Assembly: GCA_016869515.1 (NCBI GenBank)
Contig: VGDZ01000001.1
Span: forward strand, 1-64,000
Length of the DNA: 64,000 nucleotides
DNA from: Alphaproteobacteria bacterium
GTDB taxonomy: Bacteria; Pseudomonadota; Alphaproteobacteria; VGDZ01
Direction of reading: 5' to 3'
Both the position numbers and the translations under genes were made by a program. Under the pieces are notes generated by a model that ran no database searches, was not told where the DNA came from, and saw only the letters and a program-made list of their open reading frames with translations. This document shows positions 1 through 64,000 of the stretch, one piece after another. How positions within the stretch are numbered: position 1 is the first letter of the stretch; each line of letters begins with the position of its first letter.

Positions 1-384
1 CACGCGCCGCGAGCGGAAATTCATCGGCACATGGCCATCGGATGTCACCAGCACCGCCGACAGCGACAAAGGATTGCCCATCCATCGCCGCGGTGCGGCC
101 AAGGCCCAGGCCGGCTTGGCGACATTGGTGCCTTGATAGAGCTTGTAGCTGGTGCGGCCCAGCCGCAGCGAGACCGCTTTGCCGCGTCGCGCCACGGCAA
201 GTACGCGATAGAGCGGCAGGTCCTCGAGTGCGACCCCGGTCTTGCCCTGCCGGCGCCACCAGGATTCGATGTCGCGCAACTGACTGGGCGAATAGGCCAC
301 GCCGGCCTCGGGCCGATCCTCCCAGCCGATGCGCTCGAGCGGCATGTCGCCTTGCCATAGGATGCGATAGCGCGGCCGGGTCAC
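1..384 (-). CDS. NUDIX-like protein, 3'-truncated by the window edge (NUDT22-like N-terminal part)
   Basis: An open frame of 128 codons begins at a GTG (382-384) and runs off the left edge, so only the N-terminal part is visible. It reads MTRPRYRILWQGDMPLER and later LRLGRTSYKLYQGTN, then GNPLSLSAVLVTSDG followed by a run of FRSRRV. That succession (LxLGxTxYxxxxGTN, then xPLxxxAxLxTxDxxxxxxxRS) resembles the region preceding the NUDIX box in the NUDT22 UDP-sugar hydrolase group, recalled from memory. The NUDIX box itself would lie outside the window, so catalysis cannot be confirmed. It is divergent from the esterase gene at 421. The family assignment is an inference; the reading frame is well supported by lack of stops and alphaproteobacterial codon use. 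Confidence 0.5.
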   Translation of the reverse strand, partial: MTRPRYRILWQGDMPLERIGWEDRPEAGVAYSPSQLRDIESWWRRQGKTGVALEDLPLYRVLAVARRGKAVSLRLGRTSYKLYQGTNVAKPAWALAAPRRWMGNPLSLSAVLVTSDGHVPMNFRSRRV

Positions 385-420
385 GGCTGGTTAAACTAGG
401 GGGCAATCGGGGGGAATGCC

Positions 421-1734
421 ATGCGATTTGCGAGACTATGCGCCTTCGCCGGCTGGCTGTGGGCGGGATTGGCGGCCGCGGCCGAGACGCCGATCGTGTT
501 CGTCCATGGCAACGGCGATCATGCTGGATTGTGGCAGACCGTGATCTGGCGCTTCGAAGCCAATGGCTACGATCCCGGCCGGCTGTTCGCCATCGACTTC
601 CCGCATCCGCTGGCCCGCAGCGACGACACCAAGCCCCAACCCGGGCGCAGTTCGACCGAGGAGCAGCGCGGCCAGCTCGCCGCCTTCGTAGCCGAGGTCA
701 AGCGCCGCACCGGCGCCGACAAGGTGGCGCTGGTCGGCAATTCGCGCGGCGGCAATTCGATCCGCAACTACGTCAAGAACGGCGGCGCGGCCCATGTCTC
801 GCATGTCGTGCTGGGCGGCGCGGTCAATCACGGCGTGTTCGCGGCCTCGGCCAACACCGGCTCCGAGTTCAACGGCGCGGGCGAATTCATGACCCGGCTC
901 AACGCCGGGCCGGACGAGGTGGCGGCGGGCGTCGCCTTTCTCACCCTGCGCTCGGACAGCAACGACAAGTACGCCCAACCCGAAGGCCGCTTCATCGGCC
1001 AGGCCGGCCGGCCGACCGGGATTTCCTATGATGCGCCGGCGCTGAAGGGCGCGACGAACGAGGTGCTGCCCGGGCTCGATCATCGCGAAGTGGCCTATCA
1101 TTGGCTGGCCTTCGAGCGCAGCTATCGCTTCATCGTCGGCCGCGCCCCCGAGCGCCTCGACATTCCCGATGTCGAGCGGCCGATCCTCGACGGCATGGTC
1201 CAGGGCATGCCGGGCGGTCAGCCCAGCAACCTGCCGCTGGCGGGGGCGCAGGTCGCGGTCTTTGCGGTCGACCCGGCCACAGGCCAGCGCCTCGGCCCTG
1301 CCGTCCACGCCAAGACCACCGCCGCCGACGGCCGCTGGGGCCCGTTCGCGGCACGGTCCGACGCCTATTATGAATTCGTGGTGGCGGCGCCGGGCGAGGC
1401 GGTGACCCATATCTACCGCACGCCGTTTCCGCGCTCGGCGCTTTACGTCAATCTGCGGCCGGGCCGGCTGGCCGAGGCCGACAAGAGCGCCGGCAGCGTC
1501 GTCACCATCACCCGCCCGCGCGGCTATTTCGGCCACGGCCGCGATCGCTTCACGCTCGACGGCCAGGTCCCGCCCGGGATCAACGAAGGCGTGCCCGGCG
1601 CTTCGACCGGCACGGTGCGTTTGCCCTCGGGGCCGCTACGCGGCCTCAAGGCTGAATTCAACGACGAGCGCCTGACGGTCCTGAGCTGGCCGGCGGCGGA
1701 AAACCGGGTGGTGTTCGCCGAGTTCCACCACTAG
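421..1734 (+). CDS. Secreted alpha/beta hydrolase (esterase/lipase-like) with C-terminal beta domain
   Basis: 437 residues. The N-terminus MRFARLCAFAGWLWAGLAAA is a signal peptide ending near AAA-E, so the enzyme is probably periplasmic or secreted. The hydrolase domain opens with PIVFVHGNGDH (oxyanion-hole HG) and has a nucleophile elbow GNSRGG at about residues 115-120, matching GxSxG. From about residue 250 the chain changes to a domain with PLAGAQVAVFAVDPATGQRLGP and DGRWGPF, which looks like a carboxypeptidase-regulatory/transthyretin-like beta sandwich that may bind substrate or surfaces. The substrate is unknown; triacylglycerol lipase or polyester depolymerase relatives have this layout. 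The start is chosen for the signal peptide. It is convergent with the crotonase gene, 11 bp away. Confidence 0.75.
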   Translation: MRFARLCAFAGWLWAGLAAAAETPIVFVHGNGDHAGLWQTVIWRFEANGYDPGRLFAIDFPHPLARSDDTKPQPGRSSTEEQRGQLAAFVAEVKRRTGADKVALVGNSRGGNSIRNYVKNGGAAHVSHVVLGGAVNHGVFAASANTGSEFNGAGEFMTRLNAGPDEVAAGVAFLTLRSDSNDKYAQPEGRFIGQAGRPTGISYDAPALKGATNEVLPGLDHREVAYHWLAFERSYRFIVGRAPERLDIPDVERPILDGMVQGMPGGQPSNLPLAGAQVAVFAVDPATGQRLGPAVHAKTTAADGRWGPFAARSDAYYEFVVAAPGEAVTHIYRTPFPRSALYVNLRPGRLAEADKSAGSVVTITRPRGYFGHGRDRFTLDGQVPPGINEGVPGASTGTVRLPSGPLRGLKAEFNDERLTVLSWPAAENRVVFAEFHH

Positions 1735-1745
1735 TTCGTGTTCGA

Positions 1746-2555
1746 CTAACCACCCTGGAAGCGGCCTTCGCGGCGTTCGACGAAGGAACGCACGCCCTCG
1801 GCCGCATCCTCGCTGCGGGCGAGGCGGCTTTGCACCTGGACGAATTCGCCGATCGCCGCCGCCGGCCCTTCTTCGACGAAGCGACGCGAACTGGCAAGCG
1901 AAGCCTGCACCGCCAGCGGCGCCTGGCGGGCGATGGTCGCCGCCAGTTCGCGGCAGCGCGCCAGAACTTGGTCGGGCGGCACGATCTCCTGCACGAAGCC
2001 GATGCGCCGCGCCTCGTCGGCGCCGAACTCGTCGCCGGTCAACAACCAGCGCTGGGCATTGCCCCAGCCGGCGCGCTCGACCATGCGGAAGGTGGCGCCG
2101 CCGGTCGGCATGATGCCGCGCTTGACCTCGATCTGGGCGAAGCGGCTGTCGTGCCCGGCGACGACGATGTCACCGGCCAGCATCAGCTCGATGCCGATGG
2201 TGAAGCAGATGCCGCGCACGCCCACCACCAGCGGCTTGGTGCGCGCCGCGCCGCGCACGCCCAGCGGATCGACCAGCGCCGGATCGAAGCGCGCCTCGCC
2301 CGCGCGCATCAGGGCGGCGAAGCGCGGCAATTCGATGCCGGCGGTGAAATTGCGGCCATGCGCGAACAGCACGCCGGCGCGCAAATCCCGCTCGCGTTCG
2401 AGTCGGGTATAGGCCGCGGCCAATTGGGTCAGCATTTCCGGCGTGATGCCGTTGAGCTTGGCCGGCCGGTCGAGGCCGATCAGCAGCACATGGCCATCGG
2501 CTTCGACGGTGACGCGGCCTTCGGGCGGCGGAGGAGAGTCTGAGGATGGGGTCAT
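1746..2555 (-). CDS. Crotonase-fold protein (enoyl-CoA hydratase/isomerase family)
   Basis: 269 residues, normal size for the crotonase superfamily, which processes acyl-CoA thioesters. Visible are the N-terminal beta segment VLLIGLDRPAKLNGIT, the first oxyanion-hole region GRNFTAGIEL, and the second around GICFTIGIELMLAGD. In mammalian enoyl-CoA hydratase two glutamates (Glu144, Glu164) do the chemistry. Here FAQIEVKRG keeps the first, but the second lies in NAQRWLLTGD, where arginine replaces glutamate. It may therefore be an isomerase, hydrolase or another crotonase activity rather than a true hydratase. It is divergent from the beta-lactamase-fold gene. Family sure, reaction unknown. Confidence 0.85.
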   Translation of the reverse strand: MTPSSDSPPPPEGRVTVEADGHVLLIGLDRPAKLNGITPEMLTQLAAAYTRLERERDLRAGVLFAHGRNFTAGIELPRFAALMRAGEARFDPALVDPLGVRGAARTKPLVVGVRGICFTIGIELMLAGDIVVAGHDSRFAQIEVKRGIMPTGGATFRMVERAGWGNAQRWLLTGDEFGADEARRIGFVQEIVPPDQVLARCRELAATIARQAPLAVQASLASSRRFVEEGPAAAIGEFVQVQSRLARSEDAAEGVRSFVERREGRFQGG

Positions 2556-2637
2556 GCCGCGATCCTAACACGCCGGCTTGCCGACATCCGACCCGATGGC
2601 CATACTCGACCCCTCGAACCGCCCCAGGGGAGAAGCC

Positions 2638-3954
2638 ATGATCGTCCGTCTTGCTGCAGCGCTGGTCGTGCTCGGCGCCGTGCCTGTCCTGGCCAATGGA
2701 TTGCCGCGCGCCGATCGTCCGGAAAGCGTCGGTCTGTCGTCGGACCGGCTCAAGCGCCTGACCGATGTCATGAAGGCCGGGGTCGACAAGGGCGAAATCC
2801 CGGGCGCGGTGGTGCTGATCGGCCGCGGCGGCAAGATCGCCTATCTCGAAGCCTTCGGCTTTCGCGACCGCGAGGCCAAGGCGCCGATGACCACCGATGT
2901 CATCTTCCGCATCGCCTCGATGACCAAGCCGATGACCTCGCTGGCGGCGCTGATGCTGGCCGAGGAAGGCAAACTGCACTTGGCCTCGCCGGTGGCGCGC
3001 TATCTGCCCGAGTTCAAGGACGTCATGGTCGGAATCGAAAAGAAGGACGCCGACGGCAAGGTCACGATCGAGACCGCCGCGCCAAGGCGGCCGATGACGG
3101 TGCAGGACCTGCTGCGCCACACCTCCGGTCTGACTTACGGCAACCAGACGTCCGAGATCAGGAAACAATACGTCGCCGCGGGCGTGATGAGCCGCGATCA
3201 GACCAATGCCGAGATGTCGGCCAAGCTGGCCAAGCTGCCGCTGGTGTTCCAACCCGGCACGACCTGGGAATATTCGATGGCGACCGACGTGCTGGCGCGC
3301 GTGGTCGAGGTGGTCTCGGGCAAGGATTTCGACGCTTTCCTGGCCGAGCGCATCACTGGCCGCCTGAAGATGGACGACAGCGGGTTTTGGGTCGAGGCGG
3401 CCAAGCAGGGCCGCTTGGCCGAGGCGCAGAATGGTCCCGACGGCAAGCGGCCGCCCCTGCCGAACGTCACGACGCGACCCAAATGGTATTCGGGCGGCGG
3501 CGGCATGGTTTCGACCGCGGCCGATTATGCCAGGCTCTGCCAGATGTTCCTCAATGGCGGCACGCTGGACGGCGCCCGCCTGGTCTCGCACAAGACCATC
3601 GAACTGATGACCGCCAATCACCTGCCGCCCGGCGTCTCGTACGGTCCGCTGACCGCGATCGGGTTCGAGGCGCTGGCGCCGACGCCCGAGTTCGGGCAGG
3701 GCTTCGGTCTCGGCTTCGCGGTGCGGACCGAGGCCGGTCGCAATCCGCTGCACGGCTCGGCCGGCGACTACTATTGGGGCGGCGCCCACGGCACCTATTT
3801 CTGGATCGACCCCAAGGAGCGGATGTTCGCCATCCTGATGATGCAGGCGCCCGCCCAGCGCCTGCCCTATCGCTATCTGATGCGCGAACTGGTTTATCAG
3901 GCGGTGATCGCTTCGCCCGCGGGCCATCGCCGGCAGACCGCCTCGGCCAACTGA
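2638..3954 (+). CDS. Periplasmic serine hydrolase, beta-lactamase/class C-like
   Basis: 438 residues from the ATG at 2638, chosen over the upstream in-frame ATG at 2578 because AGGGGAGAAG lies just before it and the resulting N-terminus MIVRLAAALVVLGAVPVLAN is a clean signal peptide. Motifs of the serine beta-lactamase/transpeptidase fold are present: catalytic S94-M-T-K97 (SxxK), YSM near TWEYSMATDVL (YxN-like motif 2), and WGGAHGTYFWIDP as the third motif region. Typical members are esterases, D-aminopeptidases or beta-lactamase-related proteins (COG1680). The sequence cannot tell which. The following cobW-type gene starts 13 bp downstream, suggesting cotranscription. Confidence 0.85.
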   Translation: MIVRLAAALVVLGAVPVLANGLPRADRPESVGLSSDRLKRLTDVMKAGVDKGEIPGAVVLIGRGGKIAYLEAFGFRDREAKAPMTTDVIFRIASMTKPMTSLAALMLAEEGKLHLASPVARYLPEFKDVMVGIEKKDADGKVTIETAAPRRPMTVQDLLRHTSGLTYGNQTSEIRKQYVAAGVMSRDQTNAEMSAKLAKLPLVFQPGTTWEYSMATDVLARVVEVVSGKDFDAFLAERITGRLKMDDSGFWVEAAKQGRLAEAQNGPDGKRPPLPNVTTRPKWYSGGGGMVSTAADYARLCQMFLNGGTLDGARLVSHKTIELMTANHLPPGVSYGPLTAIGFEALAPTPEFGQGFGLGFAVRTEAGRNPLHGSAGDYYWGGAHGTYFWIDPKERMFAILMMQAPAQRLPYRYLMRELVYQAVIASPAGHRRQTASAN

Positions 3955-3967
3955 AACCGGGGCCGGC

Positions 3968-5062
<1,095 letters not shown>

Positions 5063-6469
5063 TCAGTTCGCCTTGGGCGCGCGTGTGTGCCAGTCGGTGG
5101 CGCGCTGATAGGCCGCGCCCAGGCGGAACAGCGTGCTTTCGTCGAACGGACGGCCGATCAACTGGAAGCCGATCGGCATGTCATGGGCGAAGCCGCCCGG
5201 CACCGACAGCGCCGGCAGGCCGAGATAGTTGATCGGCCGGCATAGCCGGGTGAAGGCGGCGATGATGGCGGTGGCGTTGGGCGAGCCGCCGACATCGGTC
5301 TCGGCGATGGTTGGCGTCGGCTTGACGTAGACCGGCGCTAACACCGCGTCGGCCTTGGCGAACAGGGCGAGGAATTCGCGCAGCGCCTGGCCGCGCCAGC
5401 GCATGGCGTCGAGATACTGCACCGCCGTCACCGCCATACCGGTCTGCAGCCGCGCCCGTACCTGGTCGCTGTAGAGCTGCGGGGTCTTGGCCATCCAATT
5501 GCGGTGATAGGTCGCCGCCTCGGCGTTGATCACCAGCATGGCGGCGGCGTTGACCCGTTCCATGTCGGGGGTCTCGACTTCGACCAGCTTGACTCCAAGT
5601 CGCTTGAATTCGGCCAAAGCCGCGTCCATCACCTTCGCGACTGCGGGATCGAGATCGTCGAAGAAGAACTTGCGCGGGATGGCCAGCCGCAAGCCCTTGG
5701 CCGGCTTGCGGCATTCGGCCAGGTAGTCCGGCACGCGCCGCGTGCTGGCGGTGGGATCGGCCGAGTCCGCTCCGGCGACGATACGCAGCATCAGCGCGCT
5801 GTCCTCGACCGTGCGGGTCAGCGTCCCGACCGTGTCGAGGGTGAAGGACAGCGGCATGGCGCCGGCTCGGCTGACCCGCGTCGTGGTCGGCTTGATCCCG
5901 GCCAGGCCGCAGAAATGCGCCGGCATGCGGATCGAGCCGCCGGTGTCCGAGCCGAGCGCGCCGAAGGCCAGTCGCGCCGCCACCGCCGAACCCGAACCAC
6001 TGGACGAGCCGCCGGTGACCCGGCTCGGGTCCCAGGGATTGCGGCAATGGCCGAAATGCCAGTTGTGGCCGCTGGGTCCGAAGGCGAATTCGGCCATGTT
6101 GAGCGTGCCGAGATTGACCGCGCCCGCCGCGCCGAGGCGTTCGAGCGCGGTGGCCGTAGTATCGGCCACCCAGTCGCGGCGGATGGCGGAGCCGCAGGTC
6201 GCCACCTTGCCGAAGCGGTAATACATGTCCTTGTGCGCCAACGGCACACCCGCCAGCGGGCCGAGCTTGCGGCGCTTGGCCAGCGCCTGATCGACCGCCT
6301 TGGCTGATTTGAACGCCGCCTCGGGCTCGACCCGGATGAAGCAGTTCAGCTTGGGTTGCCATTCGGCGATGCGGTCGAGGCAGGCCTGCACCGCCTCGAC
6401 CGACGAGATCTTGCACTTGGCGATGGCCTGGGCCAGCGCCGTCAGCGACAACTGGGTCGGATCGCTCAT
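5063..6469 (-). CDS. Amidase-signature amidohydrolase, AtzE-like
   Basis: 468 residues from the ATG at 6467-6469; a longer in-frame extension upstream has no coding character and would overlap the next gene entirely. All three residues of the Ser-cisSer-Lys triad are present at canonical spacing: K80 in PLAHKDM, S155 in TGGSSSGSGS and S179 in GSDTGGSIR. Amidase-signature enzymes cleave amide bonds, for example Glu-tRNA amidotransferase subunit A or carboxybiuret hydrolase AtzE. The start overlaps by 4 bp the end of a 62-residue DUF4089/AtzG-like gene, the pairing seen for AtzE-AtzG. I therefore favour an AtzE-like enzyme acting with a small partner. The natural substrate is unknown. Confidence 0.88.
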   Translation of the reverse strand: MSDPTQLSLTALAQAIAKCKISSVEAVQACLDRIAEWQPKLNCFIRVEPEAAFKSAKAVDQALAKRRKLGPLAGVPLAHKDMYYRFGKVATCGSAIRRDWVADTTATALERLGAAGAVNLGTLNMAEFAFGPSGHNWHFGHCRNPWDPSRVTGGSSSGSGSAVAARLAFGALGSDTGGSIRMPAHFCGLAGIKPTTTRVSRAGAMPLSFTLDTVGTLTRTVEDSALMLRIVAGADSADPTASTRRVPDYLAECRKPAKGLRLAIPRKFFFDDLDPAVAKVMDAALAEFKRLGVKLVEVETPDMERVNAAAMLVINAEAATYHRNWMAKTPQLYSDQVRARLQTGMAVTAVQYLDAMRWRGQALREFLALFAKADAVLAPVYVKPTPTIAETDVGGSPNATAIIAAFTRLCRPINYLGLPALSVPGGFAHDMPIGFQLIGRPFDESTLFRLGAAYQRATDWHTRAPKAN

Positions 6470-6654
6470 CGCTTGGCTCCTTCGGCCAGTGCGGCATCGA
6501 AGTCCGAAGGCTCGCGCTCGAACGGATGCGACTCGGCGCCCGGCGCGAACCGCGCCGCGGTTGCGCCCAGCGCGCTGGCGATGGCCTCGGTCGCTTGGGT
6601 CGGCAATTCGATGCGGTTGGCGGTGGCGATGGCGGCGACGATCGATGGGGTCAT
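6466..6654 (-). CDS. AtzG-like (DUF4089) small partner of the amidase
   Basis: 62 residues: MTPSIVAAIATANRIELP at the start, then a helical TEAIASALGATAARFA and a C-terminal SDFDAALAEGAK. Size, helical hairpin character and position directly upstream of and overlapping an amidase (4 bp, ATGA-type coupling) match the DUF4089/AtzG family. That family is structurally related to GatC and, in the cyanuric acid pathway, forms a complex needed for a stable AtzE. It is cytoplasmic and would form a heteromer with the 5063-6469 product. Assignment rests on context and overall sequence pattern from memory. Confidence 0.75.
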   Translation of the reverse strand: MTPSIVAAIATANRIELPTQATEAIASALGATAARFAPGAESHPFEREPSDFDAALAEGAKR

Positions 6655-6737
6655 TGTGTCCTCGTGGCGATGTCCGAGCTTGACGCGTCGATGGCCGTCC
6701 TGGCAAGGCTCGCGTTCCCGATAGCGAGACAGAGACC

Positions 6738-7289
6738 ATGGCCCGCATCCCCTACGCCGATCCCGCGCGCATCCATCCCAAGGCGCGCGCCGTGCTGGAA
6801 TCGCTGCCGCCCGGCAACATCTTTCGCATCATCGCCCATGCCGAAACGGTGCTCGACCCGTTCAACCGCATGGGCGGCGCGCTGCTCAGGCGCGGCACGC
6901 TGGATCCGCGGCTGCGCGAGCTTGCCATCCTTCGCGTCGGGCATCTGGCCAAGGCGCGCTATGAGATCGCCCAGCACGAGGCGATCGGCCGCGACGTCGG
7001 CCTGAGCGAGGCCGAGATCGCCGGCCTGGCGCGGGGCGCGGACGACCCCGCCTTCGGTCCGCGCGAGAAGGCGGTGCTGCGTTTCGCCGACGATGTCGCC
7101 GTCAACGTGCGCGCCGGCGAACCGATCTTCGCCGCCGTGGCCGAGTTCCTCGACCATCGCCAAATGGTCGAACTGACGCTGTGCGTCGGCTTCTACATGA
7201 TGGTGTCGCGGCTGCTGGAGACCTTCGACGTCGAGCTCGAAGACAAGCAGCTCTTGACCGGCTTCAAGTCTGGTCAAGTCGGCAGGTAG
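6738..7289 (+). CDS. Carboxymuconolactone decarboxylase (CMD/AhpD-like) family protein
   Basis: 183 residues, all helical. The CMD core is recognisable from RRGTLDPRLRELAILRVGHL through AKARYEIAQHEAIGRDVGLS and REKAVLRFADDVAVNVRA. It lacks the CxxC redox pair of AhpD peroxidase partners; the equivalent stretch is RYEIAQHEAIG, so the histidine-containing YExxQH variant is present. This group includes gamma-carboxymuconolactone decarboxylases and many uncharacterised small enzymes. It is divergent from the amidase operon (83-bp intergenic space) and its 3' end overlaps the convergent VOC gene by 16 bp. Confidence 0.8.
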   Translation: MARIPYADPARIHPKARAVLESLPPGNIFRIIAHAETVLDPFNRMGGALLRRGTLDPRLRELAILRVGHLAKARYEIAQHEAIGRDVGLSEAEIAGLARGADDPAFGPREKAVLRFADDVAVNVRAGEPIFAAVAEFLDHRQMVELTLCVGFYMMVSRLLETFDVELEDKQLLTGFKSGQVGR

Positions 7290-7672
7290 CAGACCGCCTC
7301 GATCTTGTTGCCGTCGGGATCGAACAGGAAGGCGGCGTAGTAATTGGCGGCGTATTCCGGTCGCAGGCCGGGCGGGCCGGCATCGCGTCCGCCGCCGGTC
7401 AGGCCTGCGGCATGAAAGCGGTCGACCTGTTCGCGGCTTTCGGCACGCAGGCAGACATGCACGCCGTGGCCGGGCGAAGCCGGCCGCGAGGCGTCATGGG
7501 GCTTGCCGATCCACAGCACGGGATGCTTTCGGCCGTAACCGACATGAGGTGGCTTGTCGTAGGCGCGGCCGAAACCGAGCGCGCCCATGACTGCGTCGTA
7601 AAATGCCCACGCTCGCGCCTCGTCCGAGACGCCAAGCGAAACATGGTCGATCACCCGCGACGCTTCAGCCAT
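7274..7672 (-). CDS. VOC-family (glyoxalase/bleomycin resistance fold) protein
   Basis: 132 residues from the ATG at 7670-7672 (MAEASRVIDHVSLGVSD). The longer open frame upstream lies antisense to the next gene and is not coding. The beta-alpha-beta-beta-beta pattern of the VOC superfamily is visible: IDHVSLGVSDEARAWAFYD as module one, HGVHVCLRAESREQVDRFH, and the C-terminal YYAAFLFDPDGNKIEAVC with the metal-binding-type glutamate. Members are lyases, dioxygenases or resistance proteins; substrate unknown. The first 22 bp overlap the 3' end of the oxygenase gene, so the two are probably translated from one message. Confidence 0.85.
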   Translation of the reverse strand: MAEASRVIDHVSLGVSDEARAWAFYDAVMGALGFGRAYDKPPHVGYGRKHPVLWIGKPHDASRPASPGHGVHVCLRAESREQVDRFHAAGLTGGGRDAGPPGLRPEYAANYYAAFLFDPDGNKIEAVCYLPT

Positions 7673-8439
7673 GGCATCAATTTTTTCAATAGTCCGCGAT
7701 CGGCGGTTTTTTCGTCCGGCCGGTCGCGAAACAGCGTGTCGTGGCCGCCGCCGCGTTCCGCCTCGGGCCGGCCGTTGCTGTAATAGTAGAGCGCCAGCGA
7801 ACGGCGGAACCATCCCTCGGGGCAGGTCAACGGATCGGGATGGCCGTGATAGCTTTGCGAGGTGGTGGAGAACACCACCATGCGGTTGAAGCCGGGCAGG
7901 ACGCGCCGCCGGCACGCGGTCATGCCTTGGTCCCACAATTCGAGATGGCCGCCGTATTCCTCGCGCCAATCGCGATTGAGGTAGATCAGCACGTTGAGCC
8001 GGCGGTCGAGCTTGGTGACCGAATGGCGGTTGAAGTCGGCATGGATGCCGAGCTTGCCGCCGCGCGGGATCATGTGCAGCCCGCCGCCTTCCAGTCGGGG
8101 ATCGGGAATCAGTCCTTGGATGCCGGACAGGCGCTCGAGAAAGCCAACGAATTCCGGACCGTTGAGGGCATGGAACATGGCTCGCGTGGCCGGCTTCATT
8201 TCGCTCAGGTCGCTGGCGGCGTATTTGATCTCGCGCGCATTGTCAAACCGCCGCCAGCGGATTTCCTCGGGAGTGGGGAACTCCGACAGCACAAGGTCCA
8301 GCACCGCGGGGTCGAACGGGTCGTCGATCGCGCAATGCGGAAAGGGATCGGCGCCGGCATAGCCGGCGGCATGGCGTTCGAGCGCGCGCGCGAGCCGCGC
8401 CGGGTCGATCAATTGCGGAAAACCCTGTTCCATCGGCAT
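7651..8439 (-). CDS. 2-oxoglutarate/Fe(II)-dependent oxygenase (prolyl-4-hydroxylase-like)
   Basis: 262 residues if started at the ATG at 8437-8439; a TTG nine codons upstream (8466) and an ATG at 8433 are alternatives. The double-stranded beta-helix motifs are present: GIHADFN supplies the HxD iron ligands, SYHGHPDPL the distal histidine, and RRSLALYYY the arginine that binds 2-oxoglutarate. Such enzymes hydroxylate proteins or small molecules. In this subfamily (seen near sugar or cell-surface genes in many bacteria) the substrate is unknown. It is co-oriented and overlapping with the VOC gene. Confidence 0.85.
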   Translation of the reverse strand: MPMEQGFPQLIDPARLARALERHAAGYAGADPFPHCAIDDPFDPAVLDLVLSEFPTPEEIRWRRFDNAREIKYAASDLSEMKPATRAMFHALNGPEFVGFLERLSGIQGLIPDPRLEGGGLHMIPRGGKLGIHADFNRHSVTKLDRRLNVLIYLNRDWREEYGGHLELWDQGMTACRRRVLPGFNRMVVFSTTSQSYHGHPDPLTCPEGWFRRSLALYYYSNGRPEAERGGGHDTLFRDRPDEKTADRGLLKKLMPWLKRRG

Positions 8440-8506
8440 GCGATCCGGGAGGTAGGTGTAAAGCAAAGCCGCCCCGCCGCAAAGCGAATGCGGCGATAGG
8501 CCGCGA

Positions 8507-9607
8507 TCAGGACAGGACGGCGAGCACGTCGGATTCGGGCGCGTCGGCGCCGGGAAAGGCCTTGCCGATGCCGCGCGCCAAGACGAAGCGCGGACGGCCG
8601 TCGCGGGTCTTCTTGTCCTGGCGCATCAGCGCATACAACGCGGCGGCGTCGGACTTTAGCCCATTGATCTGCGCGCGTCGCGTCGGCAGGCCGACCGCGG
8701 CCAGATGCGCTTCGACCCGCGCCCGATCCTCGGCCCGGCAGAGGCCAAGACGCTCGGACAGCCGAAACGCCATCGCCATGCCAAGCGCCACCGCCTCGCC
8801 GTGGCGCAGCGCTTCGTCGTAGCCCAGTGCCGCTTCGAGCGCGTGGCCGAAGGTGTGGCCGAGATTGAGCAGTTCGCGCATGCCCTGTTCGCGCTCGTCG
8901 GCCTCGACCACGCGCGCCTTGGCGCGGCAGCTATGCGTCACCCAGCCGGCGATGCGACCGAGATCGAGCGTTTCCAGCGCGCCGTGCTCGCGTTCGAGCT
9001 GGGCGAAGAAGGGGGTATCGTCGATCAGACCGTATTTGACGATTTCGGCGTAGCCGGCGCGACGTTCGCGCTCGGGCAGACTATGCAACAATCCCACGTC
9101 GGCGATCACCAGCCGCGGCTGGTGGAAGGCGCCGACCAGGTTCTTGCCTTGGCGGACGTCGATCGCGGTCTTGCCGCCGACCGAGGAATCGACCTGGGCC
9201 AGAAGCGTGGTCGGAATCTGCGCGTAGTCGACCCCGCGCTTGAGGATCGCGGCGGCGAACCCGGCCAGGTCGCCGATCACGCCGCCGCCGAAGGCCAGGA
9301 TCAGATCGCGCCGCTCGACCCCTAGGTCGAGCAGCCGATCGAGCAACCCGGCCAGTCCCTCGAAACTCTTGGTCGACTCGCCCGCCGGCAGCACGATCGA
9401 CTCGCATCCCAGCCCGGCCGCGCGCAGTGCCGCGGTCAGCCTTTCGCCATGCAGCGGCCAGACATTGCGGTCGCTGACCGCCACCACCCGGCCGCGCCCG
9501 GCCAAAGGCGCGATCAGCGCGCCGGCGCGGTCGATCGCGCCGACACCGACATGGATGTCGTAGGCGCGCGCGCCCAGCCCGACCTTGACCACGGTGGTTT
9601 CAGGCAT
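8507..9607 (-). CDS. aroB: 3-dehydroquinate synthase
   Basis: 366 residues, full family length. Catalyses DAHP to 3-dehydroquinate, step two of the shikimate pathway, in the cytoplasm with NAD and zinc. Diagnostic stretches are AFGGGVIGDLAGFAA, QIPTTLLAQVDSSVGGKT, and the zinc-ligand histidines in NLGHTFGHALE and RHGEAVALGM. The start overlaps the aroK stop by 8 bp, so aroK-aroB form one operon, the usual alphaproteobacterial arrangement. Confidence 0.97.
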   Translation of the reverse strand: MPETTVVKVGLGARAYDIHVGVGAIDRAGALIAPLAGRGRVVAVSDRNVWPLHGERLTAALRAAGLGCESIVLPAGESTKSFEGLAGLLDRLLDLGVERRDLILAFGGGVIGDLAGFAAAILKRGVDYAQIPTTLLAQVDSSVGGKTAIDVRQGKNLVGAFHQPRLVIADVGLLHSLPERERRAGYAEIVKYGLIDDTPFFAQLEREHGALETLDLGRIAGWVTHSCRAKARVVEADEREQGMRELLNLGHTFGHALEAALGYDEALRHGEAVALGMAMAFRLSERLGLCRAEDRARVEAHLAAVGLPTRRAQINGLKSDAAALYALMRQDKKTRDGRPRFVLARGIGKAFPGADAPESDVLAVLS

Positions 9608-10136
9608 GGTCGGTCGCCCGCCGGTTCAGTTCCTGCACGATCGACTCGACCACCGTCTCGTGCGGTCCGTCGCCGGAATCGATCACGATATCGGCCTCGG
9701 CATAGAAGGGATGGCGCTCGGCCATCAGCCGTTCGAGCACCGCCCGCGGATCGCCCTGGCTGAGCAGCGGCCGCGTGCCGCGCCGTTTGACCCGCTTGAG
9801 CAGCGTGTCGATCGTCGCCCGCAACCAGATCGACCATCCGGCCGCCTTGATGCGGGCGCGGTTCTCGGGATCGACGAAGGCGCCGCCGCCGGTGGCCAGT
9901 ACCTGGCGCGGGCCTTCCAACAGCCGTGCGATCACCCGCCGCTCGCCGTCGCGGAAATAGGGCTCGCCATGCTGGGCGAAGATCTCGGACACGGTCATGC
10001 CGGCGGCTTTCTCGATCTCGGCGTCGGCATCGACGAACGGCAGCTCCAGGCGCGCCGCCAGCCGCTTGCCGATGCTGGTCTTGCCGGCGCCCATCAAGCC
10101 CACCAGAACGAGGCTGCGATCCGCGGCAGGGGTCAT
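9600..10136 (-). CDS. aroK: Shikimate kinase
   Basis: 178 residues from the ATG at 10134-10136. Phosphorylates shikimate at O3 using ATP (step five of the pathway). Walker A is GLMGAGKTSIG, the substrate-binding DAD lies in PFVDADAEIE, GGGAF is the shikimate-binding glycine loop, and RGTRPLL corresponds to the lid. An alternative ATG lies 36 bp upstream (10172). Coupled to aroB by overlap; divergent from the small membrane-protein gene at 10237 with about 100 bp between, which should hold both promoters. Confidence 0.96.
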   Translation of the reverse strand: MTPAADRSLVLVGLMGAGKTSIGKRLAARLELPFVDADAEIEKAAGMTVSEIFAQHGEPYFRDGERRVIARLLEGPRQVLATGGGAFVDPENRARIKAAGWSIWLRATIDTLLKRVKRRGTRPLLSQGDPRAVLERLMAERHPFYAEADIVIDSGDGPHETVVESIVQELNRRATDHA

Positions 10137-10236
10137 CGACCGTCCGCGCGAGAGACTTGAGCTTGCCGCCATTCTGCCATAATCACAACCTACCACAGAG
10201 GTCGATCGGCGCGGGGCGCCAGGAAGCGATCGGGTG

Positions 10237-10380
10237 ATGCCGCGATTGTCCACCATCATCATAGCCGTCGGCCTGATCGCCATCGCGGGCTTCGTGGTGT
10301 TCCTGGCGACCTGGGATATTCCGGCCCCGTCGGGGCGGATCGAACGCGTCATCCCCAACGAGCGGTTCGAACGCAAATGA
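10237..10380 (+). CDS. 47-residue single-pass membrane protein at the head of the xerD-accA operon
   Basis: A short reading frame, ATG 10237 to TGA 10380: MPRLSTIIIAVGLIAIAGFV is the start, followed by VFLATWDIPAPSG and a basic-acidic tail ending ERFERK. One transmembrane helix (about residues 6-26) with a short periplasmic or cytoplasmic tail containing a WDIPAP motif. The stop overlaps the next start (ATGA, 10377-10380), indicating translational coupling with the periplasmic helical protein. The preceding GTG (10234) is an alternative start. Function unknown; the sequence pattern (helix then WDIPxP) seems to recur in this locus in related alphaproteobacteria, from memory. Confidence 0.75.
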   Translation: MPRLSTIIIAVGLIAIAGFVVFLATWDIPAPSGRIERVIPNERFERK

Positions 10381-12146
10381 AGCGCTGGCTGACGGCATGT
10401 CTGTTGCTGGCCCTGGCCGAAGGCGCCGCGGCGCAAGGCCGCGGTCCCGTGCAGTTGTTCAAGCCCGATTCCGATCCGCCCGCCTCGAGCCAACCGACCC
10501 AGGAGGGCGCGCGCGATCCCTCCCTGCCGCCGGCTTCGGCGCCGCCCCCCGCCGTGACGGCTTCGCCCGGCGGCATCGACGTCAGCACGCTTTCGGCGAT
10601 GGACCCGGCCGGCGTCGGCATGAGCGACGCCGAAGGCGGTCTAGGCGCCGATTTGTGGCAGGGCTCGAGCCACGAGGCGGTGGTGCGTTTTCTCGACCAG
10701 TTGCCGGTCGAGACCGCGACCGGCACCGCGCGCGCTTTGACGCGGCGGCTGTTGTTGACCGCGGCCACGCCGCCCGCCGCCAAGCCGGGGCTGCCCTCGA
10801 TCTACGGCCTTCGTATTTCGCGCCTGGTGGCCGGGGGAATGCTGATCGAGGCAGCCGAATTGTTGCGGCGGGCGCGGCCTGCGGCCGGCGATCACGTGGC
10901 CGGAACGGCCGAGATCGATCTTCTCTTGCTGCTGGAGGACGATGCCGGCGCCTGCCAACGCATCCAGGCCCTGGTGCGCGAGACCGACGGTGCCGACATC
11001 GTCAAGGCGTTGGCCTATTGCCAAGCGCAGTCCGGCAACAAGGCGGCGGCGCAGACCTCGCTCGGCATCCTGCGCGAACAGAAAGTCGCCGACGACGGCA
11101 CGCTGCGGCTGTTGGCGATCCTGGTCGGCGAAGCGAGCGGGCGCATCGACAGCCTGCCCAAACCCAGCCCGCTGCAATTGGCGATCCTGCGCCAATTGCG
11201 CCAGCCGATTCCCAACGACTTCGTCGCCAATGCCGGGCCCGGCGTGCTGGCGGCGGTGTTGCGCCTGCCGGTGCTGCAGCGCGCGCCCGACCAGCGCCTG
11301 CGCGCGGCCGAGCGTGCCGAGGCGCTGGGCGTGCTTTCGGCCGAAGGCCTGGCGCAAGTCTATGCCGCGATCGAGTTCAAGCCGGAGCAGCTTGAAGCCG
11401 CGCTGAGCGAAGTCAGCCCCGCGGCCGGCGCCAATGTCGGCGCGCTGTTCCATCGCGCAGGTGAACTCAAGGCCAATCCGCGCGATCGGCTGCGCGCGCT
11501 GCGCTTGGCGATTGCACATGGCCGGCATTTGGGCCAGTTGCCGACCATGGCGCGGGTCAACCGTTCGCTGACCCGCGACATCGCTCCTGGCGGCGAGCAT
11601 GTCATTGCCGCGCCCGACATCGTCCGCTCGCTGCTGGCATCGGGCGATCTCGAGGGCGCGCGCAACTGGTTCGAATTCCTCACCCGGGTCGGCGGCGCGG
11701 GCGAGGGCGAGACCGCGCTGACGGCGATCGGCCCGCTGATGGTTCTGGCCGACGCCAAGCTGCAGTCGCCCTCCGGCGCCAAGCTGCGGCTTTGGGTGGC
11801 TGGCCAGCCCGAACCCGACCGTGCGCCGCGTTTCGGCCTGCTGGTCAATCTGCTGCACGGCCTCGGGCTGTCGGTCGACGGCGAGGCCGGGGCCGACCTG
11901 CCGCCGGGCCCGGCGGTGGTGCAGTCGCCCATGCCCAGCCCCTGGCTGTGGCAGATCGTCCAAGGCGGATCGCATCAACCGCGCGGCGAGACCATCGCCG
12001 CAATCGTCGCTCTGGCCGCCGACAAGCAGGCCGCCAAGCTTCATCCCGCGGCCTGGGCGGCGATGATCGAGACCCTGCGCGGCCTCAAGCTTGACAAAGA
12101 GGCCCACACCATGGCGGTCGAACTGGGTCTGGCCGCGGGCCTGTGA
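10377..12146 (+). CDS. Periplasmic alpha-helical repeat protein of unknown function
   Basis: 589 residues. Signal peptide MKRWLTACLLLALAEGAAAQ, then a proline/alanine-rich linker (about residues 25-75) and a long, almost entirely helical body of alternating hydrophobic and charged stretches (for example AAELLRRARPAAGDHVAG, ARNWFEFLTRVGGAGEGE) that looks like a TPR- or solenoid-like scaffold without consensus motifs. It is coupled by 4-bp overlaps to the small membrane protein upstream and to xerD downstream. An exported helical scaffold cotranscribed with a membrane peptide suggests an envelope role. I do not recognise a named family. Confidence 0.85.
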   Translation: MKRWLTACLLLALAEGAAAQGRGPVQLFKPDSDPPASSQPTQEGARDPSLPPASAPPPAVTASPGGIDVSTLSAMDPAGVGMSDAEGGLGADLWQGSSHEAVVRFLDQLPVETATGTARALTRRLLLTAATPPAAKPGLPSIYGLRISRLVAGGMLIEAAELLRRARPAAGDHVAGTAEIDLLLLLEDDAGACQRIQALVRETDGADIVKALAYCQAQSGNKAAAQTSLGILREQKVADDGTLRLLAILVGEASGRIDSLPKPSPLQLAILRQLRQPIPNDFVANAGPGVLAAVLRLPVLQRAPDQRLRAAERAEALGVLSAEGLAQVYAAIEFKPEQLEAALSEVSPAAGANVGALFHRAGELKANPRDRLRALRLAIAHGRHLGQLPTMARVNRSLTRDIAPGGEHVIAAPDIVRSLLASGDLEGARNWFEFLTRVGGAGEGETALTAIGPLMVLADAKLQSPSGAKLRLWVAGQPEPDRAPRFGLLVNLLHGLGLSVDGEAGADLPPGPAVVQSPMPSPWLWQIVQGGSHQPRGETIAAIVALAADKQAAKLHPAAWAAMIETLRGLKLDKEAHTMAVELGLAAGL

Positions 12147-13099
12147 ATGCGACCGATCAGGCGTTGATCGAGGCCTTTCTCGAACAGCTCAGCGCCGAGC
12201 GCGGCGCCGCCCGCAACACGCTGGAAGCCTATCGGCGCGACCTGACCGATCTGGCCTTGTGGTTGCGGGCGCGGGGCCAGGATCTGGCGCGCGTTACCGG
12301 CGAAGATCTTCGGGCCTATCTGGCCGGACTGACCGTGGCCGGCCTGTCGCCGTCGACGGCGGCGCGGCGGCTGTCCTGCGTCAAGCAGTTCTTCCGCCAG
12401 GCCTATGCCGACGGCCGGCGCGGCGACGATCCTTCGGCGGCGCTGGATGCGCCCAAGCGCGGCCGCGCCTTGCCCAAGATCCTGGGCGAAAAAGAGGTTG
12501 GGCGGCTGCTGACGACAGCGCGCGATTGGCCGGCCAAGGACGGCCCGCGCCTGCGCGCCCTGATCGAACTGCTTTACGCCACCGGCCTGCGGGCCAGCGA
12601 ACTGATCGCGCTGCCGGCCACGGCCGTTGCCGGCGAACGGCGCCTGATCCTGGTCAAGGGAAAGGGCGGGCGCGAGCGCCTGGTGCCGTTGTCGGAGCCG
12701 GCGCGGGCCGCGCTCGCGGCATGGCTTTCGGGGCGCGGCAAGGCGCAATCGAAATGGCTGTTCCCCTCGCACGCCGCATCGGGTCACATGACGCGCCAGC
12801 ATCTCGGCCAGATGCTGAAGCGCCTGGCGGCGGCGGCGGGCGTGCCGGTCCGTAAAGTCTCGCCTCATGTCCTGCGCCATGCCTTCGCCAGCCATCTGCT
12901 CGCCCATGGCGCCGATCTGCGCGCGGTGCAGCGGCTGCTGGGCCATGCCGACATCTCGACCACGCAGATCTACACCCATCTGGCCGACGAGCGCCTGCGG
13001 CGACTGGTCGCCGAAGGCCATCCCCTGGCGCAATTGACAGGCCGCGGGCGAGGCGCCAATTTGCGCCGCCGCCAAGACCCCGGGAGCCGGACGCGATGA
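12143..13099 (+). CDS. xerD: Tyrosine recombinase XerD
   Basis: 318 residues from a GTG (12143) that overlaps the preceding stop. The N-terminal SAM-like core-binding domain (about 1-90) is followed by the catalytic domain with the full set of residues: R150 in ATGLRASEL, K174 in KGKGGRERL, H242 and R245 in HVLRHAFASH, H268 in LLGHADISTTQ and nucleophile Y277 in IYTH. With XerC it resolves chromosome dimers at dif, loaded by FtsK. Length and position beside accA fit a housekeeping XerD rather than a phage integrase. Its 3' end overlaps the lyase start by 4 bp. Confidence 0.93.
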   Translation: MNATDQALIEAFLEQLSAERGAARNTLEAYRRDLTDLALWLRARGQDLARVTGEDLRAYLAGLTVAGLSPSTAARRLSCVKQFFRQAYADGRRGDDPSAALDAPKRGRALPKILGEKEVGRLLTTARDWPAKDGPRLRALIELLYATGLRASELIALPATAVAGERRLILVKGKGGRERLVPLSEPARAALAAWLSGRGKAQSKWLFPSHAASGHMTRQHLGQMLKRLAAAAGVPVRKVSPHVLRHAFASHLLAHGADLRAVQRLLGHADISTTQIYTHLADERLRRLVAEGHPLAQLTGRGRGANLRRRQDPGSRTR

Positions 13100-14076
13100 G
13101 TTTCAAGGTCGTCGAACCCTGCACGCCGCGCCTCAATCGCTGCGAATTGGCGGTGCCCGGTTCCTCGCCGCAGATGTTCGAGAAGGCGGCGCGCTCCAAG
13201 GCCGATGTCGTCTTCCTCGACCTCGAGGATGCGGTCGCGCCCGACGAAAAGCCCAAGGCCCGGCGCAACGTCGTCCAGGCGCTGAACGAGGTCGATTGGG
13301 GCCGCAAGACGCTGTCGGTGCGCATCAACGGCCTCGACACCCACTACGCCTATCGCGACATCATCGACGTGGTCGAGCAGGCCGGCAAGCGCCTCGACCT
13401 GGTGATGATTCCCAAGATCGGCACCGCCGCCGATGTCTACGCGGTCGACATGCTGTTGACCCAGATTGAAGCGGCGATGGGGCTGAAGAAGCGCATCGGC
13501 ATCGAAGTGATCGTCGAGACCGCGCTGGGGCTGGCCAATGTCGAAGCCATCGCCGGCGCCTCGCGGCGGTTGGAATCGCTGCATTTCGGAGTGGCCGATT
13601 TTTCGGCCTCGACCCGCGCCCGCACCGTCAACATCGGCGGCCCCAACCCGCTTTACGTCGTCATGGCCGACGCCGACGTCGCCGGCAATCGCGCCGTGTC
13701 CTGGGCCGATCCCTGGCATTATGCCGTCGCCCGGCTAGTGGTGGCGGCGCGCGCCAACGGCCTGCGGCCGATCGACGGTCCCTATGGCGACTTCCGCGAC
13801 GGCGAAGGCTATCGCGCCGCGGCCCGGCGCTCGGTGGCGCTGGGCTGCGAAGGCAAGTGGGCGATCCATCCCAGCCAGATCGAGATCGCCAACGAGGTCT
13901 TCACCCCGCCGGCTTCCGAGATAGAGAAAGCGCGCCGCATCCTGGCGGCGATGGATCAGGCCGGACGCGAGGGCAAAGGCGCGGTGCAGCTCGACGGCAA
14001 GCTGATCGACCTGGCGTCGATCCGCCAGGCGCAGTCGATGGTGGCGCAGGCCGAGGCGATCGCGCGCGGCGGCTGA
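13096..14076 (+). CDS. CoA-ester lyase, L-malyl-CoA/beta-methylmalyl-CoA lyase type
   Basis: 326 residues of the HpcH/HpaI aldolase (CitE-like) family. Characteristic elements are LAVPGSSPQMFEKAA, FLDLEDAVAPDEK (Mg-binding acid), LSVRINGLDT, MIPKIGTAADVYAVD and GKWAIHPSQI. The pattern, including WADPWHYA and DGPYGDFRDGEGYRA, resembles Rhodobacter Mcl1, which cleaves L-malyl-CoA to acetyl-CoA and glyoxylate and also handles beta-methylmalyl-CoA. That would tie it to the ethylmalonyl-CoA pathway or serine cycle. A CitE-like role is possible. Sits between xerD (4-bp overlap) and accA. Confidence 0.82.
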   Translation: MSFKVVEPCTPRLNRCELAVPGSSPQMFEKAARSKADVVFLDLEDAVAPDEKPKARRNVVQALNEVDWGRKTLSVRINGLDTHYAYRDIIDVVEQAGKRLDLVMIPKIGTAADVYAVDMLLTQIEAAMGLKKRIGIEVIVETALGLANVEAIAGASRRLESLHFGVADFSASTRARTVNIGGPNPLYVVMADADVAGNRAVSWADPWHYAVARLVVAARANGLRPIDGPYGDFRDGEGYRAAARRSVALGCEGKWAIHPSQIEIANEVFTPPASEIEKARRILAAMDQAGREGKGAVQLDGKLIDLASIRQAQSMVAQAEAIARGG

Positions 14077-14080
14077 GGGC

Positions 14081-15034
14081 ATGAACCGCTTCCTCGACTT
14101 CGAAAAGCCGATCGCCGAGCTGGAAGGCAAGCTGGCCGAATTGCGCCAGCTGGGAGACGCCGGCGGCGCCGGCATCGGCGAGGAACTGGCCAATCTCGAA
14201 TCCAAGGTCGAGAAGCTGCTGCGCCAGACCTACGCCAAGCTGACGCCCTGGCAGAAGACCCAGGTGGCGCGGCACCAGGACCGGCCGCAATTCTCGGCCA
14301 TCGTCGCCGGCATGGTCGAAGGCTTCACGCCCCTGGCGGGCGATCGCGCCTTCGCCGACGACAAGGCGATCCAAGGCGGCATCGGCCGCATCCGCGGCCG
14401 CGCCGTCATGATCATCGGCCACGAGAAGGGCAGCGATACCGCCAGCCGCCTCAAGCACAATTTCGGCATGGCCCGGCCCGAGGGCTATCGCAAGGCGATC
14501 CGGTTGATGGGCCTCGCCGACCGTTTCGGCCTGCCGGTTGTGACGCTGGTCGATACGCCGGGCGCGTTCCCCGGCATCGATGCCGAGGCGCGCGGCCAGG
14601 CCGAAGCCATTGCGCGTTCGACCGAGGCCACGCTCGGTCTCGGCGTGCCGGTGGTGGCCTGCGTGATCGGCGAGGGCGGCTCGGGAGGCGCGATCGCCCT
14701 GGCTGCGGCCAATCGCGTCTTGATGTTCGAGCACGCGGTCTATTCGGTAATCTCGCCAGAGGCCTGTTCCTCGATCCTGTGGCGCGGCACCGACAAGGCC
14801 GAACTAGCCGCCGAGGCGCTGCGGCTGACGGCGCAGGACTTGTTCCAACTCAAGGTGGTCGATGCCGTGATCCCCGAGCCGATCGGCGGTGCGCATCGCG
14901 ATCCCAAGGCGGCGATCCGGTCCCTGGCCGACGCCATCGAGCGGAACCTGACCGAACTGGATGGCCAGAGCCGGTCTTCGCTCAAGGCGCGGCGGCGCCA
15001 CAAGTTCCTCGACCTGGGCAAGGTGGGGCTGTGA
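14081..15034 (+). CDS. accA: Acetyl-CoA carboxylase carboxyltransferase subunit alpha
   Basis: 317 residues. Transfers the carboxyl group from carboxybiotin to acetyl-CoA together with AccD, the first committed step of fatty-acid synthesis. Typical stretches are NRFLDFEKPIAELEGKL at the N-terminus, HEKGSDTASRLKHNFGMARPEGYRK split over the CoA site, TLVDTPGAFPGIDAEARGQ, and the glycine-rich EGGSGGAIAL. Starts 5 bp after the lyase stop and is followed closely by the DUF952 gene; accD and biotin carboxylase are not in the window. Confidence 0.97.
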   Translation: MNRFLDFEKPIAELEGKLAELRQLGDAGGAGIGEELANLESKVEKLLRQTYAKLTPWQKTQVARHQDRPQFSAIVAGMVEGFTPLAGDRAFADDKAIQGGIGRIRGRAVMIIGHEKGSDTASRLKHNFGMARPEGYRKAIRLMGLADRFGLPVVTLVDTPGAFPGIDAEARGQAEAIARSTEATLGLGVPVVACVIGEGGSGGAIALAAANRVLMFEHAVYSVISPEACSSILWRGTDKAELAAEALRLTAQDLFQLKVVDAVIPEPIGGAHRDPKAAIRSLADAIERNLTELDGQSRSSLKARRRHKFLDLGKVGL

Positions 15035-15035
15035 C

Positions 15036-15368
15036 GTGATCTTCCACATCTGCCCGCGGGCGGAGTGGGAGGAAGCCCAGCGCGCCGGTCGCTATGTCGG
15101 CAGCGCCGCATCCTTGAGAGACGGGTTCCTGCATTTCTCGACCGCAAGCCAGATCGTCGAATCCGCCGCCAAGCATTGGGCCGGCAAGGAGGATTTGATC
15201 TTGCTGGCAGCAGACGAGGCCGCGCTGGGCGGGTCGGTCAAGTGGGAGAAGTCGCGCGGCGGCGCGTTGTTTCCCCATGTCTATGGCCCGATTCCGCTGA
15301 CTGCAGTGACCTGGAGCAAGCGCTTGCCGCTGGGCGCCGACGGCCGTCACGCCTTCCCGCCGCTATGA
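15036..15368 (+). CDS. DUF952 family protein
   Basis: 110 residues from a GTG at 15036, right after the accA stop; longer in-frame readings start inside accA and are not coding. It shows the DUF952 pattern: IFHICPRAEWEEAQ, then YVGSAASLRDGFLHFSTASQ (the conserved DGFIHxS turn), VKWEKSRGGALFPHVYGPI (FPHxYG). DUF952 proteins are ADP-ribosyltransferase-like small proteins of unknown function. The stop overlaps the pyrD start by 3 bp, so it belongs to the accA-pyrD operon. Confidence 0.9.
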   Translation: MIFHICPRAEWEEAQRAGRYVGSAASLRDGFLHFSTASQIVESAAKHWAGKEDLILLAADEAALGGSVKWEKSRGGALFPHVYGPIPLTAVTWSKRLPLGADGRHAFPPL

Positions 15369-16405
15369 CGTTCTATCGGTTGGCGCGACCGCTGCTGTTC
15401 GCGCTCGAGCCCGAGCGCGCCCATAGATTGGCGCTCGCGGCCCTGCGCTGGGGCCTGGTGCCGGCGGACCGCGGACAAGACGATCCGATCCTATCCGTTC
15501 AGGCCTTAGGGCGGACCCTGTCCAACCCGCTCGGGCTGGCGCCCGGCATCGACAAGGGCGCCGAGGCGATCGAAAGCCTATCGGCCTTGGGCTTTGCCCT
15601 GATCGAGGTCGGCGGCGTCACCTTGCGCCAGCAGGCCGGCAATCCACGCCCGCGCCTGTTCCGCCTGGTCGAGGACCGGGCACTGATCAATCGCATGGGT
15701 TTCAACAATCCGGGGCTCGATGTGGTGGCGGCGCGCTTGGCGGCCAGGCGCGGCGGCGGCATGGTCGGAGTCAATATCGGCCTCAACAAGGACTCGACCG
15801 CGCCCGAGGCGGATTACGCCGCCTGCGTCGCCAAGCTGTCTTCGGTCGCCGATTTCCTGACCGTCAACGTGTCCTCGCCCAACACGCCTGGCCTTCGGGC
15901 GCTGCAGCGGCGCGAGGCGCTGGACGCCATCGTCCGTGCCGCTCAGGCGGCACGCGCCCGGCCAGTGCCGCTTTTGGTCAAGATCGCGCCCGACTTGGAC
16001 CAAAGCGAGAGCGAGGCTCTGGCCGAAGTGGCGTTGGCGCGCGGCATCGACGGCCTGGTGGTGTCGAACACGACGCTTGCCCGGCCACCCGGATTGCTCA
16101 GCCCCTTGGCGGCCGAAAGCGGTGGGCTGTCAGGGCCGCCCTTGTTCGCCGCCTCGACCGCGCTGTTGGCGCGCATCCGGCGCCTGACCGCCGGCCGGTT
16201 GCTTTTGATCGGGGTCGGCGGCGTGTCCTCGGGCGCCGATGCCTACGCCAAGATCCGTGCCGGGGCGAGCTTGGTGCAGCTTTATACCGCGATGATCTAC
16301 CAGGGACCGGGCATCGCCGCCGGCATCAAGTCGGAGCTGGCGGCGCTGTTGCGGCGGGACGGGTTTGTCCGGCTGTCGGATGCCATCGGAGTCGATGTGC
16401 GATGA
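15365..16405 (+). CDS. pyrD: Quinone-dependent dihydroorotate dehydrogenase (class 2)
   Basis: 346 residues from the ATG at 15365. Oxidises dihydroorotate to orotate in pyrimidine synthesis, passing electrons through FMN to membrane quinone. The N-terminal amphipathic helix (MTFYRLARPLLFALEPERAH) is the membrane-docking part that marks class 2. NVSSPNTPGLRALQ carries the catalytic-serine loop, LLVKIAPDL and GLVVSNTT the FMN/substrate contacts, and IGVGGVSSGADAYAKIRAG the phosphate site. Overlaps the HAD gene downstream by 4 bp. Confidence 0.97.
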   Translation: MTFYRLARPLLFALEPERAHRLALAALRWGLVPADRGQDDPILSVQALGRTLSNPLGLAPGIDKGAEAIESLSALGFALIEVGGVTLRQQAGNPRPRLFRLVEDRALINRMGFNNPGLDVVAARLAARRGGGMVGVNIGLNKDSTAPEADYAACVAKLSSVADFLTVNVSSPNTPGLRALQRREALDAIVRAAQAARARPVPLLVKIAPDLDQSESEALAEVALARGIDGLVVSNTTLARPPGLLSPLAAESGGLSGPPLFAASTALLARIRRLTAGRLLLIGVGGVSSGADAYAKIRAGASLVQLYTAMIYQGPGIAAGIKSELAALLRRDGFVRLSDAIGVDVR

Positions 16406-17271
16406 GGTTTCTTGCCGGCCTGTCGGAAATCGCGGATTCGTTCGACGCCTTGCTGCTCGACCTTTGGGGCGTGGTGCATAACGGCCGGCGTCCTTATCCC
16501 GGCGTGGTCGACTGCCTCGCGGCGCTATCGAAGCAGGGCAAGCGCGTGATCTTCCTTTCCAACGCGCCGCGACCGCATACCGAGATTTACGGCCAGCTGG
16601 CGACCATCGGCATCCCGCGACCGCTTTACGAATCCGTCGTCACTTCGGGCGATGCCGCCGTGGTCGCGCTTACCAGGCGCAGCGATCCCGATCATGCCGA
16701 TTTAGGCCGCCGCTTTTATATGTTGGGGCCGGAACGCGATCGTCCGGTCCTGGCCTTGATCGCGGGCGAAGAAGTCCAAAGCGCCGAGGCGGCGGATTAC
16801 GTGCTGTGCACCGGCCTGTTCGACGACGAGCGCGAGACCGCCGCCGACTATCGCGACACGCTTGCGGGGATGCTGCGGCGCGCCACGCCGCTGTTGTGCC
16901 TCAACCCCGATCTCAGCGTCATCCGGGGCGAGCGCGAGATTCCCTGCGCCGGCGCGCTGGCCGAGGCCTATGCGCGCATCGGCGGCAAAGTGGTGATGCA
17001 CGGCAAGCCGTTTCCCGGCATCTACCGCCTGGCCGAGGAGAAACTGACCAAGGTCGATACCGGGCGCATCCTGGCGGTCGGCGATCGGCTCGACACCGAC
17101 ATCGCCGGCGCCAAACGGGTCGGGCTGGCGGCGGCCTTGGTCACCGGCGGCGTGCTGGCGGCGGAACTGGGTGTCGGCTATGGCGTGCCGGCCGATGCGG
17201 CGCGGCTGTCGGCGGTGGTCGCCAAGGCCGACGCCAAGCCCGATTTTGTCCTGCCGGGCTTGGCTTGGTAG
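16402..17271 (+). CDS. HAD-superfamily class IIA hydrolase (TIGR01459 type)
   Basis: 289 residues. The HAD nucleophile region is FDALLLDLWGVVHNGRRPYPG, motif II FLSNAPRP, lysine region MHGKPFPGIY and the final acidic motif AVGDRLDTDIAGAKRVG. These agree with the class IIA (NagD/pyridoxal-phosphatase-like) family and the alphaproteobacterial TIGR01459 group. It probably dephosphorylates a small metabolite; the substrate is not known. Coupled to pyrD by 4-bp overlap and the last gene of the forward operon that began at 10237. Its stop abuts the kynU stop on the other strand. Confidence 0.9.
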   Translation: MRFLAGLSEIADSFDALLLDLWGVVHNGRRPYPGVVDCLAALSKQGKRVIFLSNAPRPHTEIYGQLATIGIPRPLYESVVTSGDAAVVALTRRSDPDHADLGRRFYMLGPERDRPVLALIAGEEVQSAEAADYVLCTGLFDDERETAADYRDTLAGMLRRATPLLCLNPDLSVIRGEREIPCAGALAEAYARIGGKVVMHGKPFPGIYRLAEEKLTKVDTGRILAVGDRLDTDIAGAKRVGLAAALVTGGVLAAELGVGYGVPADAARLSAVVAKADAKPDFVLPGLAW

Positions 17272-18495
17272 TCAGGTCACGGGCTGCTTGATCTTGAATT
17301 CGGGCCGGTCCCATTCGCGCCCGGCCATGACTTCGCCCCAGCGCTCGACCGCGTCCCAGACATCGACAAAGCGCAAATAGAGCGGCGGCAGGCCGAAGCG
17401 CACAATGTCCGGCGGGCGGAAATCGCCCACCACCTTGCGCGCGATCAGGGCCTGCATGACGGCATAGGCTTCGCGATGGCGAAAGCTGGCCTGGCTGCCG
17501 CGCGCATTCGGATCGCGCGGCGTGACCGGCTCGAAGCCGTGGCCCGCCAGGCGCCGCTCGGTCAAGGCGAGGAACAGGGCCACCAATGCCTCGCTCTTGG
17601 CCCGTAGGGCGGCAGGGTCGACGCCATCGAACGTGGCCAGCCCGGCTTCGAGGCCGCGCATGGACAGGATCGGCGGCGTGCCGCTGAGTTGCCGCGCGAT
17701 CCCAGGCGCGGGCCGGTATTGCGGATCGAAATCGAACGGCCGGGCATGTCCCATCCAGCCGGCGATCGGCTGGGCGATCGCGGCGTGATGGCGGCGAGCG
17801 ACGTAGACATAGGCCGGCGCGCCCGGGCCGCCGTTGAGGAACTTGTAGCCGCAGCCCACCGCCAGATCGACGTCGAGCCTGTCGAGTTCCAGGTCCATTG
17901 CCCCGGTCGAATGCGACAGATCCCACAGCACCAGCGCGCCGGCGCGATGCGCCGCCTCGGTCGCCGCCGCCATATCGTGGCGCCTTCCGCTGCGATAGTC
18001 GACATGGGTCAGGGTCAGGATCGCGGTATCGGCATCGAGGGCCGCGAGCGGGTCCTCGACCGTCCGCACGACCACGCCCGGCACCAGCCGCGCCAGCCCT
18101 TCGGCGATATAGAGATCGGTCGGGAAGTTGCGACCTTCGGTCAGGATGGTCCGGCGCCTGGGACGCAGCGACAAGGCGCCGGCCAGAAGTTTGAACAGAT
18201 CGACCGAAGTGCTGTCGGCGACAATGACCTGATCGGGCGCGGCGCCGATCAACCGCGCCACCTTGGCGCCCAGCCGCGCCGGCAGATCGATCCACCCCGC
18301 CTTGTTCCAGGAACCGATCAGTCCTTCGCCCCATTCGCCTTCGACCGCGCGCGCCAACAATTCGGGCGCCGCCGCTGGCATCGGTCCCAGCGAATTGCCG
18401 TCGAGATAGATCAAGTTCTCGGGGATGCGGAACCGGTCCCGCACCGCCCGCAAGGGGTCGTCGCGATCGCGCTCCAGACAGTCCGCCCGGTTCAT
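17272..18495 (-). CDS. kynU: Kynureninase
   Basis: 407 residues, a PLP fold type I enzyme that cleaves kynurenine to anthranilate and alanine (or 3-hydroxykynurenine to 3-hydroxyanthranilate). IYLDGNSLGPMP near the N-terminus is the family signature; DLSHSTGAMDLELD holds the PLP-binding aspartate and GCGYKFLNGGPGAPA the Schiff-base lysine. It starts 1 bp after the ABC permease stop. No other kyn gene is adjacent, although an arylformamidase-like hydrolase lies at 31881-32741. Confidence 0.95.
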   Translation of the reverse strand: MNRADCLERDRDDPLRAVRDRFRIPENLIYLDGNSLGPMPAAAPELLARAVEGEWGEGLIGSWNKAGWIDLPARLGAKVARLIGAAPDQVIVADSTSVDLFKLLAGALSLRPRRRTILTEGRNFPTDLYIAEGLARLVPGVVVRTVEDPLAALDADTAILTLTHVDYRSGRRHDMAAATEAAHRAGALVLWDLSHSTGAMDLELDRLDVDLAVGCGYKFLNGGPGAPAYVYVARRHHAAIAQPIAGWMGHARPFDFDPQYRPAPGIARQLSGTPPILSMRGLEAGLATFDGVDPAALRAKSEALVALFLALTERRLAGHGFEPVTPRDPNARGSQASFRHREAYAVMQALIARKVVGDFRPPDIVRFGLPPLYLRFVDVWDAVERWGEVMAGREWDRPEFKIKQPVT

Positions 18496-18496
18496 C

Positions 18497-20992
18497 TCAG
18501 CCCGTCCGCAACAGCGACATCGGCCGCCGGCCGAGAATCCGCCAAGTCGCCGCCAGGCCCAGGCCCAAGGTCAGGACGATGCCGGTTGCAGCCGCTGCCG
18601 CCGACCCGGCCAGCGGCAGGACGAAGGAAATCTCCAGCAGCCACTCGACCACCGCCCAGGCCGCGATCAGGCCGAACAGCAGCGCGACCGCGCCAGCCAG
18701 CGCGCCCAGCAACGCGAATTCCAGCGCCAGCGCCAGCGTCAGGTCGCGCCGGGTCGCACCGACGGTCTTCAGCACCACGGCATCGTAGACCCGCCGATGG
18801 TGCCCGGCCGAGACCGCTCCTGCCAGCACCAACAACCCGGCCAGGATGGCGATGGCGGCGCAGACCCGCACCCCCCAGCCGATCGCAGCCAGATTCTCGG
18901 CCACGGTTTCGATCACCTCCCGCACGCGTACGATCGACACCCCGGAGAACCGATCCGAAATCGAGCGGAACAGCGCCTCCTCGCCCGCGGCCTCGACCCG
19001 CACCGAAGCGATATGGACATGGGGCGCGCCCTCGAAGGTCCCGGGCGCGAAGATGGCGACGAAATTGATGCCGAACTCGGTCCAGTCGAGTTCGCGCAGG
19101 TTGGCGATGCGCGCCTCGATCTCGCGGCCCAGCACGGCGATGGTCACCCGATCGCCGACGGCGAGGCCGAGGTCGCGGCCGACATCGCCCGACAGCGACA
19201 GCAAGGGCGGGCCGGCATAGTCCTTGGGCCACCACGCACCCGACACCAGCCGCGCCCCCGGCAGCGGATCGGATCGGAAGCTGAGGCCGAAATCGCCGCG
19301 CGTTACCCATTCGCTCGAGGGCGGAACCCGAAGATCGGCGATCCTCCGCTCGCCGACCCGGACGATGCGTCCGCGCATCATTGGCTGGCGGTTGAGATCC
19401 GAGGCGTGGGCGTGACCGCCGATGGCGGCATCGAACTCGGCGGCACGTTCCGGCGGGATGTCGATGAAGAAGAAGGTCGGCGCGCGATCGGGCACGCGAT
19501 CGCGGATTTCGCGGCTGAAATTGGCTTCGATGGCGGTGACCGCGACCAGCGCGGTCAAGCCCGAGCCTAGCGACACCAGGATCGAGGCCGTCGGCGCGCC
19601 CGGGCGCGCGAGCGAAGATAGCGCCAACCGCCAAGGCGCGCTTGAGGGCCGCGGCACGCGCCGGGCCAGGGCACCGATGACACGTGCCAGGGCACCCAGC
19701 ACCGAAAGCGTCACCATCGCGCCGGCCACAAACCAAGCGGCAAAGCTCGGTCGATCGCTGGTCGCGATCGCCAGCGCCGACAGCGCGACGATCAGCAGTG
19801 CCAGCACCGCCAGGTCTTTGGCGCCGGGCCGCGCCTCGGGCGGCGCGACGACGGCGCGAAACAGCCCGGCGGCCGAGGTCTCGCGTGCCTTGGCCAAGGG
19901 CCACAGCGTGAAAACCAGTGCTACCAGCAGGCCGAACAACGCCGCCCGTGCCATCGCCGCCGGCGCCAGCACCAACGGCGCAAGCGGCAACTTGTCGCCC
20001 AACAGGACGATGGCGATCGGCGGAATGAACAGGCCGATGGCAAGACCCAGCACGATCCCGACCGCGGCCAGCATCAGCACTTGGCCGAGATAGCTTTGGA
20101 ACACCAGGCCGGATCCCGCGCCCAGACTTTTCAACACCGCGATCACGGTGGTCTTGCGTTCCATGTGATGGCGGACGGCGTTGGCGACGCCGATGCCGCC
20201 GATCAGCAGGGTCGCCATGCCGACCAGGGTCAAGAACACCGCCAGTCGGTCGACCGTCCGCCGCAAGGCCGGTTGGGCATTGCGGATGTCGCGGCGCTGC
20301 CAATGCGCGGTCGGGAAGTCGGCCGCCAGCCGCGCCAACCAAGCCTCCAAGGCCTCGTCCGGCGGCAAGGCCAGCCGATAAGCATGGCGGACCAGACTGC
20401 CCTCCTGGACCAAACCGCTGGCGGCCAGGCTGCGCCGGTCAATCATCAGCCGCGGTCCCAGGCTGACGACATTGGCGACGCGGTCGGGTTCGCGATGCAG
20501 CAGCGCGCGGATCGTCACATCGGTGGCGCCGATGGTCAGGCGATCGCCCAACCCGACGCCGAGCCGCGTCAGCAGCGTCGGTTCGACTACCGCGCCACCA
20601 TCGGCCAAGAGGAGATCGAGAGATTGGGCAGGCTCGAGCCGGAGACCGCCATACATCGGATAGCCGGCATCGACGCCCTTGAGTTCGACCAGAGTCCGCG
20701 CCCCCGAGGGCGCGAAGGCCATGGCGCGAAGCTCCTGGACTCTCGACATGCGTGCCGTGCGCGCCGTCAACGCATCGCGCGTCGCCGCGTCGAGATCGCG
20801 TCCGACCACGCGCAGTTCGACCTCGCCGCCCAGCAGCGCGCGGGCATTGTCCTGGATGCCGCTTACCAGGGCCGCACGAAATGCACCGACGCCGGCGATC
20901 GCCCCCACGCCCAGGGCAAGGCAGGCCAAGAAGACCCGAAATCCGGACAGGCCGCCGCGCAATTCGCGCCACGCCAAGCGCAACGCCATCAC
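18497..20992 (-). CDS. FtsX-like ABC transporter permease, YbbP/LolC-like
   Basis: 831 residues. Ten or so transmembrane segments in the duplicated FtsX/MacB arrangement: one near the N-terminus (FRVFLACLALGVGAIAGVG), a large periplasmic domain, three helices at about 255-370, a second core and second periplasmic domain, and three final helices ending GRRPMSLLRTG. Partner ATPase is at 21516-22238 on the same strand. The tesA-ybbA-ybbP grouping is conserved from E. coli. Such exporters are mechanotransmission or lipid/lipoprotein-moving systems of unproven substrate. Starts at GTG 20992 with AGGGGA 7 nt upstream; the next codon is ATG. Confidence 0.88.
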   Translation of the reverse strand: MMALRLAWRELRGGLSGFRVFLACLALGVGAIAGVGAFRAALVSGIQDNARALLGGEVELRVVGRDLDAATRDALTARTARMSRVQELRAMAFAPSGARTLVELKGVDAGYPMYGGLRLEPAQSLDLLLADGGAVVEPTLLTRLGVGLGDRLTIGATDVTIRALLHREPDRVANVVSLGPRLMIDRRSLAASGLVQEGSLVRHAYRLALPPDEALEAWLARLAADFPTAHWQRRDIRNAQPALRRTVDRLAVFLTLVGMATLLIGGIGVANAVRHHMERKTTVIAVLKSLGAGSGLVFQSYLGQVLMLAAVGIVLGLAIGLFIPPIAIVLLGDKLPLAPLVLAPAAMARAALFGLLVALVFTLWPLAKARETSAAGLFRAVVAPPEARPGAKDLAVLALLIVALSALAIATSDRPSFAAWFVAGAMVTLSVLGALARVIGALARRVPRPSSAPWRLALSSLARPGAPTASILVSLGSGLTALVAVTAIEANFSREIRDRVPDRAPTFFFIDIPPERAAEFDAAIGGHAHASDLNRQPMMRGRIVRVGERRIADLRVPPSSEWVTRGDFGLSFRSDPLPGARLVSGAWWPKDYAGPPLLSLSGDVGRDLGLAVGDRVTIAVLGREIEARIANLRELDWTEFGINFVAIFAPGTFEGAPHVHIASVRVEAAGEEALFRSISDRFSGVSIVRVREVIETVAENLAAIGWGVRVCAAIAILAGLLVLAGAVSAGHHRRVYDAVVLKTVGATRRDLTLALALEFALLGALAGAVALLFGLIAAWAVVEWLLEISFVLPLAGSAAAAATGIVLTLGLGLAATWRILGRRPMSLLRTG

Positions 20993-21075
20993 GGCGCGGT
21001 ATCCCCTATTTTCATTGTGGCCGGCGACGCCATCCTCGTGATAAGCGATGACGCATCGATCGAGGGAGAGAAGCT

Positions 21076-21515
21076 ATGCGACATTTCGCTATCCTGGCCG
21101 TTTTGGCGGCATTGGCCGTGGCCTTTCCGGCCGCCGCCGAGCATGCCGGAAAATCGCACAAGCTGGCATTGCAAGTCAGCGACAACGATCCTGCCAAGAT
21201 GAACGCGGTGCTCAACGTCGCCGCCAACGTTTCCAAGCACTATTCCAACCTCGGCCACGAGGTCGAGATCGAGATCGTGGCCTTCAACGCCGGCCTGCAC
21301 ATGCTGCGCGAGGACACCTCGCCGGTGAAGGAGCGTTTGGCAAACTTCACCAAGAGCATGTCCAACGTCACGTTCGACGCTTGCATGAATACGGTCGAGA
21401 ACATGACCAAGATCGAAGGCAAGCCGGTGCCGTTGCTTTCCTTCGCCAAGAAGGTTCCGGCGGGCGTGGTGACGCTGATCGAACTGGGCGAACACGGCTG
21501 GACGATCGTCCGTCC

Positions 21516-21519
<4 letters not shown>
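21076..21519 (+). CDS. Periplasmic DsrE-family protein
   Basis: 147 residues with signal peptide MRHFAILAVLAALAVAFPAAA. The mature part, KLALQVSDNDPAKMNAVLNV, EVEIEIVAFNAGLHMLRED and MNTVENMTKIEGKPV, matches the exported DsrE/DsrF-like fold (small alpha/beta proteins of the TusD group). One cysteine is visible (FDACMNTV), a position that in sulfur-relay members carries persulfide. RBS GAGGGAGAGAA precedes the ATG. It lies on the opposite strand between the permease and ATPase genes of one ABC transporter and overlaps the ATPase stop by 4 bp. Confidence 0.85.
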
Positions 21520-22236
<717 letters not shown>

Positions 22237-22238
<2 letters not shown>

Positions 22239-22893
22239 GATTCCGATCCGCGCGCACTATGGCCTTGTCGGCCGGGTTTTGGAACTGCTGGTGGCGCTGT
22301 GGCTGCTGGCCGCAATACCTGCGCTAGCGGCCGATCCGCCGCGCCGAATCCTGGCCTTGGGCGACAGCCTGACCGCCGGCTATGGCCTGCGCGCCGACGA
22401 AGCCTTTCCCGCCGTGCTCGAGCGCGCCCTTCTTGCCCGCGGCCATGCGGTGCGGGTGATCGATGCCGGCGTCTCGGGCGATACCTCGGCCGCCGGACGC
22501 CAGCGCCTGGGCTGGGTGCTGGCGGACCGGCCGGATTTCGCCATCGTCGAGCTGGGCGCCAATGACGGCCTGCGCGCGCTGCCGGTCGAAGCCATGCGCG
22601 CCAATCTCGACGCCATCCTGACCGAACTCAAGAGTCGCGGCATCGGCGTGCTGCTGGCCGGCATGAAGGCGCCGGCCAATCTCGGTGCCGACTATGCCCG
22701 CGCCTTCGAGGCGGTCTATCCCGAACTGGCGACGCGGCACGGCGTCCTGCTATATCCCTTCTTCCTCGACGGCGTGGCCGGCGATCCGACGCTGAACCAG
22801 CCCGACGGCATCCATCCCACCGCCGCCGGCGTGGCCCGCATCGTCGAGCGCATCCTGCCTTCGGTCGAACGCCTAATCCGCGGAGTTCCTTGA
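22237..22893 (+). CDS. tesA: SGNH/GDSL esterase, multifunctional acyl-CoA thioesterase I-like
   Basis: 218 residues from the ATG at 22237. A signal peptide with a long n-region (hydrophobic LVALWLLAAIPALA) precedes the mature GDSL enzyme. Block I LGDSLTAGYG has the catalytic serine S44, block III is LGANDGLRAL with the oxyanion asparagine, and block V QPDGIHPTAAG provides Asp and His. The E. coli homologue TesA is a periplasmic thioesterase/lysophospholipase encoded divergently from ybbA-ybbP, and the same arrangement is seen here. The stop overlaps the start region of the aldo/keto reductase gene. Confidence 0.92.
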
Positions 22894-22895
22894 AC

Positions 22896-23942
22896 ATGCC
22901 CATGCAGTATCGGCCGCTCGGCAAAAGCGGCATTTCGGTCAGCGTCATCGGCCTCGGCACCATGACCTGGGGCCAGCAGAACAGCGAGGCCGAGGCCCAT
23001 GCCCAGCTCGACTACGCGCTGGAACGCGGCATCACCCTGATCGACACCGCCGAGATGTACCCGGTGCCGCCGCGCAAGGAGACCCAGGGCCGCACCGAGA
23101 GCTACATCGGCACCTGGCTCAAGGCGCGCAAATGCCGCGACAAGATCGTGCTGGCGACCAAGGTCGCCGGCGGCAGCCGCGACGTCGATTGGCTGCGGCC
23201 CAAGCCGCAGCGGCTCGACCGCCGCAATATCACGGCTGCGATCGACGCCAGCCTCAAGCGCCTGCAGACTGACTATGTCGATCTTTACCAGACCCATTGG
23301 CCGGACCGGCCGGTCAACAATTTCGGCAAGCGCGACTATGTCCATGCCGATTGGGACGAGGCAGCGCCGTTGGAGGAGACGCTTGGGGTGCTGGCCGATT
23401 TGGTCAAGGCCGGCAAGGTGCGCGCGCTCGGCATCTCCAACGAGACGCCGTGGGGGACCATGCGCCTGTTGGCGGCGGCGGAACGGTCGGGACTGCCGCG
23501 CATCGTCTCGATCCAGAATCCCTACAACCTGCTCAATCGCGCCTTCGAGATCGGGGCGGCCGAGATCGCCCATCGCGAAAACGTCTCGCTGCTGGCCTAT
23601 TCGCCGCTGGGCATGGGCGTGCTGAGCGGCAAGTACGCCGGCGGCGCCAAGCCGGCCGGCGCGCGCATGACGCTGTTCGAGCGCTTCAAGCGCTACACCA
23701 CTCCAATCGGACTCGAGACCACGGACCTTTATGTCGCCATCGCCCGCAAGCACGGGCTCGACCCGGCGCAGATGGCGCTGTCTTTCGTCAACAGCCGACC
23801 CTTCGTCGCTTCAAATCTTATTGGCGCCACCACCATGGCCCAGCTCAAGGCCGACATCGATTCGATCGACCTGGCCTTGAAGCCCGAGGTCGAAGCCGAG
23901 ATCCAGGCGGTGCACGCCCGCCACGGCAACGTCTGCGGCTGA
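22896..23942 (+). CDS. Aldo/keto reductase (Tas-like)
   Basis: 348 residues from the ATG at 22896 (a TTG two codons upstream overlaps tesA). AKR barrel residues are visible: IDTAEMYPVPPRKET with catalytic Asp and Tyr, VLATKVAGG with Lys, LYQTHWPDRP with His. The NADPH-binding end is IGATTMAQLKADI. The insertion YPVPPRKETQGRTE is the mark of the Tas/YgdS-type subgroup. Physiological carbonyl substrate unknown. Cotranscribed after tesA and followed 1 bp later by thpR. Confidence 0.92.
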   Translation: MPMQYRPLGKSGISVSVIGLGTMTWGQQNSEAEAHAQLDYALERGITLIDTAEMYPVPPRKETQGRTESYIGTWLKARKCRDKIVLATKVAGGSRDVDWLRPKPQRLDRRNITAAIDASLKRLQTDYVDLYQTHWPDRPVNNFGKRDYVHADWDEAAPLEETLGVLADLVKAGKVRALGISNETPWGTMRLLAAAERSGLPRIVSIQNPYNLLNRAFEIGAAEIAHRENVSLLAYSPLGMGVLSGKYAGGAKPAGARMTLFERFKRYTTPIGLETTDLYVAIARKHGLDPAQMALSFVNSRPFVASNLIGATTMAQLKADIDSIDLALKPEVEAEIQAVHARHGNVCG

Positions 23943-23943
23943 G

Positions 23944-24477
23944 ATGAAGCGCCTGTTCGTCGCCTTGGGTCTGCCCGAGGACGTCCGCCGCGCGCTGGCC
24001 GCGCTGGGCGGCGGCGTTCCGGGCGCGCGCTGGGTTCCGGCCGAGAACCACCACGTCACCTTGCGTTTCATCGGCGAGGTCGACGGCGGCCTGTTCCGCG
24101 ACATCCAGGACCTGTTGGCGGGGGTGCGCGGCGCGCGGTTCGAATTGACCTTGCGCGGCGTCGATCATTTCGGCGGCGACCAGCCGCGCCAGATCATCGC
24201 CCGCGTGGTATCGAACCCCGCGCTCAGTCAATTGCGCAATTCGGTCGAGGCCGCGCTGGGCCGAGCCGGCCTTCCGGCCGAGGGCCGCAAATTCCAACCC
24301 CATGTCACGCTGGCTCGACTTAAGGGCGCGCCAATGGACCGGCTCAAGGCGTTCGAGGCGCATTACAATCTGTTCGCCGCCGGACCCTTCGCCGTGACCG
24401 AATTCTCGCTCTATTCGAGCTATCTCTCGGGCGAAGGCGCGATCTACACCGCCGAGGCCACTTACCCGCTCGGCTAG
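23944..24477 (+). CDS. thpR: RNA 2',3'-cyclic phosphodiesterase (2H family)
   Basis: 177 residues. Both HxT motifs of the 2H phosphoesterases are present, H37-V-T39 in NHHVTLRFIG and H120-V-T122 in QPHVTLARLK, separated by the usual ~80 residues. ThpR (LigT) hydrolyses 2',3'-cyclic phosphates on RNA ends to 2'-phosphates and was first described as a tRNA 2'-5' ligase. Last gene of the tesA-AKR-thpR run; a two-hairpin intergenic repeat starts 9 bp after its stop. Confidence 0.93.
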   Translation: MKRLFVALGLPEDVRRALAALGGGVPGARWVPAENHHVTLRFIGEVDGGLFRDIQDLLAGVRGARFELTLRGVDHFGGDQPRQIIARVVSNPALSQLRNSVEAALGRAGLPAEGRKFQPHVTLARLKGAPMDRLKAFEAHYNLFAAGPFAVTEFSLYSSYLSGEGAIYTAEATYPLG

Positions 24478-24486
24478 ACCGTGATC

Positions 24487-24610
24487 GGTTCATAGGGAAT
24501 CACGGCTGCGATTCCCTATGAACCGTGAATCGCGGTCCAGAACAGGATACGAGGGCATGATTCACGATCTGTCTTGAACTCTATGGTTCAATACAGATCG
24601 ATCATGCCCT
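24487..24610. repeat. Composite two-hairpin intergenic repeat, copy A
   Basis: First hairpin: perfect 15-bp arms GGTTCATAGGGAATC (24487-24501) and its complement at 24510-24524 with an 8-nt loop. Linker 24525-24540 is GTGAATCGCGGTCCAG, found exactly, on the other strand, in copy D (56534-56549) and with two changes in copy C. Second hairpin: outer arms AGGGCATGA (24552-24560) with TCATGCCCT (24602-24610), inner arms GATCTGTCTTGAAC (24566-24579) with a 13/14 match at 24586-24599. It lies between convergent thpR and the cytochrome b561 gene, whose TAG stop is formed by the repeat's last bases. It may terminate transcription from both sides. Confidence 0.85.
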
Positions 24611-25172
24611 AAGCCCGCGAATCCCGCGGCCGAGGCGAAATGCGGTCGAGACTGCCGTGGCCGGCCAAATGATGCAGGATGGCCATGACCGTGTGCAGGC
24701 CGAGATAGGTCCACATCGCCGGCGCCAGGGCTTCGTGGAATTCGGACAGCAGATGCGAAAGCCGGCCCGCGGTGGCGGCGATGGCGATGCCGCTCGCGGC
24801 CAAAGCGGTCGCCAGCAGCAGGCCGATGCCCTGGACCGCCGCCGCCACAGCATCCCCTTCGGGCCGCGGCAATTCGAGGCGCAGAAGCGACGCCACACTG
24901 GTTCTTGCCGAATTCGCCAACTCGGCGCGGCGCGCCGCCGCGAACCACGGCACCAGCGCGCCCAACCGGCCGGTATGGACGCTCCACAGCCAAAGCAGCG
25001 TCGCCAGCGCCGCCACGGCATAGCCCAAATATTGATGCGCGCCGAAGGTCAGGCGCTGGAATCCGCTGCGCGCCTTTTCCGGCTCTTCGACCGCCAATCC
25101 CACCACCATGGCCAAGAGGCATGCCGCCGCCAAGCCGAAATGCAGCCAGCGCGTGACGCGACCATGAATCAT
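24609..25172 (-). CDS. Cytochrome b561-type membrane protein
   Basis: 187 residues from ATG 25170-25172. Four hydrophobic helices with histidines in the positions expected to hold two b-type hemes: [15 protein letters not shown] (helix 1), [14 protein letters not shown] (helix 2), [20 protein letters not shown] (helices 3-4) and ILHHLAGHG. Such proteins carry electrons between quinone and periplasmic acceptors or serve as hydrogenase-like cytochrome subunits. The C-terminal stop codon falls inside repeat copy A. Divergent from the methylmalonyl-CoA mutase gene. Confidence 0.8.
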
Positions 25173-25252
25173 GCTCGACACCTGGGCATTCGCTCGCCCT
25201 TCGCCCAGGGACAAGGTGACGCAGCCAGTCAGGCGGTCGGTATTTGCCCGCG

Positions 25253-25282
25253 TTGACCGCGCTCCGGGCTTTGGCGAAAATA
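25253..25282 (+). promoter_or_regulatory. Possible sigma70-type promoter for scpA
   Basis: In the 139-bp space between the divergent cytochrome b561 and mutase genes, TTGACC (25253-25258) is followed 18 nt later by AAAATA (25277-25282), about 30 nt before the ATG at 25312. The match to a -35/-10 pair is moderate and no start site is known, so this is a candidate only. Confidence 0.3.
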
Positions 25283-25311
25283 GGGGCAGATTGACACCGA
25301 ACGGGCGATTC

Positions 25312-27462
25312 ATGAGCGGGCTTGATCGCAAGTCCTTGGAAGAATGGGCCAAACTGGCGGCCAAGGAACTCGACGGCAAATCGGTCGACGAACTGACGCG
25401 GCCGAGCCCGGAGGGGATTCCAATCAAGCCGCTTTATACCGCGGCCGACATCGAGGGCCTGGAACTGGACGGGCAGCTGCCCGGATTCGCGCCCTTCCTG
25501 CGCGGCGTCCGCGCCACCATGTACAGCCACCGGCCGTGGACCATCCGCCAATACGCCGGCTTCTCGACCGCCGAGGAATCCAACGCCTTCTACCGCCGCA
25601 ATCTGGCGGCCGGCCAGAACGGATTGTCGATCGCCTTCGATCTGCCGACCCATCGCGGCTACGATTCGGACCATCCGCGCGTGGTCGGCGATGTCGGCAA
25701 GGCCGGGGTGGCGATCGACTCGGTCGAGGACATGAAGATCCTGTTCGACGGCATCCCGCTGGATCGGATGACGGTATCGATGACCATGAACGGCGCCGTG
25801 CTGCCGGTGATGGCCTGCTACATCGTCGCCGGCGAGGAACAGGGCGTGGCGCAAGGCAAGCTTGCCGGGACCATCCAGAACGACATCCTCAAGGAGTTCA
25901 TGGTCCGCAACACCTACATCTATCCGCCGGCGCCCTCGATGCGGATCGTGGCCGACATCGTCGCCCACACCGCGCGCCACATGCCCAAGTTCAACTCGAT
26001 CTCGATCTCGGGCTATCACATCCAGGAGGCCGGCGCGACCGCGGTCCAGGAACTCGGTTTCACCCTGGCCGACGGGCTCGAATACGTGCGCGCGGCGCAG
26101 GCCCGCGGGCTGGCGATCGACGATTTCGCGCCGCGGCTGTCGTTTTTCTTCGGCATCGGCATGGATTTCTTCGTCGAGATCGCCAAGCTGCGGGCGGCGC
26201 GGCTGCTGTGGGCCAGGCTGATGCGGCCGTTCGCGCCCAAGGATGCGCGTTCGGCCATGCTGCGCACGCATTGCCAGACCTCGGGCTGGTCGCTGACCGA
26301 GCAGGATCCCTACAACAACGTCGTCCGCACCGCCTACGAGGCGCTGGCGGCGGTGCTGGGCGGCACGCAATCGCTGCACACCAATTCCTTCGACGAGGCG
26401 ATCGCGCTGCCGTCCGAGTTTTCGGCCCGCATCGCCCGCAATACCCAGCTGATCCTGGCCGAGGAGACCGGCATCCCGCGCGTGGTCGATCCGCTGGGCG
26501 GCTCCTACTACGTCGAGTGGCTAACCGACCGCATTGCCGCGGGCGCCCAGGCGCTGATCGACGAAGTCGAGGCGCTGGGCGGCATGACCCGCGCCATCGA
26601 GACCGGCTTGCCCAAGCTGCGGATCGAGGAAAGCGCGGCGCGGCGCCAGGCGGCGATCGACCGCGGCGCCGAGACTATCGTCGGCGTCAACAAGTACCGT
26701 CCGCCCGCGGCCGATGCGGTCGATGTGCGCGAGGTCGACAACAGCCGGGTGCGCGAGGCCCAGGTTGCGCGCCTGCATCGGGTGCGTAGCCAGCGCGACA
26801 AGGCGGCGGCCGAACGCGCGCTGGCGGCGCTGGAATCCGGCGCGCGCGGCGATGCCAACCTGCTCGAACTTTGTATCGCGGCGGCGCGGTCGCGCGTCAC
26901 CGTCGGCGAAATGTCGGACGCAATGGAGCGCGCCTTTGGCCGCTTCCGCGCCGAATCGCGTTCGGTCAGCGGCGTCTACGCCGCCGCCTATCAGGGCGAC
27001 GAGGGCTTCCAGCGCATCCGGCGCGAGGTCGAGGGCTTTGCCCGCGCCGAGGGCCGACGGCCGCGCATGCTGGTGGCCAAGCTCGGCCAGGACGGGCATG
27101 ACCGCGGCGCCAAGGTCATCGCCACCGCCTTCGCCGATATCGGCTTCGACGTTGACATCGGCCCCTTGTTCCAGACCCCCGAGGAAGTGGCGCGCCAGGC
27201 GCTCGAATCCGACGTCCATGTCGTCGGCATCTCGACCCAGGCCGGCGCGCACAAGACCCTGATCCCGGCGCTGGTCGAGGAGTTGCGGCGCGCCGGCGCG
27301 GGCGACATCGTCGTCGTCGCCGGCGGCGTCATCCCGCGCCAGGACTACGCCGAATTGCGGGCCGCGGGCGTAGCCGCGGTCTTCGGACCCGGCACCAACA
27401 TCCCGGCGGCGGCGGGCGAGATCCTGGCGCTCCTCGCCAAGCGCAAGCGCGCGGCGGCGTGA
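25312..27462 (+). CDS. scpA: Methylmalonyl-CoA mutase, large (catalytic) subunit
   Basis: 716 residues from the ATG at 25312; an upstream in-frame start at 25171 would add about 47 residues antisense to the cytochrome gene and is less likely. N-terminal substrate barrel: [64 protein letters not shown]. The C-terminal cobalamin domain has the base-off motif [13 protein letters not shown] (DxHxxG) near residue 595. It converts methylmalonyl-CoA and succinyl-CoA in propionate metabolism or the ethylmalonyl-CoA route. Full-length B12 and catalytic domains in one chain; no separate small subunit or MeaB is seen here, though cobQ is present at 52790. Confidence 0.95.
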
Positions 27463-27463
27463 C

Positions 27464-28168
27464 ATGAAGGCCGGACTGATCGTCCTGCTGATCGCGCTCT
27501 TGGCCGTGCCGGCCTGGGCACAAAAAGGCGGCTATCAGCCCAAGGGCAAGGGCGTGTTCAGCGCCAACGGCCAGGAATTCCGCGTCGTCGCGCCGGGCGA
27601 TTTTTGCGTCACCGAGGGCGATGTCTATGCCAAGGCGGCGCGGCGGGTGCAAAGCTACGCCACCGGCATGGTGGTGCATTCGGTGCTGGTCGACTGCAAG
27701 CAGCTCAAGGCCTTCGTCGACAACGGCGTGCAGTTCTACGCCTTTGGCCTGATCGCCACCCCCAAGGAAGACGCCGGCAAGCCCTACGAAGACGCGCGCC
27801 GCGACTACACCCGCTGGTTCGCCGAAAAGTACCGCATCACGGACGACATCCGCGTCCAGTTGCCCAAGCCCGAGGATCGCATCCAGCAGGTGGCCGAAGA
27901 CGTCAAGGTCAACCAAACGCGGCGCGGCGGCATCATCCGCCAAAACCACGACGGGGTCTATTTCGCCACGCTGTGGGGCCGCAACGAGGACAAGCGCATA
28001 GTCAAGTACATCGGCATCACCGGCGCCACCATGGCCAAGCGCACCATCCTGCACTACATGCTGGTGACCGACTACAAAAACGCCAAGACCATCCGCAATC
28101 TGGAAAAACAGGTGGTTGACGGGGTCGATCAGTTGCTGACCCTCAACGCCAATCCCTTGGGCGGATGA
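27464..28168 (+). CDS. Exported protein of unknown function
   Basis: 234 residues. Signal peptide MKAGLIVLLIALLAVPAWAQ, then FRVVAPGDFCVTEGDVYAKA, SYATGMVVHSVLVDCKQLKAF and a C-terminal TILHYMLVTDYKNAKTI. Two cysteines (in DFCVTEG and VDCKQ) could form a disulfide in the periplasm. The body is mixed alpha/beta with an even distribution of charge. I do not recognise the family. It starts 1 bp after the mutase stop and overlaps the MaoC-like gene by 4 bp, so the three are probably one transcript. Confidence 0.85.
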   Translation: MKAGLIVLLIALLAVPAWAQKGGYQPKGKGVFSANGQEFRVVAPGDFCVTEGDVYAKAARRVQSYATGMVVHSVLVDCKQLKAFVDNGVQFYAFGLIATPKEDAGKPYEDARRDYTRWFAEKYRITDDIRVQLPKPEDRIQQVAEDVKVNQTRRGGIIRQNHDGVYFATLWGRNEDKRIVKYIGITGATMAKRTILHYMLVTDYKNAKTIRNLEKQVVDGVDQLLTLNANPLGG

Positions 28169-28926
28169 GCGCGGCCGACCCGCTGCTGAGGGCGTGGACC
28201 GCGCTGGCGCCCGATCACGCCTTTCCGCCGTTGGCGTCCATGGTCGATGCCGCACGCCAGGCGCGCTATCACGCCGCGCTCGGCTGCGCGGTCGACTTCC
28301 AAGGCCAGGTCAATGCCGGCGTGCTGGCGCAGGACGCGATCCGGGTCTCGACCGTCGCCGGCATGCCCAATGACGGCCGCATTCATGTCGATCAGACCAT
28401 CGTCCAGCACCGCCCGGTGCGATTGGGCGAGAAGCTGGTCGCGGAAAGCCGCTGGGGCGGCTTGACGCCCGCTCCGCGCGGCCAGCTGGCCCTCGGCCAC
28501 TGCGACTTTCGCGCCGGGGATGGCTCGGTCCCGGTCGCGATGACCGGCTCGTTCCTGCTGCCGGGGCCGAGCGCGATCAAGGCCGAGAAGCGCGAACCGG
28601 AACGATCCGGCCTCGAGCCATGGACGATGCTGCGGCTCACGCCCGACGGCGTGCGCGCCTATTCGGCCGAAGTCGGCAACCGGATCCATTTCGATCCGGC
28701 TTTTGCCCAGGCGCACGGATTTCGTGCACCCGTGGCCCAGGGCCTGATGCAGGCCTGCGCCATCCTCGGCGCACTCGGGCCACGGCCGGCCTATCGCTTT
28801 CGCATGCGCTTTCTGCGTCCGGTGTTCTGGGACGATGTGGTCGGGATCTTGGCCGACCGGGACCTTGCACGATTTCTGTGCCTGGGTCCGCACGGCAAGC
28901 CCACCGCCGAAGCGACGCTGGATTAG
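28165..28926 (+). CDS. MaoC-like (double hot-dog) acyl-CoA hydratase/dehydratase
   Basis: 253 residues. Two hot-dog halves: the first (about 1-130) with VDFQGQVNAGVLAQDAIR and IHVDQTIVQHRPVRLGE, and the second beginning near YSAEVGNRIHFDPAFAQ, which carries the hydratase-2 motif (Asn/Asp and His about five apart) followed by GFRAPVAQGLM. The family hydrates enoyl-CoA or dehydrates beta-hydroxyacyl-CoA, including mesaconyl-CoA hydratase-type enzymes. Next to methylmalonyl-CoA mutase, a role in short branched acyl-CoA metabolism is plausible but not shown. Confidence 0.82.
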   Translation: MSAADPLLRAWTALAPDHAFPPLASMVDAARQARYHAALGCAVDFQGQVNAGVLAQDAIRVSTVAGMPNDGRIHVDQTIVQHRPVRLGEKLVAESRWGGLTPAPRGQLALGHCDFRAGDGSVPVAMTGSFLLPGPSAIKAEKREPERSGLEPWTMLRLTPDGVRAYSAEVGNRIHFDPAFAQAHGFRAPVAQGLMQACAILGALGPRPAYRFRMRFLRPVFWDDVVGILADRDLARFLCLGPHGKPTAEATLD

Positions 28927-28962
28927 TCCAGGCCCTTGGCCGACTGCGATCGAGCGCTTATC

Positions 28963-29571
28963 ATGCCCGTCATGAGAATGATCGGCAGGTTTCTGGGCGG
29001 CTTGGTTCTGTGGCTGGCGACGCTTTCGGGCGCGGCTTGGGCCGAGACGCGCATCGGCGGCAACGGCCTGCACGAGCAGGATTGGTTCCTGCAGAGCTTT
29101 CTCGATCTGCGCGAGGATCTGGCCGAGGCTCGCGCCGCCGGCAAGCGGCTGGCGGTGGTGTTCGAGCAGCGCGGCTGCATCTACTGCACCCAGATGCACG
29201 AGAAACATCTCGAAAAAGCGGCGATCCGCGACTATCTCAAGGCCAATTTTGCCGTGCTGCAGCTCGATCTCTACGGTTCGCGCCAGGTGACCGATTTCGA
29301 CGGTAAGGAAATCGAGGAACGCGCGCTGGCGCGGCGTCTCGGAGTCACGTCGACGCCGACCGTTGTCTTCTTTCACGACCAAGTCGCATCCGGTCAAGGC
29401 TGGCGCGAGGCCGAGGCAGCGCGCATGCGCGGCCTGCTGAAGCCGTTCGAATTCCTGGCGATGTTCCGCTATGTCAGGCAACGGGCCTATGCCACGGCCG
29501 AGTTCCCCGCCTGGCTCAAGGCCGAAATCGCGCAGGCCCGGGCTAGCGGCGTCGACATCGAAGCGTTCTGA
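28963..29571 (+). CDS. soxW: SoxW-type periplasmic thioredoxin
   Basis: 202 residues from ATG 28963; ATGs at 28972 and 28978 are close alternatives. Signal peptide (FLGGLVLWLATLSGAAWA), then a thioredoxin fold with the redox pair CIYC in EQRGCIYCTQMHEKHLEK and the cis-proline loop TSTPTVVFF. SoxW proteins keep the Sox sulfur-oxidation machinery reduced in the periplasm. It is followed 10 bp downstream by soxC and soxD, supporting the assignment. Confidence 0.88.
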   Translation: MPVMRMIGRFLGGLVLWLATLSGAAWAETRIGGNGLHEQDWFLQSFLDLREDLAEARAAGKRLAVVFEQRGCIYCTQMHEKHLEKAAIRDYLKANFAVLQLDLYGSRQVTDFDGKEIEERALARRLGVTSTPTVVFFHDQVASGQGWREAEAARMRGLLKPFEFLAMFRYVRQRAYATAEFPAWLKAEIAQARASGVDIEAF

Positions 29572-29581
29572 CGGGCCCGGC

Positions 29582-30844
29582 ATGGGCGAAGACGGCAAAG
29601 CTCCCGGCCGACGCGAGGTCATGCGGCTGGGACTGGCCGCGACCGGCGCAGTCGCACTTGGCACCCAGCCGGCCGCCGCCGATCCCCGCAACCTGCCGCC
29701 CAATGTCCCGCCTTGGTCGAAAGGTCTTGGCGTCGGCGTTGGCAGCGCGCCCTATGGCCGGCCCTCGCCGCACGAGGACCATGTCGTCCGCCGCACCGTT
29801 TCCTGGCTGACGGCGACGCCGCATTCCTCGGTCAGCTTCACGCCTTTGCAGGCGCTGCACGGCACGGTCACGCCCAACGGACTGGTGTTCGAGCGCCATC
29901 ACGCCGGATATCCTCTGATCGTGCCTGAGGATCATCGGCTGATGATCCATGGCCTGGTCGAGCGTCCGTTGATCCTGACCATGGCCGAGTTGGCGCGCTT
30001 TCCGTCGGTCAGCCGACTCCACTTCATCGAATGCACCTCGAATACCGGCATGGAATGGCGCGGCGCGCAGATGAACGCCGTGCAGTTCACCCACGGCATG
30101 TTGTCCTGCTGCGAGTGGACCGGGGTCCGGCTGGCGACCTTGCTGGCCGAATGCGGGGTGCGGCCCCAAGCCAAGTGGCTGCTGCTGGAAGGCGCCGATG
30201 CCGCCGGCATGACCCGGTCGTTGCCGATCGGGAAGGCGCTGGACGACACCATCATCGCCTGGGCGATGAACGGCGAGCGGCTGCGGCCCGAAAACGGCTA
30301 TCCGGTGCGCGCCGTGGTGCCGGGTTGGGAAGCCAATCTCTGGGTCAAGTGGCTGCGGCGGATCGAGCTTGGCGACCAACCCTGGCACAGCCGCGAGGAG
30401 ACCTCGAAATACACCGACCTGATGCCCGACGGCAAGGCGCGCCAATTCACCTTCGTGATGGAAGCCAAATCGGTCATCACCGATCCCTGCCCCGAGAATC
30501 CGCTGAGCGAGCATGGATTCCGCATGATCGGCGGCATCGCCTGGTCGGGCAACGGCAAGATCGCGCGGGTCGACGTCTCGGTCGACGGCGGCCGCAATTG
30601 GCGGCCGGCCGAGTTGGAGCAGCCGATCCTGGATCGCTGCCTGACGCGGTTCCGCATGCCCTGGCGGTGGACCGGCGAGGAAGCGGTGCTGATGAGTCGT
30701 GCGGTCGACGAGACCGGCTATGTCCAGCCCAGCATCGCCGAATTGCGTCGGGTGCGCGGCCTCAATTCGGTCTATCACAACAATGCGATCCAGGCCTGGC
30801 ATGTCAGCCCGGCGGGCAAGGTCGACAATGTCCAGCTTGGCTAG
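29582..30844 (+). CDS. soxC: Sulfur/sulfane dehydrogenase molybdopterin subunit SoxC
   Basis: 420 residues from ATG 29582. A Tat-type leader (RREVMRLGLAATGAVALG) sends the folded Mo-cofactor protein to the periplasm. Landmarks of SoxC/sulfite-oxidase-fold enzymes are TPLQALHGTVTPNGLVFERH, HRLMIHGLV, the Mo-binding cysteine C151 in FIECTSNTGMEW, SREETSKYTDLMPDGKARQ and IAWSGNGKIARVDVSVDGG in the dimerisation domain. SoxCD removes electrons from the sulfane sulfur bound to SoxY in the thiosulfate-oxidising cycle. soxYZ, soxA, soxX and soxB are not in the window. Overlaps soxD by 17 bp. Confidence 0.93.
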   Translation: MGEDGKAPGRREVMRLGLAATGAVALGTQPAAADPRNLPPNVPPWSKGLGVGVGSAPYGRPSPHEDHVVRRTVSWLTATPHSSVSFTPLQALHGTVTPNGLVFERHHAGYPLIVPEDHRLMIHGLVERPLILTMAELARFPSVSRLHFIECTSNTGMEWRGAQMNAVQFTHGMLSCCEWTGVRLATLLAECGVRPQAKWLLLEGADAAGMTRSLPIGKALDDTIIAWAMNGERLRPENGYPVRAVVPGWEANLWVKWLRRIELGDQPWHSREETSKYTDLMPDGKARQFTFVMEAKSVITDPCPENPLSEHGFRMIGGIAWSGNGKIARVDVSVDGGRNWRPAELEQPILDRCLTRFRMPWRWTGEEAVLMSRAVDETGYVQPSIAELRRVRGLNSVYHNNAIQAWHVSPAGKVDNVQLG

Positions 30845-31457
30845 GGCGGCGGCGATCGTGGTGGCGCTTGCGACCGTCACGCCTTCGGCGTCCGCCGAGC
30901 GTCTAGGCATCGGCCGCGTCCCCAGCCCGGCCGAAATCGCCGGCTGGGACATCGACGCGCGGCCCGACGGCCACGGCCTGCCGCGCGGTCAAGGCACGGT
31001 CGCCCAGGGCCTCAAGCTTTACGACAGCCTGTGCGCTTCTTGTCATGGCGATTTCGGCGAAGCGGTCGGGCGAAATCCCGAACTGGCCGGCGGCATCGGC
31101 AGCCTGACCGGGCCCGATCCGCGGCGCACGATCGGTTCCTATTGGCCTTATGCCGCCACGCTGTTCGACTATTTGCGCCGCGCCATGCCCTTCGGCGATG
31201 CCCAGTCGCTGGAAATCGACGAGCTTTACGCGCTGACCGCCTATACCCTGTTCCTAAACGACCTCCTGCCGACGGATGGCCGGCTTGACCAGGATTCGAT
31301 CCACAGGCTAAAGATGCCCAACGCGGATGGTTTCGTATCGCCCGATCCGAGGCCGGAATTCCCGCCCAAGGCGCCTTGCATGACCAATTGCACCAGCGAG
31401 ATTCGCATTCACTCCCGGGCCCGGACCAGTGACGGTGCCGGCGGGCAGGCGCGTTGA
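30828..31457 (+). CDS. soxD: SoxD-like cytochrome c subunit, single heme
   Basis: 209 residues. Signal peptide ending near ASA-E at residue 24. The cytochrome c domain holds heme motif C69-A-S-C72-H73 and a likely axial methionine M120 in RRAMPFGDAQ. PRRTIGSYWPYAATLFDYLR is typical of SoxD. Well-studied SoxD proteins (Paracoccus) are near 380 residues with two hemes; here only the first cytochrome domain exists and the C-terminus ends in a short tail with CMTNC. It should accept electrons from SoxC. The shorter form may still function with another cytochrome. Confidence 0.88.
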   Translation: MSSLARAAAIVVALATVTPSASAERLGIGRVPSPAEIAGWDIDARPDGHGLPRGQGTVAQGLKLYDSLCASCHGDFGEAVGRNPELAGGIGSLTGPDPRRTIGSYWPYAATLFDYLRRAMPFGDAQSLEIDELYALTAYTLFLNDLLPTDGRLDQDSIHRLKMPNADGFVSPDPRPEFPPKAPCMTNCTSEIRIHSRARTSDGAGGQAR

Positions 31458-31458
31458 C

Positions 31459-31821
31459 ATGGCTAAAGCGGCAGCGTTGCCCTCGCGACTCAAGGCGCTG
31501 GAGACCCAGGCCGCGCTGGCCTGCGAGCTGATCAAGGCGCTGGGCAATCGCTGGCGGCTGATGGTGCTGTGCCATCTGGTCGACGGCGAGAAGACCGTGG
31601 GCGATCTCGAGCACGCGCTCGACATGCGCCAGCCGACGCTGTCGCAGCATCTGGCGCGGCTGCGCAAGGACGGCTTGGTCGAATCGCGCCGCGCCGGCAA
31701 GACGGTTTACTACAGCGTCGCCAGCGCCGAAGCCACCGCCGTCATCGCCCTTTTGTGCCGGCTCTACGGCGACGAACGCGATGCCCGCTTCGTCGCGCTG
31801 ATGGCGCGCGCCAGAGCTTGA
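31459..31821 (+). CDS. ArsR-family regulator, putative persulfide sensor (BigR/SqrR-like)
   Basis: 120 residues from ATG 31459. Winged-helix domain: KALGNRWRLMVLCHLVDGE, TVGDLEHALDMRQPTLSQHL with recognition helix LSQHLARLRKDGLV, and wing SRRAGKTVYYSV. Cysteines fall at 22, 38 and 100; C38 (in LMVLCHL) and C100 (in ALLCRLYG) match the two cysteines that in SqrR and BigR form a tetrasulfide link upon exposure to persulfide, releasing DNA. Located directly after soxWCD, it probably represses sulfur-oxidation genes until sulfide or persulfide is present. Its stop is 5 bp before repeat copy B. Confidence 0.85.
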   Translation: MAKAAALPSRLKALETQAALACELIKALGNRWRLMVLCHLVDGEKTVGDLEHALDMRQPTLSQHLARLRKDGLVESRRAGKTVYYSVASAEATAVIALLCRLYGDERDARFVALMARARA

Positions 31822-31826
31822 TCGTT

Positions 31827-31882
31827 AGGGCATGATCGATCTGTCTTGAACCACGCGATTCAGGACCGATCGATCATGCCCT
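31827..31882. repeat. Single-hairpin intergenic repeat, copy B
   Basis: Perfect 15-bp arms AGGGCATGATCGATC (31827-31841) and GATCGATCATGCCCT (31868-31882) with a 26-nt interior that includes TGTCTTGAACC, as in copies A and C. It corresponds to the second hairpin module of copy A without the first. It lies between the convergent ArsR and hydrolase genes, and the hydrolase TAG stop (31881-31883) uses the repeat's end, exactly as in copy A. Confidence 0.85.
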
Positions 31883-32741
31883 AAAGCCCCATCAGGCGAT
31901 GGGCGGCGCGGGCCAGCGCGCTGGTCGGATCGCCCAGCGCGCCGATGATGCTGAAATGATCGTGCCCCGGCATGGGGATTTCCTCGACCTCCAGCCCGGC
32001 CTTGCGCCAGGCCGCGGCATAGTCGGCCTGCTGGCGCAGGAACTCGGCGCTTTCGATCCCGCCGACCGCCAGCATCAAGCGCGGCGCGCGGCGGGGGACC
32101 AGGTTCATCGGCGATTGCGCCGCGGCCTCGGCCGCGTCCATCCGCAGCCGGTCGTTGAGATAGGTCAGCCGGATCGGTTCGAGTTCGTAGAGTCCCGAGA
32201 TCGCCAATCCGCCCTTGAGCGTATCGACCGGCAGGTCCGATGCGAAACGCGGCCATTCGGTCGAAGCCAGCAGGGCCGTGACGTGCCCGCCGGCGGAATG
32301 GCCGCAGACGAAGATGCGAGCGCGATCGCCGCCGATCTCCTCGGCATGCCGCCAAGTCCAGGCGACGGCGGCGCGGCATTGTCGCGCCAGCTCGGTCATC
32401 GTCACCTCGGGACAGAGCGTGTAGTTGGCCGAGACCACGACCGCGCCCTTGCCGCGGAAACCGTCGGCGACGAAGTTGAAGTCGGCCTTGTCGCGCATTT
32501 GCCAATAGCCGCCGTGGAAAAAAATCATGATCGGCGCGCGCGGCCGATCGGCCGGGAAAACGTCGAGACGCTCGCCGGCCGCGGGTCCGTAGGCCAAGTC
32601 TAGCCGCACGCCAGGTCGGCGCATGACCTCGGCCGACCAAGACTGGAAGCGGGCCATGATCTCGGGCGCGGCCGGGACGCGCTTCGAGTTGTTGTACTGG
32701 TCGTCGAGCTGTGGGCGGTCATAGCCGCGATAGAGCGACAT
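31881..32741 (-). CDS. Alpha/beta hydrolase, kynurenine-formamidase/esterase-like
   Basis: 286 residues. FFHGGYWQMRDKADF carries the HGGYW oxyanion motif typical of arylformamidases and hormone-sensitive-lipase-like esterases; nucleophile elbow GHSAGGH, then aspartate region and histidine in PGHDHFSIIG. A kynureninase gene at 17272 makes N-formylkynurenine hydrolysis conceivable, but the two loci are 13 kb apart and many HGGYW proteins are general esterases. Convergent with the ArsR gene across repeat copy B. Confidence 0.82.
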   Translation of the reverse strand: MSLYRGYDRPQLDDQYNNSKRVPAAPEIMARFQSWSAEVMRRPGVRLDLAYGPAAGERLDVFPADRPRAPIMIFFHGGYWQMRDKADFNFVADGFRGKGAVVVSANYTLCPEVTMTELARQCRAAVAWTWRHAEEIGGDRARIFVCGHSAGGHVTALLASTEWPRFASDLPVDTLKGGLAISGLYELEPIRLTYLNDRLRMDAAEAAAQSPMNLVPRRAPRLMLAVGGIESAEFLRQQADYAAAWRKAGLEVEEIPMPGHDHFSIIGALGDPTSALARAAHRLMGL

Positions 32742-32794
32742 GGCGATTTCCCGTCAGACGCCCTATCATAATGAAAATACGAGGGGGGGACGCC

Positions 32795-33334
32795 ATGACT
32801 TCGCTCCAGGAGCAGATGGCGATGTACGCGGCCTATCATCGCGACCTGCGCAATCGTGCCACGCATTTCGTCGGCATTCCGACGATCGTGTTCTCGCTTC
32901 TGCTGGCCTTCGCGTTGGTCCGGCTGCCGATCGGCGGCTTCGATGCCAGCTTGGGCATGCTCGTGACCTTGGCGCTGATGATCTACTACTACCTGCTCGA
33001 TCGCACGCTGGCGGTGATCGCTACCGTCATCTTCGGTGCCATGGTGGTGGCGGCAGAGCGCCTGGTGACGGGGTGGAGCGCGACCGAGGCCTGGACCTGG
33101 TTCGCGCTCTTGTTCGTCGGCGGCTGGATCCTGCAATTGGTGGGTCACGTGTTCGAAGGCCGCAAGCCGGCACTGGTCGACAACCTGTTCCAGATCTTCG
33201 TCGCGCCCTTGTTCCTGATCGCCGAGACGCTGTTCGCGGTCAATCTCATGACCGAGCTGCGCCTCGCGGTCGAGGCGCGGATTCCGAAATATCTGCCGGC
33301 TGCGGCCGAGCGGCCGCGCGCCGAGGCCGCCTGA
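32795..33334 (+). CDS. Mpo1-like/DUF962 membrane protein
   Basis: 179 residues from ATG 32795, preceded by GAGGGGGG at good spacing. The DUF962 pattern is clear: AAYHRDLRNRATHFVGIP near the N-terminus, several transmembrane helices, and ILQLVGHVFEGRKPALVDNL followed by APLFLIAETLF. The conserved histidines (YHRD, HFVG, GHVFE) are metal ligands in yeast Mpo1, an iron-dependent dioxygenase acting on 2-hydroxy fatty acids. The bacterial role is unproven. Divergent from the hydrolase gene. Confidence 0.85.
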   Translation: MTSLQEQMAMYAAYHRDLRNRATHFVGIPTIVFSLLLAFALVRLPIGGFDASLGMLVTLALMIYYYLLDRTLAVIATVIFGAMVVAAERLVTGWSATEAWTWFALLFVGGWILQLVGHVFEGRKPALVDNLFQIFVAPLFLIAETLFAVNLMTELRLAVEARIPKYLPAAAERPRAEAA

Positions 33335-33362
33335 CGCGGCGGTCGGCCGGACCGAATTCCGG

Positions 33363-33923
33363 TCAGACCGCGCGATGCCGGAAACAGCCGACCAGGTGGT
33401 CGTTGACCAAGCCGCTGGCCTGCATGAAGGCATAGCAAATCGTCGGACCGACGAAGCCGAAGCCGAGGCCCTGGAGCTCCTTCGACATCGCTCGGCTTTG
33501 CGGAGTCTCGGCCGGAATCTGCCCGGTCGAGCGGAAACGATTGACCTTGGTGCGCCCGTCGACGAAGCCCCATAGCAAATCGGAAAACGAGCGGCCGCGC
33601 TCGCGCAACGCCAGATAGGCGCGGGCGTTCTTCTGGGCCGCGGCTATCTTGGCGCGATTGCGGACGATGCCGGCATCGGCCATCAGTCGTGCGCGCTTGG
33701 CCTCGCTCCACGCCGCCATGCGCGCGGGATCGAAGCCGTCCATGGCGCGGCGATAATTGTCGCGCTTGTAAAGGATGGTGCGCCAGGACAGGCCGGCCTG
33801 AAAGCCGTCGAGACACAGCTTCTCGAACAGCGCGCGGTCGTCGCGTTCGGGCACGCCCCATTCCCGGTCGTGATAGGCCATCATCTGCGGATCGCCTTCG
33901 CACCAGGGGCAGCGCCGGTCCAT
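33363..33923 (-). CDS. tag: DNA-3-methyladenine glycosylase I
   Basis: 186 residues. Removes 3-methyladenine from alkylated DNA. The zinc-snap ligands of E. coli Tag are conserved: C5 in RRCPWC, H18 in AYHDREWG, and H176 and C180 in NDHLVGCFRH. GFQAGLSWRTILYKRDNYRR and FVGPTICYAFMQASGLVNDH are family hallmarks. Convergent with the Mpo1-like gene; three hairpin repeats lie upstream of its start. Confidence 0.96.
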   Translation of the reverse strand: MDRRCPWCEGDPQMMAYHDREWGVPERDDRALFEKLCLDGFQAGLSWRTILYKRDNYRRAMDGFDPARMAAWSEAKRARLMADAGIVRNRAKIAAAQKNARAYLALRERGRSFSDLLWGFVDGRTKVNRFRSTGQIPAETPQSRAMSKELQGLGFGFVGPTICYAFMQASGLVNDHLVGCFRHRAV

Positions 33924-33955
33924 GCCGCGAAGCTGTCACGGCGCCGCAGGCCAGG

Positions 33956-34039
33956 CAAGCATAGTCGGCGGGTGCGCCGACAAGCAAGCATAGTCGGCGG
34001 GTGCGCCGACCAAGCAAGCATAGTCGGCGGATGCGCCGA
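33956..34039. repeat. Three tandem 25-nt hairpin-forming direct repeats
   Basis: The unit CAAGCATAGTCGGCGGGTGC followed by GCCGA occurs at 33956-33980, 33985-34009 and 34015-34039, identical except for one base in the third. Spacers are CAAG and CCAAG. Each unit contains TCGGCG-4 nt-CGCCGA, a 6-bp stem. It lies between divergent tag and an MFS gene; the third copy ends 14 nt before a TATAGT box (34054-34059) that could be the MFS -10 element. A VNTR or a cluster of operator sites are both possible. Confidence 0.8.
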
Positions 34040-34070
34040 TGCCGCCGCGCGCCTATAGTGCGCGGCCCCG

Positions 34071-35267
34071 ATGTCCTCTCCCGCGCCGACTTCCCATACC
34101 AACTGGCCGATCGTCGCCCTGGTCGTCTTGGCCGGGATCGTCTGTGCCGCCCAGCTCGGCAAGGCGCATCCGGCCTTGCCGCTGCTGCGGGCGGAATTCG
34201 AGCTCGATCTGGTCAGTGCGGGCTGGCTGGCTTCGATCTTCGTCATCTTCGGCGCCAGTCTCGGCATGACCGCCGGCGGCTTGGCCGACCGGCTGGGGCG
34301 CGAGCGGGTGCTGATCGGCGCGCTTATGCTGTTGGCGATGGGCGCGGCATTGGGCGGGATGGCGTCTACCGCTTCCATGCTGTTTTTCGGTCGGGTGATC
34401 GAGGGGCTGGCGTTCACTTTCATCGCCGCCGCCGGACCAGGCCTGATCGGGCAGGTCAGCCGAGCCGAGGACCGCGCCCGCGGCTTGGGATTTTGGAGTC
34501 TCTACATGCCGACCGGCATGGGTTTGGCCGGGCTTGGCGCGCCTTTGGTGCTGGAACAGATCGGCTGGCGGCCGTTGTGGTGGGCGGGCGTGGTTCCGGC
34601 GCTGGCGCTGGCGATCGGTCTTTATGCGATCGGACGCAGTCTCCCCTCGGCTCCGGCGCCGGCGCCGCTTGCGGCCAATCTCCGGACCATGTTGGCGCGG
34701 CCAGCGACTTGGCTGCTGGCGATCAGCTTCGGCGCCTACGCGTTGCAATGGTTCGCAGTGATGACTTTCGTTCCGACCATGGCGATCGAACTGGGAGGAA
34801 TGACTCCCAACCAGGCGGCGTTGGCCGGCGCGCTGGTGGTGGCGGTCAATGCGCCGGGAAACCTCCTCGGCATATGGGCGCGGACGCGCGGCTGGCCGTG
34901 TTGGGCGGTAGCCGGATTCACGGCCTTGGGCGTGGCGCTGGTCGCGCAAGGCATCTATGCCGACGGCCTGTCCTTTGCGTGGCGTTATGCCGCGGCGCTG
35001 TCATTCTCCTTCTTCTGCGGACTGGTTCCCTCCAGCCTGTTCATGGCGACACCGCTGCACAGCCCCAGTCCGGCGGCGCTGTCGACCCTCAATGGCGGCA
35101 TGATCCAGGGCTCGAACATCGGCGGCCTGATCGGCCCGCCGGCGGTGGCGGCGGTGGTGACCGCGGCGGGCGGGTCCTGGCAGGGCGCGGGTTGGCTGCT
35201 GCTGGCCTGCGGCGGCGTCGGCCTGGCGGCGGGACTGGTGCTGCGGCGGCTCGAGGCGCGGGCCTGA
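34071..35267 (+). CDS. MFS transporter
   Basis: 398 residues with about 12 transmembrane helices. The MFS loop 2-3 motif is GGLADRLGRERVLIG, and loop signatures recur in the second half. No strong substrate-specific features are visible; members of this type include cyanate, aromatic and drug permeases. A TATAGT sequence 12 nt upstream of the ATG and three hairpin repeats further upstream may control it. The EamA transporter gene follows 1 bp after its stop, so the two are probably cotranscribed. Confidence 0.88.
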   Translation: MSSPAPTSHTNWPIVALVVLAGIVCAAQLGKAHPALPLLRAEFELDLVSAGWLASIFVIFGASLGMTAGGLADRLGRERVLIGALMLLAMGAALGGMASTASMLFFGRVIEGLAFTFIAAAGPGLIGQVSRAEDRARGLGFWSLYMPTGMGLAGLGAPLVLEQIGWRPLWWAGVVPALALAIGLYAIGRSLPSAPAPAPLAANLRTMLARPATWLLAISFGAYALQWFAVMTFVPTMAIELGGMTPNQAALAGALVVAVNAPGNLLGIWARTRGWPCWAVAGFTALGVALVAQGIYADGLSFAWRYAAALSFSFFCGLVPSSLFMATPLHSPSPAALSTLNGGMIQGSNIGGLIGPPAVAAVVTAAGGSWQGAGWLLLACGGVGLAAGLVLRRLEARA

Positions 35268-35268
35268 G

Positions 35269-36141
35269 ATGAAACGGCTCTCCGCCGGTGATCTGTTCCT
35301 CGGCCTGACGGTCGCGATCTGGGGAATCAATTTCCCGATCTCGAAGGCGCTGCTGGCCGAGTTCTCGCCCTTGGCCTTCGCCGTCTGCCGCTATTTGCCG
35401 GCAGGCGCGCTTCTGTTGCTGGTGCTGTGGTGGCGAGACCGAAGCATCGCCATCGAGCGCAAGGATCTTGGCCGGCTGGCGGCGATCGGGTTCGTCGGCA
35501 TTACCCTGTTTCAGATCGCGTGGTCGAACGGCCTCGCCTTGACCACGGCCGCCAAGGCTTCGATCCTGGTCTCGACCACGCCCGCCTTCGGCGCGCTGTG
35601 GGGATTGGTCAGGGGCCGGCGGCAAAGCGCCCCAGCGCTGTTCGGAATTGCGCTGTCCTTCGGCGGCGTGTTCCTGCTGATCAACAACAGCTTGGACCGG
35701 TTGACGCTGGGCGGCGGCACGCTGCTGGGCGATTTGTTCATGCTGGCCGCGGGCGCGCTGTGGTGGTTCTACACCGCCTGGGCGGTGCCGGTGCTGGAGC
35801 GGCTGGGCCCGCTCAAGGTCACGGCCTGGGCGATGAGCTTGGGTGCGCTGGCGCTGGTGCCGATCGCCGCGCCCGAATTGGCACAACAGAATTTCGCCGC
35901 GCCCGGTCCGATCGACTGGCTCGGGCTCGCCTTTACTTCCATAGTGTCGAGCGCGATCGGCTTCTTGTGGTGGTACGAAGGCACGCGGCGGCTGGGTGCG
36001 CAGCGCGCGGTGCTCTACACCTACCTGATCCCGATCGCCGGCGTCGTCGCTTCGGCCGCGATCCTGGGCGACGTCATGACGCCGGTGCAGCTGCTCGGCG
36101 CCGGCGTGGTCATCGCCGGCGTGGTGCTGGCGCGGCGTTGA
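35269..36141 (+). CDS. EamA/DMT-family transporter
   Basis: 290 residues, ten transmembrane helices in two EamA repeats. FLGLTVAIWGINFPISKALL opens the first repeat and FTSIVSSAIGFLWWYEGTRR the second, with the closing GAGVVIAGVVLARR. Such drug/metabolite exporters move amino acids or other small metabolites across the inner membrane; substrate unknown. Starts 1 bp after the MFS stop. Repeat copy C lies just downstream. Confidence 0.9.
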   Translation: MKRLSAGDLFLGLTVAIWGINFPISKALLAEFSPLAFAVCRYLPAGALLLLVLWWRDRSIAIERKDLGRLAAIGFVGITLFQIAWSNGLALTTAAKASILVSTTPAFGALWGLVRGRRQSAPALFGIALSFGGVFLLINNSLDRLTLGGGTLLGDLFMLAAGALWWFYTAWAVPVLERLGPLKVTAWAMSLGALALVPIAAPELAQQNFAAPGPIDWLGLAFTSIVSSAIGFLWWYEGTRRLGAQRAVLYTYLIPIAGVVASAAILGDVMTPVQLLGAGVVIAGVVLARR

Positions 36142-36150
36142 TCCGCCCTC

Positions 36151-36270
36151 GGGCAGGATCGGTCCGTCTTGAACCGCATGGTTCAAGACGGATCGCGAAT
36201 CGTGCCCGCGTGCCCGACTCTGGTGCGCGATTCACGACCTGAATGGATCGCTTGCGCGATTCCATCCCGG
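36151..36270. repeat. Composite two-hairpin intergenic repeat, copy C
   Basis: Module one: GGTCCGTCTTGAACC (36161-36175) pairs with GGTTCAAGACGGATC (36180-36194), 14 of 15 bp, framed by GGGCA (36151-36155) and TGCCC. Linker CTGGTGCGCGATTCAC (36220-36235) differs at two positions from the linker of copy D. Module two is an imperfect stem ATGGATCGC / GCGATTCCAT (about 36243-36265). Same orientation as copy D, opposite to A. Between convergent EamA and soxF genes. Confidence 0.8.
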
Positions 36271-36281
36271 TCGATTGCGCG

Positions 36282-37559
36282 TTAGCCCCAGGCGTCCTGG
36301 GTGATGCTGTCGTACCAGCCCTGGGTGTAGAGCGCTTCCTGCCGGCGGAACGCGGCATCGGCCTGGCGCGGGCTGACGCCGCCCGAATTCGGCACTTCGG
36401 CGATGCCGGTCGCGCCCGGCCGATAGACGCCGGTTACCGAGATGCCGTAATTGGAGCCGACCAGGCTGTAGCAGATGTTGAGATAGGACGCGCCCGCGGG
36501 CGTGCGACCGTTCAACATGGCGACCACCGCCGCCGCCGCGACCTTACCCTGGGCGTTGGCGGCGGATCCCGATTTGGGCATGGCGCCGGCGATGGTGGCA
36601 TCGCCGATGACATGGATGTTCTTCACCTGGGTCGATTCCATGGTCGCCGGATCGATCGGACACCAGCCGGTCTGATTGGTCAGGCCGGCGCCGGCAGCGA
36701 TGGCGCCGGCGCGCTGCGGCGGGATGAAGTTGAGCACATCGCCTTTCCACTGGCCCATGCCGGTGAACACGGTCTTGGCGGCGGCATCGACGCGGGTGAA
36801 GCCAGTACCCTGGGGCAGCCCTTCCCACGAGATCATGCCGGGATAGAGCGTCTGCCAGGCGTCCTGGAACAGGGCCTGCTTGGAGAAGGCAGGCTTGGGG
36901 TCGACGATCACGATCTTCGAGCGCGGCTTGGCCTGCTTGAGATAGTGGGCGATCATGCTGGCGCGCTCGTAGGGGCCGGGCGGGCAGCGGAAGGGATTGG
37001 CCGGCGGCGCGATCACCACCGTGCCGCCATCGGCCATGGCCTCGAGTTGGCGACGCAACAGCACGGTCTGCGGACCTGCCTTCCAGGCATGCGGTGCCAG
37101 CTCGGCCGCCGCCTCGTCATAGCCGGGAACGGCGGCGAAATTGAGGTCGATGCCCGGCGAAACGATCAGCTTGTCATAGGGCAGGGACGCGCCGCCCTTG
37201 AGACGGACTTCTTTCTTGGCCGGATCGACTGCCACCGCCTCGTCGCGCACCACCTTGATGCCGCTCTGCTTGGCCAGCTTGTCATGGCCCTGGGTGATGT
37301 CGGCCATGGTCTTCATCCCGCCCAGGACCAGATTCGAGAACGGGCAGGTGAAGTACTGGGCATCGCGCTCGAGCAACGTGACTTCGATCGCCGGATCCGC
37401 CATGCGCACATAGCGCGCGGCGGTGGCGCCGCCGAAGCCGCCGCCGATGACGACGACGCGGGCCTTGGGTTGGCCGAGAGTGCAGGCCGAAAGCCCGGCC
37501 GCGGTCAGGCCGGTGGCGCCGGCCAGCTTGAGGAATTGACGACGATGGTTGCGGGTCAT
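36282..37559 (-). CDS. soxF: Flavocytochrome c sulfide dehydrogenase, flavoprotein subunit
   Basis: 425 residues from ATG 37557-37559. Leader with RRQFLKLAGATGL (Tat-type) ending near LSACTLG, where a lipobox-like cysteine also appears. The FAD fold starts VVVIGGGFGGATAARY. C72 in YFTCPFSNL corresponds to the cysteine covalently bound to FAD in Allochromatium FccB; C192 in PFRCPPGPYER and C363 in LNICYSLVG correspond to its redox-active disulfide pair. IHVIGDATIAGAMPKSG closes the FAD domain. Oxidises sulfide in the periplasm and passes electrons to the adjacent cytochrome subunit. Confidence 0.93.
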   Translation of the reverse strand: MTRNHRRQFLKLAGATGLTAAGLSACTLGQPKARVVVIGGGFGGATAARYVRMADPAIEVTLLERDAQYFTCPFSNLVLGGMKTMADITQGHDKLAKQSGIKVVRDEAVAVDPAKKEVRLKGGASLPYDKLIVSPGIDLNFAAVPGYDEAAAELAPHAWKAGPQTVLLRRQLEAMADGGTVVIAPPANPFRCPPGPYERASMIAHYLKQAKPRSKIVIVDPKPAFSKQALFQDAWQTLYPGMISWEGLPQGTGFTRVDAAAKTVFTGMGQWKGDVLNFIPPQRAGAIAAGAGLTNQTGWCPIDPATMESTQVKNIHVIGDATIAGAMPKSGSAANAQGKVAAAAVVAMLNGRTPAGASYLNICYSLVGSNYGISVTGVYRPGATGIAEVPNSGGVSPRQADAAFRRQEALYTQGWYDSITQDAWG

Positions 37560-37576
37560 GGCGATGGGCTCCCCGG

Positions 37577-37924
37577 TCACGGCTTCTGCGCGGCGAAATA
37601 GGCGGCGAGGACGTCGATCTCGGCGTCGCTGTAGCCCTTGGCGATCCGCTGCATGATGGTTCCGGCCTTGTCGCCGGAACGGAAATCGCGCAGTGCCTTG
37701 GCCAGGGTCGTCGCCGGCGTGCCGGCGATCGACTGATGCGCGCCCGGGCTGCGGCCTTGGGTGCCGTGACAGAGATAGCAAGGTCCGGCCAGCACGTCGG
37801 CCGCCGGCATCGGCGACGGCGCGGCCGGCGGCCCGGGAGGGGCCGCGGGCGTTTGGGCCAAGGCCGGGAAAGCGGCCACCATCACGGCGCCCGCCATCAG
37901 CCAGTTGGATCGAATCGGTGTCAT
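37577..37924 (-). CDS. soxE: Cytochrome c subunit of flavocytochrome c sulfide dehydrogenase
   Basis: 115 residues. Signal peptide (WLMAGAVMVAAFPALAQ), Pro/Ala-rich linker, then one heme motif C49-Y-L-C52-H53 and a likely axial methionine M91 in GTIMQRIAKGYSDAE. This single-heme size matches the small cytochrome subunit of FCSD (SoxE/FccA), and soxF follows 17 bp downstream. Start supported by GGGAGG upstream. A possible 16-codon leader frame ends on this start codon. Confidence 0.9.
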   Translation of the reverse strand: MTPIRSNWLMAGAVMVAAFPALAQTPAAPPGPPAAPSPMPAADVLAGPCYLCHGTQGRSPGAHQSIAGTPATTLAKALRDFRSGDKAGTIMQRIAKGYSDAEIDVLAAYFAAQKP

Positions 37925-37971
37925 CCGCTCCCTCCCTGAAACTGCAACCCAGTCGCAATCGCGAACTGCAT
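37921..37971 (-). CDS. Possible 16-residue leader peptide upstream of soxE
   Basis: ATG at 37969-37971, preceded by AAAGGAG, opens a frame MQFAIATGLQFQGGSG that stops at TGA 37921-37923, overlapping the soxE ATG (ATGA). A TATAGT box (37985-37990, minus strand) lies 14 nt upstream of its ATG. It could couple or attenuate soxEF translation. No codon-usage test is possible on so short a frame, so this is tentative. Confidence 0.3.
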   Translation of the reverse strand: MQFAIATGLQFQGGSG

Positions 37972-37994
37972 TTTCTCCTTTCGAACTATACCCA

Positions 37995-38014
37995 ACTCGC
38001 CATCCAAGGCGAGT
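37995..38014. terminator. Hairpin at the end of the phage gene block
   Basis: ACTCGCC (37995-38001) and GGCGAGT (38008-38014) form a 7-bp stem with a 6-nt loop, 10 bp past the stop of the last phage gene. On the plus strand it is followed by CGGTTTT; on the minus strand, the direction of the phage genes, no T-run follows. It may still end or protect the phage transcript. Confidence 0.4.
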
Positions 38015-38024
38015 CGGTTTTGGT

Positions 38025-38549
38025 TCAGCGGCCGAGCAATCGACTCAGGATCGGCGCGGGCTCGCTCAATCCGGCGGCGATGCGCTTGTCGTCCGAGCGC
38101 TTGACCACGGCCACGCCCAAAATCGCCAGGGCGATGCCCCACATCGCCGACAGCTCGGCCAAAGCGGACAGGATGGAGGGCGCTTCCTGCGGTCGGACGA
38201 CGATGGAATAGCCGGCGGCGGCCATGCAGATCGCCCAGCTGCAGGCGACGACGTAGCCGAAAAAGGGCCGCCAGCGCCGGGCGAACTTGTCCTCGCCCTG
38301 AACTTCGGCGCGGATGGTGGCGTTGATCTCGGCCAGATCGCGGCTGTCCAGCGCCGCCAGCGATTCGAGATGACGATTGGCCTCGGCCAGCCGCTCGGGC
38401 GCGATGCCGCCCTCGGCGATCGCGCTCGAAACCTGGCCAAGCGCATCGCCGGCCGCCTTGGCGGAGGGATGATCGAGCTTGGACAGCCCGCCGGCAACGG
38501 CCTCGATCAGGAGCGGCAGGCCGAGCCGGGCCAACAGCGCGGCGATCAC
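38025..38549 (-). CDS. Holin, three-transmembrane GTA-release type
   Basis: 174 residues from a GTG (38547-38549) overlapping the preceding stop by 4 bp. N-terminal hydrophobic helix IAALLARLGLPLLIEAV, a charged central helix region (AEANRHLESLAALDSRDLAE), then RRWRPFFGYVVACSWAICMA and a third hydrophobic segment AMWGIALAILGVAVVKRSDD. This layout, with the W-R-P-F-F-G turn, matches the 'holin of 3TMs for gene-transfer release' family known from the Rhodobacter GTA. It would permeabilise the inner membrane for lysis. Confidence 0.75.
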   Translation of the reverse strand: MIAALLARLGLPLLIEAVAGGLSKLDHPSAKAAGDALGQVSSAIAEGGIAPERLAEANRHLESLAALDSRDLAEINATIRAEVQGEDKFARRWRPFFGYVVACSWAICMAAAGYSIVVRPQEAPSILSALAELSAMWGIALAILGVAVVKRSDDKRIAAGLSEPAPILSRLLGR

Positions 38550-38860
38550 AGCCTTTCCTCCCGGCCGCGCAGCGCGACCTGGTCGAGCTTGGCCTCGATC
38601 CGGACCAGGTGCTCGGTCAAGCGCTTTTCGGTGTTGGCCAGGACGTCCAGCGAGGCATAGGTCTGGGCGACTTCGAGCTTGAAGGCCGCAAGCTGATCGC
38701 GCAGCCGGGCGAGGGCATCGCCCGTCGCCGCCTCGGCGGCGGCCCGCCCGGTCTCGATGTCGCGGCGGCCGCGGACCATCAGCCAGAACAGGCCGGCGAG
38801 GGCCGGCAATTCGACCACTGTGATCCACCAATTGATATCGATCGGCATGGCGGGAGTCAT
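38546..38860 (-). CDS. Membrane-anchored coiled-coil phage protein
   Basis: 104 residues from ATG 38858-38860. One N-terminal transmembrane segment (INWWITVVELPALAGLFWLM) followed by a heptad-like helix (LARLRDQLAAFKLEVAQTYA, then RLTEHLVRIEAKLDQV). Position between terminase and holin and topology suggest a lysis accessory (spanin-like or antiholin-like) protein, but no family motif fixes this. Overlaps the holin start by 4 bp. Confidence 0.7.
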   Translation of the reverse strand: MTPAMPIDINWWITVVELPALAGLFWLMVRGRRDIETGRAAAEAATGDALARLRDQLAAFKLEVAQTYASLDVLANTEKRLTEHLVRIEAKLDQVALRGREERL

Positions 38861-38883
38861 TGTTGGGTTCTCCGTTGTCGGCA

Positions 38884-40368
38884 TCAGGTCAGGGGATCGA
38901 ACTGGGTCGTCGCCAGGCGGGCGCCGGCGCCGCGCGGCCAAGCCGGTCGTTGGCCCGGAACGGCGGGCGAGCGGCGCGATGGCAACGAAAGAATGGCGCC
39001 GGCCACGGCGTCGAGCCCGTCGTCGCGGCTCTTGCCGTCCGGACGCCAATCGCGCATTTCGGCGGCCAAGGGTCCGGCCAACACCAACTCGTGAGCGCGG
39101 ATGCGGCGGGCCTCGAGCGCGCCGTCCAGCGCCGCCAGGATCCGGCTTTCCTTGTTGTGAAGATTGGGGCGCTCGGCCACGGCGCAGCCGATGCCCCACC
39201 GCGACAGCGCGCTGCGCAGCAACCCGGGCAAGAAGCCACCGATGCCGTTGGTCTCGATCGTCACGCTCGGCAGCTGCAATTCGGCGACTAGTCGCGCCAC
39301 GCGTTCGCATTGTTGGGTCGCGGCGTCGACGCGATCGAGCAGCGCGACATCGACCGTCAGATAGTCGACCCGGTGCAGCCAATAGTTGCCTCCGTCGTCC
39401 TGAAAGACGGCGGCGACGACGCTGGCATCGCCGCGCTCGGGCCGGCCGAAGGCCGGATCCCAATGGCAGCTGGCGCCGACCATGCGCCGCGCGCCGATGC
39501 TGAGCTGGGCGCCGCCATTGCCGACCTCGTGGCGCAGGCCGTCGGCATAGGGCACCAGCTTGGCGGGGTCGAGCCGGATGTCGGTGGTTGCCATCGGCTC
39601 CAACTGCATCTGGCTGTGGAACTTGGCCGGACCGGTGCGCTCGCGGATGACGGCGATGCGTTCGACCGTGAATCGTTCGGGCCAGCGCGATCCACCGCGC
39701 TCATCCAAGAGCGGCAGGCGCAGCGCCTTGAAGCCGTGCAGGTAGCCGGGCCCCGCGGCGCCCCGCCCGACGGCGTAGATCGTATCGAAGGCGTGCGGCG
39801 TCCCGGCATAGACTTGGGTGCCGTCGGGCACCAGCACGTATTCGATCTCGCTCAGACGCTGCCGCAATTCCTTGCGCTTGGCCGAGGTGTCGCTGGTATT
39901 GGGCACTTCGACGTCGTCGCACAGCACGACTTCGGCCCGGCAACCGGTCAAATTGGCCTCGATGCCCTTGGCCATCATCGAGGGATCGCGCCAATCCTTG
40001 CGGCGGCAGACGGTGAATTGATCCGCGGCCCATTGCTCGACCTTGGTCGGGCGCAGTTTCTCGGCCGCCGGATGGCGTTCGACCACGCGGCGAACGTTGC
40101 GCACCATCTTGCGCGCCAGTGCGCCGTCGGCGGCCAGCACCAGAATCCGCAGATCCGGATTCTTGACCAGCAGCCAGGCGGCGAATAGGCCAAGCAAGGT
40201 CGATTTGCCGGCGTCGCGGAATACCATCAGCAAGAGCTGACGATCGCCGGCACGCCAGGACGATTCCAGCCATGCGATGATTTCGCCGTGCAGCGCCGGC
40301 GTGGTCAGACCTTGCAGCTTGTTCCAGCTATCGACAAATCTCCTGAATCCGCCCCGTGCGGCGTTCAA
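38884..40368 (-). CDS. Phage terminase large subunit
   Basis: 494 residues from a TTG (40366-40368) that overlaps the upstream stop as TTGA; the longer open frame upstream is a shadow. The ATPase has a Walker A-like MVFRDAGKSTLLGL and a Walker B EVVLCDDVEV. The nuclease half has acidic clusters in HWDPAFGRPERGDASVV and the final DGLDAVAGAIL. It packages DNA through the connector. No small-subunit gene is recognisable next to it, so packaging specificity (pac, cos or headful at random) is unknown. Confidence 0.88.
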   Translation of the reverse strand: MNAARGGFRRFVDSWNKLQGLTTPALHGEIIAWLESSWRAGDRQLLLMVFRDAGKSTLLGLFAAWLLVKNPDLRILVLAADGALARKMVRNVRRVVERHPAAEKLRPTKVEQWAADQFTVCRRKDWRDPSMMAKGIEANLTGCRAEVVLCDDVEVPNTSDTSAKRKELRQRLSEIEYVLVPDGTQVYAGTPHAFDTIYAVGRGAAGPGYLHGFKALRLPLLDERGGSRWPERFTVERIAVIRERTGPAKFHSQMQLEPMATTDIRLDPAKLVPYADGLRHEVGNGGAQLSIGARRMVGASCHWDPAFGRPERGDASVVAAVFQDDGGNYWLHRVDYLTVDVALLDRVDAATQQCERVARLVAELQLPSVTIETNGIGGFLPGLLRSALSRWGIGCAVAERPNLHNKESRILAALDGALEARRIRAHELVLAGPLAAEMRDWRPDGKSRDDGLDAVAGAILSLPSRRSPAVPGQRPAWPRGAGARLATTQFDPLT

Positions 40369-40709
40369 CTCTCTCGCCCGGCGGGCGGCGCTGGCCGGGT
40401 CCAGGCCGGCCCGGCGCCGACGATGCAGCTTTGCTGGCCCACGGTGTGCAGCGCGGTCCAGCCGCCGCCCGGCACGGCCACGATCTCGATCACCGTGCCG
40501 TCGACCGTCAGCCCGGCGAATACCGGCCGTTCGCCCCATTCTTCGGCGATGCGCGCCAGCATCACCGCGCGCGGACCGCAGCTGTCGATCGCGCTCGACG
40601 GCGTCCGCTCCGAGCTTTCGGCTCGCGGCGCAAACGCGGTCTGCGCCGCCCACGCCGGCGTGCAGGTAGACAGGCTGGCGACCAGGGCCAGCGCGAAGCC
40701 GGCCCTCAT
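40365..40709 (-). CDS. Small exported phage protein of unknown function
   Basis: 114 residues from ATG 40707-40709. Signal peptide MRAGFALALVASLSTCTPAWA, then DSCGPRAVMLARIAEEWGER, VFAGLTVDGTVIEIVAVPGG, GWTALHTVGQQSCIVGAG. Two cysteines flank the mature domain and could pair in the periplasm. Similar small proteins (Cys, ALAxxYGExP, GxWT, CxVAxG) recur beside terminase or lysis genes in alphaproteobacterial phages, from memory; function unknown. Linked to neighbours by 4-bp overlaps on both sides. Confidence 0.75.
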   Translation of the reverse strand: MRAGFALALVASLSTCTPAWAAQTAFAPRAESSERTPSSAIDSCGPRAVMLARIAEEWGERPVFAGLTVDGTVIEIVAVPGGGWTALHTVGQQSCIVGAGPAWTRPAPPAGRES

Positions 40710-40993
40710 AGCAAGCCTGGGGGCGGTGAAGCCGCCTTGAGGGCCTGCCATGCGGAGACCACGGCTTCGGTGAAGTGCTGCGAGCATGCCGCCAGCACAG
40801 TGTTGACATCGGTCTGACCGATCTCGCCCGCCGCAGCCACTGCCTCCAGAACTTGTTGAACGTCATCGTCCGGTGCAACCACGCAGCGATGCGGTCCCAT
40901 CAACGCGCCATCGTCGTTGAAACGATCGAACAGCAAATTGATCGGTCCCGTGGGCTTTGGATCGAACGAGCGCAGGATCAAAGTCTTGGGCAT
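40706..40993 (-). CDS. Small phage protein of unknown function
   Basis: 95 residues from ATG 40991-40993 with AAGGAG at ideal spacing. MPKTLILRSFDPKPTGPINL starts it, then MGPHRCVVAPDDDVQQVLEA and helix-rich C-terminus VLAACSQHFTEAVVSAWQAL. Acidic, soluble. Located between the fibre and the exported small protein; could be a fibre chaperone or a virion component. No family recognised. Confidence 0.7.
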   Translation of the reverse strand: MPKTLILRSFDPKPTGPINLLFDRFNDDGALMGPHRCVVAPDDDVQQVLEAVAAAGEIGQTDVNTVLAACSQHFTEAVVSAWQALKAASPPPGLL

Positions 40994-41004
40994 GGGTTGT
41001 CTCC

Positions 41005-42483
41005 TTAAGCACGCACATATGTAAAAGAACCGTGCATGCGGGAATTGTTGGTGCATTGCGTGTTGGTGACGGCTGTCACCGCGTCTGCGCCTACTGCCGA
41101 CTGGTAAAGGTACATTGACGTTCCGGTCGTCAACCAAAGGAAAAACGGCAGGGATTGCACATTGGTAAGCTCGACGTGGTGAGCGACGATGCTGCACGCG
41201 ATATTGTTGGCGTCCGGGCTAAAGGGCAGTCCTGAAATGGTAACACCGCCAGAGGCGCTGCCCTTGTTCGACAAATCTATGGAATAGGCGCAATAGACGA
41301 TGTTCCCAAACGTCCAATAGCGTCCGACTTGCCCGTCATAGGTGATGCCAGAACTCGATCCTCCGAACTGCCAGACGGGGGTCCAGGTGCCATATTCGAC
41401 AAGCGCCGCCAGCTTGGGCGCGTTGCTGGCCGAATTGTCGGCGATCACAAACTTGTCGTTGTTGCTGTCGAGCGACACGGTCGAAAGCCCCGAGGGCACG
41501 AAACTGACTTGCTGCCCCGAAACGCCAATGCCGGTGCCGGCGGTAGGGGCTCCACCGAGGCTGGACGCCGTGACCTTCTTCGGATTGTTGCTGTCCGAGG
41601 CATCGGTGATGACGACATAATCGTTGGCCGCGTCCACCGTGACCGTAGTGAGGCCGGATGGCGAGAAGCTGACCTGCTGGCCCGAGACGGCGATGCCGGT
41701 GCCGGCGGTGGGTGCCTGGTTGGCGGCGGCTATGGTGATGGTGTCGGTGCCGGCGTCTGTGGTCAGGGTGACGTTCGACCCGGCGGCCAGGGTCAGGGTG
41801 TCCGCCACCGCATCGGCAACCACGGTCGACTGACCCGAAACGGCGATGTCGCGGAAGCCCTGGATGGCCGAAGCCGAGCTGGCGGCCGCAGTCGCGGACG
41901 AGGCGGCGCTGGTGGCTGAGGTTGCCGCTGCGCTTGCGCTTGACGCGGCCGCGGTCGCGCTGGTTGCCGCCGCGGCGGCGCTGGCGGCGGCATTTGTGAC
42001 TCCGGTTGGCACGGTCAAGTCCGAGGCCAAGGCCGTGGCACCCGAGTTCCACCGTAAATAAGCATCGGCAACCGGCGGCGGCAGCTCGGTCGCCGCGGTG
42101 ATCGCGGTCGCGGGCAGGGTCGAAGCCCGCGCGCTGCGTTCCTCGACCTGTTGGATCATGAGCGTCAGGCGATCCAGCTCGGCATTGATGGCGCTGGCGC
42201 GAAACTCGCCTGCCTCCTGGAAATCGGCCAGGCGACGCACCGGCATGTCGCGCAGGATGGTGACCCTCGTGCCGTTGGTCGGCGGCGTCGTGAAGGTGAT
42301 GCTGCCGCCGTTGCTGTCGCCGAGACCGGCGATGGCGAAGCTCGAAGAATTGGTGCCGTCGTTGAACCATACCTTGAGATCGCCGGCCTCGAGGACCGGG
42401 AAAGGAAATGTGAAGACGGTCTGTGCGCCGTTGGCGGTGTATTGCACCCGCGGCGCAACGTCGTTGACGATGAGTTCGGGCAT
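41005..42483 (-). CDS. Tail fibre/spike protein with T7-like N-terminal anchor
   Basis: 492 residues from ATG 42481-42483 (CAGGAG upstream). The N-terminal 110 residues (VQYTANGAQTVFTFPFPVLE, GDLKVWFNDG, TRVTILRDMPVRRLADFQ) match the T7 gp17 virion-binding domain. An Ala/Ser/Thr stalk of about 45 residues follows, then two tandem modules beginning PTAGTGI.VSGQQVSF.PSGL, and a C-terminal receptor-type domain (YGTWTPVWQFGGSSSGITYD to the end). It is expected to trimerise and determine host range. Confidence 0.85.
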   Translation of the reverse strand: MPELIVNDVAPRVQYTANGAQTVFTFPFPVLEAGDLKVWFNDGTNSSSFAIAGLGDSNGGSITFTTPPTNGTRVTILRDMPVRRLADFQEAGEFRASAINAELDRLTLMIQQVEERSARASTLPATAITAATELPPPVADAYLRWNSGATALASDLTVPTGVTNAAASAAAAATSATAAASSASAAATSATSAASSATAAASSASAIQGFRDIAVSGQSTVVADAVADTLTLAAGSNVTLTTDAGTDTITIAAANQAPTAGTGIAVSGQQVSFSPSGLTTVTVDAANDYVVITDASDSNNPKKVTASSLGGAPTAGTGIGVSGQQVSFVPSGLSTVSLDSNNDKFVIADNSASNAPKLAALVEYGTWTPVWQFGGSSSGITYDGQVGRYWTFGNIVYCAYSIDLSNKGSASGGVTISGLPFSPDANNIACSIVAHHVELTNVQSLPFFLWLTTGTSMYLYQSAVGADAVTAVTNTQCTNNSRMHGSFTYVRA

Positions 42484-42514
42484 ACGTGACTCCTGGTTGG
42501 ATTGTTTGTGGCGA

Positions 42515-43189
42515 TCAACCCGCAGCCTTGGCCATCGATCCCGCTGCTTGGGCGTTGCTGGTGGCGATCTCGCCATAGGCCATGCGCTTCTTCAGTTCGT
42601 ATTGGCGGGCCGATAGACCAATGATCGGTACGCGCGTCGTGGCGCGGCGAAGCGACAAGGTCGACTTCTCTTGATCGAGGTCCTCCTGCTCTTCGAGGCG
42701 CGCCAAGCGACGCTCGCGCGCGGCGAGCAGGCGTTCCTGGGCTTCCCGCTCGCGTTCGCGACGATCCTCGGTCAGCAGCGCGGCGCGCTCGTTTTCGTCG
42801 ATCAGGTTGCGCAGCACGGTGCGGGCCGAACCCGAATGAGGATCCAAACCCTGCGCCGCCATGCGGGCACGCTCGGACGATAGGGCGCTGGCGAGGCGCA
42901 GGCGGCGGGATTCGTCTTCGGCCGCCTGCTCTTGCAGCGTGGCTTCGGTCTTGCGGTTCTGCTCCTCGGCGGCAGCCAGTTCCTCGGCCCGCTGCGTCTC
43001 GAGGCGTTCCCGCCTCTCGCGGTCGCGCAGCGCGGCCTCTTCCTGGGCAAGCCGGTCCTCCTGCTCGCGCGTGGCGCGGGCGGCCTCGAGCTGGTCGCGC
43101 TCCAGATTGATGGCGGCGCGGCGCGATTGATACTGAAACGGCGCGTTCAGGATCGGCACCGAGGCCATGACGTTGGATGTCTCTCTCAT
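42515..43189 (-). CDS. Coiled-coil phage protein (possible internal virion protein)
   Basis: 224 residues from ATG 43187-43189. After a short N-terminus (VPILNAPFQYQSRRAAI) it is an almost unbroken charged helix with E/R/Q/A heptads from about 30 to 180, containing SALSSERARMAAQGLDPHSG, and a C-terminus with ARQYELKKRMAYGEIATSNA. Located between tail tubular B and the fibre where T7 has its internal core proteins, but far smaller and lacking any transglycosylase domain. Overlaps the tail gene by 4 bp. Confidence 0.8.
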   Translation of the reverse strand: MRETSNVMASVPILNAPFQYQSRRAAINLERDQLEAARATREQEDRLAQEEAALRDRERRERLETQRAEELAAAEEQNRKTEATLQEQAAEDESRRLRLASALSSERARMAAQGLDPHSGSARTVLRNLIDENERAALLTEDRREREREAQERLLAARERRLARLEEQEDLDQEKSTLSLRRATTRVPIIGLSARQYELKKRMAYGEIATSNAQAAGSMAKAAG

Positions 43190-45096
43190 GTTTCGTTCAC
43201 CTTGATTTCGGAGATGACGCTGAGAAGGGTGAGCGGCAGGGGCGCGCTTTGCGCCACCCGCCACAGCGGCCGGTCGAGCCCCCTGACCCAACCGAGCGCG
43301 CGCGCGGTGCGATCGCCGGTGAATTTCGGCAGCGGCCGGTCGAGCAGGGCTTGTCCCGTCCGGCCATGGGTGACGGCGCGCGGGCCGAGGCCGCTGTCGA
43401 CGGTCAAGAGGCTGGTGTCCTGGACCCGAAACACGGCCCTTACCAGACGCGCCGGCAGAACCTGGTTGAGGCCGGCTCCTCCCGAGGCATCGGTGGTCGG
43501 CGGCAAAGGTTCGATCACGGACTCGAACGGCAGGCCGACCTCGATCGCGCTTGCCGGCGAGTCCAGGTCGATGGCGCCGCTGGCGACCACGGCATCGGGC
43601 CGGACGATGCCGTCGGCCAGCACCTTGACGGCGCGGGACTCGAGATGGCCAAGACCGGTCCAATGGGTCTTGGGCGTGCCGCTGGTGCCGGTCAGCGCGC
43701 AGTCGGTGCCGAGCGCGCTGTCGAAATGCTCGAGCATGTAGCTCGAGCCGCGACGGACCAGGAAATGGGCGCTGCCGCCGACCACCGCCACCGAGCGGAA
43801 AGCGCCGTCGGTGACCTGGCGCGCCCAGGCGGTGACCTGCTCGGTCCGGAACAGGGTCAGCGTCGCCATTTCGCCCGACGCCAGCACGGAATGGAACAGC
43901 CGATCGTCGGCGTCCCAGTCCTGGTCGACCGGGTCGACGAACATGTGACTGGCGACGGTCGCCATGTCGTTGGCTTGGTAGGCCTGCTCGAGGTCGGTAT
44001 AGATGAACTCGCGCAATTCCTTGCGGTTGCGCGAGACGAATACCGTGGCGCCGTCGACGCTGCGCGGCGGGATGGTGCAGTCCGAACAGGATCCGACCCG
44101 GGTTTGGCGGCGGACCTGCATCTTGGCCGGGGTTAGGGGATCGCCGGTCACCATCCATTCGGCGCCCGAGGTGAAGACCTGGAGATGCCGGCCGGAGAAG
44201 ACCGCGCGCACGGCATTGACCTGGTCCGACAGGATGCCGAACTCGATCGCTTCGTCGTCGAGGCCGGTGCCAAGGTCGAAGTTTTCGAACTCGGCCACGC
44301 GCGACAGCCACAGCCGATTGGGCAGGTCGCGCGAACCGCCGAATACCAGCCGGTTCTGATGGAAGGTGACGGCGACCGGCCAGCCGCGCGCGGCCGAAAA
44401 CGCCTGTTCTTCCCAGTCGTCGGTCGCCGCCGTATCGACCAAGGTCTGGATGACGTTGGCCGTGGCCGAGGTGGGCGAGCCCACGGCCGTGATCTCGACC
44501 TCCTTGCTCTTGATGCGGAAGCGCGTACCGACATGGTCGGCGACGAAGGTGTTGGCGGAGGCAGTCAGGGTGACCGAACCGGACAGGCCGCTGGGCTGCA
44601 GGGTGACGGTCGAGACGCCGAACTTGAAAAACGGCTGCGCCTTGACGCCGCCAGCCTCGTCGAAGGCGAAATTCGCGATCGACCAACTGACGTCGGAACT
44701 GCGCGTGACGCGCCGCGGCGCGACCTCGGGATGGCAGACGAACAGCGTGTCCGCGCTTTGGGTCCAGGTCAGCTGCGGGATCTGCCCAAGCGTCCATGGC
44801 GCCGAGAAATGGGTCAGATAGGCGCCGTCGCGATAGACGTCGACCCGGCCGGCGGTGATTGCCAGCAGGTAGGTCTGCTCGGTGTTGAACTCGAACGCCA
44901 GCAGGCGCCCGTCGCCCGGCAGGGTGGCGACATAGCGCAGGCCCCAGCGACGGCTGACGCCGCCGGTGGCGTGGACGAAAACGTTGCGCAGCTTGGCGGC
45001 GCCGTTCTCGTAGCTGCGCAGATCGCCGCGGCCATAGACCCGCGGGCTGATCTCGCCGGCGGTGAAGTTGGTCTTGGCGAGGGTCAGGCGGCCCAT
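43186..45096 (-). CDS. Tail tubular protein B-like nozzle protein
   Basis: 636 residues. Begins TLAKTNFTAGEISPRVYGRG and ENGAAKLRNVFVHATGGVSR, the typical opening of T7 gp12-like nozzle proteins. Beta-propeller-like middle: AFSAARGWPVAVTFHQNRLV, NRLWLSRVAEFENFD and SVDGATVFVSRNRKELREF. It forms the tip of the short tail. Its first base overlaps the stop of the tail tubular A gene and its end overlaps the coiled-coil gene. Confidence 0.88.
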   Translation of the reverse strand: MGRLTLAKTNFTAGEISPRVYGRGDLRSYENGAAKLRNVFVHATGGVSRRWGLRYVATLPGDGRLLAFEFNTEQTYLLAITAGRVDVYRDGAYLTHFSAPWTLGQIPQLTWTQSADTLFVCHPEVAPRRVTRSSDVSWSIANFAFDEAGGVKAQPFFKFGVSTVTLQPSGLSGSVTLTASANTFVADHVGTRFRIKSKEVEITAVGSPTSATANVIQTLVDTAATDDWEEQAFSAARGWPVAVTFHQNRLVFGGSRDLPNRLWLSRVAEFENFDLGTGLDDEAIEFGILSDQVNAVRAVFSGRHLQVFTSGAEWMVTGDPLTPAKMQVRRQTRVGSCSDCTIPPRSVDGATVFVSRNRKELREFIYTDLEQAYQANDMATVASHMFVDPVDQDWDADDRLFHSVLASGEMATLTLFRTEQVTAWARQVTDGAFRSVAVVGGSAHFLVRRGSSYMLEHFDSALGTDCALTGTSGTPKTHWTGLGHLESRAVKVLADGIVRPDAVVASGAIDLDSPASAIEVGLPFESVIEPLPPTTDASGGAGLNQVLPARLVRAVFRVQDTSLLTVDSGLGPRAVTHGRTGQALLDRPLPKFTGDRTARALGWVRGLDRPLWRVAQSAPLPLTLLSVISEIKVNET

Positions 45097-45665
45097 CAGA
45101 GTCGCGCCCCGATGAGGGTGAAGTCCTCGATCCGGCCGGGCACGTCCTGCTGGCTGTCGATCGATTTGGCGCGGCGGAACTCGTCCTCGGCCACACCGGC
45201 CAGCGCTTCGGCGCGGCTGGTGCTTTCGGTCAACGGCAGGCAGAACTCGGCGGCCAGGCGCGCGATCAGCGCCTGATCGAAGAAGGGCGGGAAGGCGCCC
45301 TCGTCCGGACGGTAGATATAGGTCAGGATGACCGCATCGGCATCGCATTGCAGCCGGCGATCGGCGATGCGGTAGTCCAATCCCCGCCCGGCCGCGCCGC
45401 TGCCGGCCGAAAGCGCGCGCAGGAAGTCGGTCGGAAGCTGGAAAGCGTAGCGATAGTCGGCCACCGGCGCCGCCACCAGCCGGGGCAAGCTGGCCTGGGC
45501 GGTGGCGAAGGTCCAGGGATGCGCCGAAAGCAGGGCATCGCGCGTCGAGCCGTAGAGGTTGCGCGCCACTTCGGCTTCGGCGGTGCCGTCGTCGAACGAG
45601 CTGAGCGCGGTGGCGCCGATCTTGATCAGGGCGCGCGCACACAGCGCGATGGGGGAAAGTGCCAT
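45096..45665 (-). CDS. Tail tubular protein A-like adaptor
   Basis: 189 residues from ATG 45663-45665. MALSPIALCARALIKIGATA, ARNLYGSTRDALLSAHPWTF and FQLPTDFLRALSAGSG are hallmark stretches of the gp11-type adaptor ring that links the connector to the nozzle. Helical, C-terminal region DEFRRAKSIDSQQ. Normal length for the family. Confidence 0.88.
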   Translation of the reverse strand: MALSPIALCARALIKIGATALSSFDDGTAEAEVARNLYGSTRDALLSAHPWTFATAQASLPRLVAAPVADYRYAFQLPTDFLRALSAGSGAAGRGLDYRIADRRLQCDADAVILTYIYRPDEGAFPPFFDQALIARLAAEFCLPLTESTSRAEALAGVAEDEFRRAKSIDSQQDVPGRIEDFTLIGARL

Positions 45666-45732
45666 GGGAGACCTCGCTTGGCAGGGAGGATCCGGCCGCA
45701 GGCCGAGGCCTGCGACCGGACCCGAACCCGGA

Positions 45733-46002
45733 TCAGTCGGTGTCGGCGGACTTGAACGACACCATGTCGCCGGCGTTGACCACGCCGGAGGCATTGGAGG
45801 TCACCACCATCACGCCATAGGCCGGCGTGCCCGCGGTGTCGGCATGGACGAACAGGAAGTCGCCCTTGCGCAGCACGTTGGAGGCGTTGTTGAAGTAGCC
45901 TTGGGTGTCGACGGTGGCGGCGGCGTCGGTGGTGGTGTAGTGCCACAGCGTGAAGCCGTTGGCATAACCGATCACCGACAGGTTCTTGGACGTGAACGCC
46001 AT
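45733..46002 (-). CDS. Small phage structural protein (capsid decoration-like)
   Basis: 89 residues: MAFTSKNLSVIGYANGFTLW, HYTTTDAAATVDTQGYFNNA, LRKGDFLFVHADTAG, MVVTSNASGVVNAGDMVSF. Beta-rich with small polar residues, located directly after the capsid gene, the usual place of head decoration or head-tail spike genes. Function inferred from position and composition only. Confidence 0.75.
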   Translation of the reverse strand: MAFTSKNLSVIGYANGFTLWHYTTTDAAATVDTQGYFNNASNVLRKGDFLFVHADTAGTPAYGVMVVTSNASGVVNAGDMVSFKSADTD

Positions 46003-46013
46003 GTACGTTCTCC

Positions 46014-46835
46014 TTAGCTCTCGAGGCAGCGCAGGGTGACGACGCCGCTGGCGTCAATCAGGGTCGAGCCCTGGCTCATCATGTTGTTGACGAAGAACGC
46101 GGCGCGATCGCCGTGCCAAGTGATGTCCGACTGGACGTCGGCGCCGACCGCATGGCCGATCGCCGTCTTGTGGTACCAGTGGCACAGCCGCTTCGAGGCG
46201 GTCTTGGTCAGGCCGGAATGCGGCATCCACAGCGTGCCCAGCCAACGCTTGGCCTGCACGCCTTTCCACGGCAGTTCGTCCGGGCCGACATAGTCGGCGT
46301 CGTAGAACTCGGGGATCTGCAGCAGGTCCGACCACTGCTTCCAGCCGATGATGGCGAAGCGCTGACCGTCGTCGGGCACGTCGCCCGCGCCCAGCAGCTC
46401 GTTGGCCGCCAGGATCTTGGCCTTGGTCAGGCCGGTGACGGCGTCGTCGCCGGCGTAGTTGGTGTTGCCGTCCAAGGCGGCGATCACCAGCTCGTCGGTC
46501 TTGCGACCCAGCGCATAGGCGCCGGCATTGGCCACCACCGAGCGTTCGTCGATGTTGCTCTTGATGTCGTCGAACTTGTCGATCCAGTCGCCGACGTAGT
46601 AGTCGGCCAGCGTGCATTCGACCGTCGAGTGATCGACGTTCATCACCGGCACCTGGCCGTGGCGCGCCTTGGTGGCGGCCGTGCCCTTGCCGACTTTCTG
46701 GAAGACCACGCTCGAGCCCTGGACGTTGTTCTTGACGCGCACGGTCGAACGCAGCTTCGAGCCGAGCCGCTGATAGGCCTGATGGACCTCGCGCTCGAAC
46801 TGCTTGACGAAGGCGTTTTCGATAGTGATAGACAT
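46014..46835 (-). CDS. Major capsid protein
   Basis: 273 residues. MSITIENAFVKQFEREVHQA, SKLRSTVRVKNNVQGSSVVF, DHSTVECTLADYYVGDWIDK and VGDWIDKFDDIK resemble capsid proteins of small-headed podoviruses; the C-terminal part DVQSDITWHGDRAAFFVNN and MMSQGSTLIDASGVVTLRC is typical. No N-terminal delta domain, consistent with a separate scaffold gene upstream. Confidence 0.85.
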   Translation of the reverse strand: MSITIENAFVKQFEREVHQAYQRLGSKLRSTVRVKNNVQGSSVVFQKVGKGTAATKARHGQVPVMNVDHSTVECTLADYYVGDWIDKFDDIKSNIDERSVVANAGAYALGRKTDELVIAALDGNTNYAGDDAVTGLTKAKILAANELLGAGDVPDDGQRFAIIGWKQWSDLLQIPEFYDADYVGPDELPWKGVQAKRWLGTLWMPHSGLTKTASKRLCHWYHKTAIGHAVGADVQSDITWHGDRAAFFVNNMMSQGSTLIDASGVVTLRCLES

Positions 46836-47065
46836 GCTTTGTTCCTTTTCGAGGTTGCGGGACGCGGCCGATCGCGGTTGTCGCCTTTGCAGGCGGCCGC
46901 GATGCTGCGGGCAAGACGCGGCCCGATCGGGTTGTCGCGCCTCGCGGAATCTCGGGATTGGGCTTGAGCCACCGCGGCCCGGCCCGGTCGGGAGGACCCG
47001 GACCGGACCGCGGGGCGAGCGCCAGGGCGTCGCGGAGGCGGAAGAACCGCGCCGCCTTCAGGCGC
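46836..47065. other. Non-coding spacer between scaffold and capsid genes
   Basis: About 230 bp without a plausible gene. It is GC-rich and contains an inverted pair GGCCCGGTC / GACCGGGCC-like around 46978-47010, which may be a processing or terminator stem separating scaffold from capsid expression. No clear promoter is seen. Confidence 0.35.
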
Positions 47066-47773
47066 TCAAGCCGGATAGAGCCGCTTGAAGCCCTCCGACA
47101 CGCGCGCGATGTAGCCCGGATCGCGATCGCGCCAATAGCGCGGATCCTGCATCATGCGGTCGAGTTCGGCGGCATCCGCCGGCGGGTTGGGATCGCGACC
47201 CCGGCCGACCAGGCCCGGCTCGCTCGAACCCATCATCTGATGCATCGCCATGACTCCCTCGTGGGTGGTCGAGAGCGCCTCGAAGACTTCCTTCGGCAGG
47301 TGGCGTTCGCCCCACTGCGCCAGCTGGCGCTTGAGTTCGCGCCACTTCTCTTCGCCGCCGAAATGGTCGATGGCGCGTTGGCGCTCGCGGTCGGCATGGA
47401 AGGACGCGGTCGCTTCCTCGAACACCGGCAGCATGTGCTCGGCCGCCAGGTCGTAGACCAGCTGCGCCTGGGCCGGGGTGAAGCCGGCGGCAAACATCTT
47501 CTTTTCGACTGCGGGATCGCGCCACAGCAGGGGGTGATTGCACTTGCAATCGTAGTCCTCGGGACGTTCCGGAACGCCGAGAGCGCGATGGAAGCGCTGG
47601 CGCGTCTCGTCGTCGGCATCGGTGCCGGGAATTTCGGTCATGCGCCCGAGCTTGCGCTCGAGTTCGAGGTAGGAGCGAACCAGCGCCTCGAAATTGGCGA
47701 CGCCGGTGGCCGGGTCCTTGAACTTGGCCGGCAGCTCGTTCGTGCCGGCGACCGGGGCGAGGGGGGTGGTCAT
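47066..47773 (-). CDS. Scaffold protein
   Basis: 235 residues from ATG 47771-47773. Acidic and helical: LPAKFKDPATGVANFEALVR, YLELERKLGRMTEIPGTDA, GFTPAQAQLVYDLAAEHMLP and a basic C-terminal helix GYIARVSEGFKRLYPA of the type that binds capsid protein. Position directly upstream of the capsid gene matches T7 gp9. Four cysteine residues are nearly absent except CKCNH, an unusual small cluster. Confidence 0.8.
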   Translation of the reverse strand: MTTPLAPVAGTNELPAKFKDPATGVANFEALVRSYLELERKLGRMTEIPGTDADDETRQRFHRALGVPERPEDYDCKCNHPLLWRDPAVEKKMFAAGFTPAQAQLVYDLAAEHMLPVFEEATASFHADRERQRAIDHFGGEEKWRELKRQLAQWGERHLPKEVFEALSTTHEGVMAMHQMMGSSEPGLVGRGRDPNPPADAAELDRMMQDPRYWRDRDPGYIARVSEGFKRLYPA

Positions 47774-47778
47774 GACGA

Positions 47779-48042
47779 TCAGACTCCTTGGGCTTGCGGG
47801 TTGGGTTTGCGGCCGGCGGCGACCAGGGCATGGATCGACGCCACCAGGTGGCGCTGGCCTTCGATGTGCCGAAGCGCGGCTTCGGAAACGTCGACCGGCA
47901 GACGGCGCTCGATCGTCAAGCTGCGCAAGTGATCGAGCACGCGGCGACCGTCGGCGCTGGAAAAGCAACGGGCAAAGGCGACGGCGATCGATTCGTCGTT
48001 GGGTTCCGCGATCGGCGGTGCGAAGGGCCAGATCTCAGCCAC
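47779..48042 (-). CDS. Bbp19-like small phage protein
   Basis: 87 residues. The core AFARCFSSADGRRVLDHLRS followed by EAALRHIEGQRHLVASIHAL matches the Bbp19-like family (F..VF.T..GR.VL..L, then EGQR.LV..I) encoded between portal and scaffold in Bordetella phage BPP-1-type podoviruses. Role unknown. Overlaps the connector stop by 8 bp and precedes the scaffold gene by 5 bp. Confidence 0.78.
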   Translation of the reverse strand: MAEIWPFAPPIAEPNDESIAVAFARCFSSADGRRVLDHLRSLTIERRLPVDVSEAALRHIEGQRHLVASIHALVAAGRKPNPQAQGV

Positions 48043-49498
48043 GACGCGCCTCCGCCCGGATCAGGGGATCGGGCACGCCCAGGCTGCGTCCCAGCCAACG
48101 GGCTGCGGCGGCGGGATCGAGCGCCTGCTGCGCCTCGGGCCCGAAGCTGCGCACCAGTTCGATCCACGACACCGTGGTGTCGGCATCGAAGCGCATCTGT
48201 GCCCGGGCCAAAGGCGAGCGGTGCTGGAGATCGACTTCGTGGCCGTCGAGCACGATCGGATCGATCTCGCCCCGGCGGCTGAGGATCGCCATGGCGCGCC
48301 GCACCAGCGGCGTCAGCAATTCGGCCTGAAGGCGTCCGAAAGTCGCGCCCAGCAGCTGGGTCATTTCGGCCGAGCGCTTCAGCACCTCGGTCGCGGTCAT
48401 GCGCGGCGATTCGATCGGCGCCATCTGATCGGCCAGCAGTGCCTGGCGGATTCGCGCCTTGAGCTGTTCGAGCATGTGGTCGGAGACGTCGAACCGTCCC
48501 GGCGCCTCGAGCGGCGTCAGACCGGCCGATCCGACCGCTTTGGGGATGATCGCTCCGGGCACCAGCCGGATGTTGGCCGGGTTCAACACGCCGTCATCCT
48601 CCGCCTGCCAGATGCCGGTGACCGCGATCGAGGCATTCTTCAACACCAATTCGACGATCTTGTTGGCGGTCTTGATGTCGGGCAGGGCCTTCATCACCGG
48701 CGAGCGGCCATAGGATTCGCCTGGCGCCTTGAGCCAGCGAAAGGCGATGAAGGGCGAGGACGCATAGCGCCCTTCGGCCAGGAACTGGCCGGTATCACCG
48801 GCTTCCATCAAGGCAGCGGCATAAACAAAACCGGTGGCCTCTGGGATCACCGCTTCGATCGCGGTAAAGCGGCTGTCGGGATCGTCCTTGGCTTGGCGTT
48901 CGAGCGCTTCAGGCAGGACGAAGCGCGGGAAACGAGTCGCGATTTGCGCCTTGGTCATTCGGTTCTCGCGATAGACCGTGTCGAGCCGGCCGCTCGGGCC
49001 TTCGTCGACTGCAGCATCCGACATCGGCACGGCCGAGAACTTGAACGCGCTGGCCTCGCCCGGGGGCGCCTCTTCGAAAGCAAGGCAGGCGGTGCCGGCG
49101 ATCGCCAGATCGAGATAGCACTGGTGAATCTCGACCGAAAAATTGGATCGGTCGAAATGGTACAGCATGCGTTCGGCCGCTTGGTCGAGCACCCGTCCGA
49201 TCTCTAGCCGATCGCGCTCGGGCACGGCGCGGCCCGGCGCCAGGCCGAACCAGCGCGACCAGGGCGGGGTCAACTGCGCCAAGAGGTTGGCGGCAAGGCG
49301 ATCGACGGCGTCCGCCGCGGTGGCGTCGAACAGGCGATCGCCGCGTCTGCCGGCCGCTGCGCCTTGGCCGAAGGGTTCGAGCTGCGGCAGAGTGAACTCG
49401 TAGCAATCGCGCCACAGCCCCTCCCAGGGCGAGCGTCGTTGCTTGGCCCTGCGATAGCCTGCCATCAGGCGTTCAAAGTCGAAATTCGATTTGGTCAC
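48035..49498 (-). CDS. Head-tail connector (portal) protein
   Basis: 487 residues from a GTG (49496-49498), 1 bp after the preceding stop. KQRRSPWEGLWRDCYEFTLP, LFDATAADAVDRLAANLLAQ, LTPPWSRWFGLAPG and the C-terminal ATEVLKRSAEMTQLLGATFG are the hallmark regions of T7 gp8-like connectors. Twelve copies would form the DNA channel to which terminase and tail adaptor bind. Confidence 0.9.
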   Translation of the reverse strand: MTKSNFDFERLMAGYRRAKQRRSPWEGLWRDCYEFTLPQLEPFGQGAAAGRRGDRLFDATAADAVDRLAANLLAQLTPPWSRWFGLAPGRAVPERDRLEIGRVLDQAAERMLYHFDRSNFSVEIHQCYLDLAIAGTACLAFEEAPPGEASAFKFSAVPMSDAAVDEGPSGRLDTVYRENRMTKAQIATRFPRFVLPEALERQAKDDPDSRFTAIEAVIPEATGFVYAAALMEAGDTGQFLAEGRYASSPFIAFRWLKAPGESYGRSPVMKALPDIKTANKIVELVLKNASIAVTGIWQAEDDGVLNPANIRLVPGAIIPKAVGSAGLTPLEAPGRFDVSDHMLEQLKARIRQALLADQMAPIESPRMTATEVLKRSAEMTQLLGATFGRLQAELLTPLVRRAMAILSRRGEIDPIVLDGHEVDLQHRSPLARAQMRFDADTTVSWIELVRSFGPEAQQALDPAAAARWLGRSLGVPDPLIRAEARRG

Positions 49499-49499
49499 G

Positions 49500-49775
49500 T
49501 CATTCCCCCAACAGGCTCTTGCGCTTCGGCGCGGCACCCAGGCTGGCGCCGCGATAGGACGTCGCCACGGTCGATGCGGTGCGCCGCGAACCGCGCGGCA
49601 GCGGCTCGGGCTCGGGCGCGGCGATCGACGCAGGCGGCGCCCGGGTAGCCGCGGCTTCCACCACTTCGACCGGCCTCGGTTCCGGTTCCGGCTGGGGCTC
49701 GGGTTCGGGCTGAACCGGAGGCGGCGGCTCCGGTTCGGGTTGAGGCGGTGGCGGAGGCGAAAAGAAGCGAGCCAT
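49500..49775 (-). CDS. Proline-rich small phage protein
   Basis: 91 residues from ATG 49773-49775. MARFFSPPPPPQPEPEPPPP is followed by more Pro-Glu repeats and then a conserved-looking tail RTASTVATSYRGASLG and KRKSLLGE. Equivalent Pro-rich frames precede connector genes in other podoviruses (from memory). Probably an unstructured virion or assembly factor. Confidence 0.7.
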   Translation of the reverse strand: MARFFSPPPPPQPEPEPPPPVQPEPEPQPEPEPRPVEVVEAAATRAPPASIAAPEPEPLPRGSRRTASTVATSYRGASLGAAPKRKSLLGE

Positions 49776-49887
49776 TGCGGTCGATCTCCATTGCACGGAC
49801 CCGGAAAACCGGGTCGCTTTCGAGTTCCGTTATGTTCCGAAAACTCGTCATTTTCGCGTACTTATATAGCACAAAAATCGTAAAAAG

Positions 49888-50367
49888 TCAAGACTTTTCG
49901 CCTTTAATGTTCCTCATATTTTCCTTGACGAGATAGTTATAGAGCGCATAAGGGGTTACCACGTGCCAGGCATGGATGCCCAAGGCGCGTTTGACGATCT
50001 CTACGCAAGTCGCCGGCAGGATTGGTGCAATTTTGCCACGCGGCCGGCGGACGTGAGTTTCAAGAACGCGATAGCCTAGCAAGCGATAGTGGGTTACGAG
50101 GTCGTAGTCCGGTCTGACCTGAAAGGCGCAGATTCTAGCGTAATTCAGCACAGGATCCAGAATCACCCAATTGCGGCCGATGGAAAATATGGCAAAGCAG
50201 TGGCGATAGCCGCGACGCAAGCCATGTAGCCAATTGATGTCGGTATCCGAATCGAAGATGACCAAGGCCAGATCGGCGTCCGCCGTTGACCCAAGATTGT
50301 CCTCGGACCGAGGATAACGCGGCCGACTGGGCGCGCCGCTGATACGATCTGAAAATAATGCGAACAT
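49888..50367 (-). CDS. Phage-linked Cys/His protein, possible permuted NlpC/P60-like enzyme
   Basis: 159 residues from ATG 50365-50367; an in-frame ATG at 50463 would extend it by 32 residues but has no RBS. Key parts: NWLHGLRRGYRHCFAIFSIG, WVILDPVLNYARI, RLLGYRVLETHVRR, and PATCVEIVKRALGIHAWHVV then TPYALYNYLVKEN. A His early (GYRHCF) and a Cys late (ATCVE) followed by V.TP..LY..L is the order found in permuted NlpC/P60 (YiiX-like) cysteine hydrolases. Lower GC than its surroundings. Conserved in similar phages from memory; the hydrolase role is inference. Confidence 0.7.
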   Translation of the reverse strand: MFALFSDRISGAPSRPRYPRSEDNLGSTADADLALVIFDSDTDINWLHGLRRGYRHCFAIFSIGRNWVILDPVLNYARICAFQVRPDYDLVTHYRLLGYRVLETHVRRPRGKIAPILPATCVEIVKRALGIHAWHVVTPYALYNYLVKENMRNIKGEKS

Positions 50368-50390
50368 TGCAACGGATACCCCTAATATAT

Positions 50391-50402
50391 GGCTAATTAG
50401 CC
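50391..50402. promoter_or_regulatory. 12-bp perfect palindrome, possible operator
   Basis: GGCTAATTAGCC is a perfect palindrome, 24 bp upstream of the ATG at 50367 and in the AT-rich space between the phage block and the S24 regulator gene. It could bind a dimeric repressor, but a palindrome of this length is expected several times by chance in 64 kb. Confidence 0.25.
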
Positions 50403-50514
50403 TAAATCGATCCTGGTTGACGGCCCAAATGGGCCGAGCTAGGATATTTGTCAATGGTTCCATAGAAAGTTTTTGGCAACATACAATCTGTCCTTGTGGA
50501 GCAAGGAGTTAGCG

Positions 50515-51153
50515 ATGTTGACGCACAAACGGGTTTGGGCGGTGCTGGACGCGATCGCCGACCGCAACGAATTGTCGGCCTCGGCCTTGGCGCGTCGGGC
50601 TGGGCTCGATCCGACGGCATTCAACATCAGCAAGCGGGTTTCGCCCAACGGTCGGCCGCGCTGGCCCAGCACCGAAAGCGTGGCCAAGGCTTTGACCGCG
50701 ACCGGGACATCGGTCCACGAGTTCGCAGAAATCATGCTGGCCGAAGAAGGCGCCGGCCGCCTGACCGCGCGCCGCATTCCCCTGATCGGCATGGCGCAAG
50801 CCGGCAACAAGGGCTATTTCGACGACGCCGGATTTCCGGTTTCGGGCGGGTGGGAAGACATCATCGTCCCCGATGTCTCCGATCCGCATGCCTATGCCTT
50901 GCAGGTGGTCGGGGACAGCATGGTGCCGGTCTATCGCGATGGCGACGTTATCATCGTTTCGCCCGCGGCCAGCGTACGGCGCGGCGATCGTGTGGTAGTC
51001 AAGACCACCGAGGGGGAGTTGCTGGTCAAAGTCCTGACGCGGCGCACGCTGCGCACGATCGATTTGACGTCGTTCAATCCGTCCCATCCCGAGCGCAGCC
51101 TGGAAATCGGCTCGGTGCAATGGATGGCGCGCATCGTCTGGGCCAGCCAATGA
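50515..51153 (+). CDS. HTH/S24-peptidase transcriptional regulator (LexA/CI-like)
   Basis: 212 residues from ATG 50515 (AAGGAG upstream). N-terminal helix-turn-helix SASALARRAGLDPTAFNISK; C-terminal S24 domain with cleavage site A96-G97 in GMAQAGNKG, serine S135 in VVGDSMVPVYRDGD and lysine K172 in ELLVKVL. Autocleavage on RecA filament is therefore possible. Proteins of this type are widespread chromosomal genes in alphaproteobacteria (from memory), so it may be a host gene rather than a phage repressor. The stop overlaps the aminotransferase start by 4 bp. Confidence 0.88.
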   Translation: MLTHKRVWAVLDAIADRNELSASALARRAGLDPTAFNISKRVSPNGRPRWPSTESVAKALTATGTSVHEFAEIMLAEEGAGRLTARRIPLIGMAQAGNKGYFDDAGFPVSGGWEDIIVPDVSDPHAYALQVVGDSMVPVYRDGDVIIVSPAASVRRGDRVVVKTTEGELLVKVLTRRTLRTIDLTSFNPSHPERSLEIGSVQWMARIVWASQ

Positions 51154-52001
51154 GCAAGCAGATCTTCCATGTCGACGGGCGCTGGACCAGCCGCGCACCC
51201 AAGCTGACCGGGCCGATGGACACGGCCTTCTGGCTTTCGCCGGTGGTGTTCGACGGCGCGCGGGCCTTCGGCGGCCTGGCGCCGGATCTGGACCGGCACT
51301 GTCGGCGCGTGGTCGAATCGGCGCGCCGCATGCTGATGACGCCGACCATCGAAGCGGAGGAGATCGAGCAGCTTTGCCGGCGCGCGATTCGCAAGTTGCC
51401 GCGCAAGGCCGAGCTCTACGTCCGGCCGATGTTCTATGCCACCGGCGGCTTCATCGTTCCCGATCCGACAACGACGCAATTCTGCTTGGCGGTCTACGAT
51501 TCGCCATTGCCGGCGCCGCGCGGATTCTCAGCCATGCTGTCGAGCCGGCGGCGTCCCGCCGCCGACCAGGCACCGACCGACGCCAAGGCCTCGTGCCTCT
51601 ATCCGAACTCGGCCCGCGCCCTGAAAGAGGCGGACGACAAAGGCTTCGACAATGCGATCATCCGCGACTTTCGCGGGAACATCGCCGAATTCGCCTCGAG
51701 CAATCTGTTCTATGCCAAGGACGGCGCAGTCTACACCCCCAAGCCAAACGGCACCTTCCTGGCCGGCGTGACGCGGGATCGGGTGATCGAATTGCTGCGC
51801 GCGGACGGCGTCGAAGTGGTCGAAAAGACCGTGACCATGGAGGACGTGCTCAAGGCCGACGAGGTGTTTTCGAGCGGCAACTACGCCAAGCTGCTGCCGG
51901 CCAGCCGAATCGAAGATCGGCATTTCCAGCCGGGCCCGTTCTATCGCCGCGCGCGCAAGCTCTATTGGCGATTCGCGCGCGAACGGGGCTCAGTCCTTTA
52001 G
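51150..52001 (+). CDS. Class IV aminotransferase (branched-chain aminotransferase-like)
   Basis: 283 residues. PLP lysine is K146 in TDAKASCLYPNSA; GNIAEFASSNLFYAKDGAVY with the E-N-F pattern and TPKPNGTFLAGVTRD complete the fold type IV signature (BCAT, D-amino acid aminotransferase, ADC lyase). Shorter than usual IlvE, and WLSPVVFDGARAF at the substrate loop fits BCAT-like enzymes. It is translationally coupled to the S24 regulator and its end overlaps the DUF429 gene by 12 bp. Confidence 0.88.
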   Translation: MSKQIFHVDGRWTSRAPKLTGPMDTAFWLSPVVFDGARAFGGLAPDLDRHCRRVVESARRMLMTPTIEAEEIEQLCRRAIRKLPRKAELYVRPMFYATGGFIVPDPTTTQFCLAVYDSPLPAPRGFSAMLSSRRRPAADQAPTDAKASCLYPNSARALKEADDKGFDNAIIRDFRGNIAEFASSNLFYAKDGAVYTPKPNGTFLAGVTRDRVIELLRADGVEVVEKTVTMEDVLKADEVFSSGNYAKLLPASRIEDRHFQPGPFYRRARKLYWRFARERGSVL

Positions 52002-52793
52002 CAGCGCCGGATCGGCGATCCAGCCTTCGAGCGGATCGCGGCCGGCGGCAAAATCCGGATTGCGATGCGCCCATGCCGCCTGCAAGCAGGCGAGGACGGC
52101 ATCGAGGCGATCGCCGTCTCGATCGGAAACGATGTCGCGGGCTAGGTCTCGGCCGGGCATAGCGACCGCGATTCCGTAGCTTGGCAGACCGACATGCAAA
52201 GCGGCGAGAATCTCCCGTCTCCGCCGAATCGACGCGCGCGGTCCTTTGTAGGCAACGCGGCCGATGGCCTCGGCCGCGACCGGGCGGCCATAGGCCTCGA
52301 CCACGACGCGGCTCGAGTTCGGCCTCGGACGGCACGGCAGAATCGAAAGCTCGGCGTCGAGCAGGCGCGGCACGCACTCGAACAGCATTTTGCCGACCGG
52401 GGGATTGACGACATTCAAAGGGCTGGCCGCGCCGACTTTGGGTTCGAAGGTGCGGCGCGGATATTTGCGCCCGGCCGGCTGGCTGTCGGCATAGCGGCGC
52501 GCGAGGCCGACCCAATTGGCCCGTCCCAGTGCGGAGATGCGGGCAATGCAGTCATTCCAGCGGCTTGGCCATTTCATGTCTTCGACGAAGGCGCGAGGCA
52601 ATCCGAACGGAGCGTCGATCGCCGCGATCCAGGGTCCGGGCCGGCGCAGGAATTCCTCGAACGCACCGAAATCCGTCCAACACTCGACCGTCTCGACCGT
52701 CAGGCGGTGGTCGCGCAATTTGCCGACGGCGCAGGTCAGCGGTTTGCGCGGACCCGGACGGCTGGTGAAATCGATGCCATAGACCTGCGTCAC
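51990..52793 (-). CDS. DUF429 family protein (RNase H-like fold)
   Basis: 267 residues from a GTG (52791-52793) overlapping the cobQ stop as [24 protein letters not shown] at the start and [19 protein letters not shown] are the conserved acidic motifs; [17 protein letters not shown] near the C-terminus gives a third. DUF429 is predicted to be a nuclease-like fold of unknown function, often with cobalamin genes or restriction islands. Probably cotranscribed with cobQ. Confidence 0.8.
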
Positions 52794-54250
52794 GACCCGG
52801 CGATGTCCCAAAGGCGGTCGAGATCGAGATGGTCTTCCAGGTGATCGGCCAGGCGATCCAGAATGCCCTCGATCGCGGCTTCGTAGTCGAGCGCGCCAGC
52901 CTGGACGCGCCCGATCCGCGCCAGCCAGGAACGGCGAAATCCATCGGCCGCAAACAGCCCGTGGACATAGCAGCCCATGACCCGGCCATCGGCCGATCTC
53001 GCGCCGTCCGGACCGCCGCCCAATTGCAGCATCGGCCGCGCCAGCCCAGGCCCCGTGCTGCGGCCGAGGCGCATCTCGTAGCCGCGCACGGTCTCGCCAC
53101 CGACAAGATCGCGACCTTCGACTTGGCGCAAGATCTTGTCGCCGCCGATCGCGGTGTCGATGTCGAGCAGGCCAAGTCCTTCGACCGCGCGCGGCGGTCC
53201 TTCCATGCCGCTCGGATCGGAGACGCCGCGCCCCAACATCTGCATGCCGCCGCAAATCCCGAGCACCCGGCCGCCGCCGCGGACATGCGCCAGCAGATCG
53301 ATGTCCCAACCCTGGGCGCGCAGGAATTCCAGGTCCGAAATCGTCGACTTGCTTCCGGGCAGAACGATGGCGTCGGCGTCGCGCGGCAGGATTTGGCCTG
53401 GCGGCACCGCCGCGACGGCAACCCCGGGCTCGGCCCGCAGCGGGTCGAGATCGTCGAGATTGGATATGCCCGGACACAGCGGCACGACGATCTTGACCGT
53501 TCCTGCGGCCGCCGGCCGGAGCAGCTCGGCGGCGGGCGCGTCTTCCTGTGGCAGCAGATGCGCCTCGGCGAACCATGGCACGACGCCGAGGCAATCGAGT
53601 CCGGTCAACGACCGCAATGCGGCCAAGCCGCCGTCGAACAGGCGCGGATCGCCGCGAAAGCGGTTGATGGCATAGGCCTTGATCTGGCGGCGCTCGGCCT
53701 CGGGCAGCACCGCCAGGGTTCCGACTAGGCTGGCAATCACTCCGCCGCGGTCGATGTCGCCGATCAGCACCACGGGCACGTCGGCCGCCAGCGCAAAGCC
53801 CATATTGGCGATGTCGCCCGCTCGCAGATTGATTTCGGCCGGGCTGCCGGCGCCCTCGACCAGCATCAAATCCGCCTCGGTCGAAAGACGCCGCCAGCTC
53901 TCCAGTACCGCCGGCATCAGATCCGGCTTGGCGGCCTGATAGTCGCTGGCGGTGCGGCGGCCAAGGACGCGACCCTGGACGATCACCTGTGCTCCGGTTT
54001 CGCTGTCGGGCTTGAGCAGGACAGGGTTCATGTGCACCGAGGGCGGCACGCGCGCGGCGCGCGCCTGCAGCGCCTGGGCGCGCCCGATCTCGCCGCCATC
54101 GGCGGCGACGGCGGCATTGTTGGCCATGTTTTGCGGCTTGAAGGGGTGGACCCGGATTCCCTTGCGAACAAAAGCTCGGGCCAGGCCGGCGACGAACAGC
54201 GTCTTGCCGACATCGGAACCCGTGCCTTGGAACATGACTCGCCGTATCAT
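52790..54250 (-). CDS. cobQ: Cobyric acid synthase
   Basis: 486 residues from ATG 54248-54250 (AGGTGG upstream); ATG 54235 is possible. N-terminal dethiobiotin-synthetase-like domain with [20 protein letters not shown], and [16 protein letters not shown]. Glutamine amidotransferase domain from about 250, with nucleophile cysteine in [10 protein letters not shown] near residue 334 and catalytic histidine late in the chain. Amidates four side chains of adenosylcobyrinate a,c-diamide in cobalamin synthesis. Its product is used by B12 enzymes such as the mutase at 25312. Confidence 0.95.
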
Positions 54251-54282
54251 GCCGAACCACCTGTGAGGATCGACCCCCCGCC

Positions 54283-54951
54283 ATGTCAAGACTGAGCCGG
54301 ACCCATAAGCCCGAGGTCATCGCCTATCTGCGCCGTTTCGGCGTGCGCGAACCCGCCCACCTGCGGCGCTTGCGCGCGGACACGGCGCGGTTGCCGGAGG
54401 CGGGCATGCAGATTTCGCCCGAACAGGGCGCCTTGCTAGCAATGCTGGTGCGGGCCATCGGCGCGCGTCGGGCGATCGAGGTCGGCACCTTCACCGGCTA
54501 TTCCAGTACGGCGATCGCCGAGGCGATGGGTCCCGACGGGCGATTGGTGTGTTGCGACGTCAGCGAATCCTGGACGCGGCTGGCGCTGAAGACCTGGAAA
54601 CGAGCAGGCGTCGCCGGACGCATCACGCTGCGGCTGGCGCCGGCGCTCGATTCGCTCGACGAGCTGATCGCCCAAGGGCTGGCCGGGCGGTTCGACTTCG
54701 CCTTTGTCGACGCCGACAAGGAGAACTATCTCGGCTATTTCGAGCGTTGCCTCACGCTGCTGCGGCGGGGCGGGATGATCGCGGTCGATAACACGCTGTG
54801 GGGCGGCTCGGTGATCGACCCCAAGAAACAGGACAGCGCGACGCGCGCCATCCGGCGATTCAACCGGGCCGTGTCGCGCGATCGGCGGATCGATCTGTCG
54901 ATGGTGCCGATCGGGGACGGCTTGACCCTGGCGCGAAAGCGCGCCGATTGA
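54283..54951 (+). CDS. O-methyltransferase, class I (CCoAOMT/COMT-like)
   Basis: 222 residues. [19 protein letters not shown] is the SAM-binding glycine-rich region, then [32 protein letters not shown] (metal-binding D-A-D/K) and [16 protein letters not shown]. The family methylates catechols and related hydroxyls with a divalent metal. Bacterial members usually act on aromatic secondary substrates; which is unknown here. Divergent from cobQ with only 32 bp between starts, and followed by the ABC operon after 29 bp. Confidence 0.88.
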
Positions 54952-54980
54952 TAGCCTTGGACATCACTGGAGGGACCCTC

Positions 54981-56459
54981 ATGCGCGCCAAACTTTCGAT
55001 CATCGCCGCTTTGACGCTGTTGGCCGGCGTCGGCGCGGCCCAGACTCGCGATACGCTCGTGATCGGCTTCCAGCAGGAACCGACCGGGCTCGACCCGACG
55101 CTGGATTCGACCGCCGCGATCGAGACCATCGTCGCCCAGAATATCGTCGAGACCCTGGTACAGATGGACGAGCGCGGCCAGGTCAAGCCGGCGCTGGCGA
55201 CCGGCTGGACGATCACGGCCGACGGCCTGACCTACGCCTTCAAGATCCGCGACAACCGCAAGTTCCACAACGGCCGCAAGCTCGATTCGAGCGACGTCAA
55301 GTTCTCGTTCGAACGCGCCATGGCGCCGGATTCGACCAATCCCAACAAGCGCATCTTCGCCAACATCGCCACGGTCGCGACCCCGAGCCCGACCGAGGTG
55401 GTGCTGACGCTCAAGACTCCGGACAGCCTGCTGCTGTTCAACCTGACCAACGCCAAGGCCGGCGTGTGGGCCAAGGAGACCGTCGAGACCAACAAGGTGA
55501 CGCCGGTCGGCAGCGGGCCCTACAAGTTCGGCCGGCGCGTGACCGGCGATCGCATCGTGCTGGTGCGCAACGACGACCATCCCGACGCCAAGTCGGTGCG
55601 CCTGCGCGAGGTCAGCTACAAATTCATCCAGGACCCCAACGCCTCGGTCGCGGCGCTGCTGTCGGGCGATCTCGATGCATTTCCCAACATGCCGGCGCCC
55701 GAAATGCTCAAGCAGTTCGAGCGCAATGCCCAGTTCAAGGTCGCGGTCGGCACCACCGAGGGCGAGGTCATCCTGGCGATCCACAACGGCAAGGCGCCGT
55801 TCAACGACGTCCGCGTCCGGCGCGCGATTGCGCACGCCATCGATCGCAAGGCGCTGATCGAGGGCGCCATGTTCGGCTACGGCACGCCGATCGGCAGCCA
55901 CTTTCCGCCGCACAATCCGAACTATGTCGACCTGACCGGGATGTATCCGCTCGATCTTGCCAAGGCCAAGGCGCTGCTGGCCGAGGCGGGCCATCCCAAC
56001 GGCTTCGAGGCCTCGCTCAAGCTTCCGCCCTTCCCCTATGCGCGACGGTCGGGCGAGGTGATTGCCAGCCAGCTCGGCGCGATCGGCATCAAGATCAAGA
56101 TCGAACCGGTGGAGTGGGCGCAGTGGATCGGCCCGGTGTTCCGCGAATCGCAGTTCGACCTGACCATCGTCGCCCATGTCCAGCCTTACGACTTGGACAA
56201 CTATACGAAGCAGCCGTACTACTACAACTACAACAGCCCCGACTTCACCAAGCTGTGGGGCGAGATCCTGCAGGCGACCGATCCGGCCAAACAGGGCGAG
56301 CTGTTCAAGCGGGCCCAGCGCAAGGTGGCCGAGGATGCGGTCAACGGCTTTCTGTTCCAGCTGCCGCAATTGGGCGTTTATCGCGCCGGCCTCGAAGGCT
56401 ATTGGCTGAGTTCGCCAGGCGCGGCAGCGCCGTTGGCGCAGCTGCGCTGGACGCGTTGA
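54981..56459 (+). CDS. ABC transporter periplasmic substrate-binding protein (peptide/opine family)
   Basis: 492 residues from ATG 54981, with GGAGGG upstream. Signal peptide MRAKLSIIAALTLLAGVGAA. Family 5 binding-protein features: LVIGFQQEPTGLDPTLDSTA, LATGWTITADGLTYAFKIRD, and the conserved FHNGRKLDSSDVKFSFERAM stretch; C-terminal YNSPDFTKLWGEILQA. Binds oligopeptides, opines or similar ligands for the permease complex encoded downstream. Repeat copy D lies between this gene and the first permease gene. Confidence 0.93.
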   Translation: MRAKLSIIAALTLLAGVGAAQTRDTLVIGFQQEPTGLDPTLDSTAAIETIVAQNIVETLVQMDERGQVKPALATGWTITADGLTYAFKIRDNRKFHNGRKLDSSDVKFSFERAMAPDSTNPNKRIFANIATVATPSPTEVVLTLKTPDSLLLFNLTNAKAGVWAKETVETNKVTPVGSGPYKFGRRVTGDRIVLVRNDDHPDAKSVRLREVSYKFIQDPNASVAALLSGDLDAFPNMPAPEMLKQFERNAQFKVAVGTTEGEVILAIHNGKAPFNDVRVRRAIAHAIDRKALIEGAMFGYGTPIGSHFPPHNPNYVDLTGMYPLDLAKAKALLAEAGHPNGFEASLKLPPFPYARRSGEVIASQLGAIGIKIKIEPVEWAQWIGPVFRESQFDLTIVAHVQPYDLDNYTKQPYYYNYNSPDFTKLWGEILQATDPAKQGELFKRAQRKVAEDAVNGFLFQLPQLGVYRAGLEGYWLSSPGAAAPLAQLRWTR

Positions 56460-56466
56460 GGGTCTT

Positions 56467-56600
56467 GGGCAAGATCGTTTCGTCATGAACCCGACGGATC
56501 ATGGCGAAACGCGAATCTTGCCCCCGTGCTGCTCTGGACCGCGATTCACGGTTCCCATGGAATTGCGGCCGCGATTCCGCGTGAACCGATCGCGGTCCAG
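56467..56600. repeat. Composite two-hairpin intergenic repeat, copy D
   Basis: First hairpin: GGGCAAGATCGTTTCG (56467-56482) with CGAAACGCGAATCTTGCCC (56505-56523), paired over both ends. Second: CTGGACCGCGAT (56534-56545) with ATCGCGGTCCAG (56589-56600), enclosing TCACGGTTCC and its partner. Linker and first arm 56534-56549 are the exact reverse complement of copy A 24525-24540. Unlike the others it sits inside an operon, between the binding-protein and permease genes, where it could stabilise the upstream message or lower permease expression. Confidence 0.82.
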
Positions 56601-56618
56601 ATCGCGGCGGGAGCCGGC

Positions 56619-57569
56619 GTGAGCGTCTTTCTTTTTCGCCGGTTCCTGACCTTTCTCGGCACCCTGGTTGGGGCGTCGGTGGTAGTTTTCCTGGTGCTGG
56701 AAGTCCTCCCCGGCGATCCGGCCTTGATCATGCTTGGGACCGAAGCGCAGGCCGACACGCTGGCGGCGCTGCGCAAGAAGCTCGGGCTCGAGCGGCCGCC
56801 GCTCGAGCGCTATTTCGACTGGATCGGCGGGCTGGTCACCGGCAGTCTCGGCATGAGCCACACCTATTCGGTGCCGGTGGCGAATCTGATTCTCGAGCGC
56901 CTGCAAGTGACCGTGCCGCTGGCGGCGATGGCGATCACGCTGTCGACCGCCCTGGCCTTGGCCCTCGGCCTTTATGCCGCCGCGCGCCACAACCGTCCGG
57001 GCGATTACGGCGTGATGGCGTTCGCGCAGTTGGGCATCGCCATTCCCGGATTCTGGTTCGCCATCCTGTTGGTGCTGTTGTTCGCCGTCGTGCTGGGGTG
57101 GTTCTCGGCCGGCGGATTCCCCGGCTGGGGCGACGGCTTTTGGCCGGGATTCAAGTCGCTGATTCTGCCGGCGTCCGCCCTGGCCTTGGCCCAAGCCGCC
57201 ATCCTGTCGCGGGTGACGCGATCCTCGGTGTTGGAAGTGATGCGCGAAGACTATGTGCGCACGGCGCGCGCCAAGGGCCTGACCCGCCGCCGCACCTTGA
57301 TCCGCCATGTGTTGCGCAATGCCCTGATTCCGGTGGTCACGATCATGGGCCTGCAGCTTTCCAATCTGCTGACCGGCACCATCATCATCGAATCGGTCTT
57401 CCATCTGCCGGGCCTCGGCCGCCTGGTCTTCCAGGCCATCAGCCAGCGCGACCTGCCGGTGGTCAAGGACGTGGTGGTGCTGTTCGCCGCCATGGTGGTG
57501 GCGATCAATTTCCTGGTCGACATGCTCTACGCCGCGATCGATCCGCGCCTGAGGTTGCATGACGACTAG
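56619..57569 (+). CDS. ABC transporter permease, DppB-like
   Basis: 316 residues from a GTG at 56619 (GGGAG 5 nt upstream); ORF extension upstream lies inside repeat D and is not coding. First helix FLFRRFLTFLGTLVGASVVV, then VLEVLPGDPALIMLGTEAQ, the EAA-like cytoplasmic loop EDYVRTARAKGLTRRRTLIRH, and LPGLGRLVFQAISQRDLPVV. Forms one half of the inner-membrane channel with the next gene product, which overlaps by 11 bp. Confidence 0.95.
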   Translation: MSVFLFRRFLTFLGTLVGASVVVFLVLEVLPGDPALIMLGTEAQADTLAALRKKLGLERPPLERYFDWIGGLVTGSLGMSHTYSVPVANLILERLQVTVPLAAMAITLSTALALALGLYAAARHNRPGDYGVMAFAQLGIAIPGFWFAILLVLLFAVVLGWFSAGGFPGWGDGFWPGFKSLILPASALALAQAAILSRVTRSSVLEVMREDYVRTARAKGLTRRRTLIRHVLRNALIPVVTIMGLQLSNLLTGTIIIESVFHLPGLGRLVFQAISQRDLPVVKDVVVLFAAMVVAINFLVDMLYAAIDPRLRLHDD

Positions 57570-58404
57570 CGGCGGATGGTTGGCGCGCGCCCTGCGCAGC
57601 GGCAATTTCCTGATCGGCGCCGCGCTGTCGGGGACGCTGGCGCTGACCGCGCTGGTGTCGCTGTTCTGGACGCCGAAATCGGCTACCGCGATTTCGATCC
57701 CGCATCGCCTCACGCAGCCCTCGGGCGAGTTTCCGCTCGGCACCGATCATTTCGGGCGCGACGTGCTGTCGATGCTGATGGTGGGCGCGCAGAACTCGAT
57801 CCTGGTCGGCGTGGTCGCGGTCGGAATCGGCGCCACGCTCGGCATCGCCCTCGGCGCCCTGGCCTCGGCGCGGCGCGGCTGGGTCGAGGAAGTCGTGATG
57901 CGGCTGACCGATTTCAGCTTCGCCTTCCCCGCCATCCTCTCGGCCATCATGCTGACAGCGATCCTCGGCCCCGGAACCGTCAATTCGATCATCGCCATCG
58001 GCATCTTCAACATCCCGCTGTTCGCCCGCGTCACGCGCGGCAGCGCCAATGCCATTTGGGCGCGCGAGTTCATCTTGGCGGCGCGCGCCGCCGGCAAGGG
58101 CGCGTTCCGCATCACCCTCGAACACGTCCTGCCCAACATCGCCAGCGTGCTGATCGTCCAGGCGACGATTCAGTTCGCGCTTGCCATCCTGGCCGAGGCG
58201 GGGCTGTCCTATCTCGGCCTCGGTACCCAGCCGCCGCAGCCGAGCTGGGGGCGCATGCTCAACGAGGCCCAGACCATGATGTTCCTGGCGCCGCGGCTGG
58301 CGGTATTCCCGGGTATCGCCATCGCATTGGCGGTGCTCGGGCTCAACCTGCTGGGCGATGGCTTGCGCGATCTGTTCGATCCCAAGCTGGCGCGGAAGCG
58401 CTGA
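57559..58404 (+). CDS. ABC transporter permease, DppC-like
   Basis: 281 residues. N-terminal helix FLIGAALSGTLALTALVSLF, HPLGTDHFGRDVLSMLMVGA-type region reading PLGTDHFGRDVLSMLM, EAA loop REFILAARAAGKGAFRITLE and the terminal AVLGLNLLGDGLRDLFDPKL, all typical of DppC/OppC. Second half of the permease channel; starts within the end of the DppB gene. Confidence 0.95.
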   Translation: MTTSGGWLARALRSGNFLIGAALSGTLALTALVSLFWTPKSATAISIPHRLTQPSGEFPLGTDHFGRDVLSMLMVGAQNSILVGVVAVGIGATLGIALGALASARRGWVEEVVMRLTDFSFAFPAILSAIMLTAILGPGTVNSIIAIGIFNIPLFARVTRGSANAIWAREFILAARAAGKGAFRITLEHVLPNIASVLIVQATIQFALAILAEAGLSYLGLGTQPPQPSWGRMLNEAQTMMFLAPRLAVFPGIAIALAVLGLNLLGDGLRDLFDPKLARKR

Positions 58405-58406
58405 GC

Positions 58407-59383
58407 ATGGCGCTGCTCGAAGTCCGCGACCTCAGCGTCGAGATCGCCACCTCGCGCGGCACCGGGTTCGCGGTGCGCGGGCTGAACTTCGCGCTGGAAC
58501 GCGGTCAGACCCTCGGCATCGTCGGCGAATCGGGCTGCGGCAAGTCGATGACCGCGCTGGCGCTGATGCGACTGGTGCCCGAGAACGCGCGCATCGGCGG
58601 CGCCATCCTGTTCGACGGCGAGGATCTGGCCCAGGCCGACGAGGCGCGGCTGTGCCAAATCCGCGGCAATCGCATCGCCATGATCTTCCAGGAGCCGATG
58701 ACTTCGCTCAATCCGGTGCACACCATCGGCCGGCAGATCGCCGAGCCGCTGATGATGCATCGTGGGCTGGACGCGGCTTCGGCGCGGGCCGAGGCGATCC
58801 GGCTGTTGGATCGGGTCGGCATTCCCGAGGCGCGTCGTCGGGTCGATTCCTGGCCGCACCAGCTTTCCGGCGGCCAGCGCCAGCGCGCCATGATTGCCAT
58901 GGCGCTGTCCTGCGGACCCGACATCCTGCTGGCGGACGAACCGACCACGGCCCTGGACGTCACCATCCAACGCCAGATCCTGACCTTGATCGGCGATTTG
59001 GTCCGGGATTCGGGCATGAGCCTGATCCTGATCAGCCACGATCTGGGCGTGATCGCCGAGACGGTGGATTCGACCGTGGTCATGTATGGCGGCATGGCGG
59101 TCGAAAGCGGACCGACCGCCAGGGTCTTCGCCGGTCTTGCGCATCCCTACACTCAAGGCCTGTTCGCGGCGCGGCCGCAGTTGGGGCAGGGTGCCGGCAA
59201 GCGCCTGGCCACCATTGCCGGCGTGGTGCCCGATCTGGTCGATCTGCCGGCGGGTTGCGCCTTCGCCGGGCGCTGCCGGCTGGCGGTTCAGGCCTGTCGC
59301 GTGGCGCCGCCGGCACCCCAAGATCTCGGCTTGGGGCACTCGGCCGCTTGCCTGCGATTGGATGCGGCGCGGGAGCCGGCGGC

Positions 59384-59387
<4 letters not shown>
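58407..59387 (+). CDS. ABC transporter ATP-binding protein, DppD-like
   Basis: 326 residues from ATG 58407. Walker A VGESGCGKSMTALAL, Q-loop IFQEPMTSLNP, signature QLSGGQRQRAMIAMAL, Walker B LLADEPTTALD and H-loop LISHDLGVIAE. The C-terminal oligopeptide domain has the cysteine cluster GCAFAGRCRLAVQACR that in the Dpp/Opp family holds an iron-sulfur cluster. Works with the DppF-like ATPase; stop overlaps its start by 4 bp. Confidence 0.95.
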
Positions 59388-60354
<967 letters not shown>

Positions 60355-60358
<4 letters not shown>

Positions 60359-60717
60359 CCGAGGTCCTATTCCTGCCACCGCTGCGCGCCAAACGGCCGG
60401 CCCGCGCGCCCGCCGGCCCGTTCTTCGATCGACGCGAATTGGCGACGATCCTGGACGTGTACAGCCGGATGGTGGCGGTGGGGGAGTGGCGCGATTACGG
60501 ATTGGAGGGCGATGCCGACGGCATCGCCTTCGTGGTTTTCAGGCGGGCGGCGGAAGTGCCGCTCTATCGCATCGTCAAGCGCGCGCGCTCGCGCCGCGGC
60601 GGCACATACCAGGTGACCGCGCCGGGCGTGGTGCTGGCGGGGGGCGACGATTTGCGTGGCGTGCTGTCGGTGTTCGACCGCAAGATGCTGCGCGTGGCGG
60701 ATCGGGGCGAGGCATGA
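60355..60717 (+). CDS. DUF2794 family protein
   Basis: 120 residues from ATG 60355. FFDRRELATILDVYSRMVAV followed by GEWRDYGLEGDADGIAFVVF and RRAAEVPLYRIVKRARSRRG are the family's conserved stretches, which are restricted to alphaproteobacteria. Function unknown. Coupled by 4-bp overlaps to the DppF-like gene and the following DUF2817 gene. Confidence 0.88.
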
Positions 60718-61799
60718 GCGAACAGGCTTTCTTCAGCCGCGACTACTTCGAGGCGCGGGAGAAATTCCGGGCGGCGGCGCAGGCCGCCGGAGCCCAATTC
60801 GAGGTCTACGACAATCTGGTCAAGGGACCGGCCGGCGAGTCTCTGTCGACCGATGTCGCCCGCTTTGGTCCAGCTGATGCCGAGTCCGTTTTGGCGGTGA
60901 TCTCCGGCACCCATGGCGGAGAGGGATTTTGCGGCTCGGGCGTCCAGATCGGGACGCTGCAGGAACGCCAATACGCCGCTCTGCCGAAGGGCCTGGCGGT
61001 GGTGCTGGTACATGGCATCAACCCCTATGGCTTTGCGTGGCTGAGGCGCGTGACCGAGGACAATGTCGACTTGAACCGCAATTTCGTCGATTTCACCAAG
61101 CCGTTGCCGATCAATCAGGGTTACGAGGACTTGGTCGATTCGATCGTGCCGGCGGCTTGGACCGGTTCGACGCGGGAAGCGGCCGACAAGCGGCTGGGCG
61201 AATATCACGCCAAGCACGGCCAGATGAAGTTCCAGGAGGCGCTGAGCGGCGGCCAGTATCGCCACCCCAAGGGCATCTTCTACGGCGGCTCGGGACCGAC
61301 CTGGTCGCGCCGCACCTTCGAGGCAATTCTCAAGAAGCACGCGGGACGGGGGCGGCGCTTCGCCATGATCGATTTTCATACCGGCCTAGGGCCGTTCGGT
61401 TATGCCGAACTGATCTGCGCCGATTCGGTCGCCTCCGACGACTACAAGCGCACCCGAGATTGGTACGGCGAGTCGGTGACCTGTTTCGACGACGGTTCGA
61501 CCAAGTCGGCGCCGATCAAGGGCCACAACATGCATGGCTGCAGGACCATCCTGCCGCAGGCGGAGGTGACGGCGATCGCGCCGGAATACGGCACCTATCC
61601 GACTCCGGTAGTGCTGAATGCGCTGCGGGCCGATGCCTGGCTGGCGGCGCATGGCAACCGCCAAGGCCCGCAGGGACGCGAAATCGTGCAGGCCATGCGG
61701 CGGGCATTCTTCCCCGACACGCCCGATTGGAATGAAATGGTCTGGTATCGCGGCCGTCAGGTCATTCGCCAGGCGATCAAGGGCCTGGGCGGCGGCTGA
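60714..61799 (+). CDS. DUF2817 protein, M14-like zinc carboxypeptidase/deacylase fold
   Basis: 361 residues. Zinc-site pattern of the M14/AspA superfamily: H and E in SGTHGGEGFCGSGVQ (HxxE), distal H in MIDFHTGLGPFGYAE, and a candidate catalytic glutamate in APEYGTYPTP. GINPYGFAWLRRVTEDNVDL and NRNF are highly conserved in DUF2817. It may hydrolyse a peptide, amide or acylated compound brought in by the coupled ABC importer. Last gene of that operon. Confidence 0.85.
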   Translation: MSEQAFFSRDYFEAREKFRAAAQAAGAQFEVYDNLVKGPAGESLSTDVARFGPADAESVLAVISGTHGGEGFCGSGVQIGTLQERQYAALPKGLAVVLVHGINPYGFAWLRRVTEDNVDLNRNFVDFTKPLPINQGYEDLVDSIVPAAWTGSTREAADKRLGEYHAKHGQMKFQEALSGGQYRHPKGIFYGGSGPTWSRRTFEAILKKHAGRGRRFAMIDFHTGLGPFGYAELICADSVASDDYKRTRDWYGESVTCFDDGSTKSAPIKGHNMHGCRTILPQAEVTAIAPEYGTYPTPVVLNALRADAWLAAHGNRQGPQGREIVQAMRRAFFPDTPDWNEMVWYRGRQVIRQAIKGLGGG

Positions 61800-62573
61800 T
61801 CACTCGCGAAAGCTGGCGTCACGCGCTTCGACCCGCCTGACCAGGGCGGCGAAAGGCGTGCGCGCGCCGCCCAGCTTGGCGAAGGCCTGGGTGGCCTGGG
61901 CGTTGCGTTCGTGGACGGCGCGGTCGACCGGCCGGATCGGCCGGCCGGTCTGCATGTACTGCAGCTGAATCTCGCAGGCGCGTTGCAGGTTCCAATGCCG
62001 CATGAAGCACTCGGCGACGTTGCCGCCCATGGTCACCAGTCCGTGATTGCGCAGGATGAGATGGTTCTTGGTTCCCAGCGAGGCGACCATGCGCGGCATT
62101 TCGCCGGTATCGACCGTGACGCCTTCGAAATTGTGATATGCCACTTCGCCGAAGATCTGGGAGGAATAGAAATTGTCGTGGTTGAGGCCTTCTTCCAGGC
62201 AGGCGATGGCGATCCCGGCGGTGGTGTGGGTATGCATGACGCATTTGGCGTCGGGTCGCGCGGCATGGATCGCCGAGTGGAGCGGGAAACCCGCCGGATT
62301 GAACGGATAGTCGGCGGGACCGACGATTTTGCCCTCGAGGTCGATCTTGACCAGGTTCGATGCCTTCACCTCGCGATACCAAAGCCCATAGGGATTGATC
62401 AGGAAGTGATGCTCGGGCCCGGGCAGGCGCAGCGAAATGTGGTTGAAGATCAGTTCGGACCAGCCCATTTCGTCGACCACCCGATAGCACGAAGCCAATT
62501 CGACTCGTAGATCCCATTCCTCCTGCGAGACATTGGGCCGATGGGGCGGTTGGCCCGCTGTTTTGGCGCTCAT
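61800..62573 (-). CDS. Class II aldolase/adducin family protein
   Basis: 257 residues. The metal-binding HTH in CVMHTHTTAGIAI and distal histidine in ILRNHGLVTMGGNVAE are present; MGWSELIFNHISLRLPG opens the domain. Members cleave sugar phosphates (fuculose-1-phosphate) or have unknown activity. The start overlaps the stop of the upstream TPR gene by 4 bp, so the two belong to one minus-strand operon. Confidence 0.9.
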   Translation of the reverse strand: MSAKTAGQPPHRPNVSQEEWDLRVELASCYRVVDEMGWSELIFNHISLRLPGPEHHFLINPYGLWYREVKASNLVKIDLEGKIVGPADYPFNPAGFPLHSAIHAARPDAKCVMHTHTTAGIAIACLEEGLNHDNFYSSQIFGEVAYHNFEGVTVDTGEMPRMVASLGTKNHLILRNHGLVTMGGNVAECFMRHWNLQRACEIQLQYMQTGRPIRPVDRAVHERNAQATQAFAKLGGARTPFAALVRRVEARDASFRE

Positions 62574-63871
62574 GGCGATATCCTTCCCTGGTGCAGCATG
62601 CGATGCGCCACCGCCACTTTGGGGCGGGCGCGATGGCGTTCTTCCAAGACCGAGCGGACGGCGGCAGCCTGTCCGCCTTTCAGCGCGGCGGCAAGCCAGG
62701 TCTGCACGAACAGATCGCGCTGGGCATGGCTGCCGCCGATATCCTGCAAGCGCGCGATCGCCGGCGTCATGACGGCAAAGGCGCGCTCAAAACGCCCGCC
62801 GGCAAAATCGACGATACCCTGCGCCATCGGCAGCGCGACCTGGCGCCAAGCGCCGCCGGCCTGTTCGGCCTTGCGCTCCAGGCTAGCCGCCATCGCGGCA
62901 CCGCTCGGTCGGCCCGACCGCAGCAGAGCGTAGAGATATTGCAGGTCGAGGAAGGCGAAAACGTGCTCGCCGACGCGCGCCTCGATGTGGTCGGCCAGAT
63001 CCTGCCAGCGCGTGCCGACATCGATGCCGCGCAGTTCCATGCGCCACAGCATCGAGACCGCGCCGATCTGGTCCTGGCTGTAGGTTTTGTCGATGCCCCA
63101 GACATGGCGGTCGTAGATCTCGGTCACGCGGGCGTGCTCGTCGCGATCGAGATGGAACAGCGCCAGATGCCACCAATTGTGGGTGTACATGAAGGAATTG
63201 CAGTCGTCCCATGTCGGTGCCAGGCCGCTCATCCAGGCGATGCCTTCGTCGACGCGACCTTGCGTTTCCATGACATGGGCGACGGCGTGATGCGCCCAGG
63301 GATCGCGGCGATTCATCGCCACCGCCTGCCGCGCTGAATCCTCGGCCTCGGCCAGCCGATGGCATTGCTCGAGGCCGAAGGCGCGCATGCCGTGGACGTA
63401 GGGCAAGTCGCGATTGGCCGGAAGGATGGCATCGGCCACGGCCAGGATGCGTTCGGACTCGCCGCGATTGAAGGCGTGATATTGGGCGATCTTGGCTGCG
63501 GTCAGGTCATGCGGCCAGCGCCTGACCAGATCGAACAACCGGCCGAAGGCGCGGTCGCCGTCGCCGTCATGCCAGGCCCCGATGCCGGCCAGGAATTGGC
63601 GCTCGCGTTCGGTCGCCCGTCCGACATTGTCGTCGGCGGTGCGAAGATAGGGTGCCGCGCGTCCTGGCCCGTCGCGGCTCTCGAGGAACAGGAACAAGGC
63701 CGCGGCGATGGCGTTGGCCAGCACGCTCGTGGGATCGGCCTCGACGCCCTTGAGGATGCAGGGCAGGTCCTTGCCGTATCCGAGAAACTGATCGCGGAAT
63801 CGATCGATGGCGGCAACCGTCTCCTTGGCATCGGTCGCCACCGTCAGGCCGAGACTGTCCTTGAGCGTCAT
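62570..63871 (-). CDS. Tetratricopeptide-repeat protein, TTC38-like
   Basis: 433 residues. Degenerate TPR helices such as HAFNRGESERILAVADAILP, VHGMRAFGLEQCHRLAEAED and WAHHAVAHVMETQGRVDEGI; the signature YTHNWWHLALFHLDRDEHA is characteristic of the TTC38 family. Cytosolic; eukaryotic relatives have no firm function. Coupled by 4-bp overlap to both the aldolase gene and the gene upstream at the window's right edge. Confidence 0.88.
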   Translation of the reverse strand: MTLKDSLGLTVATDAKETVAAIDRFRDQFLGYGKDLPCILKGVEADPTSVLANAIAAALFLFLESRDGPGRAAPYLRTADDNVGRATERERQFLAGIGAWHDGDGDRAFGRLFDLVRRWPHDLTAAKIAQYHAFNRGESERILAVADAILPANRDLPYVHGMRAFGLEQCHRLAEAEDSARQAVAMNRRDPWAHHAVAHVMETQGRVDEGIAWMSGLAPTWDDCNSFMYTHNWWHLALFHLDRDEHARVTEIYDRHVWGIDKTYSQDQIGAVSMLWRMELRGIDVGTRWQDLADHIEARVGEHVFAFLDLQYLYALLRSGRPSGAAMAASLERKAEQAGGAWRQVALPMAQGIVDFAGGRFERAFAVMTPAIARLQDIGGSHAQRDLFVQTWLAAALKGGQAAAVRSVLEERHRARPKVAVAHRMLHQGRISP

Positions 63872-64000
63872 GCCCGATTCCTGGCCGCCAGCAGCGTGGC
63901 TGTCAATTCGACGAACCCGGCGCCCCCGCGCCCATCGGCGATCCAGGCCGGCAGCGCCTCCATGCGGTCGGCGAAGTCGCGCAGGTTGGCGACCCCGACC
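63868..64000 (-). CDS. C-terminal fragment of an upstream gene, 5'-truncated by window edge
   Basis: The last 44 codons of a minus-strand frame, reading NLRDFADRMEALPAWIADG and FVELTATLLAARNRA before TGA at 63868-63870. The stop overlaps the TPR gene start by 4 bp, so it belongs to the same operon. Too little is visible to name it. Confidence 0.6.
   Translation of the reverse strand, partial: VGVANLRDFADRMEALPAWIADGRGGAGFVELTATLLAARNRA

Follow-up and report, generated by a model that had tools for sequence, protein, structure and literature searches.

The particle operon and its surroundings

The window, that is the whole 64,000-nt stretch of DNA analysed here, contains a block of about 16 genes (positions 38,025–50,463, minus strand) which by Pfam and PHROG matches make up a full T7-type short-tailed particle set. 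Every reading frame of the block is open. The block and the divergent repressor gene beside it comprise the following features:

38025..38549, minus: 3TM holin of the GTA_holin_3TM family (PF11351, E=4e-12); homologues occupy this position in other loci
38546..38884, minus: one-TM coiled-coil protein, candidate lysis accessory (phrog_29007, E=1e-25); kept before the holin across loci
38884..40420, minus: large terminase (TerL) with intact ATPase and nuclease motifs and an approximate start (phrog_38, E=1.6e-75; alignment)
40365..40709, minus: small protein with signal-peptide-like N-terminus (phrog_25396, E=6e-10)
40706..40993, minus: 95-aa protein before TerL (phrog_6228, weak match)
41005..42483, minus: tail fibre with T7-type attachment N-terminus (phrog_1640, E=5e-30, residues 37-146)
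42515..43189, minus: 224-aa coiled-coil protein, probable T7 gp14-like internal virion protein (phrog_418, weak, E=0.003; same family at the same position in phage Hodr)
43186..45096, minus: nozzle / tail tubular protein B (phrog_376, E=3e-144)
45096..45665, minus: adaptor / tail tubular protein A (phrog_394, E=8e-46)
45733..46002, minus: 89-aa minor capsid-type protein (phrog_18004, E=6e-21; PF23982, weak)
46014..46835, minus: major capsid protein (PF19821, E=5e-86)
47066..47773, minus: scaffold / capsid assembly protein (PF05396, E=4.5e-14)
47779..48042, minus: Bbp19-like protein (PF25181, E=1.6e-15)
48035..49498, minus: portal / head-tail connector (PF12236, E=1e-138)
49500..49775, minus: Pro/Glu-rich small protein with C-terminal KSLLGE (reading frame read directly; no Pfam or PHROG family match)
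49888..50463, minus: first gene of the operon, with invariant His88 and Cys153 (conserved in about 60 loci; alignment)
50464..50514, no strand: divergent promoter/operator region (TTGAC and AGGAA enriched across loci)
50515..51153, plus: LexA/CI-type S24 repressor with Ala-Gly cleavage site and Ser/Lys dyad (PF00717, E=2e-22; phrog_4, E=4e-26)

An earlier note on this DNA had described the particle genes as intact and colinear on the minus strand, and the family matches from the connector through TerL and the holin confirm this description. The start-stop overlaps it reported are present at nozzle/coiled coil (43186-43189), adaptor/nozzle (45096) and TerL/membrane protein (38884). In the TerL alignment the Walker A, Walker B and nuclease motifs are all kept. 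Added to the earlier gene list are the 89-aa minor capsid-type protein, the Bbp19-like protein, the two small genes before TerL, the one-TM coiled-coil gene, the Pro/Glu-rich protein, the first gene and the divergent S24 repressor; the extra upstream genes place the end of the block at 50,463. The invariant His and Cys of the first gene had suggested an NlpC/P60-like peptidase. Despite a confident core in the predicted structure, no significant match to solved structures was found, and this identity is therefore not claimed.

As previously stated, the block lacks an integrase, a polymerase, a primase, a phage RNA polymerase and a recognisable small terminase. No small gene of the block could be assigned to the last of these, which is a weak argument since podoviruses often have no recognisable small terminase. 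Likewise, the 224-aa coiled-coil protein indeed stands alone between nozzle and fibre, with no room for gp15 and gp16. Membership of the holin in the GTA_holin_3TM family also held up, but the family name, which had been used as a functional argument, says nothing of function. No endolysin was identified among the block genes.

Neither the block nor its direct flanks contain integrase or replication genes (Pfam, PHROG), and no tRNA lies in the 64,000 nt of the window. The sole tyrosine recombinase of the window (12143-13099) is an Xer-type host enzyme 25 kb from the block; elsewhere in the same genome there is one on contig C13 and one fragment. Ordinary chromosomal genes form one flank (a flavocytochrome c flavoprotein, EamA and MFS transporters), and the opposite flank holds an aminotransferase, a DUF429-like gene and a cobyric acid synthase-like gene, the latter two named by eye.

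The Ala-Gly cleavage site and Ser/Lys dyad of the S24 protein are conserved in 41-43 of 47 aligned loci. Of 32 upstream regions, 24 contain TTGAC (24 counts, where 3.2 were expected) and 22 contain AGGAA (26 counts, where 3.8 were expected). No exact match to the RogA operator GGAA-N4-TTCC was found near the repressor in 37 loci, and the LexA box GTTC-N7-GTTC is absent from the window. In other genomes a 120-aa protein with a four-helix predicted model is encoded between the repressor and the first gene; it has no fold match and was not found in the genome of the window. We infer that the S24 protein represses the operon and that stress derepresses it.

Distribution, split loci and descent

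The earlier note had asked for the same block in related genomes, and it is found there in conserved order in many genera. A capsid scan of genome contigs returned 79 loci with 59-76% identity, including loci in Azospirillum, Niveispirillum, Skermanella, Roseomonas, Magnetospirillum, Ferrovibrio, Telmatospirillum and Minwuia. Gene order is conserved across genera, usually with the same divergent S24 repressor adjoining, and portal and capsid show near-perfect co-occurrence across genomes. In an even draw of 387 members of the class, in which the genome of the window is the sole member of its order, the capsid was detected in 76 genomes (strongly in 63), nearly always as a single copy. Of the 82 genomes of the A. 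brasilense family group, the capsid is present in 68 and the portal in 67, almost always as one open copy. The element is thus by no means confined to a single strain, and no integrase or replication gene adjoins it, unlike the single-strain pattern named as counter-evidence in the earlier note. Eight genomes forming a run within the Azospirillum group are without the element. In a few strains the portal or the capsid gene is broken by insertions; prophages insert at the portal gene as an attachment site, as they do with conserved host genes.

In the window the scaffold gene adjoins the capsid gene. In A. brasilense types the two halves lie about 5 kb apart, and the gap from scaffold to capsid holds host genes, e.g. 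a GGDEF-EAL gene. Fourteen members of the Azospirillum group show a far wider gap, with portal half and capsid half separated by 100-315 kb on the same contig, and by 2.6 Mb in one; both halves are intact in all 14, one of which is a single 4.36-Mb contig. Here the portal operon consists of the repressor, a small protein, the gene c191, portal, Bbp19-like protein and scaffold, and the capsid operon runs from capsid through terminase. With both halves intact at least 100 kb apart, such an element cannot be an excisable phage. The split arrangement suits a host-controlled system, and the genes of RcGTA and FpGTA are likewise spread over several loci (PMC9765227, PMC12946183).

The block is inherited mainly vertically. 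For 26 genomes, the tree built from the capsid, adaptor, nozzle and portal genes has 11 of 23 splits in common with the rpoB tree, compared with a mean of 0.15 and a maximum of 3 in 2,000 label shuffles. Clades of Azospirillum type, Roseomonas type and Magnetospirillum type are recovered, and the partner of the window in the block tree is Ferrovibrio, with which it is also grouped by rpoB. The Kordiimonadales and Oleispirillum copies fall off the rpoB tree, and some horizontal movement is therefore likely. Purifying selection, the other test proposed earlier, is evident among the relatives: pairwise dN/dS is mostly 0.03-0.3 for the tested genes of both halves, in joined and in split genomes, these values describing the relatives' genes, as the window's own copy has no close relative.

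Relatives among phages and gene-transfer agents

The closest cultured phage is Pelagibacter phage EXVC031P Hodr (OQ414635), which shares with the element a colinear portal, scaffold, capsid, 89-aa protein, adaptor and nozzle as well as the Bbp19-like protein, at 48% identity for the capsid and 36% for the portal. After its nozzle Hodr encodes a gp14-like protein, two large proteins of 783 aa and 1,247 aa (the latter an internal virion protein, phrog_342) and the fibre. In the element the gp14-like coiled coil alone precedes the fibre, and both large internal proteins are missing. The full gp14/gp15/gp16 internal core of a T7-like podovirus is accordingly not found. Unlike the element, Hodr is a free phage; its 34 kb include a recombination exonuclease, and its terminase belongs to another family. 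No phage record exceeds 60% capsid identity to the element. The loss of large ejection proteins and replication genes fits domestication; it also makes DNA delivery uncertain, which may work differently or not at all.

According to the earlier note, the established gene-transfer agents (GTAs) of Alphaproteobacteria descend from other phage types. This holds for BaGTA of Bartonella, also a domesticated particle of this class, which has a different phage ancestor and a run-off replication origin. For RcGTA it is borne out by our data: the marker PF13547 (the GTA_TIM tail protein) is absent from the genome of the window, the Caulobacter control being positive, and capsid and portal belong to other families. 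An RcGTA-type GTA is therefore rejected. RcGTA and CcGTA resemble the element in being alphaproteobacterial, single-copy, mainly vertically inherited, under purifying selection, free of replication genes and distributed over several loci, and in the Caulobacter circuit a LexA-like protein, RogA, represses the GTA (PMC9632790). By its description RogA lacks key cleavage residues (PMC9632790); the S24 repressor keeps its cleavage site and dyad. The ancestor is different, the element having a T7-type short tail, a PF19821 capsid, a PF12236 portal and no GTA_TIM. Among the 387 genomes PF13547 occurs in 39 and together with the element capsid in none (7.7 expected), an exclusion which mainly shows that the two systems reside in different clades and whose P values ignore genome kinship. 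GTA-Hunter found no RcGTA-like clusters in Azospirillales, Acetobacterales and Rhodospirillales (PMC6821227).

The suggestion that the system is new needs to be narrowed. A GTA-like element with podovirus-type genes has already been published (2026), namely FpGTA of Faecalibacterium. Its two operons are separated by about 125 kb, nearly the whole genus carries it, and its particles, which have been demonstrated, contain about 9 kb of DNA (PMC12946183). The element, known from its genes, can be likened to it by description in being GTA-like, in its podovirus-type genes and in its split operons; FpGTA differs in belonging to Bacillota, where it is reported from one genus (PMC12946183). For Alphaproteobacteria the suggestion stands, as neither a paper on the element nor a podovirus-like GTA of this class was found in the openly accessible journal papers searched.

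A. lipoferum and Azospirillum sp. B510 are reported to release mitomycin C-induced particles that contain random host DNA of about 10 kb, and the genes behind them have only been guessed (summarised in PMC3899980). The element is present in an A. lipoferum strain, Sp59b, and we hypothesise that it is the source of such particles. The original report of 2008 is said to describe a siphovirus-like appearance of the A. lipoferum particles, which would count against this link.

Function of the particle

That the element is a domesticated podovirus particle is in our view highly likely. It occupies a stable host locus and is mainly vertically inherited (single copy, gene order, tree agreement, split loci), its particle and packaging genes are under purifying selection (dN/dS in relatives, TerL motifs), and genes for autonomous replication or integration are missing. 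As a standard single-copy chromosomal gene set which a large branch of Alphaproteobacteria (Azospirillum, Roseomonas, Ferrovibrio, the genome of the window and others) keeps under selection without phage replication genes, the element is probably a second, unrecognised gene-transfer agent of the class. Of the GTA-like system proposed earlier, domestication is documented by synteny, dN/dS, rpoB agreement and split loci, whereas gene transfer is what we infer. If produced, the particles would package host DNA and may deliver it to recipients, the missing internal ejection proteins calling for caution on the latter. As a whole, the statement that a domesticated podovirus particle works here as a gene-transfer agent appears likely.

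DNA transfer is the most likely use, and a PBSX-like or other particle function is the main rival. A conserved phage-derived particle could serve as a PBSX-like or tailocin-like antibacterial, in altruistic lysis or as a protein carrier, and might package DNA without delivering it. PBSX itself is a precedent for a DNA-packaging particle without injection (discussed in PMC12946183). The large proteins absent here are needed for DNA ejection in T7 and present in Hodr, and 0.9-Mb genomes retain capsid, portal and nozzle but only the ATPase half of the terminase. We nevertheless regard such a use as rather unlikely: in free-living species purifying selection maintains capsid, portal and scaffold as well as a TerL complete with its nuclease motifs, none of which a tail-only weapon would need.

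Much less probable is repeated infection by a widespread family of temperate or satellite prophages, with replication and integration genes lost or located elsewhere. The particle genes are all of phage origin, in a catalogue of viral contigs the locus is entered as short proviruses (mostly 4-20 kb), and some lineages are off the host tree. Single copies, agreement with rpoB, the absence of an integrase or tRNA beside the block in the window, operon halves at least 100 kb apart and the lack of any phage record above 60% capsid identity speak against it. A temperate prophage in the strict sense, a contiguous excisable unit with integrase and replication genes, does not match the block and is refuted where the operon is split. 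A decaying remnant in one genome would account for a short block without replication genes and for the broken portal or capsid genes in a few relatives, yet all frames are open and homologues are under purifying selection in many genera; these conservation data refute it, and we give it hardly any credence.

For the gene-transfer agent we propose the following scenario. Early in the radiation of Rhodospirillales-like Alphaproteobacteria, an ancestor would have captured a T7-type podovirus related to Hodr-type Pelagibacter phages, which then would have lost replication, integration and large ejection proteins. From then on it would have passed mainly from parent to offspring, as a particle operon under host control. 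The operon would be kept silent by a LexA/CI-like repressor acting at the divergent promoter, until stress led to the removal or self-cleavage of this repressor. Capsids would then assemble, the terminase would fill them with host DNA, the holin and a lysin from elsewhere would release the particles, and these would pass DNA to relatives, i.e. act as a gene-transfer agent. On a larger scale, we lean slightly towards two independently domesticated, mutually exclusive alphaproteobacterial GTA systems: the RcGTA type (e.g. in Rhodobacterales and Caulobacterales) and a T7-type podovirus in Rhodospirillales-like orders (Azospirillum, Roseomonas, Ferrovibrio and the order of the window), the latter ancient, two-locus in one clade, LexA/CI-repressed and delivering without the large internal proteins of T7.

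GTAs are regarded as shaping alphaproteobacterial gene flow, and the known ones cover part of the class only. If our reading is true, an independent second lineage would exist in orders where GTA-Hunter found none, phage domestication for transfer would have recurred, and lineages would keep one GTA system or the other. The element would also be a candidate source of DNA transfer in Azospirillum, and cultured species, e.g. of Azospirillum and Roseomonas, allow direct testing.

Chromosomal surroundings of the element

Downstream of the particle operon, and transcribed in the same direction, the window carries a gene for a flavocytochrome c sulfide dehydrogenase flavoprotein (36282-37559). The same gene, 53-55% identical, lies likewise downstream and in the same direction in the Minwuia and Kordiimonadales loci that carry the element (L102, L103 and L104). 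Because this neighbour recurs in the window, in Minwuia and in Kordiimonadales, it hints at a common ancestral location of the element. On the other side, a branched-chain aminotransferase gene (window 51150-52001) adjoins the divergent S24 repressor gene, an adjacency that was also found in 12 of the 43 other loci with enough flanking sequence, in distant genera (among them L067, L100, L219, L221, L227 and L242).

Rearrangement, reduction and apparent loss

The operon order of the element is not fixed, since in one rearranged copy (L247) the first genes are immediately followed by the terminase, membrane protein and holin genes, which stand ahead of the portal gene. The element is also retained in strongly reduced 0.9-Mb genomes, all of one family (loci L236-L239). 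There the terminase consists of the ATPase half alone (about 200 aa; three species aligned), and both nozzle and portal are shortened. Within the Azospirillum family group, capsid and portal are both absent from eight consecutive genomes of 5.9-7.4 Mb (G161-G168), apparently a clade-level loss.

Insertions in the capsid and portal genes

The capsid gene is split by an insertion of about 40 kb with a short overlap in two genomes, G109 (loci L232 and L233) and G129; in G109 an integrase lies at one end of the insertion. Capsid matches end near residue 252 in several further loci.

The portal gene is interrupted by prophages at a common insertion point (loci L227, L228, L229, L230, L231 and L234; genomes G116, G121, G142, G146 and G176). 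The prophages at these six loci encode tyrosine integrases and head genes of their own, and in the three genomes read a 13-bp core, GCATCTGGCAGGC, is present at each of the two prophage/portal junctions. The domesticated portal gene is an attachment site for the inserted prophages and is broken by their insertion. This breakage is perhaps a switch, or perhaps antagonism.
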